A stretch of DNA of 41,558 bases from contig QKGI01000145.1 of NCBI GenBank assembly GCA_003250475.1, forward strand, positions 1-41,558. The letters run 5' to 3'. Each line of letters opens with the position of its first letter. Within the stretch, counting starts at the first letter, position 1. Positions 1 through 41,558 of this stretch are shown here, piece after piece. Under the pieces are notes generated by a model. That model was not told the origin of the DNA. It made no database searches and worked only from the letters and a program-made list of their open reading frames with translations. The stretch comes from Bacteroidota bacterium (GTDB taxonomy: Bacteria; Bacteroidota; Bacteroidia; Bacteroidales; VadinHA17). Made by a program: the position numbers and the translations under genes.

Positions 1-558
1 TCCAGGTCCTGGTGATGACCTCCTCGCCCTCGCAGCTTCCGGCTGCAACGATATCGCTATACGTAGCATCAAGAGACGTGTCACAGTTATCGGACTCGTC
101 GGTCACATCACCGGTGATACTGACAGAGGCATCATAGTTACACGTGCCATCCTTATAGATGGTGAGGTCGCCGGGTGCAGTAAATGAAGGTGCTTCTGAA
201 TCTATAACGGTAACAAGTTGTTCGCATGTGGCAGTATTTCCGTGAATATCTGTTACGGTCCAGGTGACGGTGGTAGTTCCCACAGGAAACTGAGCAGGGG
301 CATCGCTGGTAACCGATGCCACACCGCAATTATCATCGGTTATGGCTGTTCCAATATCAATTCCCGATGCATGACATTCACCCTCATCAGCCGGAATACC
401 GGCAATATCAGCAGGGCAGAATATTGTGGGATCTTCGTCGTCGGATACTACTACATCATACTGACACTGAGTATAATTACCGTGTATATCCGTAACAGTC
501 CATATTACTGTCGTTGTGCTGACCGGGAACCGGGCGCCGGCTAAGGTCGATGTACCTG
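1..558 (-). pseudogene. Continuation of the HYR-repeat protein in a shifted frame (5'-disconnected, 3' end off window)
   Basis: Downstream of the 11-bp deletion at 557-559, an open frame runs to the left window edge. It reads HYR-repeat sequence: TLAGARFPVSTTTVIWTVTD, then a unit with IFCPADIAGIPADEGECHA and DDNCGVASVTSDAPAQFPVG, then one with SFTAPGDLTIYKDGTCNYD and DNCDTSLDATYSDIVAAGSC. This is plainly the same protein as the frame ending at 477. There is no start codon or signal sequence of its own at the junction, so I treat it as the separated C-terminal part of one interrupted gene. It could also be one intact gene if the deletion is a sequencing or assembly error. Confidence 0.75.
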
Positions 559-951
559 ACCACAGCCTGCACTGCACAGTTGTCACCTGTTGAAACCGGA
601 TCAAGAGCTGTCCCGGGTACTGTATAGTAACATTCTCCCGCATCGGAGGAGTAGTCCGGGGCAGGTGTTGCACAGGTGATGGAAGGATCTTCGTTGTCGG
701 ATACTACTACATTATACTGACACTGTGCATCATTGCCATGTATATCCGTAACAGTCCATATTACTGTCGTTATGCCGACAGGGAACCGGGCGCCGGCTAA
801 GGTCGATGTACCATTGAAGTCATTAACCACAGCCTGTACTGCACAGTTGTCACTTGTTGAAGTAGGGTCAAGAGCTGTCCCGGGCACTGTATAGTAACAT
901 TCTCCCGTATCGGAGGAGTAGTCCGGGGCAGGTGTTGCACAGGTGATGGAA
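429..951 (-). repeat. Two tandem, nearly identical HYR repeat units (267 bp, 89 residues each)
   Basis: The segment 685-951 is a full 267-bp unit encoding 89 residues (PSITCATPAPDYSSD...NCAVQAVVNDFNG...TDIHGN). The segment 429-684 repeats it with few substitutions but is only 256 bp long. The missing 11 bp lie between GATGTACC and CCACAGCC at 557-559: the intact copy has 14 bases there and the short copy has TGA. Such similarity at DNA level suggests recent duplication or gene conversion, and repeats like this are also prone to assembly error. Confidence 0.85.
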
Positions 952-3900
952 GGGGCGGTGTTATCAACAACGTTAACTTGAAAAATACAGGATGTTGGAT
1001 TGATGCCATCAGTGAATGTATACGTGACCATTGTTGTGCCCACGGGGAAAGATGACCCCGGAGCATGACTCCTGGAGGAATAGTTAACAGTCCCCTGGCA
1101 GTAGTCTTCAGCTGTCGGTTCTGTCCATGAGACAATCTGGGAACAGTCAGTGCTACCGGCGCCGGTATATACGGTAATGTCAGACGGACATCCGGCAATA
1201 ACAGGTGGTGTGACGTCCGCCTCGACAGTCAGGTTAACTGTTGAAGAATAGGCAGAGCCACACATTCCAACACTTACAACGGCTCTGTAATGCCAGATTC
1301 CGGCAACAAGCACAACCTCACTGAATGGATTGGAATCACTTGAGGGAATATCTGTCCACTCAGTATCTGTAACAAGCTTCTTTTGCCATCCTATCACACT
1401 GCCTGTGTATCCCGTGACAGTAAAAACTGCGGTATTACCGATGCATTCCGGATCCCTGCTTACGGAGGCGGTTCCGCCTACCGGATTATTTGGATATATT
1501 GTCAGTATTACCTCTGTAGCCTCGCTCTCACAACCGTTAACAGTCTGAGTAACATAGAAGGTATAGGTCCCCGTTGAGGCAAGACCCGTGGCAAACGGTG
1601 TACCCCAGCCAGCTTCTGTGGTTAAGCCGGGATCAGAGTACCAGGTCAGGTTGCTGCCGGTAGCCTCCAGGTCGGCCACATTCCGCAAACAACAGAAAGT
1701 ATCCTCACTGTCAGGAGCAGAAGGTAAGGGTGTTACAGTAATATCCTTTGCAGTGCTGACATTACATCCGTCAACATTATTCGTATAGGTAATTGTGTGG
1801 ACACCCGGTCCCGCAATTGCTGGATCAAAGCTTGATCCCGTTACTCCTGTGCCGGTGAATGTTCCTCCGGCAGGATAGCCTGTAAGGGATACCGGGCTGT
1901 TACAAACACCTGCTGATGTCAGGAAAGACATTTCAAATTCCTCTCCTGCCGAGACAAAATTTTCAGGATCAATCTGATTTGAATATTCGGTGGCAATCCA
2001 GCCAGGGGCTTTACAGGACAAGGAATACCTCGCTTCATCTATTATACCATCAAAATATTCGCCGCCGCTATAACTTCCCAGATAAAGGAACTGAGGCAGG
2101 GCATTCTGTGAGGCAGGAGTAGTTGAGGTAGCTACTTCTGCACCATCAATATAAAGCCTGTGGTTGTAGCCGTCAAAAGTATAGGAATAATAATGCCACT
2201 CATTTCCGGAAGGCAGATCGTCACTCCATACTAAGGGTGCTCCTCCCCAGTTCCAGACTACGACCCGCATCTCGCCGCTTACAGATCTGAATCCAAGCTG
2301 GACTGCTGAGGTTGATCCGGCGCGCTGGAGGACAACCAGGTTTTCGGTTGATGTAGGTGACCCTGAGAACCGGGCCCACAGGCTTAGGGTCTGATTATAT
2401 CCGTTCCCTCCGAATCCGGTAGTAGTTAACGTCCTCAGATTATCATTGTAGCCGTCGAAATCCCTGGCTTCCTCAATGAGCCCGTCGATGTCAGTACTGC
2501 CATTATTTTCAAGATCATTGTCAAAGGCTGTTGCATCCAGGAATGAATTATTGCTCAGATGCCATACGCCCTTATAGCTGCTGATCCACGTTTCTTCGGT
2601 TGACTGATCGGTAGAAATGTCCGGGTTCCCGTAAACTAAACGTATTGAGGTCGTACCTCCGGATGATAATACCGGAACCCGTACCCAGGCTATAATATTT
2701 CCTGTTACCGGATCATATGATTCAACCTCGAAGTTAAGTCTCTCGTTGTTGCTGTCGACAAATAGAATGTCATAGCCGTTGATGTTTTGTACGTGACCTC
2801 CGTTTGCTGTTGTCCTTAGATAATCCTCCGTGATATTTACAAGCACGGGGAAATCATCCAGGTCTTCCGTTCCGCTGGCCTGGTCTATTGTGAGGTCTGC
2901 AAAATATTCAAATCCAAAGGTGACGGTTGGCACATTCAGGTAAGCCAAAGTTGTCGATATGCTCTCTCCCCTGCCGTCAGTTATTGTACAGTAGTAAGCT
3001 CCGGCATCGCCCGGAACTGCATTGGTGATTCCCAGGACAGGTGTGGCAGTACCTGAGAAATGACCGTCATCAGTCAATATCCCGTCAGGGTATCTGTACC
3101 ATTGATACGTCAACACGCCGTAACCCGAGGCAACAACAGAAAAAACAGATAGATCAGTGGAACCCTGGCAAACGGATTTATCTACCGGTTGGGATGTAAT
3201 TACCGGTCCTGTTTTACCGATGCAAAAATGTGTTCCATCAGGCCCGCCTGAAATCCCGTTAGTCATATCTGCCCGGCTTACGATACTGCCGGTCACACCG
3301 GCATGTATACCGTCAAGAGACCAGTCAGCCGTGGCATTTCTTCTGATAATTCTTGTGCCGGCGGTCACAGCATAGGGTCCAAAACCTGTGGCATCAAGGT
3401 CAATGCTATAATCAAGTGTTGCGAGTGAATTTTTCGCCTGAGCAGTCCAGTAGCCGGTAGTATATTGATTGGTAATAGTGTATGACCCACCGTCAATAAG
3501 AGGAAGACCAGCACTTCCGGGATCTCCGGAGATAAAATCCACCAGCAGGGAGCCGGCAGTAAGATTTGCAAAGTTGATATTAAATGATTGGGTATTTGCC
3601 GGCGACCCGACCGGGAACAAATATCCCTGCGATGTCTGGCTGATATATCTTTCCAATCCTCCTACAACAGTGCCTGAACTATAGACAAGTGCATTCGCAC
3701 TGCTATTTGAAAGGACAAAGCTCCTGCCTGTTGAAACAATATTTCCCTGGATCATTGTTAACAGGCCGGTGACAGTAAGGTCTCCCGTCAGAGTTACGTC
3801 GGTTGGATTATCTACAGTGAAATTGCGTACTGTTGCGGGCAAACCGTCACCGGTCACCTGTGAGACACTGCCGTTATAAGTATAGTCAGCATTCTGACTG

Positions 3901-5066
3901 AAGGTCCTTGCCCCGAGAACCTGTATGTTTCCTCCAGTGGCACCGGTTGCCGAGTTAGTGATCCCATAAGGATCACCGAGCATCAGGCCCCCTCCATCAT
4001 TCAGGGTAAATGTTCCGTCAGCAACATAAGGGCCGGAAACATCAATGATGCTGGTCCCCATGTTAAGCACCGCCCCGCTGTATACTGTATAGTATATTCT
4101 TGTGTTCGAAAAACTGCCGCCAGTCCGGATAAAGTTCTGGATACCCGGCCCTATGAAGTTAATATTGCCTACCCCTGACCCGCTGGTAAGTAAGTTCCCT
4201 CCCGAGATTGTGAAATCACCACTTAGATTGAAGTTACAGACAAAGCCCCCGATAGCCAGATTTAACCTGCCACCTGTCTGGGTGTACCCCCCCAGGTTCA
4301 TGCTATAGCTGCCGGAAATAGCAACCCGCAGATATCTGCTGCCGGTGTTGGCCATTGTAAAAGTGCCTGCCACATCGAGGTCAGCATTTATGTCAATATC
4401 TGTGTTCTGGCCCGGGCAGCTCCATGTGAAATTCCCAAAGACCTGATTCAATCCTGTCGGGAGAGTGTTTGAAACAGACAGGATATAGCAGGTTGAGGTA
4501 ATATTCCATGTAGCAGTAGGGATATTGCCTCCGTTTAGCCTGTGGTTGTATACCGAGTTGTCATTGAATCTTATTGCAGCTCCCGGGTTGGCGGTAGTGT
4601 TGATATTGTTATAATTATCCACGGTCCCATAGACCTCCAGGTCGTAAGGTTCAGCGCCATTACCGAGGTATAAATTCCTGGAAGTGTTGATCCGCAGTGT
4701 TCCTCCTGCTTCGACCACCAGCTGATCAAGAGTTTCAGAAGTCGTAAGCGTAGCGGTATGACCATTTCTTATTGTGATCTCTCCGCTTGCCAGGCTGGGG
4801 TCAGTGGAGGCTGCCACCCAGGCTGTCCCGTTATATACCTGCCAGTTGGTTGAGAGATTGAACTGTGTGTTACCATTGGTCCTGTAGTCGCCTGCTGTCT
4901 GGCTGAAAACCTGACCTCCTCCAAAAAGAAAAAGAAGTGAAACAAGCCAAAGAAAGAATGTGGCAAAATCCAGGCCATGTCTGCTACGCTTTTTCTCAGC
5001 AATAATCTGATAAGGCGTGCCTGGAGGCCGGCTCTGAATTGAATGAATATTTTCAGACATACTCAT
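477..5066 (-). CDS. Giant secreted multidomain protein (Ig-like, DUF2341, LamG, HYR repeats), frameshifted near its 3' end
   Basis: This is a large exported surface or extracellular protein, probably involved in binding carbohydrate or protein. The frame opens at 5120, but the ATGs at 5066 or 5060 are more plausible starts because a signal peptide follows, ending near FSQ-TAGDY. Numbered from the 5120 codon, a Ser/Thr/Asn/Gly-rich beta-rich region covers roughly residues 75-630. An Ig-like domain (SQPVDKSVCQG...YQWYRYPDG) covers about 635-728 and a DUF2341 domain (FPVLVNIT...IRLVYGNPD) about 731-830. A LamG/concanavalin-like domain (YKGVWHLSN...YIDGAEV...GIIDEARYS) covers about 843-1040. Bacteroidota-type Ig and CSPV modules follow, then HYR repeats from about 1306 (ITCATPAPDY, VIWTVTDIHGN). 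The stop at 477 lies out of register with the repeat: an 11-bp deletion at about 557-559 shifts the frame, and the homologous reading continues in another frame to the window edge. A type IX sorting domain may lie off the window. The domain calls are solid; the function is inferred. Confidence 0.8.
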   Translation of the reverse strand: MSMSENIHSIQSRPPGTPYQIIAEKKRSRHGLDFATFFLWLVSLLFLFGGGQVFSQTAGDYRTNGNTQFNLSTNWQVYNGTAWVAASTDPSLASGEITIRNGHTATLTTSETLDQLVVEAGGTLRINTSRNLYLGNGAEPYDLEVYGTVDNYNNINTTANPGAAIRFNDNSVYNHRLNGGNIPTATWNITSTCYILSVSNTLPTGLNQVFGNFTWSCPGQNTDIDINADLDVAGTFTMANTGSRYLRVAISGSYSMNLGGYTQTGGRLNLAIGGFVCNFNLSGDFTISGGNLLTSGSGVGNINFIGPGIQNFIRTGGSFSNTRIYYTVYSGAVLNMGTSIIDVSGPYVADGTFTLNDGGGLMLGDPYGITNSATGATGGNIQVLGARTFSQNADYTYNGSVSQVTGDGLPATVRNFTVDNPTDVTLTGDLTVTGLLTMIQGNIVSTGRSFVLSNSSANALVYSSGTVVGGLERYISQTSQGYLFPVGSPANTQSFNINFANLTAGSLLVDFISGDPGSAGLPLIDGGSYTITNQYTTGYWTAQAKNSLATLDYSIDLDATGFGPYAVTAGTRIIRRNATADWSLDGIHAGVTGSIVSRADMTNGISGGPDGTHFCIGKTGPVITSQPVDKSVCQGSTDLSVFSVVASGYGVLTYQWYRYPDGILTDDGHFSGTATPVLGITNAVPGDAGAYYCTITDGRGESISTTLAYLNVPTVTFGFEYFADLTIDQASGTEDLDDFPVLVNITEDYLRTTANGGHVQNINGYDILFVDSNNERLNFEVESYDPVTGNIIAWVRVPVLSSGGTTSIRLVYGNPDISTDQSTEETWISSYKGVWHLSNNSFLDATAFDNDLENNGSTDIDGLIEEARDFDGYNDNLRTLTTTGFGGNGYNQTLSLWARFSGSPTSTENLVVLQRAGSTSAVQLGFRSVSGEMRVVVWNWGGAPLVWSDDLPSGNEWHYYSYTFDGYNHRLYIDGAEVATSTTPASQNALPQFLYLGSYSGGEYFDGIIDEARYSLSCKAPGWIATEYSNQIDPENFVSAGEEFEMSFLTSAGVCNSPVSLTGYPAGGTFTGTGVTGSSFDPAIAGPGVHTITYTNNVDGCNVSTAKDITVTPLPSAPDSEDTFCCLRNVADLEATGSNLTWYSDPGLTTEAGWGTPFATGLASTGTYTFYVTQTVNGCESEATEVILTIYPNNPVGGTASVSRDPECIGNTAVFTVTGYTGSVIGWQKKLVTDTEWTDIPSSDSNPFSEVVLVAGIWHYRAVVSVGMCGSAYSSTVNLTVEADVTPPVIAGCPSDITVYTGAGSTDCSQIVSWTEPTAEDYCQGTVNYSSRSHAPGSSFPVGTTMVTYTFTDGINPTSCIFQVNVVDNTAPSITCATPAPDYSSDTGECYYTVPGTALDPTSTSDNCAVQAVVNDFNGTSTLAGARFPVGITTVIWTVTDIHGNDAQCQYNVVVSDNEDPSITCATPAPDYSSDAGECYYTVPGTALDPVSTGDNCAVQAVVRYIDLSRRPVPGQHNDSNMDCYGYTR

Positions 5067-5214
5067 TAGTAGTAACAAATCCTTTGCAAAGGCAAAACCG
5101 CAGGTAATATTTAAGTACAAACAAATAATAGATTATACTTCAAAAACTGCCAAAGGTTACCTCATAACCCAGTAATTTTCACCTCCAAGACCGTGAAATT
5201 GCACCAAAATAAAT

Positions 5215-5237
5215 GTGCCGGCAAACAGTGCCGGCAC
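5215..5237 (-). terminator. Rho-independent-like terminator after queA
   Basis: There is a perfect 9-bp inverted repeat, GTGCCGGCA at 5215-5223 and TGCCGGCAC at 5229-5237, with a 5-base loop. On the minus strand the stem is followed by the T-rich stretch ATTTATTTT. It sits 50 bases beyond the queA stop and should end transcripts of the ftsX-to-queA operon. Confidence 0.7.
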
Positions 5238-5286
5238 GACTTATCCACATTGATAAATGTTTATGAACACGAGTGACTACTGAAAA

Positions 5287-6363
5287 CTAAAGGATTAGCA
5301 TCGCATCGCCATAGGTTCCGAACCTGTATTTTTCCTTAACTGCGGTACGATATGCCTTTTCCTTAACTGCGGTACGATATGCCTCAAATAGAAGGTTATA
5401 ACCGGCAAAGGCTGAGACCATCATCAGGAGGGTTGAATATGGCAGGTGAAAGTTGCTCACCAGCATATCGGGAACCTTGAACTCATAAGGAGGAAAGATA
5501 AACTTGTTGGTCCACCCGTTGAAAGGCTTCACCATACCGGACGTGGATACGGAGCTCTCAAGAGTTCTGATGACCGTTGTTCCGACGGCGCAAACCCTGC
5601 TCCTCCGTTCCTTGGCCTTATTTATCAGAACAGAGGCGTCTTCGGAAATAATTATTCTTTCTGAATCAACCTTATGCTTGGTCAGATCCTCAACGTCTAC
5701 GTTACGGAAGTTGCCAAGACCGACGTGAAGAGTAATCTCAGCAAACTCCACTCCTACAATCTCCAGTCTTTTTAGTAGTTCCCTGCTGAAGTGCAGACCG
5801 GCCGTAGGTGCGGCTACGGCACCTTCATGCTTGGCAAAAATTGTTTGATATCTTTCGTTGTCTTCCGGCTCAACAGGCCGGTTGATAAATTTAGGCAACG
5901 GGGTCTCTCCAAGTGAATAGAGTGTGTCTTTGAACTCTTCATAGGTGCCATCAAAGAGAAACCTGAGAGTACGGCCCCTTGAGGTTGTATTGTCGATCAC
6001 CTCCGCCACAAGGAGGTCATCCTCACCAAAATACAATTTGTTGCCAATTCTGATTTTCCTTGCCGGATCGACAAGCACATCCCAGAGCCTCTGTTCACGA
6101 TTAAGTTCCCGTAACAGAAAAACTTCTATCTCAGCACCTGTCTTCTCCTTGTTCCCATACAACCTCGCAGGAAATACCTTAGTGTTGTTAAACACAAGCA
6201 CATCTTTCTCCTTGAAATAATCCACGATATCCTTAAATACCTTATGTTCAACCAGTCCGGTATCGCGGTGCACAACCATCAACCTCGATTCGTCCCTGTT
6301 TTTTGCTGGATAAAGTGCTATTAATTCCTGAGGTAACCCGTACTTAAATTGAGATAGTTTCAT
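5287..6363 (-). CDS. queA: S-adenosylmethionine:tRNA ribosyltransferase-isomerase QueA
   Basis: QueA transfers and isomerises the ribose moiety of S-adenosylmethionine onto preQ1-modified tRNA to form epoxyqueuosine, the penultimate step of queuosine synthesis. At 358 residues it is slightly longer than the usual 340-350. Family hallmarks are visible: the N-terminal [56 protein letters not shown] and the terminal YGDAMLI. The extra length comes mainly from an exact duplication of AYRTAVKEK at residues 328-336 and 337-345, just before the conserved C-terminal [13 protein letters not shown]. It is the last gene of the minus-strand operon, 27 bases after truB, and is followed by a terminator hairpin. 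Identity is certain; the effect of the duplication is not. Confidence 0.95.
5330..5383 (-). repeat. Exact 27-bp tandem duplication inside queA
   Basis: The bases 5330-5356 and 5357-5383 are identical 27-mers (each beginning TTTTCCTTAACTGCGG on the plus strand). The length is a multiple of three, so the frame is kept and the protein gains nine residues. Identity without a single difference indicates a very recent slippage event, or an assembly artefact. Confidence 0.9.
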
Positions 6364-6390
6364 AGTCCAAATCCGTTAGTGCAAGAGTAT

Positions 6391-7113
6391 TTATACGAAT
6401 GAATTATCGTTTTGTTTCAAATTATCTACGATAAATTTCAATTCTTCTATAGTTAGTGCCTTTTCAAGACGATATTCCCCGATTGCGCTGCGTACCAGAG
6501 CCTGAAGATGTGCTCCGGAGCCCAGGGCTATTCCCAGGTCGCGGGCAAATGCCCTGATATAGGTCCCTTTGCTGCATACTACCCTGATTTTTGCTGTATC
6601 ATCCCGGTAATCGAGCAGTTCTACCACACGAAAAGTGACTTTTACCTTGGCCAGGGTCTTTTCTATATTCTTACGTGCCAGTTCATAAGCTCTCTTTCCA
6701 TCGACAAACTTTGCAGAGAAAAGCGGAGGCTCCTGATACTGGTCGCCAAGAAATGATTGCAGTTTTTCTTCAATAAGGTCTTTTGTTATATGATCTGTCG
6801 GGTACTCGGCATCCACCTCACTCTCAAGGTCAAATGAAGGAGTTGTCTGGCCAAACCTTATTGTTGCCGTGTACTCTTTGTCAAGATCCCTGAACCCATC
6901 AATTTTCTTGGTTGCTCTTCCTGTACAGACAATCATCAGTCCGGTTGCAAGAGGATCGAGTGTGCCAGCATGGCCGACCTTAAGCTTATTAAGTCCGCAA
7001 TGATGCCTGATAGCCAGTTTAACCTTGTTTACCAGGTCAAAAGAGGTCCAGTAAAGCGGCTTCTGCAGCAGCAATATCTCTCCTTCTTCGAAATCTGAAC
7101 AGTTCTTCAGCAC
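6391..7113 (-). CDS. truB: tRNA pseudouridine(55) synthase TruB
   Basis: TruB converts uridine 55 of the tRNA T-loop to pseudouridine. The catalytic block GHAGTLDPLATGLM holds the nucleophilic Asp. LLQKPLYWTSFDLVNKV matches the family N-terminus, and GTYIRAFARDLG is the typical C-terminal motif. The open frame extends up to an ATG at 7212, but that would overlap uppP by 97 bases and add about 33 residues unlike TruB. A GTG at 7113, directly after the uppP stop at 7116, gives a 240-residue protein starting two dozen residues before the catalytic domain, so I prefer it. No strong ribosome binding site decides the matter. It lies between uppP and queA in one operon. Confidence 0.93.
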   Translation of the reverse strand: MLKNCSDFEEGEILLLQKPLYWTSFDLVNKVKLAIRHHCGLNKLKVGHAGTLDPLATGLMIVCTGRATKKIDGFRDLDKEYTATIRFGQTTPSFDLESEVDAEYPTDHITKDLIEEKLQSFLGDQYQEPPLFSAKFVDGKRAYELARKNIEKTLAKVKVTFRVVELLDYRDDTAKIRVVCSKGTYIRAFARDLGIALGSGAHLQALVRSAIGEYRLEKALTIEELKFIVDNLKQNDNSFV

Positions 7114-7115
7114 TC

Positions 7116-7892
7116 TCAGGCGAAAATTATTAACGAAAGTCCTACCAGAAGGCAGTACAAAGCGAACCATATCAGCTTGCCTTTCCTTACGATATTTATC
7201 ATCCACCGGCAAGCTATATACCCTGAAACAAAGGCGGCAATAAAAGCAATTATCAGCGGAAGGATAACCACATCCACCGCTGAACTGTCGGTATTAATAA
7301 CCTGTACCAGGTTGGCTCCTATAATGGGTACTATAACCATAAGGAATGAGAACCTGGCAAGGTCGTTCTTGCTGTTGCCAAGCATAAGACCGGTAGAGAT
7401 TGTCGACCCCGATCTTGACAGGCCCGGTAATACTGCCAGGGCCTGGGCTATACCCATAATAAAGGCACCGCCATAGGTTATCGGGTTATTTCTTTTTCTG
7501 ACGAAATGTCCGATAACCAGGAACAATGCTGTTACCAGGAGAAACGAACCTGTTATATCCATGTCAGCAACAAAAAGTGTCTCGACCTTATCACGAATGG
7601 TGAATCCTACAACAGCAACAGGAATCATTGAGACAAGTAGTTTCAGTGAATAAACGGTCTCCTCGTTCATTTTAAACCTGAACACTCCGCGAAGCAGTTT
7701 AAAAATATCTTTCCAGAACACAACCAGAATACTCATGACAGTCGCACCGTGAACCACAACAGAGAAGAGGAAACTCTCTTCTATCCCGCCAAAAAAATAT
7801 TTTACTATTTCGAGGTGCCCGTCACTGCTTACCGGTAAAAATTCAGTCAGTCCCTGCACCAGTCCGAAGATCAGGGCTTCATACCAATTCAT
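7116..7892 (-). CDS. uppP: Undecaprenyl-diphosphatase UppP (BacA type)
   Basis: UppP is an integral membrane enzyme that dephosphorylates undecaprenyl diphosphate to recycle the lipid carrier of peptidoglycan and surface polysaccharide synthesis. It has 258 residues and several hydrophobic segments. Both signature motifs are visible: GLTEFLPVSSDGHLEI near the N-terminus and LPGLSRSGSTIS in the middle. The first usually reads SSTGHL in this family, so the Asp here is a small variation. It follows the DUF3098 gene after 31 bases and abuts truB, and its position in the ftsX-to-queA operon fits an envelope and housekeeping role. Confidence 0.95.
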   Translation of the reverse strand: MNWYEALIFGLVQGLTEFLPVSSDGHLEIVKYFFGGIEESFLFSVVVHGATVMSILVVFWKDIFKLLRGVFRFKMNEETVYSLKLLVSMIPVAVVGFTIRDKVETLFVADMDITGSFLLVTALFLVIGHFVRKRNNPITYGGAFIMGIAQALAVLPGLSRSGSTISTGLMLGNSKNDLARFSFLMVIVPIIGANLVQVINTDSSAVDVVILPLIIAFIAAFVSGYIACRWMINIVRKGKLIWFALYCLLVGLSLIIFA

Positions 7893-7923
7893 TCTCCTTA
7901 ATCCAGTTTAATAAGTCAAAAAA

Positions 7924-8172
7924 TTACTCCCTGGGCCTTTTCATTATAGCATAAATCTCGAAAACAAAGCCGGCAAGTACGATCAGGGGAGCCACAGTAA
8001 TCCTCCTGAAACTGAAAATATCTTCTGAAAAGACCCTGGGGTCATCAGATCTTCCACCGGCCATAAGAATAAATCCCACTATAATGATGGCAAAACCTAT
8101 GGCCATCAATTTATAGTTTTCCCTTCCCAGGGCAAAACCGGATTTTTTGTCATCTTCCTTTTTAGCGACCAT
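7924..8172 (-). CDS. DUF3098 family small membrane protein
   Basis: This 82-residue protein has two predicted membrane helices (about residues 22-40, LMAIGFAIIIVGFILMAGG, and 58-76, VAPLIVLAGFVFEIYAIM). Between them lies the motif DDPRVFSEDIFSFRRIT, characteristic of the Bacteroidota DUF3098 family. Its molecular role is unknown. It starts six bases after the ftsX stop and precedes uppP, a conserved order in the phylum that suggests a link to the envelope or division. Confidence 0.85.
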   Translation of the reverse strand: MVAKKEDDKKSGFALGRENYKLMAIGFAIIIVGFILMAGGRSDDPRVFSEDIFSFRRITVAPLIVLAGFVFEIYAIMKRPRE

Positions 8173-8178
8173 ATAATT

Positions 8179-9057
8179 CTAGTAATAAAGTTTATCCTCA
8201 TGCATGCCCAGGTACCTGTTCACAGCAAAAAATGTAGATATAGCATTGATCACCACTCCTGCGACAGCCAGGGCAAGGCACAAAAGCAGAAAGAGATTTA
8301 TATTCTCATAGGTGAACAATGTAAAAAACTCCTTTTCAATAAGATACATCAGCCCCATAAGCAGCCCGATGGCTATGAGCGCTGCCAGAAAACCAAAAAA
8401 GAGGCTCCTGAGCAGGAAAGGCTTTCTTATGAAGGACCTGTTGGCCCCAATAAGCTGCATCGTATTTATCAGAAATCTTTTTGAGTAGATTGATAACCTG
8501 ACAGTATTGTTTATTATTGTCATGGCTATAAGGAACAGCAGAGCGCTTATGATCAGAAGGAAAGCGCTTATTTTCTTTACATTATCATTAATCAGATTAA
8601 GTATTGACTCCTGGTAGTACACCTCATCCACCACAGGGTAATCAGAGATTATCTTTTCCAGTTTTATTACGCTGTCAGGATGGGTATAGTCGGCCAGCAG
8701 ATATACGTCAATTGTTGGCATCAAAGGATTATATCCCAGGAAATCAAGAAAGTCCTCCCCCAGGTCTTCCCTGAGCTTAACGGCGGCTTCATCCTTCGAG
8801 ACATATTCTGTTTGCTTGACATAGGGCTTGGCATCAAGTTCCTTTTGCAGCATTCTGATATCTGCTTCCCGGGCATCGTCTTTAAGCATGATAGTGAATG
8901 AGAGACTCTCCCTGAAATAATCTGAAAGCTGCCGGGCATTGATGAGAACCATCCCCAGTATCCCCAGAAGAAAGAGCACGAGGGAGATACTTACCACAAG
9001 CGTAGCATATGAACTGCCCAATCTGTACCTGGATATGCCACCGGTTGTTTTTGCCAC
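8179..9057 (-). CDS. ftsX: Cell division protein FtsX (ABC transporter permease-like)
   Basis: FtsX is the membrane partner of the ATPase FtsE; together they control peptidoglycan hydrolases at the division site. The 292-residue protein has a first helix at about residues 20-40, a large extracytoplasmic domain (LSFTIMLKDDAREADI...YVSKDEAAVKLREDLGEDF) and three C-terminal helices at about 165-275 with the FtsX core (NNTVRLSIYSKRFLINTMQLIGA). The motif around VSKDEA is typical of FtsX extracellular domains. It is the first gene of the operon running to queA. ftsE is not in the window, as is common in Bacteroidota. Confidence 0.92.
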   Translation of the reverse strand: MAKTTGGISRYRLGSSYATLVVSISLVLFLLGILGMVLINARQLSDYFRESLSFTIMLKDDAREADIRMLQKELDAKPYVKQTEYVSKDEAAVKLREDLGEDFLDFLGYNPLMPTIDVYLLADYTHPDSVIKLEKIISDYPVVDEVYYQESILNLINDNVKKISAFLLIISALLFLIAMTIINNTVRLSIYSKRFLINTMQLIGANRSFIRKPFLLRSLFFGFLAALIAIGLLMGLMYLIEKEFFTLFTYENINLFLLLCLALAVAGVVINAISTFFAVNRYLGMHEDKLYY

Positions 9058-9073
9058 TGCTAAAACTTTGCGT

Positions 9074-9081
9074 CAAAAATA
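9074..9081 (-). promoter_or_regulatory. Candidate -7 element of the ftsX operon promoter
   Basis: On the minus strand this reads TATTTTTG, fitting the Bacteroidota -7 consensus TAnnTTTG, 17 bases upstream of the ftsX ATG. No TTTG lies at the ideal distance upstream, so this is a partial match. It would drive ftsX, DUF3098, uppP, truB and queA. Confidence 0.4.
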
Positions 9082-9165
9082 GCACACAAACGGCCAAATC
9101 CTTCATCAGGTGGCCACTTTTTTCCAAACCTGGCACGAAAATGACGGGAATGAAAAAAAAGAATG

Positions 9166-10188
9166 TCAGGCCTCTACAACGGTCATCCAGCCGAACTCAT
9201 CAGGTTCGTCACCGTTTTGAATTCCGACAAGTTTATTGAAGAGCCTCATCGAAACAGGCCCGGGATTGCCATCCTTACAGTAGCTGTAAATCTTACCCGT
9301 ATCCGGGTCGACGATCTTTGCTATGGGGCTAATCACTGCTGCAGTGCCGCATGCTCCTGTCTCCTCAAACTCTTCAAGCTCTTCAACGGCTATCTTTCTT
9401 CTTTCGGTCCTGAGTCCCATATTCCCGGCCAGTGCTATCAGGCTTTTGTTGGTTATGGATGGGAGAATGGATTCTGATAGCGGGGTGACATATGTATTAT
9501 CCTTTATACCAAAGAAATTTGCCGGGCCGCATTCATCAATGTATTTCTTTTCCTTTGCATCAAGGAATACCACATTACCATACCCTCCCTCATGGCCTTT
9601 CACAATAGCCCTCAGGCTGGCTGCATAATTACCTCCTACTTTAATGTTTCCTGTTCCCAGTGGCGCTGCACGGTCAACATCACGGCATATCATCATGTTC
9701 ACAGGCTTTACCCCGCCCTTGAAGTAGGGCCCCACCGGGGTAACAAAAACAATAAAAGTATATTCAGCTGCAGGCTTTACTCCCACTTCCGCCCCACTGC
9801 CATACAGTAATGGTCTGATATAGAGCGATGCTCCCGAGCCATATGGAGGGACAAACTTCTCATTGAGCCTGACGGCAGTGAACACCGCCTCGCGAAATAG
9901 TTCTGCAGGGACAGGTGCCATCATGATCCCCTCGGCTGACGATTTCATCCTCCTGGCATTCTCATCCCAGCGAAACACCCTGACTTTTCCATCTTTACCC
10001 CTGTATGCCTTCAGTCCCTCGAAGGACTCCTGGCCATAGTGCAGGCCTGTAGCGGCAATATGAATATTAATATGCTCTGAATCAGATATCTCCGGCTTAC
10101 TCCACTGGCCGTCTTTGAAATAACATCTAACGTTGAAATCAGTTTTTATATAACCAAATGGCAGGTTGTTCCAGTCTAAATTTACCAT
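9166..10188 (-). CDS. ilvE: Branched-chain amino acid aminotransferase IlvE
   Basis: This cytoplasmic, PLP-dependent fold-type IV enzyme interconverts valine, leucine and isoleucine with their 2-oxo acids using glutamate/2-oxoglutarate. At 340 residues it fits the longer, eukaryote-like BCAT group. Visible motifs are GLHYGQESFEGLKAYRG, the ring of substrate residues around LYIRPLLYGSG, the PLP lysine context GNIKVGGNYAASL, and the cofactor-binding ECGPANFFGI and ETGACGTAAVISPI. It stands alone, 108 bases upstream of ftsX, with its own good promoter. Confidence 0.95.
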   Translation of the reverse strand: MVNLDWNNLPFGYIKTDFNVRCYFKDGQWSKPEISDSEHINIHIAATGLHYGQESFEGLKAYRGKDGKVRVFRWDENARRMKSSAEGIMMAPVPAELFREAVFTAVRLNEKFVPPYGSGASLYIRPLLYGSGAEVGVKPAAEYTFIVFVTPVGPYFKGGVKPVNMMICRDVDRAAPLGTGNIKVGGNYAASLRAIVKGHEGGYGNVVFLDAKEKKYIDECGPANFFGIKDNTYVTPLSESILPSITNKSLIALAGNMGLRTERRKIAVEELEEFEETGACGTAAVISPIAKIVDPDTGKIYSYCKDGNPGPVSMRLFNKLVGIQNGDEPDEFGWMTVVEA

Positions 10189-10210
10189 GATAATAGGAAT
10201 TTGGATTTTT

Positions 10211-10241
10211 CAAATGTACTCTTTAAAAACAAAGTACCAAA
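10211..10241 (-). promoter_or_regulatory. Bacteroidota-type promoter of ilvE
   Basis: On the minus strand TTTG (10238-10241) is followed after exactly 19 bases by TACATTTG (10211-10218). This matches the -33 TTTG and -7 TAnnTTTG elements recognised by the main sigma factor of Bacteroidota. The predicted transcript start leaves a leader of under 20 bases before the ATG at 10188. Confidence 0.65.
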
Positions 10242-10246
10242 TGATT

Positions 10247-12100
10247 TTAAATATTGTTGAGTTTCTCGCCGGCAAAAACCTGCAGGGCGTTCAGCTGTTC
10301 GTTCACCGTCACTGACCGCAGTTTACCGGCTGTCTCAGTGAGGAACTGGTTTTTCTCAATTTTGCGGTACATATCCCTGAACCAGACCTTCGGATCTTCA
10401 ATCTTACCGTAGGCATTTTCCTCCCTGTAAAGTCTGTCAATCATTGTTATAAAATCTATCCTGCCAGTAAAATCATAGACGGCATCATGCAGAACCTTTC
10501 CGGCGGCACTTGACTGTTCCTGCTCCATAGCACCTGACATAAGGGTGGTAACCGCCTCCAGTGTCTTCTGGCTGAAACCGTACACCATAAGAACTTCTGC
10601 TGCCCTCTTTTGTGACGCTGTCTTCTGGTCGTTATAGTCAAAGACATATCCGAAAAACACAAACACAGATGCCAGTCTAAGGTGAATATAATCCTGATCC
10701 TCCAGTTTCTCAGCCCTGGCAAGCAAGTCTGCCTGCATGCAGACGTTGCGTATGTATTCTGCACTATGAAAGAAAAGGTCAGGTGATGCAATCTCAGAAT
10801 AAGTGGTGAAGACATGTTCCTCCACATCAAGGATGCGGATCATCTCGATCCTTGTATGAAACCTGCTGTTTGGTGTACCGTCAGCTTCCCTGAATTCCGG
10901 CCTTATACCCGTCACAAAATACATATCGAGGTCACCTTTGTACTTCACCGGCATCCTTCCCCGGTAGTCACATGTAAAGTATTCCTTGACGAATTCATAT
11001 GTAGTACCTGATATGTTGACCTTCCCCGGTTCTCCTGAAGATTCCATCCTGCTGGCAGTATTAACCGTGTCTCCCCATATGTCATAGGTTATCTTCTTGT
11101 GACCTACTACCCCGGCAATAACGGTACCGGTATGTATGCCTATTCTTATATCCCAGAAACGTGCCGATGACTTTGACGGATCGTTTTTCATTGACTGCAT
11201 GTACTGCTGCATCTCCAGGGCAGCCAGGACCACCTCAACAGGATTTGTACGGTTTCTTTCCGGTATGCCACCCGCACACATATAGGCATCTCCAATTGTT
11301 TTGATCTTTTCAATCCTGTATTTCTCAGCGACAGAGTCAAAATGAAAGAAAAACCTGTCGAGCTCATCTATCAGGGCCTCAGGGTTCATCTCTTCGGCAA
11401 TCCTGGTAAATCCCTGAATATCTGAAAAAAGAACTGTCACAAAGTTATATTTTCTCTTATCGGCTTTCCCCTTTGACATTATCTCTTCGGCCGTTCCTTT
11501 CGGGAGCATATTTGACAGCAGGTTGTCTGATTTCTCCTTCTCGTGTTGCAGTTCTTCAGTGCGTTCCGCTATTAGCTGCTCCAGCCTCTTCTGTCTCTCC
11601 ATGAAAAGGCGGTGGGTTCTTATGCGGAGCAATATGGCAGCGAGAATAAGCAATACAGGATATATGATCCATGCAGCTGGCGACAGGTACCACGGAGCCT
11701 TCACCCGAAAGCTGAATGAACCCTCACCTGCCTCTTTGTCACCATGGCTGCGGAACCTGTACCTGAATGTATAATTCCCCCTGCCAAGATTCGTATACTC
11801 TTTATAATCTCTTGCAGTCCAGGCTGTCCATTCAGTATCAGGTCCATCCATAAAATATGAATATTCCATGCCAGTGACCTTCTCCATCTTGAAAACAATC
11901 CCTTCGTGATACTTTAATACGGGCATCCCGGCCCCGGGATCAATCATTAACCCTGAACGGTACAGGTAAACGCCGGTTATCCTCCCTTTATCGTCACTGT
12001 TGCCTCCCTGCCCGTAAAAATCATCGGTGTAAATAAAGCCGGCCCTTCCGCATAAGATTATGCTTAACAGTACAAATCCGCGAAAAAAGCTGGCAACCAT
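10247..12100 (-). CDS. Membrane Y_Y_Y-domain class III adenylate cyclase with a degenerate HD-like C-terminus
   Basis: This is probably an inner-membrane cAMP-forming enzyme. In order: a signal/membrane segment at residues 5-20; a Y_Y_Y-type beta-sandwich at about 60-135 (YSYFMDGPDTEWTAW...GNYTFRYRFRS); a membrane helix at about 142-160; a coiled coil at about 165-195; and a class III cyclase domain at about 215-390. The cyclase keeps both metal-binding Asp residues (D227 in LFSDIQGF, D271 in KTIGDAYM), the adenine-selecting pair K267 and D340 (YDIWGDTVN), and N347/R351. These suggest ATP rather than GTP. Residues about 430-600 align by eye with the HD domain of the paralogue at 15121-16509, but the metal ligands are gone: FHSAEY replaces YHNVKH and FFGYVF replaces FHDAGH. 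Sensors with a Y_Y_Y domain usually carry a beta-propeller in front, and here there is none. The C-terminus may be a regulatory pseudo-enzyme. Confidence 0.85.
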   Translation of the reverse strand: MVASFFRGFVLLSIILCGRAGFIYTDDFYGQGGNSDDKGRITGVYLYRSGLMIDPGAGMPVLKYHEGIVFKMEKVTGMEYSYFMDGPDTEWTAWTARDYKEYTNLGRGNYTFRYRFRSHGDKEAGEGSFSFRVKAPWYLSPAAWIIYPVLLILAAILLRIRTHRLFMERQKRLEQLIAERTEELQHEKEKSDNLLSNMLPKGTAEEIMSKGKADKRKYNFVTVLFSDIQGFTRIAEEMNPEALIDELDRFFFHFDSVAEKYRIEKIKTIGDAYMCAGGIPERNRTNPVEVVLAALEMQQYMQSMKNDPSKSSARFWDIRIGIHTGTVIAGVVGHKKITYDIWGDTVNTASRMESSGEPGKVNISGTTYEFVKEYFTCDYRGRMPVKYKGDLDMYFVTGIRPEFREADGTPNSRFHTRIEMIRILDVEEHVFTTYSEIASPDLFFHSAEYIRNVCMQADLLARAEKLEDQDYIHLRLASVFVFFGYVFDYNDQKTASQKRAAEVLMVYGFSQKTLEAVTTLMSGAMEQEQSSAAGKVLHDAVYDFTGRIDFITMIDRLYREENAYGKIEDPKVWFRDMYRKIEKNQFLTETAGKLRSVTVNEQLNALQVFAGEKLNNI

Positions 12101-12216
12101 ATTGGATTGAAATAGTCTGGTCTATACAAAAATAAACTAATAATTGACTGTTTTGGTATGCTGCACCGGCACTGTCCGGAATCAATGATTATTTTTACAG
12201 ATTATGTCATAACAAT

Positions 12217-12804
12217 ATGGAACTGGTATTTGCCACAAATAATGCACATAAAATAAAGGAGATACGCGATCTCCTGGATCAGGACTTCAGGATACTTGGA
12301 CTGGCTGAGGTGAATATAAATGAGGATATACCTGAGGAGGCAGAAACGCTGGAAGGAAATGCCCTCTTCAAAGCACGGTTTGTATATGAGAGGACAGGTA
12401 TGAATGTCTTTGCAGACGATACGGGGCTCGAAGTTGATGCTCTCGGGGGTGCTCCGGGAGTATATTCTGCTAGATATGCCGGTGAAGGAAAAAGCTTTGA
12501 TGACAACATCGTCAAGCTTTTAGGTGAAATGAAAAATGCTGATAACAGGGCCGCACGGTTCAGAACCGTAATTGCCCTGATTCTTGACGGCAGTGAATAT
12601 TTGTTCGAAGGTTCGGTAGAGGGAGTGATCCTCCGGGAAAGAAAAGGCATTGGCGGATTCGGGTACGATCCGGTTTTTAAGTCGCTGAATGATGAGAGGA
12701 CTTTCGCAGAGATGCCTCTTTCAGAAAAAAATAAAATATCTCACCGGGCATTGGCAACAAAAAAATTACTGGCATTTCTGGCTGACAACGCCGTGGAAAA
12801 ATAA
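12217..12804 (+). CDS. rdgB: Non-canonical purine NTP pyrophosphatase (RdgB/HAM1 family)
   Basis: This enzyme hydrolyses ITP, dITP and XTP to monophosphates and so removes deaminated purines from the nucleotide pool. The 195-residue protein shows the whole family signature: ATNNAHKIKEI at the N-terminus, the catalytic ADDTGLEVDALGGAPGVYSARYAG, FGYDPVF, and EKNKISHRALA near the end. It ends 26 bases before porZ and is probably co-transcribed with it. Confidence 0.96.
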   Translation: MELVFATNNAHKIKEIRDLLDQDFRILGLAEVNINEDIPEEAETLEGNALFKARFVYERTGMNVFADDTGLEVDALGGAPGVYSARYAGEGKSFDDNIVKLLGEMKNADNRAARFRTVIALILDGSEYLFEGSVEGVILRERKGIGGFGYDPVFKSLNDERTFAEMPLSEKNKISHRALATKKLLAFLADNAVEK

Positions 12805-12830
12805 TACAAATCTTTGCCGGCAAGAGAGCA

Positions 12831-15128
12831 ATGAAAAGGATCGTTTCAATCACAGCCCTGTTTTTCATCGCATTACTGGTGACCGGGCAGGGTGCTGTCG
12901 GGTCCTGGGATGACCATCTTTCTTACAGTACATCCTATTGTGTGACAGCAGGCGGAGACAGGATATACTCTTCAGCAGGAGCATCCGTCCTGGTATTTGA
13001 CCGCCTGTCAGGGACGACTTCTTCCCTCTCAAGGATTTCAGGTCTGAATGAGACAGCAATTAACCTGCTGGCATGGTGCGACGAGGAGGAGGCATTAATC
13101 ATCGTTTATAAGAATACAGGAATAGATATTGTCAGAAAAGGTGTAATAACCAACATTCCAGATATTAAGAACAAGTATATTGCCGGTCTGAAAGAAATAT
13201 ACGGCATCACTGTCTCGGGATCGCGGGCATGGCTGTCAGGGAGCTTTGGCATTGTTGTTGTCGATGTCAGGGGGAGATACATAGCCGACACCTGGAGACC
13301 CGGCCCCGATGGCGAAACAAATCCGGTCAATGAAACGGTTATTCTGGAAAATAATATCTATGCGGCTACTGATAATGGGATATACTTCGCTCCGTTAAGC
13401 CGAACCGGCCTCTCCTATTACGGCAACTGGGAGTTGCTTGACGGGTTGCCGTCACCGGGATCAAAATATAACGCCCTTGCTGCTGCCGGCACTGCGCTCT
13501 TTACAAACAAACCGGGTCTTACTGCCGTTTCTGACTCACTGTTCCGGGTTATCCCCGGACAGGAGGCCGTCCTGGTTGCAGCAGAGCCCCCGGAATCAGT
13601 CAGATCACTTGACACCCATGGCAGCAGTATAGTCATGTCACTGCTATCATCAATCAGACTACTTGATGACAATGGCTCCTTCGTAAGGGAGATAACAGGT
13701 TACGGGTGGGCATCTGCCAATCCCGTATGTGCAACCGGCTACCAGGGAACCCTGTGGATAGCCGATGCCTCTGTCGGCCTGGTGTCGACCAGCGATTACA
13801 GCAATTTCAGTAGCTACACCCTCGCCGGACCCTATACAAATAACGTAGCCGATATTAAATTCGCCGGCAACAGGTTTTTTGTCACCGGAGGTACTGTTGA
13901 CAATGCATGGGGTAACGTATACAGGCCATTTCAGGTCTTCACCGGCACAGGTGATACGTGGAAAAGCCATCTCCTCTATGATGTGCCTGACAGGGACGCA
14001 ATGCGTATAACTGAAGATCCGGCCGACGAAAATCACTTCTTTGTATCGTCATGGGGTAACGGACTGTATGAATTCAGAGATGGCGTACTGGTCAACGTCT
14101 ATAATCAGTACAACTCTCCTCTGTCAAGTATTATTCCCGGTGAAAACTACACAAGGATCTGTGGCCTGGTATATGACCGGTCAGGAAATCTCTGGATGAC
14201 ACAGTCAGGTGTGGCAGGTAACTTTAAGCTACTGACACCGGGGGGCAACTGGGTCTCAACGTCGCTTAACCTTAACGTCCCTGTTGTGGGAGACATGATT
14301 ATAGACCGAAACCAGTATATCTGGGTGACACTGCCAAGGGGATACGGACTCCTGGTCTATGACCCGGCAGGTACGCCCGAAGTAACATCAGATGACAGGT
14401 ATCTGAGACTGCAGGTCCAGGATGCCGAGGGACATGTCATGAACAACATTTTTTCCCTTTCTGCTGACCTTGATGGCAATGTGTGGGTTGGCACAGATAT
14501 GGGCCCTGCTGTATTTTATAACCCCGGGAAAGTATTTTCAGGTGACCTGAAAGCTTCACGTATCAAGATACCCAGGAATGACGGATCGGGACTGGCAGAC
14601 TACCTGCTTGGAACAGAGACCGTTACTACTATAGCCATTGACGGGGCGAACAGGAAATGGTTCGGGACTATCAGCTCAGGCGCATACCTGATGTCTGACG
14701 ACGGCAAGGAGGAGCTGATCCATTTCACAAGCAGTAACAGCCCTCTCCTGTCTGATAATCTTGTTAAGATAGCGGTGAACGGTGTTACAGGTGAGGTATG
14801 GTTCGGCACTTCCGAGGGGATAGTATCTTTTCGCGGGGATGCCACCGAAGGAAATACAGATTATTCAGGGGTCTATGCCTTCCCTAACCCGGTAAGGGAA
14901 GACTTTGACGGTGTGGTGACCATCACGGGACTGGTGGAAAATTCATCAGTGAAAATCACCGATGTAAGCGGGAATCTTGTTTATGAGACTACTTCCCTGG
15001 GAGGCCAGGTAACGTGGGACCTGCGCAACTACAGGTCACAACGTATAGCAACAGGTGTTTACCTGGTGTTTTGTACCAATGATGACAGGACCCTGGCTAA
15101 AGTAATAAAGATGCTTGTTATCAGATAA
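12831..15128 (+). CDS. porZ: PorZ-like type IX secretion system protein (beta-propeller with C-terminal sorting domain)
   Basis: PorZ is a cell-surface component of the type IX secretion attachment complex, which anchors cargo to the outer membrane; in Porphyromonas gingivalis it is tied to delivery of anionic LPS to the PorU sortase. The 765 residues match the known length (about 776). In order: a signal peptide (residues 1-22); an N-terminal PorZ-type propeller (WDDHLSYSTSYCVTAGGDRIY, then SGLNETAINLLAW); further propeller repeats of the two-component-regulator type (GNLWMTQSGV, GNVWVGTDMGPAVF, RKWFGTISSGAYL, GEVWFGTSEGIVSF); and a C-terminal sorting-type domain from about 680 (VYAFPNPVRE...SVKITDVSGNLVYE...ATGVYLV). 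Neighbours rdgB and recO fit the setting of porZ in Bacteroidota. The gene end overlaps the convergent cyclase gene by 8 bases. Confidence 0.85.
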   Translation: MKRIVSITALFFIALLVTGQGAVGSWDDHLSYSTSYCVTAGGDRIYSSAGASVLVFDRLSGTTSSLSRISGLNETAINLLAWCDEEEALIIVYKNTGIDIVRKGVITNIPDIKNKYIAGLKEIYGITVSGSRAWLSGSFGIVVVDVRGRYIADTWRPGPDGETNPVNETVILENNIYAATDNGIYFAPLSRTGLSYYGNWELLDGLPSPGSKYNALAAAGTALFTNKPGLTAVSDSLFRVIPGQEAVLVAAEPPESVRSLDTHGSSIVMSLLSSIRLLDDNGSFVREITGYGWASANPVCATGYQGTLWIADASVGLVSTSDYSNFSSYTLAGPYTNNVADIKFAGNRFFVTGGTVDNAWGNVYRPFQVFTGTGDTWKSHLLYDVPDRDAMRITEDPADENHFFVSSWGNGLYEFRDGVLVNVYNQYNSPLSSIIPGENYTRICGLVYDRSGNLWMTQSGVAGNFKLLTPGGNWVSTSLNLNVPVVGDMIIDRNQYIWVTLPRGYGLLVYDPAGTPEVTSDDRYLRLQVQDAEGHVMNNIFSLSADLDGNVWVGTDMGPAVFYNPGKVFSGDLKASRIKIPRNDGSGLADYLLGTETVTTIAIDGANRKWFGTISSGAYLMSDDGKEELIHFTSSNSPLLSDNLVKIAVNGVTGEVWFGTSEGIVSFRGDATEGNTDYSGVYAFPNPVREDFDGVVTITGLVENSSVKITDVSGNLVYETTSLGGQVTWDLRNYRSQRIATGVYLVFCTNDDRTLAKVIKMLVIR

Positions 15129-16509
15129 TCAGGCTCTGTATTCGCTCTATCTGAAGTTTTTTATTCACCTCCCTGAGACGCCGGGCAGTACCCGTGAAAT
15201 ACTGGTGGCCGGAAATGAATTTCACCTGCATTTTGTTCCAGTCGTTAATGTTGCTGATCTTATCCTGAGCCTTCAATTCCTCAAAGAGAGTATTTGAAAC
15301 AGGGATAAAGTCACTTCTTCCCAGGTAGTCAAGGTCAGAATCACAGATGATCTGTTCCAGCAGGTCTGTTGGCCTTGGCGGAAGCTTCGTCGACATAATG
15401 ATCCGGCATATTCTGTCAATCTGTTCTTCTGAATATCCGTACGCCGGAAGCATCTCACGGGCAAGGAGAGTACCCTGATACTCATGATCATCATATGAAA
15501 GGGTATGTCCGGCATCATGAAACAGGGCCGCGGTCTTGAGCAGAAGTATCTCTTCATCAGTACATCCTTCTGCCCACCCAATAAGCTCCACCTCTGTTAC
15601 CACGTCAACAGTATGCTTGACGTTATGATAAAAGAGAAAATCAGGGAGCTCTCTCTCCATTTTGTCAAGAATAACCTCCTGGATATCTGTGAATTGTATC
15701 AGCCCAAACTTGACCCTGAAAGCATCATTTGCCACAGATCCCTGGCCGTCCATGCACAACCCGGGCAAAAGGCCATCAACCTGGTACATCTGAATATTGC
15801 CGGTGTACTTCACCGGTAGTTTACCGAAAAATTCACACCTGAAGAACTCCTTCACCAATTCAAAGGTCATCACCGAGATCAGGATCGAATCGCTTTCTGA
15901 GACTGCCTCTATCCTGCTGGCAGTATTCACTGCACGCCCCTTGATATCATAAGACACTTTATTTTTGCCTGAAATAGTGGCTGTCACCGGCCCGGTATGA
16001 ATGCCTGTCTTCAGGTTCCATATCCTCTTATCACCTCTTTTCTCCTTTTCATATTCCCTGAGAAAATGCCTGAGCTCCACGGCAGCCATTACCACCTCCA
16101 CAGGGTTGGTAATGTTTTTAGCAGGAATACCGCCGGCACACATAAAAGTATCACCAATGGTCCTTATTTTCTCGATATGATATTTCCTGATAATTTTATC
16201 GAATTCAAAGAAAATCTCATCAAGCTCATCCATTACAGCTGCAGAATCCATGTCTTCAATGAGATTGGAGAAACCCCGGATATCAGCAAAAAGAACTGTT
16301 ACCATATTAAACCTGAGAGATTTCTCCCCTTCAATAACCTGCGTGCCCTTCAGCTCATTATTCTCTACAATGAGCCTGTACTTTTCACTGGTTTCAAGCA
16401 ACCTTTCCTTTTCCCGCTCAAGTCTCTTAACCTGCTCCTCAAGCTCCTTGGTCTGACGGACAAGCTTTGCTATGCGCCTGAGTAGCTGATCTTTAGATAC
16501 TGAATCCAT
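15121..16509 (-). CDS. Cytosolic class III nucleotidyl cyclase fused to an intact HD/phosphodiesterase-like domain
   Basis: This 462-residue protein is likely both a maker and a breaker of a cyclic nucleotide or related phosphoester. It has no signal or membrane helix: a coiled coil at residues 7-60, a class III cyclase domain at about 65-245, and an HD domain at about 285-400. The cyclase has both metal Asp residues (D76 in LFADIRGF, D120 in RTIGDTFM) and N195/R199. The purine-selecting positions are R116 and D188, where adenylate cyclases usually have Lys and Asp. The HD part has H295/H299 (YHNVKH), H331-D332 (FHDAGH) and Asp residues 390-394 (CDSDLDYLGR), a complete metal site. YHNxxH with a later HDxxH also recalls class I cyclic nucleotide phosphodiesterases. 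It is a paralogue of the gene at 10247-12100. The activity of the pairing is inference. Confidence 0.85.
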   Translation of the reverse strand: MDSVSKDQLLRRIAKLVRQTKELEEQVKRLEREKERLLETSEKYRLIVENNELKGTQVIEGEKSLRFNMVTVLFADIRGFSNLIEDMDSAAVMDELDEIFFEFDKIIRKYHIEKIRTIGDTFMCAGGIPAKNITNPVEVVMAAVELRHFLREYEKEKRGDKRIWNLKTGIHTGPVTATISGKNKVSYDIKGRAVNTASRIEAVSESDSILISVMTFELVKEFFRCEFFGKLPVKYTGNIQMYQVDGLLPGLCMDGQGSVANDAFRVKFGLIQFTDIQEVILDKMERELPDFLFYHNVKHTVDVVTEVELIGWAEGCTDEEILLLKTAALFHDAGHTLSYDDHEYQGTLLAREMLPAYGYSEEQIDRICRIIMSTKLPPRPTDLLEQIICDSDLDYLGRSDFIPVSNTLFEELKAQDKISNINDWNKMQVKFISGHQYFTGTARRLREVNKKLQIERIQSLII

Positions 16510-16585
16510 TTTTAATTACTTGAAAGTAAATATACTAATTTTAATATATGGGTCTTGCCGGCAGAAGGCTATGAAGAAACTTTAA

Positions 16586-16593
16586 TACTTTTG
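16586..16593 (+). promoter_or_regulatory. Candidate -7 element upstream of recO
   Basis: TACTTTTG matches the TAnnTTTG consensus and lies 17 bases before the recO ATG. No TTTG is found at the expected distance upstream, so support is partial. Confidence 0.35.
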
Positions 16594-16610
16594 AACCATG
16601 AATTTACAAC

Positions 16611-17333
16611 ATGCTTGTAAAGACAAAAGCCATACTGCTTCATCATGTACGATATTCAGACAACTCACTGATTGCACATTTCTATACTGAAGAATACGGA
16701 AGGCTTTCAGTGATGGTGAAGGGTATCTCTTCAAAAAAAGGAAGGACCAGGTTCAACTATTTTCAGCCGTTGAATATTTTCAGTACGGAAATCTATTTTA
16801 ATAACAACAGGGAGCTGCATAACCTCAGGGAGCTGAGCCTTGCCTATATACCTGAAAGGATCCCGGGTGATATTCATCATACTTCTGTCGCACTTTTTAT
16901 CAGCGAACTTCTTTACAATGTCATCAGGGAAGAGGATGTGAACAAAATGCTTTACGGCTTCATAGAATCATCCGTTATAACTCTTGACAATATGACCGCC
17001 GGAATCAGCAATTTTCATCTGTGGTTTCTGGTGGCGTTCACCGGCTATGCCGGAATCGGGCCGACACCCACTCAAGCCAAGCATACATTTTTTGATATGC
17101 TTACCGGCCAGTTCACTTCGCTGCAGCCCCTGCACCCTGATTTTCTTGAACCGGATAGTGCAATGATTCTTAACAGGTTACTGCAAATTTCTGCAGAAGA
17201 TGTCGTTTCGCTGCAAATGTCTGGGGAACAACGGACAGCACTGCTGGAACGACTGCTGAAGTATTACAGTCTGCATCTTTCAGGGATAAGACAGATGCGT
17301 TCGCTTCAGGTTCTGAAAGATATTTTCAGATAA
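16611..17333 (+). CDS. recO: DNA repair protein RecO
   Basis: RecO works with RecR (and RecF) to load RecA on SSB-coated single-stranded DNA in gap repair. The 240-residue protein shows the N-terminal OB-fold pattern of the family (VKTKAILLHHVRYSDNSLIAHFYTEEYGRLSVMVKG), then FNYFQPLNIFSTEIYF and an all-helical C-terminal part. I do not see the CxxC zinc pairs found in some RecO proteins. It is transcribed divergently from the cyclase-HD gene and precedes the GH3-family gene. Confidence 0.88.
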   Translation: MLVKTKAILLHHVRYSDNSLIAHFYTEEYGRLSVMVKGISSKKGRTRFNYFQPLNIFSTEIYFNNNRELHNLRELSLAYIPERIPGDIHHTSVALFISELLYNVIREEDVNKMLYGFIESSVITLDNMTAGISNFHLWFLVAFTGYAGIGPTPTQAKHTFFDMLTGQFTSLQPLHPDFLEPDSAMILNRLLQISAEDVVSLQMSGEQRTALLERLLKYYSLHLSGIRQMRSLQVLKDIFR

Positions 17334-17351
17334 ATATGGCCGGGCTTTAGC

Positions 17352-17359
17352 TATCTTTG
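17352..17359 (+). promoter_or_regulatory. Candidate -7 element upstream of the GH3-family gene
   Basis: TATCTTTG fits the Bacteroidota TAnnTTTG element and lies 16 bases before the ATG at 17376, in the short gap after recO. A matching -33 TTTG is not evident. Confidence 0.35.
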
Positions 17360-17375
17360 ACACAAAATTTCATCC

Positions 17376-18890
17376 ATGTCTTTCATACCATCGGTAATAA
17401 AATGGATAAATACGAAAAGGCGTTCCCAGATCGATCTTTTCATGAAGTACCCCGCCGAGACTCAACAGGAGGTTCTTACAAAGCTTATTACGGCAGGGAG
17501 GGAGACTACCTGGGGCAAAGAGCATGGATATGCCTCGGTAAGGAATCATGATCAGTTTTGCAATAATGTTCCCATACAGACTTATGAGGAGCTTATTCCG
17601 TTTGTTGAGCGTTTGAGGGCCGGGGAAAAAAACCTTCTCTGGCCGGGGGAGGTCAGGTGGTTTGCCAAGTCATCCGGTACAACAAGCACCAAAAGCAAGT
17701 TCATTCCGATAACCAGGGAGTCTCTTGAAGAGACTCATTACAGGGGTACAAAAGACTGCCTTGTGCTATATACATCGTTGAATCCGGCAACGAAGATCTT
17801 CCTTGGCAAAGGCCTGACTCTTGGCGGAAGCCACCAGATTAACAGTTTCAGCAACAATTCGCTTTATGGCGACCTCTCCGCCATCCTGATTGAAAATGCG
17901 CCCGGTTATTCTGATCTGATACGCACACCGCCAGCACGCATTGCACTTATAAAGGATTTTGAGGAGAAGATGAAGATGATCACGGAAAAGACTGTGGACA
18001 TGAATATCACAAGTATTTCCGGAGTACCGTCGTGGTATCTTGTTCTCATCAGGCATATCCTCCAGACCACCGGCAGGGAGAATCTTCACGAGGTATGGCC
18101 CAATCTTGAGGTGTTCTTCCATGGTGGCGTCAGTTTCGCCCCGTACCGTGAGCAATACAGGAAAATCCTGCCCGACCCGAAAATGAATTTCATGGAGACT
18201 TACAATGCCTCTGAAGGTTTCTTTGGCATACAGGATGACCTTTCAGACAGCTCTATGCTCCTGATGCTCGATTATGGTATTTACTATGAATTTATCCCAG
18301 CCGACCAGATAGACTCTGACAATCCTCAAACTCTTACCATCGGAGAGGTTAAGAGAGGTGTCAATTACGCTGTCATTATCTCAACTGACGGTGGTCTTTG
18401 GAGATATACCATCGGTGATACGGTGGAATTCACGAGCCTGTTCCCGCACAAAATAAAAATAACAGGAAGAACCAAACACTTCATCAATGCCTTCGGCGAA
18501 GAGCTGATAATAGATAATGCGGAGAAAGCCCTTGAGAAAGCATGTGTGGTCACCGGAGCGCACATCAGCGAGTATACAGCCGGGCCGGTGTACATGGGAA
18601 GCGAAAGCAGGGGATCGCATGAGTGGGTAATCGAGTTCGAGAGGGAGCCCAATGACCTCGAGCATTTTATAGAGATTCTTGACACCACCCTGAAAGCCGT
18701 GAACTCTGACTATGAGGCTAAACGGTATAAGGATCTGACACTATCCAGGCCAGTCATACGGGTGGTTCCCAGGGGTACCTTTTATAAATGGTTCCGGGAG
18801 AGAGACAAACTCGGAGGACAGAATAAAATGCCGCGACTGTCAAACGGCAGGGAGTTTATAGAGAGCGTTCTGAAATCCGTTTCCATCTGA
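17376..18890 (+). CDS. GH3 family acyl-acid amido synthetase-like protein
   Basis: GH3 proteins belong to the adenylate-forming superfamily. In plants they activate carboxylic acid hormones with ATP and join them to amino acids; the substrate of the bacterial versions is unknown. The 504-residue protein has the three nucleotide motifs of the family: SSGTTSTKSKFIP (phosphate binding), YNASEGFFGIQ, and WRYTIGDTVEF. TGRTKHFINAFGEELI follows at the hinge to the C-terminal domain. No signal peptide is seen, so it is cytoplasmic. The ATG at 17376 opens SFIPSVIKWIN, the usual start of bacterial members. It sits between recO and a deoxynucleoside kinase gene, which gives no clear clue to its substrate. 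Confidence 0.88.
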   Translation: MSFIPSVIKWINTKRRSQIDLFMKYPAETQQEVLTKLITAGRETTWGKEHGYASVRNHDQFCNNVPIQTYEELIPFVERLRAGEKNLLWPGEVRWFAKSSGTTSTKSKFIPITRESLEETHYRGTKDCLVLYTSLNPATKIFLGKGLTLGGSHQINSFSNNSLYGDLSAILIENAPGYSDLIRTPPARIALIKDFEEKMKMITEKTVDMNITSISGVPSWYLVLIRHILQTTGRENLHEVWPNLEVFFHGGVSFAPYREQYRKILPDPKMNFMETYNASEGFFGIQDDLSDSSMLLMLDYGIYYEFIPADQIDSDNPQTLTIGEVKRGVNYAVIISTDGGLWRYTIGDTVEFTSLFPHKIKITGRTKHFINAFGEELIIDNAEKALEKACVVTGAHISEYTAGPVYMGSESRGSHEWVIEFEREPNDLEHFIEILDTTLKAVNSDYEAKRYKDLTLSRPVIRVVPRGTFYKWFRERDKLGGQNKMPRLSNGREFIESVLKSVSI

Positions 18891-18965
18891 AATCTTTTTA
18901 TCAACATCCTGCTCTTCTCCCTCCCTTTTTCCTATATTTAGACTCAGATTTAAACAATCAGTTTT

Positions 18966-19580
18966 ATGCATATAGCAATAGCAGGAAACATCGGATCAGG
19001 AAAGACAACACTGGCCGGGCTGCTTTCGAAACATTACGGCTGGCAGGCTCATTATGAGGATGTTGACGACAACCCTTATCTCAATGATTTCTATGAGGAC
19101 ATGCAGAGGTGGTCATTCAATCTTCAGATCTACTTTCTTAACTCCCGCTTCAGCCAGGTACTGGAAATCAAAAAAGCAAAAAATACCATTGTTCAGGACC
19201 GTACCATATACGAAGACGCATATATTTTTGCTCCCAACCTCCATGCTATGGGGCTTATGTCAACGCGTGACTTTGAAAATTATTTCACTCTCTTTAAGCT
19301 GATGAGCTCTCTTGTTGAGCCGCCTGACCTGCTCCTCTATCTGAGGGCCTCAGTACCAACCCTCGTCAGCCAGATACAAAAACGCGGTCGTGAATATGAA
19401 AGCTCAATAAGACTTGACTACCTGAAGAGACTTAACGAGCGTTACGAAGCATGGATTGAGTCTTATAAACTGGGGAAACTACTCATTCTTGAAGCTGATT
19501 ACTACGACTTTCCCGAAAATAAAGAACACCTGAGTGAAGTCATTGATAAAATCAATGCTGAACTCCACGGGCTGTTCTGA
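18966..19580 (+). CDS. Deoxynucleoside kinase (dNK/dGK family)
   Basis: This enzyme phosphorylates deoxynucleosides in the salvage pathway. The 204-residue protein starts with a P-loop (AGNIGSGKTTLAGLL, residues 5-19). EDVDDNPYLNDFYED, the kinase motif QDRTIYEDAYIFAPNLH and the lid-like arginine-rich segment QKRGREYESSI follow. These place it in the deoxynucleoside kinase family rather than among thymidylate or adenylate kinases. The preferred base (A, G, C or T) cannot be read from sequence. It lies 75 bases after the GH3-family gene on the same strand. Confidence 0.9.
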   Translation: MHIAIAGNIGSGKTTLAGLLSKHYGWQAHYEDVDDNPYLNDFYEDMQRWSFNLQIYFLNSRFSQVLEIKKAKNTIVQDRTIYEDAYIFAPNLHAMGLMSTRDFENYFTLFKLMSSLVEPPDLLLYLRASVPTLVSQIQKRGREYESSIRLDYLKRLNERYEAWIESYKLGKLLILEADYYDFPENKEHLSEVIDKINAELHGLF

Positions 19581-19631
19581 CTCATTATCAAAGCCCGGGT
19601 ATCCACCAATTTTTTATTTGTGTTTTCTGTT

Positions 19632-19639
19632 TACCTTTG
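19632..19639 (+). promoter_or_regulatory. Candidate -7 element in front of the barrel-gene remnant
   Basis: TACCTTTG fits TAnnTTTG and is followed three bases later by an ATG at 19643 that reads only five codons before a stop. A TTTG lies at 19617-19620, closer (11 bases) than the usual spacing. It may be the leftover promoter of the decayed gene beside it, or may serve the M16 peptidase gene. Confidence 0.3.
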
Positions 19640-19653
19640 CTTCATGTCTGTAA

Positions 19654-19845
19654 TCCTATGATTCTATCCAGGAAAATGAAACGAGGAATTGTTATTTCAT
19701 TGGTGCCGCTGCCGGCGTTGAATTCAGACTGGCAGGAAAACAATCAATTGTTCTTGAGCTTCGTTATGATTACCTTGCCAATGTTTCTGCCGGGTCATTT
19801 ATCAATAACCCGGGGATCAGCCTCATGACAGGATTCAGCTTCTGA
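19654..19845 (+). pseudogene. Remnant of an outer-membrane beta-barrel protein (C-terminal strands only)
   Basis: The 309-base gap 19581-19889 is not empty. From 19654 to the stop at 19843-19845 one frame reads SYDSIQENETRNCYF, then IGAAAGVEFRLAGKQS, IVLELRYDYLANVSAG and ISLMTGFSF. This alternates polar and hydrophobic residues and ends in Phe after a final strand, the hallmark of OmpA/PorT-like barrel proteins of Bacteroidota. It has no start codon in a suitable position, and the frame is closed by TAA at 19651. It is therefore the 3' tail of a gene whose body has been deleted. A competing ATG-started frame at 19637-19828 encodes nothing recognisable. Confidence 0.6.
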
Positions 19846-19889
19846 ACCTGATCCTGTTCAGGTATTTGTAAATCGATAAAAACACAATA

Positions 19890-22688
19890 ATGAAAAAGAT
19901 TTGTCTCTCTGCACTAATGGTTCTTGCAACCTCCCTGTCATGGGCACAGCCATCACAGGATATACCTGTTGATACAGCCTACCGTATTGGCAGGCTGGAT
20001 AACGGCCTGACCTATTATATCAGGCATAACACTGAGCCGGCGGGAAGGGCAAGCTACTATATCATCCAGAATGTAGGTGCCATACTCGAGAAAGACAGCC
20101 AGAACGGGCTGGCTCATTTCCTTGAGCATATGGCCTTCAACGGAACTGAGCACTTTCCAGGGAAAGAGCTGCTGAGCAGCCTGGAAAAGAACGGAGTGGC
20201 TTTTGGCAGGAACATTAACGCCTATACAAGCTGGGATGAAACGGTATATAACCTGAGCGACGTACCGGTTGATAAACCCGGGCTTATTGATACATGCCTG
20301 CAGATACTTGCAGACTGGTCAGACTACCTGACCCTCGATGATGAGGAGATAAATAAAGAACGAGGGGTAATAAAAGAGGAGTGGCGCACAAGACGAAACG
20401 CATCATGGAGAATGATGACGCAGATGCTGCCAGTACTGTTTGAAGGCTCGCAATATGCTGTACGGGACGTGATTGGCGATACCATGGTCATCAATAATTT
20501 TCACCCTGATACCCTTCGCGATTTCTACCACAGATGGTATCGCACCGACCTTCAGGCTATTGCTGTTGTGGGTGATATCAACCTTAATGAGGTGGAGGGA
20601 AAAATCAAAGATACCTTTTCCCCGATAGCTGCTGTCCGGAATCCTGTTCCCAGGCCTGAAAGCCTGCTTATACCCAGGAAAGGGACGAAATACCTGCTGG
20701 TAACTGACCCGGAAGCGTCAGAAACTTCCGTAACCCTGTACATCATTGATAGCCTGCCGGACAGAAAAGCCAGGGATCTGAATTATATACGTGATGGCTT
20801 TGTGATATCACTTATGAACAACATGATGCGCAGGCGTTTCAGCGAAATCGTACAAAAAGGAACACCTCCGTTCATCTCCGGAAGGCTATCTTACGGCTCC
20901 TTCGTGGCCCGCAATTACAATGCCCTTACCCTTACGGCATCAGTGCGCGAGAATGAAGAGGCAAAGGGCTTTGAAGCAGCGATTACCGAAATGGAAAGAG
21001 CACGCAGGCATGGATTTACTCAAGGAGAGCTTGACAGGGCCAAAGCAACGATGCTCTCAAACTTCGAAAGCCTCTATAAGCAGAAGGATAAAATAAGCAA
21101 TGACGACTGGGCTGACCAGGTAAAGGACAACTTCCTGACTGATGAGCCGATCCCGTCACTTGATGTTCAATATGGCTATTACAGGGAGATCCTCCCGACG
21201 ATAACCCTGGAAGAGGTAACTGGCAGACTCAGGGGACTCATAGCGGATAACAACCGGTATATTGTTGTGGAAGGGCCTGATGACAAGGATCATCTTACTG
21301 AGTCCGGGGCACTGGAGGTTATTGGAAAAGTAGCCTCAGAGGAGATCCCTCCTTACGAGGATATAACCGGCGGATCCTCCCTGATCAATGAGACTCTTGC
21401 AGGTGCGGAGGTGGTAAGGACTATCACAATGCCCCAGTTTGATGCTACCGAGTGGACACTGGCAAATGGAGCAAGGGTTGTGTTCAAACACGCCGATTTC
21501 GAGAAGGATAATGTGACTGTTACGGGCTATGCCTTTGGCGGGTCATCAGTGTATCCTGATTCCCTCGTTCCTTCACTCTCTCTTTTCCCCCAGGTTATCT
21601 CCATGTACGGTGCCGGTGAGTTTGACAATGTGACGTTGACCAAAATGCTCGCCGGGAAAAAAGCCTCCGTTTCACTTGGAATTCAGGAAACCATGGAGAC
21701 AGTAGCCGGCAGTTCCACACCCGGGGATTTTGAAACACTGATGCAGCTCCTTTTCCTGAGATTCGCAAGACCCAACTACAACAGGGAAGCTTATGATGCA
21801 ATAATCGGACGCTATACTGCAGCGATCACAGCCATGCAGAAAGATCCCAACAAGATGATGTCTGACAGCCTTTCGATGAACTTAACCTGTTACCACCCGA
21901 GGACATTTCTGCTGACTCCTGAGTCAATGAAGCTGATCAAATATGAGGATATCAACCATATCTACGCAACATCTTTCAACGATGCCTCTGAATTCACTTT
22001 CTTCATCACCGGTAATATCGAAGAGTCCGTAGCCCGTACGATGGCATCAAAATATATAGGATCACTCCCATCCGGATATTTGAACAGGACATGGAAAGAT
22101 CCTGGTATACATCAGCCTGAAGGAACTGTAAGAAAAGAGATTCCCGTTCCGCTTGCCGTTCCAAAAGCTACTGTTATCATGAGCTACTCCGCCCCCTCCG
22201 TTTACAAGCCTGTAAACTACATTGCCATGGATGTTCTTAAAGGTATCCTTGACCTGGTATATACTGAAAAGGTAAGGGAGGAACAGGGGGGAACCTACGG
22301 CGTCAGCCTGAAGGCTTCATCGCAGAAACGACCAGAAGAAAAAGCTACCCTGATGATAGCGTTTGAATGTGACCCAGAAAGGGCTTCAGAACTCAAGGAG
22401 ATAATCTACAGGGAGCTGGAAGAGATAGCTGAAAATGGACCTTCCCAGGTCAATCTTGACAAAACGGTAAGCAACATGCTCAAGACCCGTGAGGAGGCCC
22501 TGCTACATAACAATTACTGGGCCAATATCATACGCGGTTATTACCTCAACGGCATTGACAACAATGATGCCCGGAACTACGCTGACATCCTGAACAAATT
22601 GACAGTGAAGGATTTGCAGAAAGCAGCCAGGAAATACCTGGCTAAAGCTGATCTTCTTGAAATTGTCTTTGTTCCAGAGAAGAAATAA
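19890..22688 (+). CDS. M16 family zinc metallopeptidase (pitrilysin/insulinase type), secreted
   Basis: This is a predicted exported zinc peptidase, probably periplasmic, acting on peptides or small unfolded proteins. After a signal peptide (residues 1-19, ending SWA-QP) there are four clam-shell half-domains over 932 residues. The first carries the inverted zinc motif HFLEH (about residues 75-79, in GLAHFLEHMAFNG) and the third ligand region NKERGVIKEEWRTR at about 155. A second inactive half follows, and the C-terminal half holds the usual YTEKVREEQGGTYGV motif for substrate binding. The start is supported by the signal peptide directly after the ATG. Its last 47 bases overlap the convergent hydrolase gene. 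Confidence 0.92.
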   Translation: MKKICLSALMVLATSLSWAQPSQDIPVDTAYRIGRLDNGLTYYIRHNTEPAGRASYYIIQNVGAILEKDSQNGLAHFLEHMAFNGTEHFPGKELLSSLEKNGVAFGRNINAYTSWDETVYNLSDVPVDKPGLIDTCLQILADWSDYLTLDDEEINKERGVIKEEWRTRRNASWRMMTQMLPVLFEGSQYAVRDVIGDTMVINNFHPDTLRDFYHRWYRTDLQAIAVVGDINLNEVEGKIKDTFSPIAAVRNPVPRPESLLIPRKGTKYLLVTDPEASETSVTLYIIDSLPDRKARDLNYIRDGFVISLMNNMMRRRFSEIVQKGTPPFISGRLSYGSFVARNYNALTLTASVRENEEAKGFEAAITEMERARRHGFTQGELDRAKATMLSNFESLYKQKDKISNDDWADQVKDNFLTDEPIPSLDVQYGYYREILPTITLEEVTGRLRGLIADNNRYIVVEGPDDKDHLTESGALEVIGKVASEEIPPYEDITGGSSLINETLAGAEVVRTITMPQFDATEWTLANGARVVFKHADFEKDNVTVTGYAFGGSSVYPDSLVPSLSLFPQVISMYGAGEFDNVTLTKMLAGKKASVSLGIQETMETVAGSSTPGDFETLMQLLFLRFARPNYNREAYDAIIGRYTAAITAMQKDPNKMMSDSLSMNLTCYHPRTFLLTPESMKLIKYEDINHIYATSFNDASEFTFFITGNIEESVARTMASKYIGSLPSGYLNRTWKDPGIHQPEGTVRKEIPVPLAVPKATVIMSYSAPSVYKPVNYIAMDVLKGILDLVYTEKVREEQGGTYGVSLKASSQKRPEEKATLMIAFECDPERASELKEIIYRELEEIAENGPSQVNLDKTVSNMLKTREEALLHNNYWANIIRGYYLNGIDNNDARNYADILNKLTVKDLQKAARKYLAKADLLEIVFVPEKK

Positions 22689-23514
22689 ACCTGCTCATCT
22701 CGAGTGCAATCTCGGTACTATGTGTTCTCCTGTTATCCTCCATATCGAGGTATAAGGAATTCTTTATCTGCATGGCTATTGCTTCTCCCTCCGCATGACT
22801 GTGAAACCTGTCACTGGAGGCAACAACCACCAGTGACGGCACACAGACTTCTGCAGGTGCATCTCCGATGTGATAACGGCTGAGATCCCTCACTGCCTTC
22901 CCGATACGCTCCGGTATTGCTGTGTCCAGATTACGGCAGTTTATGAGATACATCTCCTCATCCTGCTCAATATCTATCACAAAAGTCCTCAGGTACCACT
23001 TGAGGAATGGTTTTACAGGTCTGTAAACGTATTTCGCTATCCTGGCAAGCGCAAGTAGCCACCCCCTGAAAGGGAAAGATCCGTTAGGTTCAACAAGAAT
23101 AACCGCCCCGGGTCTGATCGCAGATATTGAAAAGGCCTCGATAATTGCCGTGGCTCCCAATGAATATCCGGCCAGAATATATGGTCCCTTCCCTGCAAAC
23201 TTCAACTCTACATACCTGACAATATCATTGGCAATGTCATCAACAGTGAATCCTTTACCCGCCTCAACCCTGGCACTTCCTTTTTCACGGGTCTCAAGAT
23301 AATACACGGTGTGGGAGCGCGTCAGTTCAATAAGTACCTCACGGAAATTTTCAATTATTGAAACCAGCCCGGGGATGAAGACAACAGGAGGATCGCCGCC
23401 AGGCTCAGGAGGCTCAAATACGACAGTCTTCAGTTCCACCCCCGTCTCGAGGTAATAATATTCAGTCTTATATTTTGCTCCCGGGTGACAGAAGGCAGAG
23501 TAATCACAATCCAT
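22642..23514 (-). CDS. Alpha/beta hydrolase
   Basis: This 290-residue protein has the alpha/beta hydrolase fold: an early strand and oxyanion turn (PPVVFIPGLVSIIENF), the nucleophile elbow GYSLG (ILAGYSLGATAI, Ser at about 117), an acid at VVVASSDRFHS and a catalytic His in RRTHST. It lacks an evident signal peptide and is likely cytoplasmic. The substrate is unknown. Two cysteines and a CHPG motif at the extreme N-terminus (MDCDYSAFCHPG) are unusual and could bind metal, but this is only a remark. The gene ends 47 bases inside the M16 peptidase gene on the other strand, and it diverges from the metallophosphoesterase. Confidence 0.8.
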   Translation of the reverse strand: MDCDYSAFCHPGAKYKTEYYYLETGVELKTVVFEPPEPGGDPPVVFIPGLVSIIENFREVLIELTRSHTVYYLETREKGSARVEAGKGFTVDDIANDIVRYVELKFAGKGPYILAGYSLGATAIIEAFSISAIRPGAVILVEPNGSFPFRGWLLALARIAKYVYRPVKPFLKWYLRTFVIDIEQDEEMYLINCRNLDTAIPERIGKAVRDLSRYHIGDAPAEVCVPSLVVVASSDRFHSHAEGEAIAMQIKNSLYLDMEDNRRTHSTEIALEMSRFISSLEQRQFQEDQL

Positions 23515-23669
23515 ACAGGTATCTCCTCAAAAAAGAAAAATTTCACAAGTATACTAATATTTTGAATTTTCTGCGGACTGGTATCTGACAGGTATATAAA
23601 TCCGTCAAATGTGTGTAACTTGGTCATTAATAAAGGCCCTCAGGGAGACAGGCAAACCGGATATTAACT

Positions 23670-24440
23670 ATGAGACTCGGAATTATTACTGATATTCATG
23701 AAAATGTAACAATGCTGGAAGCTGTGCTGAAGCTTGCAGATGTGAACCGTTGTGATGAGCTGGCCTGCCTTGGCGACATAGCAGGATATGATCGCAGGTT
23801 CTATAATTACCATTTCAGGAGGAGTGCCAGCCAATGTATTTCTATTATCAGGTCAAACTGCCGCTGGGTGGTAGCCGGTAATCATGACCTTTTTGCAGCC
23901 GGAAGATTTCCTGGCTATTCCAACGGATACAAATACCCCGAATCCTGGTTTCAAATGGCCCCGTTAGAAAGAAGAGATGCTTCACAAGGCCTCGTGTGGT
24001 CATTTGAAGGGGAAGACCCCAATGATCTGGAGGAAGATGACATAGCTTATCTTAACACTATCCCTGAGTATAGTATAGTGCCGGCGAACGGCGTACGGTT
24101 GCTGCTGTCGCATTATGTATGCCCGGATTTTACAGGGTCCACCACAGTGCATGTCACGAAACAGCATCATATAAGAGGTCTCTGGAAATTCATGACCGAC
24201 AATGACTTAACGTTCTCCTTATCCGGTCATTCCCACAAACCTTTTGCCTACTTTTCCCATCGTGAAACGCTACCCTTCCTGAAAGCCTTTCATCCTGTAC
24301 CGGGTGACAGCATATATCTGGGGAATGAGATGGCAATGATCCTGTTACCTCCGGTTACCGGGGGTAATGGAAGAACATCTTTTTCGATGATTGATATGGA
24401 GACGGGTATGCTGCATCTTATGCATGAAAAAGTAACTTAG
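23670..24440 (+). CDS. Calcineurin-like metallophosphoesterase
   Basis: This 256-residue cytoplasmic enzyme has the complete set of two-metal phosphoesterase motifs: D8-x-H10 (TDIHENV), GD in CLGDIAGYDRR, GNHD in VVAGNHDLFAAG, a His in LLSHYVCPD, and GHSH in LSGHSHKPF. The layout resembles the YfcE/protein-phosphatase-like branch. Its substrate cannot be told: phosphodiester, phosphoprotein or dinucleotide polyphosphate are all possible. It ends nine bases before the sensor gene at 24450 and is very likely co-transcribed with it, so it could act on the signal that sensor makes or reads. Confidence 0.87.
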   Translation: MRLGIITDIHENVTMLEAVLKLADVNRCDELACLGDIAGYDRRFYNYHFRRSASQCISIIRSNCRWVVAGNHDLFAAGRFPGYSNGYKYPESWFQMAPLERRDASQGLVWSFEGEDPNDLEEDDIAYLNTIPEYSIVPANGVRLLLSHYVCPDFTGSTTVHVTKQHHIRGLWKFMTDNDLTFSLSGHSHKPFAYFSHRETLPFLKAFHPVPGDSIYLGNEMAMILLPPVTGGNGRTSFSMIDMETGMLHLMHEKVT

Positions 24441-24449
24441 GAGAAGACT

Positions 24450-27311
24450 ATGAATGAAGCGGATCCACATAAAAAAAGAAAGATATTCCTCCTGAAAGTA
24501 GACCTGCCTGCCCTGCTGGCAATTATTCTTTTTGCAGGTATGATCTTTCTTTACCTGATACCTGCCTTTGAAAATGTCATGATGGATCGCAAACGGAATC
24601 TAATCCATGAGATGACAGCATCGGTCAATAGCCTCCTTGATTACTATCATGGACAGGAGCTGGCCGGTACCCTGGAAAGACAGGCAGCCCAGGAGGAGGC
24701 TAAAAATGCCATAAACACAATCAGGTATGGTCAGGATCTTAAGGATTACTTCTGGATAACTGACATGGTGCCTGTGATGATCACCCACCCCTACAGACCG
24801 GACCTTAATGGCCATGATCTGACAAATTTCCATGATTCAAGAGGTAAGGCAATTTTTGTCGAATTCGTAAAAGCCGTATCCGATGGAGGCGAAAGCTATG
24901 TTGAATATATGTGGCAATGGAATGATGATTCAACAAGAATAGTACCGAAACTGTCATATGTGAGGCTATTTGAGCCCTGGGGATGGGTCGTGGGCACCGG
25001 TATATATGTAGAGGACGTCAGGACCGAGATTCGCAGAATGGAGATAAGGTCTCTTGCTATTTCAGGGATATTTGGGTTGATGATCATTTCCCTCTTATTT
25101 GCCATCTCCAGGCAGAGCCATAAGATAGAACAGAAAAGAACCAGAGCAGAAAGGGAACTGCATAAATCAAGGGAGCTCTACAGGACACTAGCTGAGGCTG
25201 CATCAGAAGGAGTTATTATATGGTCTGACCTGGGACTTCAGGCCAACAAGACATTGCTTTCCTGGATTGAATACAGCGAGGAAGAGATACTGAAGAGGCC
25301 ATTGTCAGATATCCTGAACTCACATGGGGTTTTTGGCACTGATAATCCCGGGAAATTGTACGAGGAGCTTACAGCCCGGCAATATGTTGAGTGTCTTCTG
25401 ACTACAAAAACCGGAAGACAATTGTCCTGTCATGCCGATCTCTCGAGGATTACAATAGGTGACCAGAATGCAGTACTCATTGTAATCCGTCCGGCAGTGA
25501 ACCCGTCACTGATACCTGGCATAAACCTTCCCGCCTCGTTGCTTGATAGTGCCGGAACAGGCTTCTTCCGGACAACTTATGGAAAAAAACCAAAATTTAT
25601 TCATGCAACAGCCCCTTTTCTGGAATATCTGGGTTATTCCGACATGCAGGAACTGCATCAGCAATACATCGAAACAATATTCGCCGACACCCGGCAATAC
25701 GAGCTTGTAAGAAAGAAGCTCGAAAGCAGAAAAGGGCTGTTTAATGAAGAGATGGTTCTTAAAAGAAAAGACGGAGATGAACTGCTGGCCCTTGTAACCA
25801 TGATGGTGGTTGATACCGGGGCAGATGAAATATGGTGTGATGGTAGTGTCGAGATCCTTGCCGCCTCGGCTTCTTCCTCGGTCATGCCTCCTGCCGGGTA
25901 TGAGGCCTTGGGAGCTTCTTATATTACAGAGGTGCCTGTTTCCTCAGTCATGAGCATTCCGGTTACCTGCCCTGAGAATACGCCTTACACCAGGGCTCTC
26001 TCACTGATGAAAGAGAACAACACAGGTGTTATCGTTGTATTAAGCAGTACCGGTGAGCCAATGGGTGTTGCCAGTTCCGGGAGCATAGGATTAGGAATGT
26101 CAGAGACTGACCAGGCAGGCACCAGCATTTTCAGGTTCATGCAGGCACCACCCTCGTTTATTGACATACACAGCCGGATAGGCTCAGCCCTTGACAGGAT
26201 TAAGACCAGTAAGGCCGGATGCCTGTTGGTGATGGCTCCGGATAACAAACTGGCAGGGACAATTACAAATGAAGATCTGGTCCGTGCCTTCTCCATGACT
26301 CCCGTGTTACTTCTAAATGAAATATCCGGAGCCGGGTCTGTTAACAGCCTTAAGAACACCTGGCATAACTACCGGAAGGTAGCCCTGTCAATGCTGATAG
26401 GACACGCAGACCCCTATTCGCTTTCATTGCATATCTCATCCATTGCCGATGCTATATGCCGAAGAGTGATAGAGCTGTGCATTGAAAAAGCTGGCAAGGC
26501 TCCATGCCGCTTTTCGTTCATCCAGACAGGAAGTGCAGGACGAAAGGAACAGAGTTTTCTTACAGACCAGGATAATGCAATTATTTTTGAGGACCTCGAA
26601 GGTGAACGCCTGCGGGAGGCAGAAGAGTATTTCCTTGACCTCGGAAGAAGGACCAATGAAATGCTTGACAGTATAGGCTTCCGCCTCTGTAAAGGTAATA
26701 ACATGGCCGGAAATCCTAAATGGTGCCAGCCACTTGACAGGTGGAAGAGCTACTTCTCAGACTGGATAAAGACTCCCGGTCCTGCAGAGATACTTGATGT
26801 AAGCATTTTCTTCGATTTCAGGCATTGCTATGGAGATCACACACTATGTGAAGGACTAAGGGATTATGTTAAAACCAGCCTGCAGACAAGTGACATTTTC
26901 TTCTACCACATGTCCCTGGCGCTTAAGCCATTTAACCCGGCCAGGACAGTTCTTGCAGAAGATGCTGCCGATATCAAAAGAGTCCTTATGGCGCTTACAG
27001 GAGTTATCCGCCTTTATGCCCTTAAACACGGTCTTGACGGATTGTCAACCGTGGAACGGATAACAGAGCTTCATGCCGGGAAGTATATTAATCATGAGAT
27101 ACTTCGCGGTGCTCTTCAGGCATGGAGAGACCTTACATATATTCGTCTGTCACATCAGGCGTCATGCATTGCCGTTGGTAAAGAACCGGATAACAGGGTT
27201 GATTTCAGGGTAAGGTACGCCGATATGCAATTACCTGCGGCCAGGGCTATAGAAGAGATAAATAACCTGATGCTAAAGGCCGGCAGTGATTTTCACTCGG
27301 TAACCATTTAA
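24450..27311 (+). CDS. Membrane sensor: Cache - PAS - PAS - CBS pair - DUF294 nucleotidyltransferase-like protein
   Basis: This 953-residue protein joins an extracytoplasmic sensor to a nucleotidyltransferase-like output. In order: a membrane helix at about 17-38; a single-Cache (sCache_2-like) domain at about 45-190, ending WVVGTGIYVEDV; a second helix at about 200-220; a short coiled coil; PAS domains at about 240-350 and 365-475; a CBS pair at about 490-625; a DUF294 domain at about 640-785 with the nucleotidyltransferase motif GSAGRKEQSFLTDQDNA near 693; and a DUF294_C domain to the end. In known DUF294 proteins the input is a cyclic-nucleotide-binding domain plus CBS. Here Cache and PAS replace it. 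Related DUF294 proteins are often encoded beside ActP/VC_2705-type symporters, as here. It is converse to the porin-symporter operon, the two overlapping by 4 bases, and follows the phosphoesterase. The nucleotidyl target, if any, is unknown. Confidence 0.85.
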   Translation: MNEADPHKKRKIFLLKVDLPALLAIILFAGMIFLYLIPAFENVMMDRKRNLIHEMTASVNSLLDYYHGQELAGTLERQAAQEEAKNAINTIRYGQDLKDYFWITDMVPVMITHPYRPDLNGHDLTNFHDSRGKAIFVEFVKAVSDGGESYVEYMWQWNDDSTRIVPKLSYVRLFEPWGWVVGTGIYVEDVRTEIRRMEIRSLAISGIFGLMIISLLFAISRQSHKIEQKRTRAERELHKSRELYRTLAEAASEGVIIWSDLGLQANKTLLSWIEYSEEEILKRPLSDILNSHGVFGTDNPGKLYEELTARQYVECLLTTKTGRQLSCHADLSRITIGDQNAVLIVIRPAVNPSLIPGINLPASLLDSAGTGFFRTTYGKKPKFIHATAPFLEYLGYSDMQELHQQYIETIFADTRQYELVRKKLESRKGLFNEEMVLKRKDGDELLALVTMMVVDTGADEIWCDGSVEILAASASSSVMPPAGYEALGASYITEVPVSSVMSIPVTCPENTPYTRALSLMKENNTGVIVVLSSTGEPMGVASSGSIGLGMSETDQAGTSIFRFMQAPPSFIDIHSRIGSALDRIKTSKAGCLLVMAPDNKLAGTITNEDLVRAFSMTPVLLLNEISGAGSVNSLKNTWHNYRKVALSMLIGHADPYSLSLHISSIADAICRRVIELCIEKAGKAPCRFSFIQTGSAGRKEQSFLTDQDNAIIFEDLEGERLREAEEYFLDLGRRTNEMLDSIGFRLCKGNNMAGNPKWCQPLDRWKSYFSDWIKTPGPAEILDVSIFFDFRHCYGDHTLCEGLRDYVKTSLQTSDIFFYHMSLALKPFNPARTVLAEDAADIKRVLMALTGVIRLYALKHGLDGLSTVERITELHAGKYINHEILRGALQAWRDLTYIRLSHQASCIAVGKEPDNRVDFRVRYADMQLPAARAIEEINNLMLKAGSDFHSVTI

Positions 27312-28573
27312 AACCGGTAAATAGTACTCAGCAGCAGTCTGATATTTGTTACATTATGGGTATCGGTGACCATACCGTCATTTCCCATGGTGCCGTATGC
27401 CGCCAGTGTGCTCTCAAGCTCGGCAGCAATGCTGAGTTTACCCTCAGTAACGGTTAACCTGGGTGATATCCTGAAGAGATGATCTATATTACTGCCCCTG
27501 CCGTAAAAGGTAGTGCCAACAGCGTCGCGTGAACCAAGGTTCCTGTTGTAACCGCTGAAAAGACCGACAGAAGTTTTTTTGCCATTTGTGCGGACATCAA
27601 CCCAGAACCCCGCATTGTTTATTGTTGACCACTCACGTACCTGGTCAACCGGGTTGCTTATGCCTGACACAGCATATCCGCCGATCATCATCATATCACT
27701 TGCGTTTTCAGCGTATACACCCATCAGTGAGATATTAACCGGACTGGTTTTAATCTTCAGAGTGGCAAAGGCGGCCATGCTTCCCAATCTGGTGCCGGTC
27801 TCGACATTTGCCGGCGTACTGATTTCCGGTCTGATTACCTTGTAATCGACGCCGGCCCATGCAGTAAGACTGCCGGAAACAGGGATCTTTACCTGTATGT
27901 TCGTACCCGGAATCCCGCTGTTTCTTATGTATTTACTGCTGTTTCCGTCGGGCCCGGGTGAGGTGAAGTCGCGTTGCGAATAGGCTGTCAGTGTAAGGCT
28001 GAACTTTGCAGGGGAGTAAACAAGCCTGACCTGTGGATTGCGGCTGAAAGGAAGAAAAGGTGCGCCCGTATTGAAGCTTATCGTACCCGGGAAATTTTCA
28101 GCCGGGAACATTGGATGCCAGTACTGACCGGTAATAAGCGTCACACGTGTCCAGTCCATCCTGAGGTAAGCATGACGAAGCCTGAACCCGTTCAGATCAC
28201 TCTCGCTGGTGCCGAAAAATTCGGCTTCTATGGCACCGGAAGTCTTTGCTCCGAAAGCGTCGGGTCCTTTTATATCGCCCCTTACCCTTGTCTGGATATT
28301 CAGAATATGAAACGAAGGGTTGGCGTTCAGATCATTCATGTCTTCATCATACAGTACATCATCCGGAAACAGGTAAAAATGACCTTCACGCAGTCCGTTC
28401 GAAGCCGATGACTGCCTGCTGTCATAAAATATATCTGTTTTTACAAATCCTGAGAGTTTTATTCCCCAGTCCTGGTTATCGTCCTGTGCCAGAACCCCTG
28501 GCGCGAGTAAAACAATACTGATAATTACTACAGCTACTCTTTTCATCTGACTTGATTTAATATCTTGTTTCAT
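27308..28573 (-). CDS. Outer-membrane porin-like beta-barrel protein
   Basis: This 421-residue protein looks like an outer-membrane channel. A better start than 28573 is the ATG at 28546, which begins a clean signal peptide (MKRVAVVIISIVLLAPGVLA-Q). The mature part opens with IKLSGFVKTDIFYDSRQ, a common first strand of porins. It continues as alternating amphipathic strands (RHAYLRMDWTRVTLITGQYW, RLVYSPAKFSLTLTAY) and closes with the terminal aromatic RLLLSTIYRF. I do not recognise a named family; DcaP-like porins are the nearest guess. It is the last gene of the operon with the symporter, 111 bases after the one-TM protein gene, and would carry the symporter's substrate across the outer membrane. 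Confidence 0.75.
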   Translation of the reverse strand: MKQDIKSSQMKRVAVVIISIVLLAPGVLAQDDNQDWGIKLSGFVKTDIFYDSRQSSASNGLREGHFYLFPDDVLYDEDMNDLNANPSFHILNIQTRVRGDIKGPDAFGAKTSGAIEAEFFGTSESDLNGFRLRHAYLRMDWTRVTLITGQYWHPMFPAENFPGTISFNTGAPFLPFSRNPQVRLVYSPAKFSLTLTAYSQRDFTSPGPDGNSSKYIRNSGIPGTNIQVKIPVSGSLTAWAGVDYKVIRPEISTPANVETGTRLGSMAAFATLKIKTSPVNISLMGVYAENASDMMMIGGYAVSGISNPVDQVREWSTINNAGFWVDVRTNGKKTSVGLFSGYNRNLGSRDAVGTTFYGRGSNIDHLFRISPRLTVTEGKLSIAAELESTLAAYGTMGNDGMVTDTHNVTNIRLLLSTIYRF

Positions 28574-28684
28574 GATAATAATATTTGCTTAAAAAGTACT
28601 TTTCAGAAACCTTTTGTCCTACTACCAAAGGTCTGGCTTTTCAAAAACATGTGTCCGGCACCATATGACTTAAAATGGAGGTTG

Positions 28685-29473
28685 CTACTCATTCTGTCTT
28701 TTTTTTCTGTCAGGAGGAAACAGAGATTTGATTATTCCAGGCTTGATTGGCTCTCCGCCAAGAAGCACGCTTAGATTACTCTCAGCTGTGCGGTTATCCT
28801 TCCATAGTGAAAGAGCCATATCATAATATGACAGCGCAGAGTCCTGCATCATCAGGTGACGGTATGCCGTCGCCTTGTTTGTATAGCTTACCGAGAGTCT
28901 CCTGGGTGTTTCAATCTGTGCAAGCATCAGGTCACTGACCCTTTTCTTGAAAAGCCTTTTGAAATTAAGCCCTGCAAAAGCAGGATCATCTTCATTCATG
29001 CCGGGAAGAAGCCGCTGAGCGACAACCTCCTCCGGCAGTTCTCCCCATTCACCGAGCCATGTTTTATATATGGAAATACTACTGTCACAGTATCTAACCG
29101 AAAGCTCAAGCAGGGTATTCTTCTCCGCACCGGTTATCGTGCTGTCATACAAGGCCTTCATAAGGAGTGCACTACTTTTATTGTTATATATGACTCCTGT
29201 TTCCCATGATGACTGATACCCTGGCACCCTGCTGTAAATGAGGGCAGCGGAATCAAGAAGCGAAAATGAGGAAAAAGTCTCCGCAATCCCTGATGACCGA
29301 TCGTATTCCGACATGAATAGCCGCGCACCGGCAACACGGGGATCCTCAGACCTGTTGACTCCCCTGTAATAAATAAATGCAACGACCACTGCCAGCAACG
29401 CAACAGATAATGTGATTGCGAATACTTTTTTTGTTCCGCCTGATATAACGGTCAGATCTTTAAAACTCATCAA
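28685..29473 (-). CDS. Conserved-looking one-TM protein with a helical, possibly TPR-like extracytoplasmic domain
   Basis: I do not recognise a family for this 262-residue protein. It has one N-terminal membrane helix (about residues 18-38, VFAITLSVALLAVVVAFIYY) and then a long, mostly helical domain. The stretch SVSYTNKATAYRHLMMQDSALSYYDMALSLWKDN looks like a tetratricopeptide-type helix pair, and an earlier pair may lie around SSALLMKAL. The C-terminus is basic (PPDRKKRQNE). Its ATG overlaps the symporter stop (ATGA, 29470-29473), so the two are translationally coupled. An accessory or scaffold role for the symporter or porin is inferred. Confidence 0.65.
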   Translation of the reverse strand: MMSFKDLTVISGGTKKVFAITLSVALLAVVVAFIYYRGVNRSEDPRVAGARLFMSEYDRSSGIAETFSSFSLLDSAALIYSRVPGYQSSWETGVIYNNKSSALLMKALYDSTITGAEKNTLLELSVRYCDSSISIYKTWLGEWGELPEEVVAQRLLPGMNEDDPAFAGLNFKRLFKKRVSDLMLAQIETPRRLSVSYTNKATAYRHLMMQDSALSYYDMALSLWKDNRTAESNLSVLLGGEPIKPGIIKSLFPPDRKKRQNE

Positions 29474-31161
29474 TTATGAACCTGTTCTGCAAGAAACTTC
29501 TTTATTTCAAGAGGTGTGGGTTTGCTCATTTTTGACACAATTATATTAACCACTATTGCCAGTGGTGCTCCAAACCAGGCAAAGTACCATACATTTAGCC
29601 AGTATGATATAAAGGCCTGCCCGGGAAGAGAGCCTCCGCTGAGACCGACAATAAAATATGTCAGTGCGATTACAGTGACAAGACTTCCTGCAAAGAGTCC
29701 GGCTTTTGCACCTGCCCTGTTTGATCCACTCCACCATATTCCAAGGAGGAATAACGGAAATATCGTACATGCTGCCATTGAAAACGCGACGGAGACAAGC
29801 TGGGCTATTAACCCCAGTCTCATCAGCGCGACTATTGTTACGAGCACGGCCATGAGCACAGTACCTATACGGGCAATTTTAAGCTGTTGCTTCGGTGTGG
29901 AGGCGGGGTTTATTACCTTTACATAGAGGTCATGGGAAAAGGCCGAAGCTCCCGCCACGAGCAATCCTGAGACAGTTGAGAAGGCAGCCGATACAGCACC
30001 TGCGGCAAGCAGGCCGACAATCAGGGAATTAACACCACCGAGCTGAGCAGTATAAACCACTATGGCATCCTTGGCCAACACGCCCACCTCCGGATTTGAA
30101 GAGAGAAGCTTACCAAAAGTAGCATAAGCCGGGGCGGTCCAGTAAACCAGGCAAATGAAAAAGAGCCCCCAGACAACTGACCACCTTGCATCCGATATCT
30201 TCGGTACAACATAGAATCGCTGTATCACATGAGGAAGCCCGGCTGTACCTACCATCAGTGAAAAACATATCGCAATCCACTGAAAGAAGGTTGTACCTGT
30301 TGATGGATCCCATGGCATGGCAAATTCCGGACTGGGCACAATTGAAAGGTCGTGCCCATAGGCATTGAGAAGGGCTGCTCCATCAGAAATATTTGGAGCA
30401 GGAATACCGTGCACAATGTCAGTCACAGCCGCGCCGTACCCGATCTGAGGAACCAGCCAGAAATAGTCAAACTTAAAAGCCAGGATAAATACCGGCAGCA
30501 GGAAAGATGTCACAATTATGACATATTGTATCTGCATATTCTTCGTTGCTCCGATCATACCAGAGATAAGGGTATAGAGCAACACCACAGACGAACCGAT
30601 GATCACTGCCCAGGAATAGTTAAGACCCAGTATCCACTTGAACATTAGCCCTATACCTCCAAACTGCCCGACACAATAGGCAAATGATATAAGAATAGTG
30701 AATATTGCACTTACAATCCGCAGGTCACGTGAATAGTAACGATCTCCTATAAAATCAGGTGCAGTATACTTCCCGTATTTTCTAATCTGGGCTGCCATCA
30801 ATATCAACAGTAACACATATCCTCCCGTCCAGCCGACTACATAAGCCAGTCCGTTATACCCAAAGCCGTACATCATCCCTGCCATGCCCAGTACAGAGGC
30901 AGCACTCATCCAGTTGGATGCTATAGCCATCCCGGATCCGACTTTTGAGATGCTTCTTCCTGCTGCATAATAATCAGTAGGATCCTTTGCGCGGAAAAAT
31001 ATCCCGACAAGAACAAATGTTATGAGTATCGCAATAAGGATAATTGCCGGACCTGTCTTGAAACTTCCCTCCAGCTGGGTAAGATTCTGTGCATGTAATG
31101 AAACTACTCCTGACAGCAGAAGTAAGATTGTAAAATATAACTTTTTCATGTCTCTCTGCAT
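29470..31161 (-). CDS. Sodium:solute symporter, acetate permease (ActP)/VC_2705-like
   Basis: This is a 563-residue inner-membrane transporter of the SSS family. It begins with a signal-like segment (MKKLYFTILLLLSGVVSLHA, from an inner ATG at 31149), as ActP proteins do, followed by about 13 hydrophobic helices. Typical family stretches are DYYAAGRSISKVGSGMAIAS, NWMSAASVLGMAGMMYGFGY, YTAPDFIGDRYYSRDLR, LISGMIGATKNMQIQY and GAVSAAFSTVSGLLVAGASA. Members move acetate or other short organic acids with sodium. The exact substrate cannot be read here. It starts six bases after the gene for a probable small subunit and overlaps the next gene, so it is the core of the operon 31938-27308. Confidence 0.88.
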   Translation of the reverse strand: MQRDMKKLYFTILLLLSGVVSLHAQNLTQLEGSFKTGPAIILIAILITFVLVGIFFRAKDPTDYYAAGRSISKVGSGMAIASNWMSAASVLGMAGMMYGFGYNGLAYVVGWTGGYVLLLILMAAQIRKYGKYTAPDFIGDRYYSRDLRIVSAIFTILISFAYCVGQFGGIGLMFKWILGLNYSWAVIIGSSVVLLYTLISGMIGATKNMQIQYVIIVTSFLLPVFILAFKFDYFWLVPQIGYGAAVTDIVHGIPAPNISDGAALLNAYGHDLSIVPSPEFAMPWDPSTGTTFFQWIAICFSLMVGTAGLPHVIQRFYVVPKISDARWSVVWGLFFICLVYWTAPAYATFGKLLSSNPEVGVLAKDAIVVYTAQLGGVNSLIVGLLAAGAVSAAFSTVSGLLVAGASAFSHDLYVKVINPASTPKQQLKIARIGTVLMAVLVTIVALMRLGLIAQLVSVAFSMAACTIFPLFLLGIWWSGSNRAGAKAGLFAGSLVTVIALTYFIVGLSGGSLPGQAFISYWLNVWYFAWFGAPLAIVVNIIVSKMSKPTPLEIKKFLAEQVHN

Positions 31162-31167
31162 ATTTAC

Positions 31168-31938
31168 TTATTCAACAATTCCTTCTTTATTTAAGCGCCA
31201 CTCTATCAGCTTATTGTAAACTATGCACAGCACCACGAAAAGCACCAGCAGAAAGACGGCAGTATAGAAATAATGAAATGGAAATCCTAGGAACTTCGTA
31301 TCAGTAAGCACCGACTGATTGTGGGTGAGATACAATTTCATCAGGTCAGGAAGACGATCAAGTGAGGGGTCCGTTAATGAGGCAGGATAATCCTTCTGCA
31401 GGCTGGCTGCAAGAATCGGGGCCTCAAGATTTGTTGTAGCATACCCTGTAAAAGGCTCAAGAATGCTTACCAGGCTGGCGCTTGCATCCTGTATCCGGAA
31501 CTTAAGGTCCATATACTCCTGGTCCTTTAAGCCGGCAATCTCTGAATGCATCGCCTCCAACCCGGCAACCTTCTCAATTACCATAGGCCTGAGGGAGTCA
31601 GGTACCATGGCAAACGTAACTGAACTTATAGCAACCGAGAGAAGCTGCTGATCCTTTGAAAGAACAGTATTCTTTCCTTTAACCATCAAAAGTGAATTGA
31701 GAATAACATGATAATCAACCTGATCAAGATTACCATTTAACACATCAGGCCATTCTGACTCAAAGAGGGTTAGGGCCTTCTCGGGCGTCGGCTTCTCTAT
31801 TGCCTTGAGAAGGATCTGAAAGCCAAATACTGCTACTGCCCAAATAGTAAGCATGAAAAAGATAACATTCCTGTTCTTCCTTCCATGCAGATTGCGGGGA
31901 CTGAAAATACTGAAATTGTACTGATCGCTTGATTCCAT
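31168..31938 (-). CDS. DUF4212-like symporter small subunit with a large insertion
   Basis: The two ends of this 256-residue protein look like the small subunit (DUF4212) that accompanies VC_2705-type symporters. Residues 14-45 (SPRNLHGRKNRNVIFFMLTIWAVAVFGF...) resemble its first helix. Residues 216-254 (LGFPFHYFYTAVFLLVLFVVLCIVYNKLIE...) resemble its second helix and basic tail. In ordinary small subunits of under 100 residues the two helices are separated by a short loop. Here about 165 residues lie between them, mostly helical (PEKALTLFESEWPDVL, LMVKGKNTVLSKDQQLLSVAI), probably outside the cytoplasm. It precedes the symporter by six bases. The assignment is by eye and moderate; the operon position supports it. 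Confidence 0.65.
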   Translation of the reverse strand: MESSDQYNFSIFSPRNLHGRKNRNVIFFMLTIWAVAVFGFQILLKAIEKPTPEKALTLFESEWPDVLNGNLDQVDYHVILNSLLMVKGKNTVLSKDQQLLSVAISSVTFAMVPDSLRPMVIEKVAGLEAMHSEIAGLKDQEYMDLKFRIQDASASLVSILEPFTGYATTNLEAPILAASLQKDYPASLTDPSLDRLPDLMKLYLTHNQSVLTDTKFLGFPFHYFYTAVFLLVLFVVLCIVYNKLIEWRLNKEGIVE

Positions 31939-32018
31939 TGGTTTTCGGGTTTTTGTAATCCGTTTAAAGATTAGCTAAAATAGAGATTTTGACATATGTT
32001 GTTTCTGATATCGTCTTG

Positions 32019-32031
32019 CAATGTAACATTG
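32019..32031. promoter_or_regulatory. Perfect inverted repeat, candidate operator between the symporter operon and the Crp/Fnr gene
   Basis: CAATGT-A-ACATTG is a perfect palindrome with six-base arms in the 205-base divergent gap 31939-32143. It overlaps a second inverted repeat TAACA-T-TGTTA. It lies just upstream of a -7 element for the regulator gene and could be the binding site of that Crp/Fnr protein. It does not match the E. coli FNR or CRP consensus. Confidence 0.4.
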
Positions 32032-32043
32032 TTATAAATCAAC

Positions 32044-32051
32044 TATATTTG
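32044..32051 (+). promoter_or_regulatory. Candidate -7 element for the Crp/Fnr gene
   Basis: TATATTTG matches TAnnTTTG, about 93 bases before the regulator's ATG at 32144. The -33 region holds the palindrome at 32019-32031 instead of a clear TTTG. Confidence 0.35.
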
Positions 32052-32143
32052 AGAGAAATTACCTGTTTTAACTGCAATGTCAGCCGGGACAGTCATTGAA
32101 ATAAAAAGGAATCAATCCATGTCCATGGTATAATTGACTGAAA

Positions 32144-32833
32144 ATGAGAATCACCGGCAAGATGCCCTGTGAGGCATGCAAACACAAGTGCGACATTTAT
32201 GTTGCCTTCAGGAAGTCAGGCAGATCATTGCCGGAATCAAACATTATAAGGGCAAAATTCAGGAAACATGAGATGATATGCAGGCAGGGCGACAGTGTCA
32301 GCCATGCCATTTACCTTACGGAAGGAACGGCAAAGCTGTATATCGAGGGGATAAACGGCCACAATATCATTCTCTACCTGATGAGGCCACCTGCATATAT
32401 TGGATTGCTTTCATTCTTTGAAAGCATTCATTATACCTATTCAGTGACTGCGATTGAAGATTCACACATATGTATGGTGAGGCTTGAAGCCCTGAAAGAA
32501 CTATACCTGGAAAACCACGAAGTGCTTCTCCGCCTCAACAAAGCATTCGGCAAATCTGTCGCCCTTATCATGAAAAAAATCATATGCCTTAATCAGAAAA
32601 ACATCAGGGGCCGTATTGCCGAAAGTCTTCTGTCACTGGCTGCCTTCTATGGCAATGACAGTTTCACGCTGCCGGTAACCCGTAAGGAATTGGGAGAGAT
32701 GTCCGCCATCTCGGAGGAAAACACCGTCAGGCTGCTTACCGAACTGAAAAATGAAGGAATTATTAGAATCCAGGGAAGAGACGTCTCGATCATTGATGCC
32801 GCCCTTTTAAGCAAAATATCCGACCTTGGATGA
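32144..32833 (+). CDS. Crp/Fnr family transcriptional regulator with FNR-like cysteines
   Basis: This 229-residue regulator has an N-terminal cNMP-binding-type beta-roll (MICRQGDSVSHAIYLTEGTAKLYIEG...SFFESIHYTYSVTAIEDS), a dimerisation helix and a C-terminal winged helix with the recognition motif TRKELGEMSAISEENTVRLLTELKNEGII. Cysteines at 9, 12 and 16 (PCEACKHKC) and C110 (HICMVRLEALKEL) fall where E. coli FNR has C20, C23, C29 and C122, so an oxygen-labile iron-sulfur cluster is plausible. C46 is an extra. It is transcribed divergently from the symporter operon across a gap with a perfect palindrome and probably controls it. The family is sure; the cluster is inferred. Confidence 0.88.
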   Translation: MRITGKMPCEACKHKCDIYVAFRKSGRSLPESNIIRAKFRKHEMICRQGDSVSHAIYLTEGTAKLYIEGINGHNIILYLMRPPAYIGLLSFFESIHYTYSVTAIEDSHICMVRLEALKELYLENHEVLLRLNKAFGKSVALIMKKIICLNQKNIRGRIAESLLSLAAFYGNDSFTLPVTRKELGEMSAISEENTVRLLTELKNEGIIRIQGRDVSIIDAALLSKISDLG

Positions 32834-32902
32834 ATAAATGGGCTGGCTAGTATCCACCCCCCCTGCAAACCAGACAATCGCTTAAGAAACAAGCCTGCCG
32901 CC

Positions 32903-34369
32903 CTAATAGATAATTTTTTCAGATTTATAAGAAAAAACCGGTTCCTTTTTCCCCCCGGGCTCTTCTACCCTTAAATTTATGAATTCTGCCCCCTGTACAT
33001 CATCAAGAACCACTGCTGTCCGGTAATCCTTTTTTTCACAAACAAGTTTCACATTTTCAAAAGTAATGCCCCTGGCATGCCTGATGTAAAATCCCCATGC
33101 CGGCAGCTCCCTGAACATTGAAAACTCAGGGTAATTCTTTCCCAGTTCAGGCACCTTGTCAAGCTCGTCAAGACCGACTCTGGCGTAGTGAGGATTACCT
33201 CCTCCCGGATAATGTATCTCTATGTTTTTAAGAGTTATGTTTTCTACGGGAGCGTCAGGCATCCCGACAATCGAGGAGGGGGAGATATTGCGGGGCAGAT
33301 CTTCCACCGGCCCTTCATAATTATAACCGGCATCAGGTTTTGTCAAAGGGACCTCGGCATAGACATTCGAGATTGTTACGCCGTTTATCCTGCCCTTTTT
33401 GTTGCCGCTCCTTTCACCAATCCTCAGGAAAATGACGTTCCCTGTATTGACTGACCTGAGAGAGTCAACGAGTATGTTCTCAACCACCCCACCGTCGACA
33501 GCCGCAAATGTTACAGCTGACCTGTATGTATCAAATACTGTGTTCTTGACAATTTTAATGTTCCGGAATCCACCACGACCTACAGTCCCGAACTTTATGC
33601 CGTTAGCACTGGTTCTGACAGTATTGTTATATACAAATACATTCTGACAGATAAAGTCCGGATTATGTGATTTCAGGCATATACCGTCATCAGCTGCATC
33701 GAAGTATGAATTTGAGACTACCACGCTGTCACAATCCACAATATCCACACCATCATTGTTCCAGTATGACTTGCTGTCAACGGTTATATTGTCTATGACG
33801 AGGTTCCTGCACTGGTCATACTGCTGGTTCCAGCTGCCGGGGTCTTTCAGAAAAATATCTCTTATCCGGATATTACGGCAGCCTCTGAAGTATATGTTCT
33901 GAGGCCTGATGGTCTCGTTTGGTCTGTCATACTTCAATGGGTCCTTAACCACTCCCTTGTGAATCATATCCACCAGGTTATTTGCCACCTGGAATCCCTG
34001 CCCGTCAATTACTCCTTTGCCTGTTATTCCTATGTCATGCTGGTCAAGTGCAAATATCAGTGCCGTCCAGTTATAATTTCTCTCATAATCGAAAGGATTG
34101 ACAGACCCAACGAGAATCGCGCCTTCCTCAAGATGAATGGTAACATTCGACTTGAGGTAAATGGTGCCCGTGAGGTATCTGCCTACGTAGAAGACCAGCC
34201 GTCCGCCACCATTCTCACTGATATAGTCTATCCCTTTCTGGATTGAACTGGTATTAAGTGTGGTCCCGTTTGACTTCGCACCAAACAGCGATGCATTGTA
34301 ATCCCTGCCTGCCAGCTGAACCACAGATGCCAGGAGTACCAGTACAGATAATATCTTTCTCATTTTCAT
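32903..34369 (-). CDS. Glycoside hydrolase family 28 (polygalacturonase/rhamnogalacturonase-like)
   Basis: This is a secreted or periplasmic parallel beta-helix enzyme that hydrolyses galacturonic acid linkages in pectin. The 488-residue protein has a signal peptide (residues 1-21) and the pectin-lyase-fold start YNASLFGAKSNGTTLNTSSIQKGIDYI. The catalytic blocks are visible as YWNNDGVDIVDC and DAADDGICLKS, holding the catalytic Asp residues of the NTDG and DDC motifs. In place of the usual GHG motif it reads SANGIKFGTVGRGG, seen in divergent GH28 subgroups. It lies 103 bases after the GH106 gene on the same strand, so the two are likely expressed together for rhamnogalacturonan breakdown. Confidence 0.87.
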   Translation of the reverse strand: MKMRKILSVLVLLASVVQLAGRDYNASLFGAKSNGTTLNTSSIQKGIDYISENGGGRLVFYVGRYLTGTIYLKSNVTIHLEEGAILVGSVNPFDYERNYNWTALIFALDQHDIGITGKGVIDGQGFQVANNLVDMIHKGVVKDPLKYDRPNETIRPQNIYFRGCRNIRIRDIFLKDPGSWNQQYDQCRNLVIDNITVDSKSYWNNDGVDIVDCDSVVVSNSYFDAADDGICLKSHNPDFICQNVFVYNNTVRTSANGIKFGTVGRGGFRNIKIVKNTVFDTYRSAVTFAAVDGGVVENILVDSLRSVNTGNVIFLRIGERSGNKKGRINGVTISNVYAEVPLTKPDAGYNYEGPVEDLPRNISPSSIVGMPDAPVENITLKNIEIHYPGGGNPHYARVGLDELDKVPELGKNYPEFSMFRELPAWGFYIRHARGITFENVKLVCEKKDYRTAVVLDDVQGAEFINLRVEEPGGKKEPVFSYKSEKIIY

Positions 34370-34472
34370 ATATATAATGTTATCTCTTATGTTCTGACAC
34401 CTACTTTACCGGGAGTTATAACTAAGACGCTGGTAAATCTGGTCTCTGTGAATACCTCTTCGCGATAATATT

Positions 34473-37355
34473 TCAAATCTTATAATACCTGACAGGTCCG
34501 GTCAGCCCCATGGATTGCAGCGGCTGGTTTTTATTCCCCGAGTTCGTCCAGTATTGCGCTATCGGATTGTCAGTCAGTGATTTCATGTAATTACCCATTG
34601 AAGTTGTTACTATGACCTCAATGATGTTTTCCCCTGGTTTAAGATAACCGGATATATCAAATATCCTGTGCCCGTACCATTTCACTCCACACGTCCGGCC
34701 ATTGATTATCAGTTCGGATGTTCCGTATACTTTACCCAGGTTAAAGACTATCTGTCCGTCCGTCACACACCTGAATGTGTTACGGTAAATGACCGTGCCG
34801 GAGAAATTTACATATTCAGGCATCTCTTTAAGGTCCCTGAGCCCACCCATAACGATCTCTCCCGAAGGGCCGGCATTACAATGTTTGAATTCAGCTCTCC
34901 ACCCCTCTGCAATTTCATGCTGATCAATGCCTGATGACGGCAGGGGTTTCCATTCTGACCTGATCTTTTGTCTGTCGAAGACAAAAAGGAGTGATTCTGC
35001 CGGACCTATATCAAGGTTTATACCTCCGTCAGATTCCAGGACTGCCCTCCCGCGTGAACCTGTCTCCGGGTTCCAGACTGAACAGTGTCTTGAGCTGTAA
35101 ATATCCCTGTTGAAGACTACCCTGGTCTTTTGGGAATTATGAAGACTGGAATTAACAATAAATATGAAATCCGAGCCGCTGTCGTCACGGTATCTGATCT
35201 GCATCAGATAAGGATCAGGATTTTCAACAGACATATAACTGCTGATCCCATAAGCCTCTTTTATCGTGGCATACCACCCGATGAAATCTTTCTCCGGTTT
35301 TTCAAGTAAAAAGAAATTTTCGGGGAATTGCCTCATTTTTCCGAATGCAGTCGCAACTACCTCATCCTTTTCCTTATAGTCAAGCCATCCGGGAGACTGA
35401 TAAGGGACCGTACCGACACAGAATACTTTTCCTCCTGACCGGACAAACTCAAAGAGCCTCTCAGCCGAAACAGGATTAATGCTTTCTACCTGCACCAGAA
35501 AGATGGTATTGTATCTCCGGGGTCCGTAATGCAGGTATCCATTGCTGCAATCTGCTGATTCAAGGATACGTTCGGAGATATAATCACAACCACTGCCATT
35601 TTTGACAATTGCCTCCCAGACAAGCGAGAGGTATTCAGCATGAAGTACTGACGGGAAAGGTTCATTCTGCATACCTATGAGTCTCCACATATCGGCAGTG
35701 GGAGGCAGTATGGCAATATCGGCGTACATTTCACAGTTCTGCAGTAAAGATGATAGTCTCGCCTTATATTCGTTGAGAAGATGGAAGTGTCTCCACCAGT
35801 TGTTTTTCTCATTGAAATAGCCACCGTACCTTATCCATCCGGGATAGGGTGCTTCGGGCGGCGAATAGTTGAATCCATGAAAGACTGAATGCGTAATTCC
35901 CGATATTATGCTCTGGTCACTTCCTATCTTGAGATTTTCAAGAGATGTATTGAAAACCGTGTAGGTATCTGTCATCTCCTCACAGCTGACCAGTCTCCTG
36001 CCTTTCAGATGGGCGGCAGAAGAGACATATTTGTTGATCATGGTATAGGCCCTGCCTCTCCGGTAGTCACTCTCGGGCATCTCTTCTCCTATGCGGTGTT
36101 TCAGCCAGTTCATCGTCCATGATTCGGCCTCCGGGATGTCTGCGATCATACTGCTTTCAAGCGGGAAGAACCCCCGTCCGTAAGCCTGCATACGCGATTT
36201 CACACCTATCCCACTGCACCATGCAGCAAAGGCTTTCAGGAACCTCTCTTCAAGCATCTCCGCTTTGGTCAACTCAAAGTCATGGCGGATACGGCGGATC
36301 ATCCCTTCAAGCGCCGGTTCAGCAGCGACAGTGTAGTGAAAGTCCGTCACATTACCCATTGCACCGGTTTTAAAAAGAATGAGGGGAAGGAATGGGAAGA
36401 GGTCATACCCTCTCCTTCTTATGAACTGATCCCGCATGTCACCTGTCCAGTTCGAACCTTCCAGTTCCATGCTGTCGGTAAAAAGAGCCCGCACGTGATC
36501 AGCCAGCGGCCCTGTGTCTGACTCAATAGTATCAGACATCCGCCTGAGAAACCTACTTACTACAGCCTCATTGAAATGGTCGAGTACCGGGCCGCTTGCA
36601 CCGGGTGCCCCGTTTATCACTTCCATAAAGCCTGTTACCTCAATAAGTGCTATCAGTGCGTGATTGCCTTCTGGTATAAACAGGTCAAAGAACTGATCAT
36701 CTTTCCTGTCAGAGAGGTCGGTCATCTCCTGCATGTCAGACACCGGATCCGGGGCAAGTGTCAGTGAAAGCAGCCTGTAGCTGCGTCCTGCCCATGGAGA
36801 GCTGACTGCCGGGTCTGCCTCAAGAAAGAGTTCGTCGCGTGATATCGAATAGTCAAGCGGTCCGGTCAGCTTTTTTACACCGATGACCACGATGCGCGCC
36901 TGTTCTGATGCCGTAAGGTCTTCAGAACCGAAGGGCCAGCCTGATCCTACAATCAGGTCGCAGGTCATATCCAGCTCTTTCGCCTCTTTAAAGACCACCT
37001 GCAGCATGCCGGTCCACTCTCTGCCAAGCCAGTTCAAAGAGGGCTTACCCAGATCATCGCCCTCGAATTTTGAGGGGAACTGAACAGGGTTAATCTCAAC
37101 ACCTCCAATGCCGGCCTCTTTAAGCAGGTGAAGCTCCCTGACAAGCTCGCCGGCCTCCACCTTGTCGCCGTTCCACCACCAACGTACAAACGGACGGTAC
37201 TGCGACGAGGGACTTTTAAACTGCTCATACAACCCTTTTTCATTCTTCATCGCCGGGGTCGACGAAAACGAGCCGGCCAGCATATCCAGACGGCCGGCTG
37301 TCATCCATCCGGCAGCAGCAAGGGCACCTCCAGATATGAACGTTCTCCTTTTCAT
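34473..37355 (-). CDS. Glycoside hydrolase family 106 (alpha-L-rhamnosidase-like)
   Basis: This is a 960-residue exported enzyme that probably removes terminal L-rhamnose from rhamnogalacturonan or other plant glycans. The N-terminus MKRRTFISGGALAAAGWMTA resembles a twin-arginine signal. The GH106 opening RPFVRWWWNGDKVEAGELVRELHLLKEAGIGGVEI follows, then the long barrel region (DMTCDLIVGSGWPFG, RRGYDLFPFLPLILF, CEEMTDTYTVFNTSLENLK, ITHSVFHGFNYSPPEAPYPG). A C-terminal beta-sandwich carries the sugar-binding-type stretch NGRTCGVKWYGHRIFDISGYLKPGEN. Its ATG overlaps the stop of the upstream gene by four bases, and GH28 follows. There is no SusC/SusD pair in the window, so the full utilisation locus, if any, is elsewhere. 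Confidence 0.87.
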   Translation of the reverse strand: MKRRTFISGGALAAAGWMTAGRLDMLAGSFSSTPAMKNEKGLYEQFKSPSSQYRPFVRWWWNGDKVEAGELVRELHLLKEAGIGGVEINPVQFPSKFEGDDLGKPSLNWLGREWTGMLQVVFKEAKELDMTCDLIVGSGWPFGSEDLTASEQARIVVIGVKKLTGPLDYSISRDELFLEADPAVSSPWAGRSYRLLSLTLAPDPVSDMQEMTDLSDRKDDQFFDLFIPEGNHALIALIEVTGFMEVINGAPGASGPVLDHFNEAVVSRFLRRMSDTIESDTGPLADHVRALFTDSMELEGSNWTGDMRDQFIRRRGYDLFPFLPLILFKTGAMGNVTDFHYTVAAEPALEGMIRRIRHDFELTKAEMLEERFLKAFAAWCSGIGVKSRMQAYGRGFFPLESSMIADIPEAESWTMNWLKHRIGEEMPESDYRRGRAYTMINKYVSSAAHLKGRRLVSCEEMTDTYTVFNTSLENLKIGSDQSIISGITHSVFHGFNYSPPEAPYPGWIRYGGYFNEKNNWWRHFHLLNEYKARLSSLLQNCEMYADIAILPPTADMWRLIGMQNEPFPSVLHAEYLSLVWEAIVKNGSGCDYISERILESADCSNGYLHYGPRRYNTIFLVQVESINPVSAERLFEFVRSGGKVFCVGTVPYQSPGWLDYKEKDEVVATAFGKMRQFPENFFLLEKPEKDFIGWYATIKEAYGISSYMSVENPDPYLMQIRYRDDSGSDFIFIVNSSLHNSQKTRVVFNRDIYSSRHCSVWNPETGSRGRAVLESDGGINLDIGPAESLLFVFDRQKIRSEWKPLPSSGIDQHEIAEGWRAEFKHCNAGPSGEIVMGGLRDLKEMPEYVNFSGTVIYRNTFRCVTDGQIVFNLGKVYGTSELIINGRTCGVKWYGHRIFDISGYLKPGENIIEVIVTTSMGNYMKSLTDNPIAQYWTNSGNKNQPLQSMGLTGPVRYYKI

Positions 37356-37906
37356 CTATCACCAAACGGGAACTCCCTGAAGATATCCCAGTTACGCCCG
37401 TTATGCCTGAGCAGGAAAATACTGCCTGCATCAAAGTGACCATGGAATTCTCTATTCATAAATTCAGGCCATGCCTCACTGAAAGCTGCCGCGGTAAGAT
37501 CCCTTGTTGCAACAGTGATGTGAGGCTGTACTGCATTCATTATCTCCTCTCTGCTGAAATCCAGCTCATTAATGAGGACCTCCTTCAGTCTCATGTGCAG
37601 CTTGCGGACCGGGTCAGGGTCAGTTATCTTAATGTAAATCACCCTGGGAGGGAAGGCTCCGTAACCATTTAGATCAATCCCGAAACACTTTTCCACCTGT
37701 GCAAACTTCCTTAGCACAGTCACGATATTTGCCTCATCAGCCACACCTCTTTTAAATGGCCGTTGAAGAGTAATATGGGCCGGGGACTTGAGAGCATGTC
37801 CGGCACCAAAGGTTTCATATAAATCATCCTTGATCTCCCGTATTCTCATCCTCAGGTCATTATGAGGAACAAGAGCTATAAAATAGAGCTCCTTTATATC
37901 CATCAT
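37352..37906 (-). CDS. 2'-5' RNA ligase/LigT-like phosphoesterase family protein
   Basis: This 184-residue member of the 2H phosphoesterase family has the two HxT motifs HITLQRPF (about residues 41-48) and HITVATRDL (about residues 127-135), which form the catalytic pair. Known members open or make 2'-5' phosphodiester bonds in RNA or cyclic phosphates. The physiological substrate here is unknown. It overlaps the GH106 gene by four bases (ATGA), an odd partner for a glycan gene, and lies 42 bases downstream of the Nramp gene. Confidence 0.82.
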   Translation of the reverse strand: MMDIKELYFIALVPHNDLRMRIREIKDDLYETFGAGHALKSPAHITLQRPFKRGVADEANIVTVLRKFAQVEKCFGIDLNGYGAFPPRVIYIKITDPDPVRKLHMRLKEVLINELDFSREEIMNAVQPHITVATRDLTAAAFSEAWPEFMNREFHGHFDAGSIFLLRHNGRNWDIFREFPFGDR

Positions 37907-37948
37907 GCAGTATACATTATTATTGAGGGCAATTAGGCGATTTTAAAA

Positions 37949-39211
37949 TTATTTAAAAAAACTGATTACGAGGGCTATATTCAGCAGTGTTACTATTACC
38001 CCCAGGCCATACAGTGTTATTTTGGATAAGAGTGAGTTCCTGTACTTGCCCATCACCTTTGTTGAAGAGGTAAGATATACCTGAAGGAAAATAGTGAATG
38101 CCAGCTGCATGCTAAGCACCATCTGTGACAATATCAGGCCTTTAAACGGATCTCCGATAAGAAAGATGATTACCAGTGCCAGCACAAGTGAGATGACAAT
38201 GCCAAGTCTTGAATGGTTGTCTTTGATATCATATGGTTCCTTGAACATACCGGCAAATATGGTACCTGCGGCCATGCCCGATGTTATGGTCGAGGCTATT
38301 CCAGAAAACAAAAGGGCCACAGCAAAAACAACGGCAGCGTGATTTCCCAGCAAAGGAGCAAGCAGGTGATTGGCCTGTTGCAGTTCGGTCACAGGTACTC
38401 TTGTTTTAAAAAAAGTTGCAGCGGCCAGCAGTATCATGGCACTGTTGATTGCCCACCCGATGCCCATTGAAGTCAGTGTGTCAGCAAATTCATACTTCAG
38501 CTGTCTCCTGATTACCTTGTCATCCTGAAGGTTCCATTGGCGGCTCTGTATTATCTCCGAGTGCAGGAACAGATTATGAGGCATAACCACAGCCCCCAGC
38601 ACACTCATGACTATTATCATTGAACCATCGGGAAATGACGGTGTCACCCATCCGCTTATAGCTTTACCCCATTCTATGTCGACCAGTGACAACTCGTACA
38701 GAAATGACAACCCGATCACTGAAACGAAAGCGATGATCCATTTCTCTATCGCCCTGTAGGAGTTTGAATAGAGCATTATCATGACAAAAATAGTAACGAG
38801 TATTGCGCCTGCCTTAACAGGGATATGGAACAGCATGTTAAGGGCTATTGCTCCACCCAGGATCTCGGCGAGGGAGGTCGAGACCGATGCAAGCATTGCT
38901 GAGGAAAGCAGTAACCGTGCATATGGCCTTTTTATGTATACCGCCGCTGCCTCCGAAAGACACAGACCTGTAACAATTCCCAGGTGAGCCACATTATGCT
39001 GCAACAGTATCAGCATAATAGTCGACAGTGTGACCATCCACAGAAGAGCGTATCCGTAATTTGCCCCGGCAGCGAGGTTCGAAGCCCAGTTCCCCGGGTC
39101 AATGAAGCCTACGGTCACCAGTAATCCCGGGCCGATGAACTTAAAGATATCCAGGGCGCCAAACTGTCTTTTGTACCCTTTCCGATCTATATTTCTTAAA
39201 AACCTGAACAT
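37949..39211 (-). CDS. Nramp family divalent metal transporter (MntH-like)
   Basis: This 420-residue inner-membrane protein imports Mn2+ or Fe2+ with protons. The first helix carries the metal-binding motif VGFIDPGNWASNLAAGANYG. The sixth carries VVMPHNLFLHSEIIQSR, with the conserved Met-Pro-His that favours manganese and iron over calcium. Eleven hydrophobic segments are visible, as expected for the family. It lies in a minus-strand row with a patatin-like protein and an iron exporter upstream. Confidence 0.92.
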   Translation of the reverse strand: MFRFLRNIDRKGYKRQFGALDIFKFIGPGLLVTVGFIDPGNWASNLAAGANYGYALLWMVTLSTIMLILLQHNVAHLGIVTGLCLSEAAAVYIKRPYARLLLSSAMLASVSTSLAEILGGAIALNMLFHIPVKAGAILVTIFVMIMLYSNSYRAIEKWIIAFVSVIGLSFLYELSLVDIEWGKAISGWVTPSFPDGSMIIVMSVLGAVVMPHNLFLHSEIIQSRQWNLQDDKVIRRQLKYEFADTLTSMGIGWAINSAMILLAAATFFKTRVPVTELQQANHLLAPLLGNHAAVVFAVALLFSGIASTITSGMAAGTIFAGMFKEPYDIKDNHSRLGIVISLVLALVIIFLIGDPFKGLILSQMVLSMQLAFTIFLQVYLTSSTKVMGKYRNSLLSKITLYGLGVIVTLLNIALVISFFK

Positions 39212-39268
39212 GTAACTCTTAATTTTTCTTATTTACAGTACTAACTATCCGTCACTCCGGCAAAAGAA

Positions 39269-40342
39269 TCACTGCTCACCGGGTCCATGATGATTCATAA
39301 GATAATCTTCCAGTGGTACGGGTTGATGTGCATCAGCCCATCCTGAAGTAAGTTCATACTGTTCCTTAAGATTATCGAAGTTGAACAACAGGAAATCCTC
39401 AGTGAAATCCGGAACCCAGATATATGTAACAGGCACATGATCCGGGGCCTCCTCAACATAGGCATTAAGTCTTTTTAAAATGCCTTTGTCTATGATGGCA
39501 TCAAGTGAGAGGCCAAGTTTATCAAACAATCCCTTATCATTTATCCCGAGGCCTCTCAGTTCCTCGCTTACCTGTGGCATACTGTCGCTTTTCCTGCTTA
39601 TAATATATACTTTCTCCACTCCGGCACCCCTGGATTTTTCAAATTCCAGTAAGGCCTTATACGGAACCATATCTTCACTTGCTGCACCATCAATATATTC
39701 GACATCGGGTATGGTTTTAACATTTTCTATCCTTACCGGAGGAAAGGCGACAGGGAATGCTGATGATGCCATTACGACATCTACTATGCTTAAGGAGGAG
39801 TCTGTCTCCTCGTTTATCTTCCGGCTGCACATACGGTACACATCGGCCTTCAGGGGAAGGCGGTTCAGATGGGTTATGGATATTGCAGTGGGGTAAGGCA
39901 GGTCACTGACAGTATGAAATCCAAGACTGTCTTCAAAGACCCTCCTGTACAATTCCCTTGCCGGGGAGGTATTTACAGGGAAGCTATGCCCTTCCTGAAC
40001 ATATACATCACTGTTCTTCAGATTAAAAAGAATGTTCCTGTATTCATCCCATGTCATACGTCCGCTGAGAATGCCGTTTAGCATCACTGCGTTAATTGCA
40101 CCCGAGCTGACCCCCGAGATGAATACAAGATCCTTAAGAAGACCTCTTTTATCCAATTCTTCAAGTAACGCAGCCTCCTGGGGTATTCTTGCTGCCGCCC
40201 CGGTGATAATGACTGCTACTCCTTCCCGTGGTTCAGCAGACGCTACCGTTTCAGGCTTTTTATCCCCCCTGGTTAAAATAAGAACTACTGTTACAGCTAT
40301 GATCACTGTGACAAGTGCCGGAATCGATGTCTTTATTTTCAT
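39269..40342 (-). CDS. Patatin-like phospholipase with an altered oxyanion motif
   Basis: This 357-residue protein begins with one membrane anchor (residues 5-25) followed by a patatin fold. The nucleophile elbow GVSSG (Ser79, in FISGVSSGAINAVML) and the catalytic Asp block YIDGAASEDMVPYKAL are present, which gives the Ser-Asp dyad of lipid acyl hydrolases. The glycine-rich oxyanion loop, usually DGGGxRG, is ITGAAARIPQE here, lacking the usual Gly run. It could still be active with unusual specificity. It is probably anchored in the inner membrane facing the periplasm, and lies between the iron exporter gene and the Nramp gene. Confidence 0.82.
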   Translation of the reverse strand: MKIKTSIPALVTVIIAVTVVLILTRGDKKPETVASAEPREGVAVIITGAAARIPQEAALLEELDKRGLLKDLVFISGVSSGAINAVMLNGILSGRMTWDEYRNILFNLKNSDVYVQEGHSFPVNTSPARELYRRVFEDSLGFHTVSDLPYPTAISITHLNRLPLKADVYRMCSRKINEETDSSLSIVDVVMASSAFPVAFPPVRIENVKTIPDVEYIDGAASEDMVPYKALLEFEKSRGAGVEKVYIISRKSDSMPQVSEELRGLGINDKGLFDKLGLSLDAIIDKGILKRLNAYVEEAPDHVPVTYIWVPDFTEDFLLFNFDNLKEQYELTSGWADAHQPVPLEDYLMNHHGPGEQ

Positions 40343-40357
40343 AGGGAACCCTGATAT

Positions 40358-41464
40358 TTAACCGCCAATGGAAACACCTATTATTCTTCCTATACCAAAA
40401 GTAACTGCTGCGGCTGCCATCCCGAACAATACCTGCCTGAACCCCGAATGCCACACGTTCCTCCCGGTGAACAATGTAATTGCCGCCCCTATTAAGAACA
40501 ATCCTGCCGCACTTAACCCGGCACTGGCAACTATAGCTCTTACCCCGTCTGCAAACATGAAAGGAATTACCGGAATAATAGCGCCGGTGGCAAATAGAAA
40601 GAATGAGTAGAGAGCTGCTTCAACTGCTGAACCCTTTATCTCTTCGGCATTAATGCCAAGCTCTTCTTTGACCAGTATCTCATGTGCTTTGTCTTTATCC
40701 TTAAGTATCTCTTCGGCCATCTGATTTGCCTGCTCTTCAGGTATCCCCTTTGCGATATATATCAATGACAACTCCTTTTTTTCTCCTTCCGGATTTGTCT
40801 CAATCTCATCCATTTCGAGCTGCATCTGATTCTGGTATAACTCCTGCGAACTTTTTACAGATATCCATTCGCCCAGGGCCATCGATAAGGCTCCTGCAAG
40901 TAATCCTGCGATGCCGGCCAGCAGGACTCCATCCTGCCCTGAGGTGGCGCCTGCGACACCCATTACCAGGCTGAAATTCGAAACCAGGCCGTCGTTACCG
41001 CCCAGCACAGCTGCACGAATGGCGTTACCGCCTACAGATCTGTGTCTGCTCTCAAACCTCGCCAGGTGTTTTCCGGTAACATTGGTTTCCTGCTCCAGAA
41101 TTGACTGAAGTATCTTTACATGGTTGGTCTCTGACCCCGTTAACTCTTTCTGAGCTCTTTTCCTGTTAGCAATAAGGGCGTTAGAGATACTCTTTTCTGT
41201 ATCCATCAAAGCACCCAGGACATAGTTGTATCCGAAAATCCTTCCGATGAGATCCAGCATTCTTGCCCTCCCTGATGGACGGATCAGGTCTTCTGTGCTT
41301 ATGTTCTCTGATTTTGCAAACGCTTCAGCATGGCTTCTTTCAATCTCACTCATCTGTCTGAATACGTGCGCTATAGTGGCATCCTCTTCATTATCGGCCA
41401 GTCTCTTATAAAGAAAACTGGCATCAATTTCAGTTTGCAGATTCCTGCTTTTCATTCCGGGCAT
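40358..41464 (-). CDS. Ferritin-like (rubrerythrin)/VIT1 fusion iron exporter, MbfA-like
   Basis: This 368-residue protein joins an N-terminal ferritin-like domain (about residues 10-140) to a C-terminal VIT1/CCC1 membrane transporter. The ferritin part shows metal-ligand motifs EIERSHAEAF and SETNHVKIL and upstream Glu residues. The membrane part has GGNDGLVSNFSLVMGVAGA, GALSMALGEWISVKSSQELY and a cytoplasmic helical loop of EEIETNPEGEKKEL type, then three more helices. MbfA-type proteins export iron and protect against iron and peroxide stress. With the Nramp importer downstream, the cluster suggests metal homeostasis. Confidence 0.88.
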   Translation of the reverse strand: MPGMKSRNLQTEIDASFLYKRLADNEEDATIAHVFRQMSEIERSHAEAFAKSENISTEDLIRPSGRARMLDLIGRIFGYNYVLGALMDTEKSISNALIANRKRAQKELTGSETNHVKILQSILEQETNVTGKHLARFESRHRSVGGNAIRAAVLGGNDGLVSNFSLVMGVAGATSGQDGVLLAGIAGLLAGALSMALGEWISVKSSQELYQNQMQLEMDEIETNPEGEKKELSLIYIAKGIPEEQANQMAEEILKDKDKAHEILVKEELGINAEEIKGSAVEAALYSFFLFATGAIIPVIPFMFADGVRAIVASAGLSAAGLFLIGAAITLFTGRNVWHSGFRQVLFGMAAAAVTFGIGRIIGVSIGG

Positions 41465-41558
41465 GCTTTAATTATATAGCAATATTATGTGTTGGACCTG
41501 AAAGTTCAATAGGTCAGTATTATGATAAATTAACTAATTATTTAACTGCATTCACCTC
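41465..41558. other. Right window edge, no gene seen
   Basis: The last 94 bases are AT-rich and lie upstream of the iron exporter gene. I see no open frame that looks coding and no clear promoter of the TTTG / TAnnTTTG type on the minus strand. Confidence 0.5.

Follow-up and report, generated by a model that had tools for sequence, protein, structure and literature searches.

Gene content and layout of the locus

Seven genes, all present and intact, occupy positions 23670–32833 of the window, by which we mean the whole stretch of 41,558 nucleotides that was analysed (Table 1). A preliminary description had listed a metallophosphoesterase followed by a Cache-PAS-PAS-CBS-DUF294 protein, a porin-like protein, a one-TM protein, a symporter and a small subunit with an insertion, and our domain searches agree with this make-up. 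The transport genes follow each other in the order SMALL-SYMP-TPR-PORIN, spaced by a 6-base gap, a 4-base overlap and a 111-base gap. MPE and SENSOR lie on the same strand with 9 bases between them, and the stop codons of SENSOR and PORIN share 4 bases (27308–27311). The earlier assignment to one operon holds for the four minus-strand transport genes, which are the operon proper, but not for MPE and SENSOR, which form a separate convergent pair in the window. An Rfam scan of the window returned nothing at gathering scores.

Table 1 Genes and putative regulatory site of the locus
Feature	Position	Strand	Description	Length or evidence
MPE	23670..24440	+	Calcineurin-like metallophosphoesterase	256 aa; Metallophos 45.5 bits
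SENSOR	24450..27311	+	TM, sCache_2, TM, two PAS, two CBS, DUF294, DUF294_C	953 aa
PORIN	27308..28573	-	DcaP-like outer-membrane beta-barrel	421 aa; profile match to 6eus
TPR	28685..29473	-	One-TM protein with soluble helical TPR-like domain	262 aa
SYMP	29470..31161	-	VC_2705-type sodium/solute symporter	563 aa; TIGR03648 match
SMALL	31168..31938	-	DUF4212-type small subunit with helical insert	256 aa; DUF4212, TIGR03647
Putative regulator site	32019..32042	-	Between CRP and SMALL	Palindrome and TTGAT box
CRP	32144..32833	+	Crp/Fnr-type regulator, conserved cysteines	229 aa; divergent from SMALL

Transport proteins

SYMP matches TIGR03648 with 493.4 bits (cut-off 320.75) in two stretches. It scores 176.6 bits against SSF and 205.8 bits against MctC, the latter far under the MctC cut-off, and stays far under the cut-offs of the ActP profiles TIGR02711 (176.4 vs 1099.25 bits) and NF006903 (202.3 vs 750 bits). 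SMALL matches DUF4212 in two separated stretches (46.3 bits, cut-off 30) and TIGR03647 (34.7 bits, cut-off 26.05). Alignment with four short DUF4212-type proteins places an insert of ~160 residues, at about residues 47–208 (31315–31800), between its two TM helices. The AlphaFold2 model of SMALL (mean pLDDT 88.6) has helices at 17–47 and 221–251, and a Foldseek search of the insert fold against the PDB gave no match (best E 1.4). We rejected a shared origin of the insert and the TPR protein, for which profile comparison gave a probability of 0.4%.

The TPR protein starts at a TTG with an ATG directly after it, carries a hydrophobic segment at 17–35, and is probably periplasmic. Its profile matches TPR structures. 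Foldseek gave no match to its AlphaFold2 model (mean pLDDT 90.8) at 0.001; the best one, with E 2.1e-3, is a TPR protein. For PORIN, a profile of 36 sequences matches the DcaP structure 6eus (3.8e-8) over 139 positions, and 2 of the 36 sequences match the DcaP family PF19577 at E up to 0.1. A plain Pfam porin was rejected, since the window protein alone has no Pfam match.

Conservation of the gene set

Relatives were found via SMALL, and the best 80 of 202 confirmed relatives were taken as named loci. When all ORFs of these loci and the window were clustered, SMALL was counted in 81, SYMP in 77, TPR in 62, PORIN in 40, SENSOR in 31, MPE in 22 and CRP in 14 of the 81 loci, and any other family in at most 7. 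Conserved co-occurrence had been named beforehand as a test of the module, and these seven families alone recur widely; recurrence in the 80 named loci and in further relatives rules out a chance neighbourhood. The Crp/Fnr gene described as flanking the module is present in the window but belongs to only the 14 loci counted above.

Gene order was counted after omission of 7 of the 80 loci that fail the distance rule for SYMP beside SMALL (L096, L099, L133, L141, L147, L159, L161). Of the 54 loci whose sequence extends for 1 kb or more past SYMP, 53 have TPR after it. The sensor-equipped two-membrane module of the preliminary description is conserved, but not in every part: among 38 loci whose sequence runs 6.5 kb or more beyond the symporter, PORIN is absent from 12 and SENSOR from 11. 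Five of the genomes of these 11 sensor-less loci encode a sensor on another contig, and in the other 6 no DUF294 was found. Where present, SENSOR lies downstream of or facing the transport genes in 27/30 named sensor loci (downstream and co-directional in 16/30). Of 60 relatives, 11 have SMALL, and 9 of these carry a long DUF294 sensor, vs 5 of the 49 without SMALL (p = 6e-6, where this p value, like those for the partner counts below, ignores kinship between genomes). Four of the five sensor genomes that lack SMALL retain other parts of the set: SYMP-TPR-PORIN-SENSOR-MPE at a contig start (L269), SENSOR-PORIN-TPR-SYMP (L271), or MPE with SENSOR on short contigs (L268, L270). A search of viral contigs for SMALL relatives found none. 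PORIN, SMALL, SYMP, TPR, MPE and SENSOR are all encoded in L152, from Marinilabiliaceae bacterium N1Y90, a possibly culturable holder whose record bears no MAG label. Judged from sequence, the gene set is a conserved module in uncultured Bacteroidales and relatives.

Sensor domain and solute

In SENSOR, sCache_2 (24579–25037; 125 bits) is followed by matches to PAS and two CBS domains, DUF294 (26373–26783; 136.4 bits) and DUF294_C (26958–27206; 55.1 bits). Hydrophobic segments at 19–37 and 201–219 stand on either side of the Cache domain, and K+R counts near the TM helices point to no clear topology. We aligned 30 of the 31 sensors, omitting the truncated L130. All 30 carry sCache_2, DUF294 and DUF294_C, 28 carry CBS and 27 carry PAS_9. 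The nucleotidyltransferase motif GS-x-GR-x-E and D-x-D (G694, S695, R698, E700, D706, D708) is invariant in 30/30. So are Y100, W102, H113, Y153, W155 and K167, which align with Y96, F98, H109, F148, W150 and K161 of 4EXO. All six thus agree with the pocket of short-carboxylate sCache_2 sensors, an aromatic sandwich together with Tyr/Phe, Lys and His. Excerpts of PMC12415202 describe such a pocket set, including the His, for sCache_2 domains that recognise C2/C3 acids.

Acetate-CoA ligase-type genes are present in 5 of the 80 loci. The cut-off of NF003313 is exceeded by the two of them that were tested and by one gene at another place in the genome of the window. Because the pocket residues are invariant and ligase-type genes occur in the loci, the solute is likely to be acetate or a close C2-C3 acid. 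There is a smaller but considerable chance that the acid is a different small one, such as propionate, pyruvate or glycolate, or that the range is broader, with PORIN serving dicarboxylates: excerpts of the Cache literature indicate that a pocket with His suits several C2-C3 acids, SYMP is only distantly ActP-like, and the closest solved relative of PORIN is DcaP. Against this stand the five loci with ligase-type genes and one tested sister sensor, L062, which adjoins a near-ActP symporter (727 bits vs cut-off 750) with DUF485.

Association of Cache-DUF294 proteins with symporters

We placed the sensor among DUF294 proteins of the phylum. Of 121 DUF294 matches fetched from outside the window, L176, L180, L182 and L258 were missed by the local profile and ORF calling and omitted; matches below 35 bits (28 among the matches listed) were left out. 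The sample comprises 118 rows including the window, 13 with and 105 without a Cache domain. A tree was built from 41 of 42 Cache rows (truncated L069 omitted) and 40 randomly drawn non-Cache rows, and the Cache-DUF294 proteins all fall on one side of a branch with support 100/97. A symporter lies within 3 kb in 12/13 Cache loci vs 13/105 non-Cache DUF294 genes. The earlier linkage of the DUF294 protein to symporters is thus borne out for the Cache type, and it is for this type only that a DUF294 protein without such a link is ruled out.

These counts bear on an alternative that we regard as improbable, namely that the locus is a mere co-location of carboxylate-use genes: shared regulation would keep the genes for transport next to an independent signalling pair that acts on other targets. 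It would account for the 11 of 38 loci with no sensor nearby, five of whose genomes carry one on another contig, and for the scarcity of symporters near non-Cache DUF294 genes in Bacteroidota. It does not sit well with the Cache sensors, of which the sole exception (L072) lies 370 bases from a contig end, and which keep the symporter link with other symporter types: related Cache-DUF294 sensors elsewhere adjoin DUF485-type symporters.

Metallophosphoesterase and exonuclease partners

In an alignment of 20 MPE sequences, residues H10, D36, N71, H72, H148, H187 and H189 do not vary, and D8 hardly varies. Counting the window, 20 of the 31 loci with a sensor have MPE next to it. In the phylum sample, a DnaQ-type exonuclease is the same-strand neighbour in 0/13 Cache vs 78/105 non-Cache loci, and MPE in 8/13 Cache vs 0/105 non-Cache loci; the remaining 27 of the 105 non-Cache genes lack such an exonuclease neighbour. 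None of the 31 sensor loci contains the exonuclease as a gene of its own, but it is fused onto the L115 sensor, and the L146 and L151 sensors have a metallophosphoesterase of another kind next door. For eight of the 31 sensors (L104, L110, L113, L142, L149, L156, L157, L166), no phosphoesterase or exonuclease was recognised either next door or as a fusion, so an eraser nearby is not obligatory. Separately, a TIM-barrel AP_endonuc_2 gene, considered as a third kind of eraser, adjoins the Cache sensors L057 and L072; the L057 protein was scanned and is encoded on the opposite strand.

We propose MPE as the eraser or phosphodiesterase partner of SENSOR. The domain scan of the window SENSOR detected no nucleotidyl-removing domain within the protein, and the separate MPE adjoins it. 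The exchange of cNMP for Cache and of exonuclease for MPE would fit a nucleotidyl writer/eraser pair.

Two further readings of the pair appear unlikely. CBS domains bind adenylates, and DUF294/CBS genes adjoin symporter genes in distant bacteria, so that SENSOR might act by binding only, its Cache, PAS and CBS domains changing its conformation, and touch the symporter directly, with an idle nucleotidyltransferase and an incidental MPE. We give this little weight in view of the invariant active-site residues in the 30 aligned sensors and the recurrence of a phosphodiester-cleaving partner in several unrelated forms. Some Pol-beta-type nucleotidyltransferases, however, produce nucleotide messengers, and some metallophosphoesterases are nucleotide phosphodiesterases. 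From the presence of both enzyme classes, and of a cNMP-type regulator in 14/81 loci, one could argue that SENSOR synthesises, and the phosphoesterase degrades, a small nucleotide signal acting on CBS, Crp/Fnr or the symporter without protein modification. This too is a minor possibility: most of the 20 loci with a sensor and adjacent MPE have no Crp/Fnr gene, and DUF294_C is annotated by Pfam as a substrate-binding domain and grouped with the C-terminal domains of GlnD/GlnE in excerpts of PMC3710099.

Regulator and candidate promoter site

CRP combines cNMP_binding and HTH_Crp_2 domains and reaches 48.2 bits against the Fnr profile NF008365 (cut-off 228). Cysteines C9, C12, C16, C46 and C110 are present in 14/14 sequences, and C9, C12, C16 and C110 would be candidates for the four cysteine ligands of an oxygen-sensing FNR. 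The spacing CxxCxxxC differs from that of E. coli FNR. Upstream of SMALL, TTGAT-N4-AACAA (32029–32042) overlaps the perfect palindrome CAATGTTACATTG (32019–32031), and the stretch 32019–32042 is likely a regulator site. With up to 2 mismatches, the palindrome occurs upstream of SMALL in 10/13 named CRP loci vs 0/63 loci without CRP, and the TTGAT box in 6/13 vs 0/63. The window holds 6 palindrome matches (up to 2 mismatches) vs 1.61 expected, a number reached in 2 of 100 shuffles. The 3.47 Mb genome contains a single exact copy and, with up to 1 mismatch, 4 matches at 3 places (two of them C39 and C139). There is no genome-wide excess, because a reversed-pattern control scores 5 vs these 4, and a wide CRP regulon was ruled out on this comparison.

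Proposed mechanism

We favour, with a probability of roughly 0.55, a module for two-membrane uptake of acetate or a close C2-C3 carboxylate that has its own, nucleotidylation-based control protein. The proposal builds on what the sequences give directly: the genes of the set and their conservation, the domains encoded, the residues of the Cache pocket and of the nucleotidyltransferase motif, the exchanged partner and the promoter site. To this it would add a solute, a topology, a catalytic activity, a target and a direction of control. The DcaP-like PORIN would pass the acid across the outer membrane, and SYMP would carry it inward together with SMALL, with its presumed large extracytoplasmic helical domain, and the membrane-anchored TPR-like partner. 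The Cache domain of SENSOR would detect the acid outside the cell, and the PAS and CBS domains, reporting redox or adenylate state, may set the activity of the GlnD-like DUF294/DUF294_C nucleotidyltransferase on the cytoplasmic side. DUF294 would reversibly nucleotidylate a target, most simply SYMP or SMALL, from which MPE next door would take the nucleotide off. In one lineage, the local Fnr-like regulator may govern transcription. We advance more tentatively, and would not bet on, the broader idea that transport is run from outside by reversible nucleotidylation, with a transmembrane Cache-DUF294 writer that responds to short acids and a detachable phosphoesterase eraser working on SYMP or the enlarged SMALL; DnaQ-type exonucleases, whether fused or separate, and at least two kinds of metallophosphoesterase would be interchangeable in the eraser role.

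DUF294 genes lie beside acetate-type symporter genes in distant bacteria, and we found no tested function for them in the literature searched; excerpts of PMC3710099 and PMC5715377 give the function as a prediction. The present variant links a DUF294 protein with a defined class of extracellular ligands, with both membranes and with a phosphodiesterase partner that can be swapped, and therefore makes DUF294 function directly testable. Two further suggestions are that the small subunit of a symporter can bear a sizeable extracytoplasmic domain with no matching fold in the PDB, and that small acids enter these bacteria through both membranes by a route equipped with a dedicated control protein. 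If the writer/eraser reading is true, it would give the widespread DUF294 proteins a shared function, and the exonucleases next to them one that does not involve nucleic acids.

Comparison with known systems

SENSOR shares the motif GS-x-GR-x-E and D-x-D with the GlnD-like nucleotidyltransferases; GlnD carries a nucleotidyl-removing HD domain in the same protein. The Cache family of SENSOR (sCache_2) is that of PscD (5g4y), Adeh_3718 (4k08) and the Vibrio parahaemolyticus MCP (4exo), six pocket residues of the last being matched, but those proteins are chemoreceptors, whereas the output of SENSOR is a nucleotidyltransferase. Both window subunits exceed the cut-offs of the VC_2705 symporter and DUF4212 families (TIGR03648, TIGR03647). 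SYMP reaches 493 bits, compared with about 720–897 for most full-length phylum matches listed, and the short uninterrupted two-TM hairpin of DUF4212/TIGR03647 (77–79 profile positions) is split by the insert in SMALL. DcaP (6eus) resembles PORIN by profile, PORIN itself having no Pfam match.

Pflu5625 of Pseudomonas fluorescens, a cNMP-CBS-nucleotidyltransferase of the CrbS/CrbR acetate regulon, is predicted in excerpts of PMC5715377 to act by nucleotidylation, and its mutant had no phenotype. Like SENSOR it is a DUF294-type control protein tied to acetate use; unlike SENSOR it is linked by regulon, and the excerpts name a cAMP-type domain and no Cache domain.

Also close is a Proteobacterial cassette, (acs) - DUF485/DUF4212 - acetate/solute symporter - cNMP-CBS-DUF294 - 3'-5' exonuclease, annotated in Paracoccus sp. 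AK26 pAK1 (with an acetate-CoA ligase beside it), Shinella sp. HZN7 pShin-06 and Rhizobium oryzihabitans p5. The claim that the module is undescribed therefore applies, as far as our searches go, to this variant and not to the cassette. Common to both are an SSF symporter with a two-TM small subunit, a CBS-CBS-DUF294-DUF294_C protein and a phosphodiester-cleaving partner. The cassette has a soluble cNMP domain (cNMP_binding was found in three known-type DUF294 proteins scanned), whereas the window SENSOR has no N-terminal cyclic-nucleotide-binding domain and uses a membrane Cache-PAS-PAS input instead; a metallophosphoesterase takes the place of the exonuclease. The locus is a real and widespread variant of this known symporter-DUF294 cassette, apparently undescribed as such, which adds the ~160-residue insert of SMALL, a TPR-like protein, a porin and an Fnr-like regulator.

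Gene content and conservation of the module

Seven complete genes fill the module, encoding a metallophosphoesterase (MPE), a Cache-PAS-PAS-CBS-CBS-DUF294 sensor of 953 residues (SENSOR), a porin-like protein (PORIN), a one-TM protein (TPR), a symporter (SYMP), a DUF4212-type small subunit (SMALL) and a Crp/Fnr regulator (CRP). Domain searches bore out the domain assignments that the preliminary description had given to these genes. On the minus strand SMALL, SYMP, TPR and PORIN follow one another with tight spacing, and the MPE-SENSOR pair converges on them; the stop codons of SENSOR and PORIN overlap by 4 bases, as they do in the related loci L087, L088, L089, L091, L092 and L100. The pectinase-like and secreted-protein genes beyond CRP both remain beside the module in L087-L090, which indicates that the CRP-side flank is stable among close relatives. 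The hydrolase and peptidase-like genes are retained near MPE in several close relatives.

Coordinates of the module, its flanking genes and one fused sensor
Feature	Sequence	Positions	Strand	Remarks
Putative peptidase-like gene	window	19890-22688		M16-type by eye
Alpha/beta hydrolase gene	window	22642-23514	-	overlaps the end of the putative peptidase-like gene by 47 bases
Seven-gene module	window	23670-32833
Putative pectinase-like gene	window	32903-34369	-	GH28-type by eye; beyond CRP
Secreted-protein gene	window	34473-37355	-	960 residues; beyond CRP
Fused sensor	L115	12627-16208		RNase_T (DnaQ-type) exonuclease domain N-terminal to Cache-PAS-CBS-DUF294; CitMHS-type transporter gene nearby

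SMALL is rare: 2 of the 198 class-sample genomes and 11 of 60 close relatives have it (own genome counted in both). A SMALL profile run against the GTDB collection gave 202 confirmed relatives, the best 80 of which were used; these come mostly from Bacteroidales metagenome genomes, some being labelled Delongbacteria, Cloacimonadota, Aminicenantes, Armatimonadetes and others. We clustered every ORF of these 80 loci, many of which end early at contig ends, together with those of the window. The families recur in 81 (SMALL), 77 (SYMP), 62 (TPR), 40 (PORIN), 31 (SENSOR), 22 (MPE) and 14 (CRP) loci, and no family outside these seven exceeds 7 loci. Under a distance rule, SYMP comes immediately after SMALL in 73 of the 80 loci; 54 of these have at least 1 kb of sequence available, and in 53 of them TPR comes next after SYMP. 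Where at least 6.5 kb past SYMP is available (38 of the 73 loci), PORIN occurs in 26, SENSOR in 27 and MPE in 16. Sensor placement varies: among 30 named loci it lies downstream and co-directional with the transport genes in 16, facing them in 11 and upstream in 3. Three of five SMALL-holding genus-mates carry all seven genes, one has no CRP in its stretch and one is cut by a contig end; in L057-L059, the f97 loci that combine SMALL with a sensor, the stretch has neither a TPR gene nor an adjacent MPE. Another gene family adjoins SMALL in L114, L123 and L150, its L114 member being an Fe-S ParA/MinD-type ATPase.

The sensor tracks the symporter

Among the 60 relatives, a long (>790 aa) DUF294 protein occurs in 9/11 genomes with SMALL vs 5/49 without (p = 6e-6, kinship not corrected). 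In four of these five the contigs are short or cut and module genes still adjoin the sensor: SYMP-TPR-PORIN and MPE in L269, PORIN-TPR-SYMP in L271, and only MPE in L268 and L270. The phylum sample comprised 395 Bacteroidota genomes, of which 125 carry DUF294, and 118 DUF294 genes were classifiable (window counted); a symporter lies within 3 kb of 12/13 Cache-bearing vs 13/105 non-Cache genes (p = 7e-9). The Cache-bearing proteins form one side of a branch in an 81-row tree (support 100/97). Against the link between sensor and module stand 11 of the 38 loci with at least 6.5 kb past SYMP, which lack a sensor; 5 of these genomes have a Cache-DUF294 gene on another contig and no DUF294 was seen in 6. 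The matches listed for the phylum sample also include 28 weak DUF294 ones, 15 of them in open frames of 859-1001 residues that may represent a separate long nucleotidyltransferase family.

Within the Cache group, the SSF symporter of L062-L064, L067, L068 and L071 is of another type and adjoins a small separate gene, which is DUF485 in the two scanned (L062 and L071); on the ActP model NF006903 (cut-off 750) the L062 symporter scores 727 bits. L070 has a third symporter type, also with DUF485, and is resembled by L069 (outside the tree), whose symporter is less close to ActP (411 bits on NF006903; MctC 460 of 670). Because symporter type varies inside the group, the sensor follows small-acid-type symporters rather than a single family.

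Nucleotidyltransferase and partner genes

Residues G694, S695, R698, E700, D706 and D708 of the nucleotidyltransferase are invariant in 30 aligned sensors, which suggests that the DUF294 enzyme is probably live. Counting as partners genes on the same strand within 300 bases, a DnaQ-type exonuclease accompanies 78/105 non-Cache vs 0/13 Cache loci (p = 2e-7), and MPE accompanies 8/13 Cache vs 0/105 non-Cache loci (p = 2e-9; kinship corrected in neither); four exonucleases were confirmed by Pfam. Among the 31 SMALL-set loci with a sensor, MPE adjoins the sensor in 20, no separate exonuclease gene was found, and 8 sensors have no recognised phosphodiester-cleaving partner. The L115 sensor has an exonuclease domain fused to it, and in L146 and L151 a metallophosphoesterase from outside the MPE cluster adjoins the sensor. 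Annotated Proteobacterial plasmid arrangements read acs-DUF485-acetate symporter-DUF294-3'-5' exonuclease (two genes between) and DUF4212-symporter-DUF294-exonuclease (one gene between). DUF294 is thus repeatedly found next to phosphodiester-cleaving enzymes of unrelated kinds. On the Hymenobacter plasmid L283, a DUF294-exonuclease pair is surrounded by glycoside hydrolase genes and a LacI regulator, and the stretch contains no symporter, so such pairs serve other loci too.

In the simplest reading, DUF294 would nucleotidylate a protein, and the neighbouring phosphodiester-cleaving partner would reverse this. For a DUF294 relative in the acetate regulon of P. fluorescens, PMC5715377 predicts nucleotidylation and reports a mutant without phenotype.

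Candidate solute

By counting along the printed alignment, pocket residues Y96, F98, H109, F148, W150 and K161 of pyruvate-bound 4EXO match sensor Y100, W102, H113, Y153, W155 and K167, all six invariant in the 30 aligned sensors. PMC12415202 reports strong conservation of the aromatic, Tyr/Phe and Lys residues among sCache_2 domains binding short-chain carboxylates, and that the pocket His touches pyruvate in 4EXO, PscD and Adeh_3718, with Leu in L-lactate sensors. Acetate-CoA ligase-type genes occur in 5 of the 80 loci (L103, L104, L111, L113 and L115), and the two tested (L104 and L113) exceed the NF003313 cut-off; the window's genome (3.47 Mb, 168 contigs, completeness estimate 97.8%) has one above it, on another contig. 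Of the family models, SYMP exceeds the cut-off of VC_2705 alone and scores far below those of ActP and MctC; the PORIN profile matches DcaP. On this evidence the solute is best guessed to be acetate or a closely similar C2-C3 acid.

The same five loci also have cluster genes of glycine C-acetyltransferase type close to the module (tests covered L104 and L113 genes), an L104 neighbour passing the cut-off for that enzyme. Such ligase and C-acetyltransferase neighbours, found in Delongbacteria-labelled and other genomes, hint at threonine/acetate metabolism.

Regulator, small-subunit insert and TPR protein

CRP keeps C9, C12, C16, C46 and C110 in 14/14 sequences, which we take to be an Fnr-like cysteine set. 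The divergent CRP-SMALL interval contains TTGAT-N4-A(A/T)CAA overlapping the palindrome CAATGTTACATTG. The palindrome (at most 2 mismatches, within 350 bases upstream of SMALL) occurs in 10/13 named CRP loci vs 0/63 without CRP (at least 150 bases of upstream sequence available), and the TTGAT box in 6/13 vs 0/63. The window's genome has one exact palindrome copy; with one mismatch it is no commoner genome-wide than the reversed control. The confinement to CRP loci and the single exact copy point to a dedicated local regulator, in this lineage only, which may couple uptake to the oxygen or redox state.

Compared with four short DUF4212-type proteins (L060 by Pfam, L284 and L285 by annotation, L074 by look), SMALL has ~160 extra residues between its two TM helices. 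They form a helical domain in the predicted model (pLDDT 88.6) with no PDB fold match (best E 1.4), which we infer to be extracytoplasmic. In the TPR protein (model pLDDT 90.8), the C-terminal part is TPR-like (best Foldseek E 2.1e-3). Common ancestry of the SMALL insert and TPR was rejected by profile comparison, which gave no match between the two.

Comparison with known systems

In the literature searched, which covered few subscription journals, we found nothing describing a Cache-DUF294 protein, a DUF4212 subunit split in this way or the present combination of genes. GlnD combines nucleotide attachment and removal within a single protein, whereas here the two activities would be split between DUF294 and its partner. 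We regard the module as a new variant of the known symporter-DUF294 cassette: the cNMP input and exonuclease partner that characterize the cassette are both absent here, while the overall mode of working looks unchanged.
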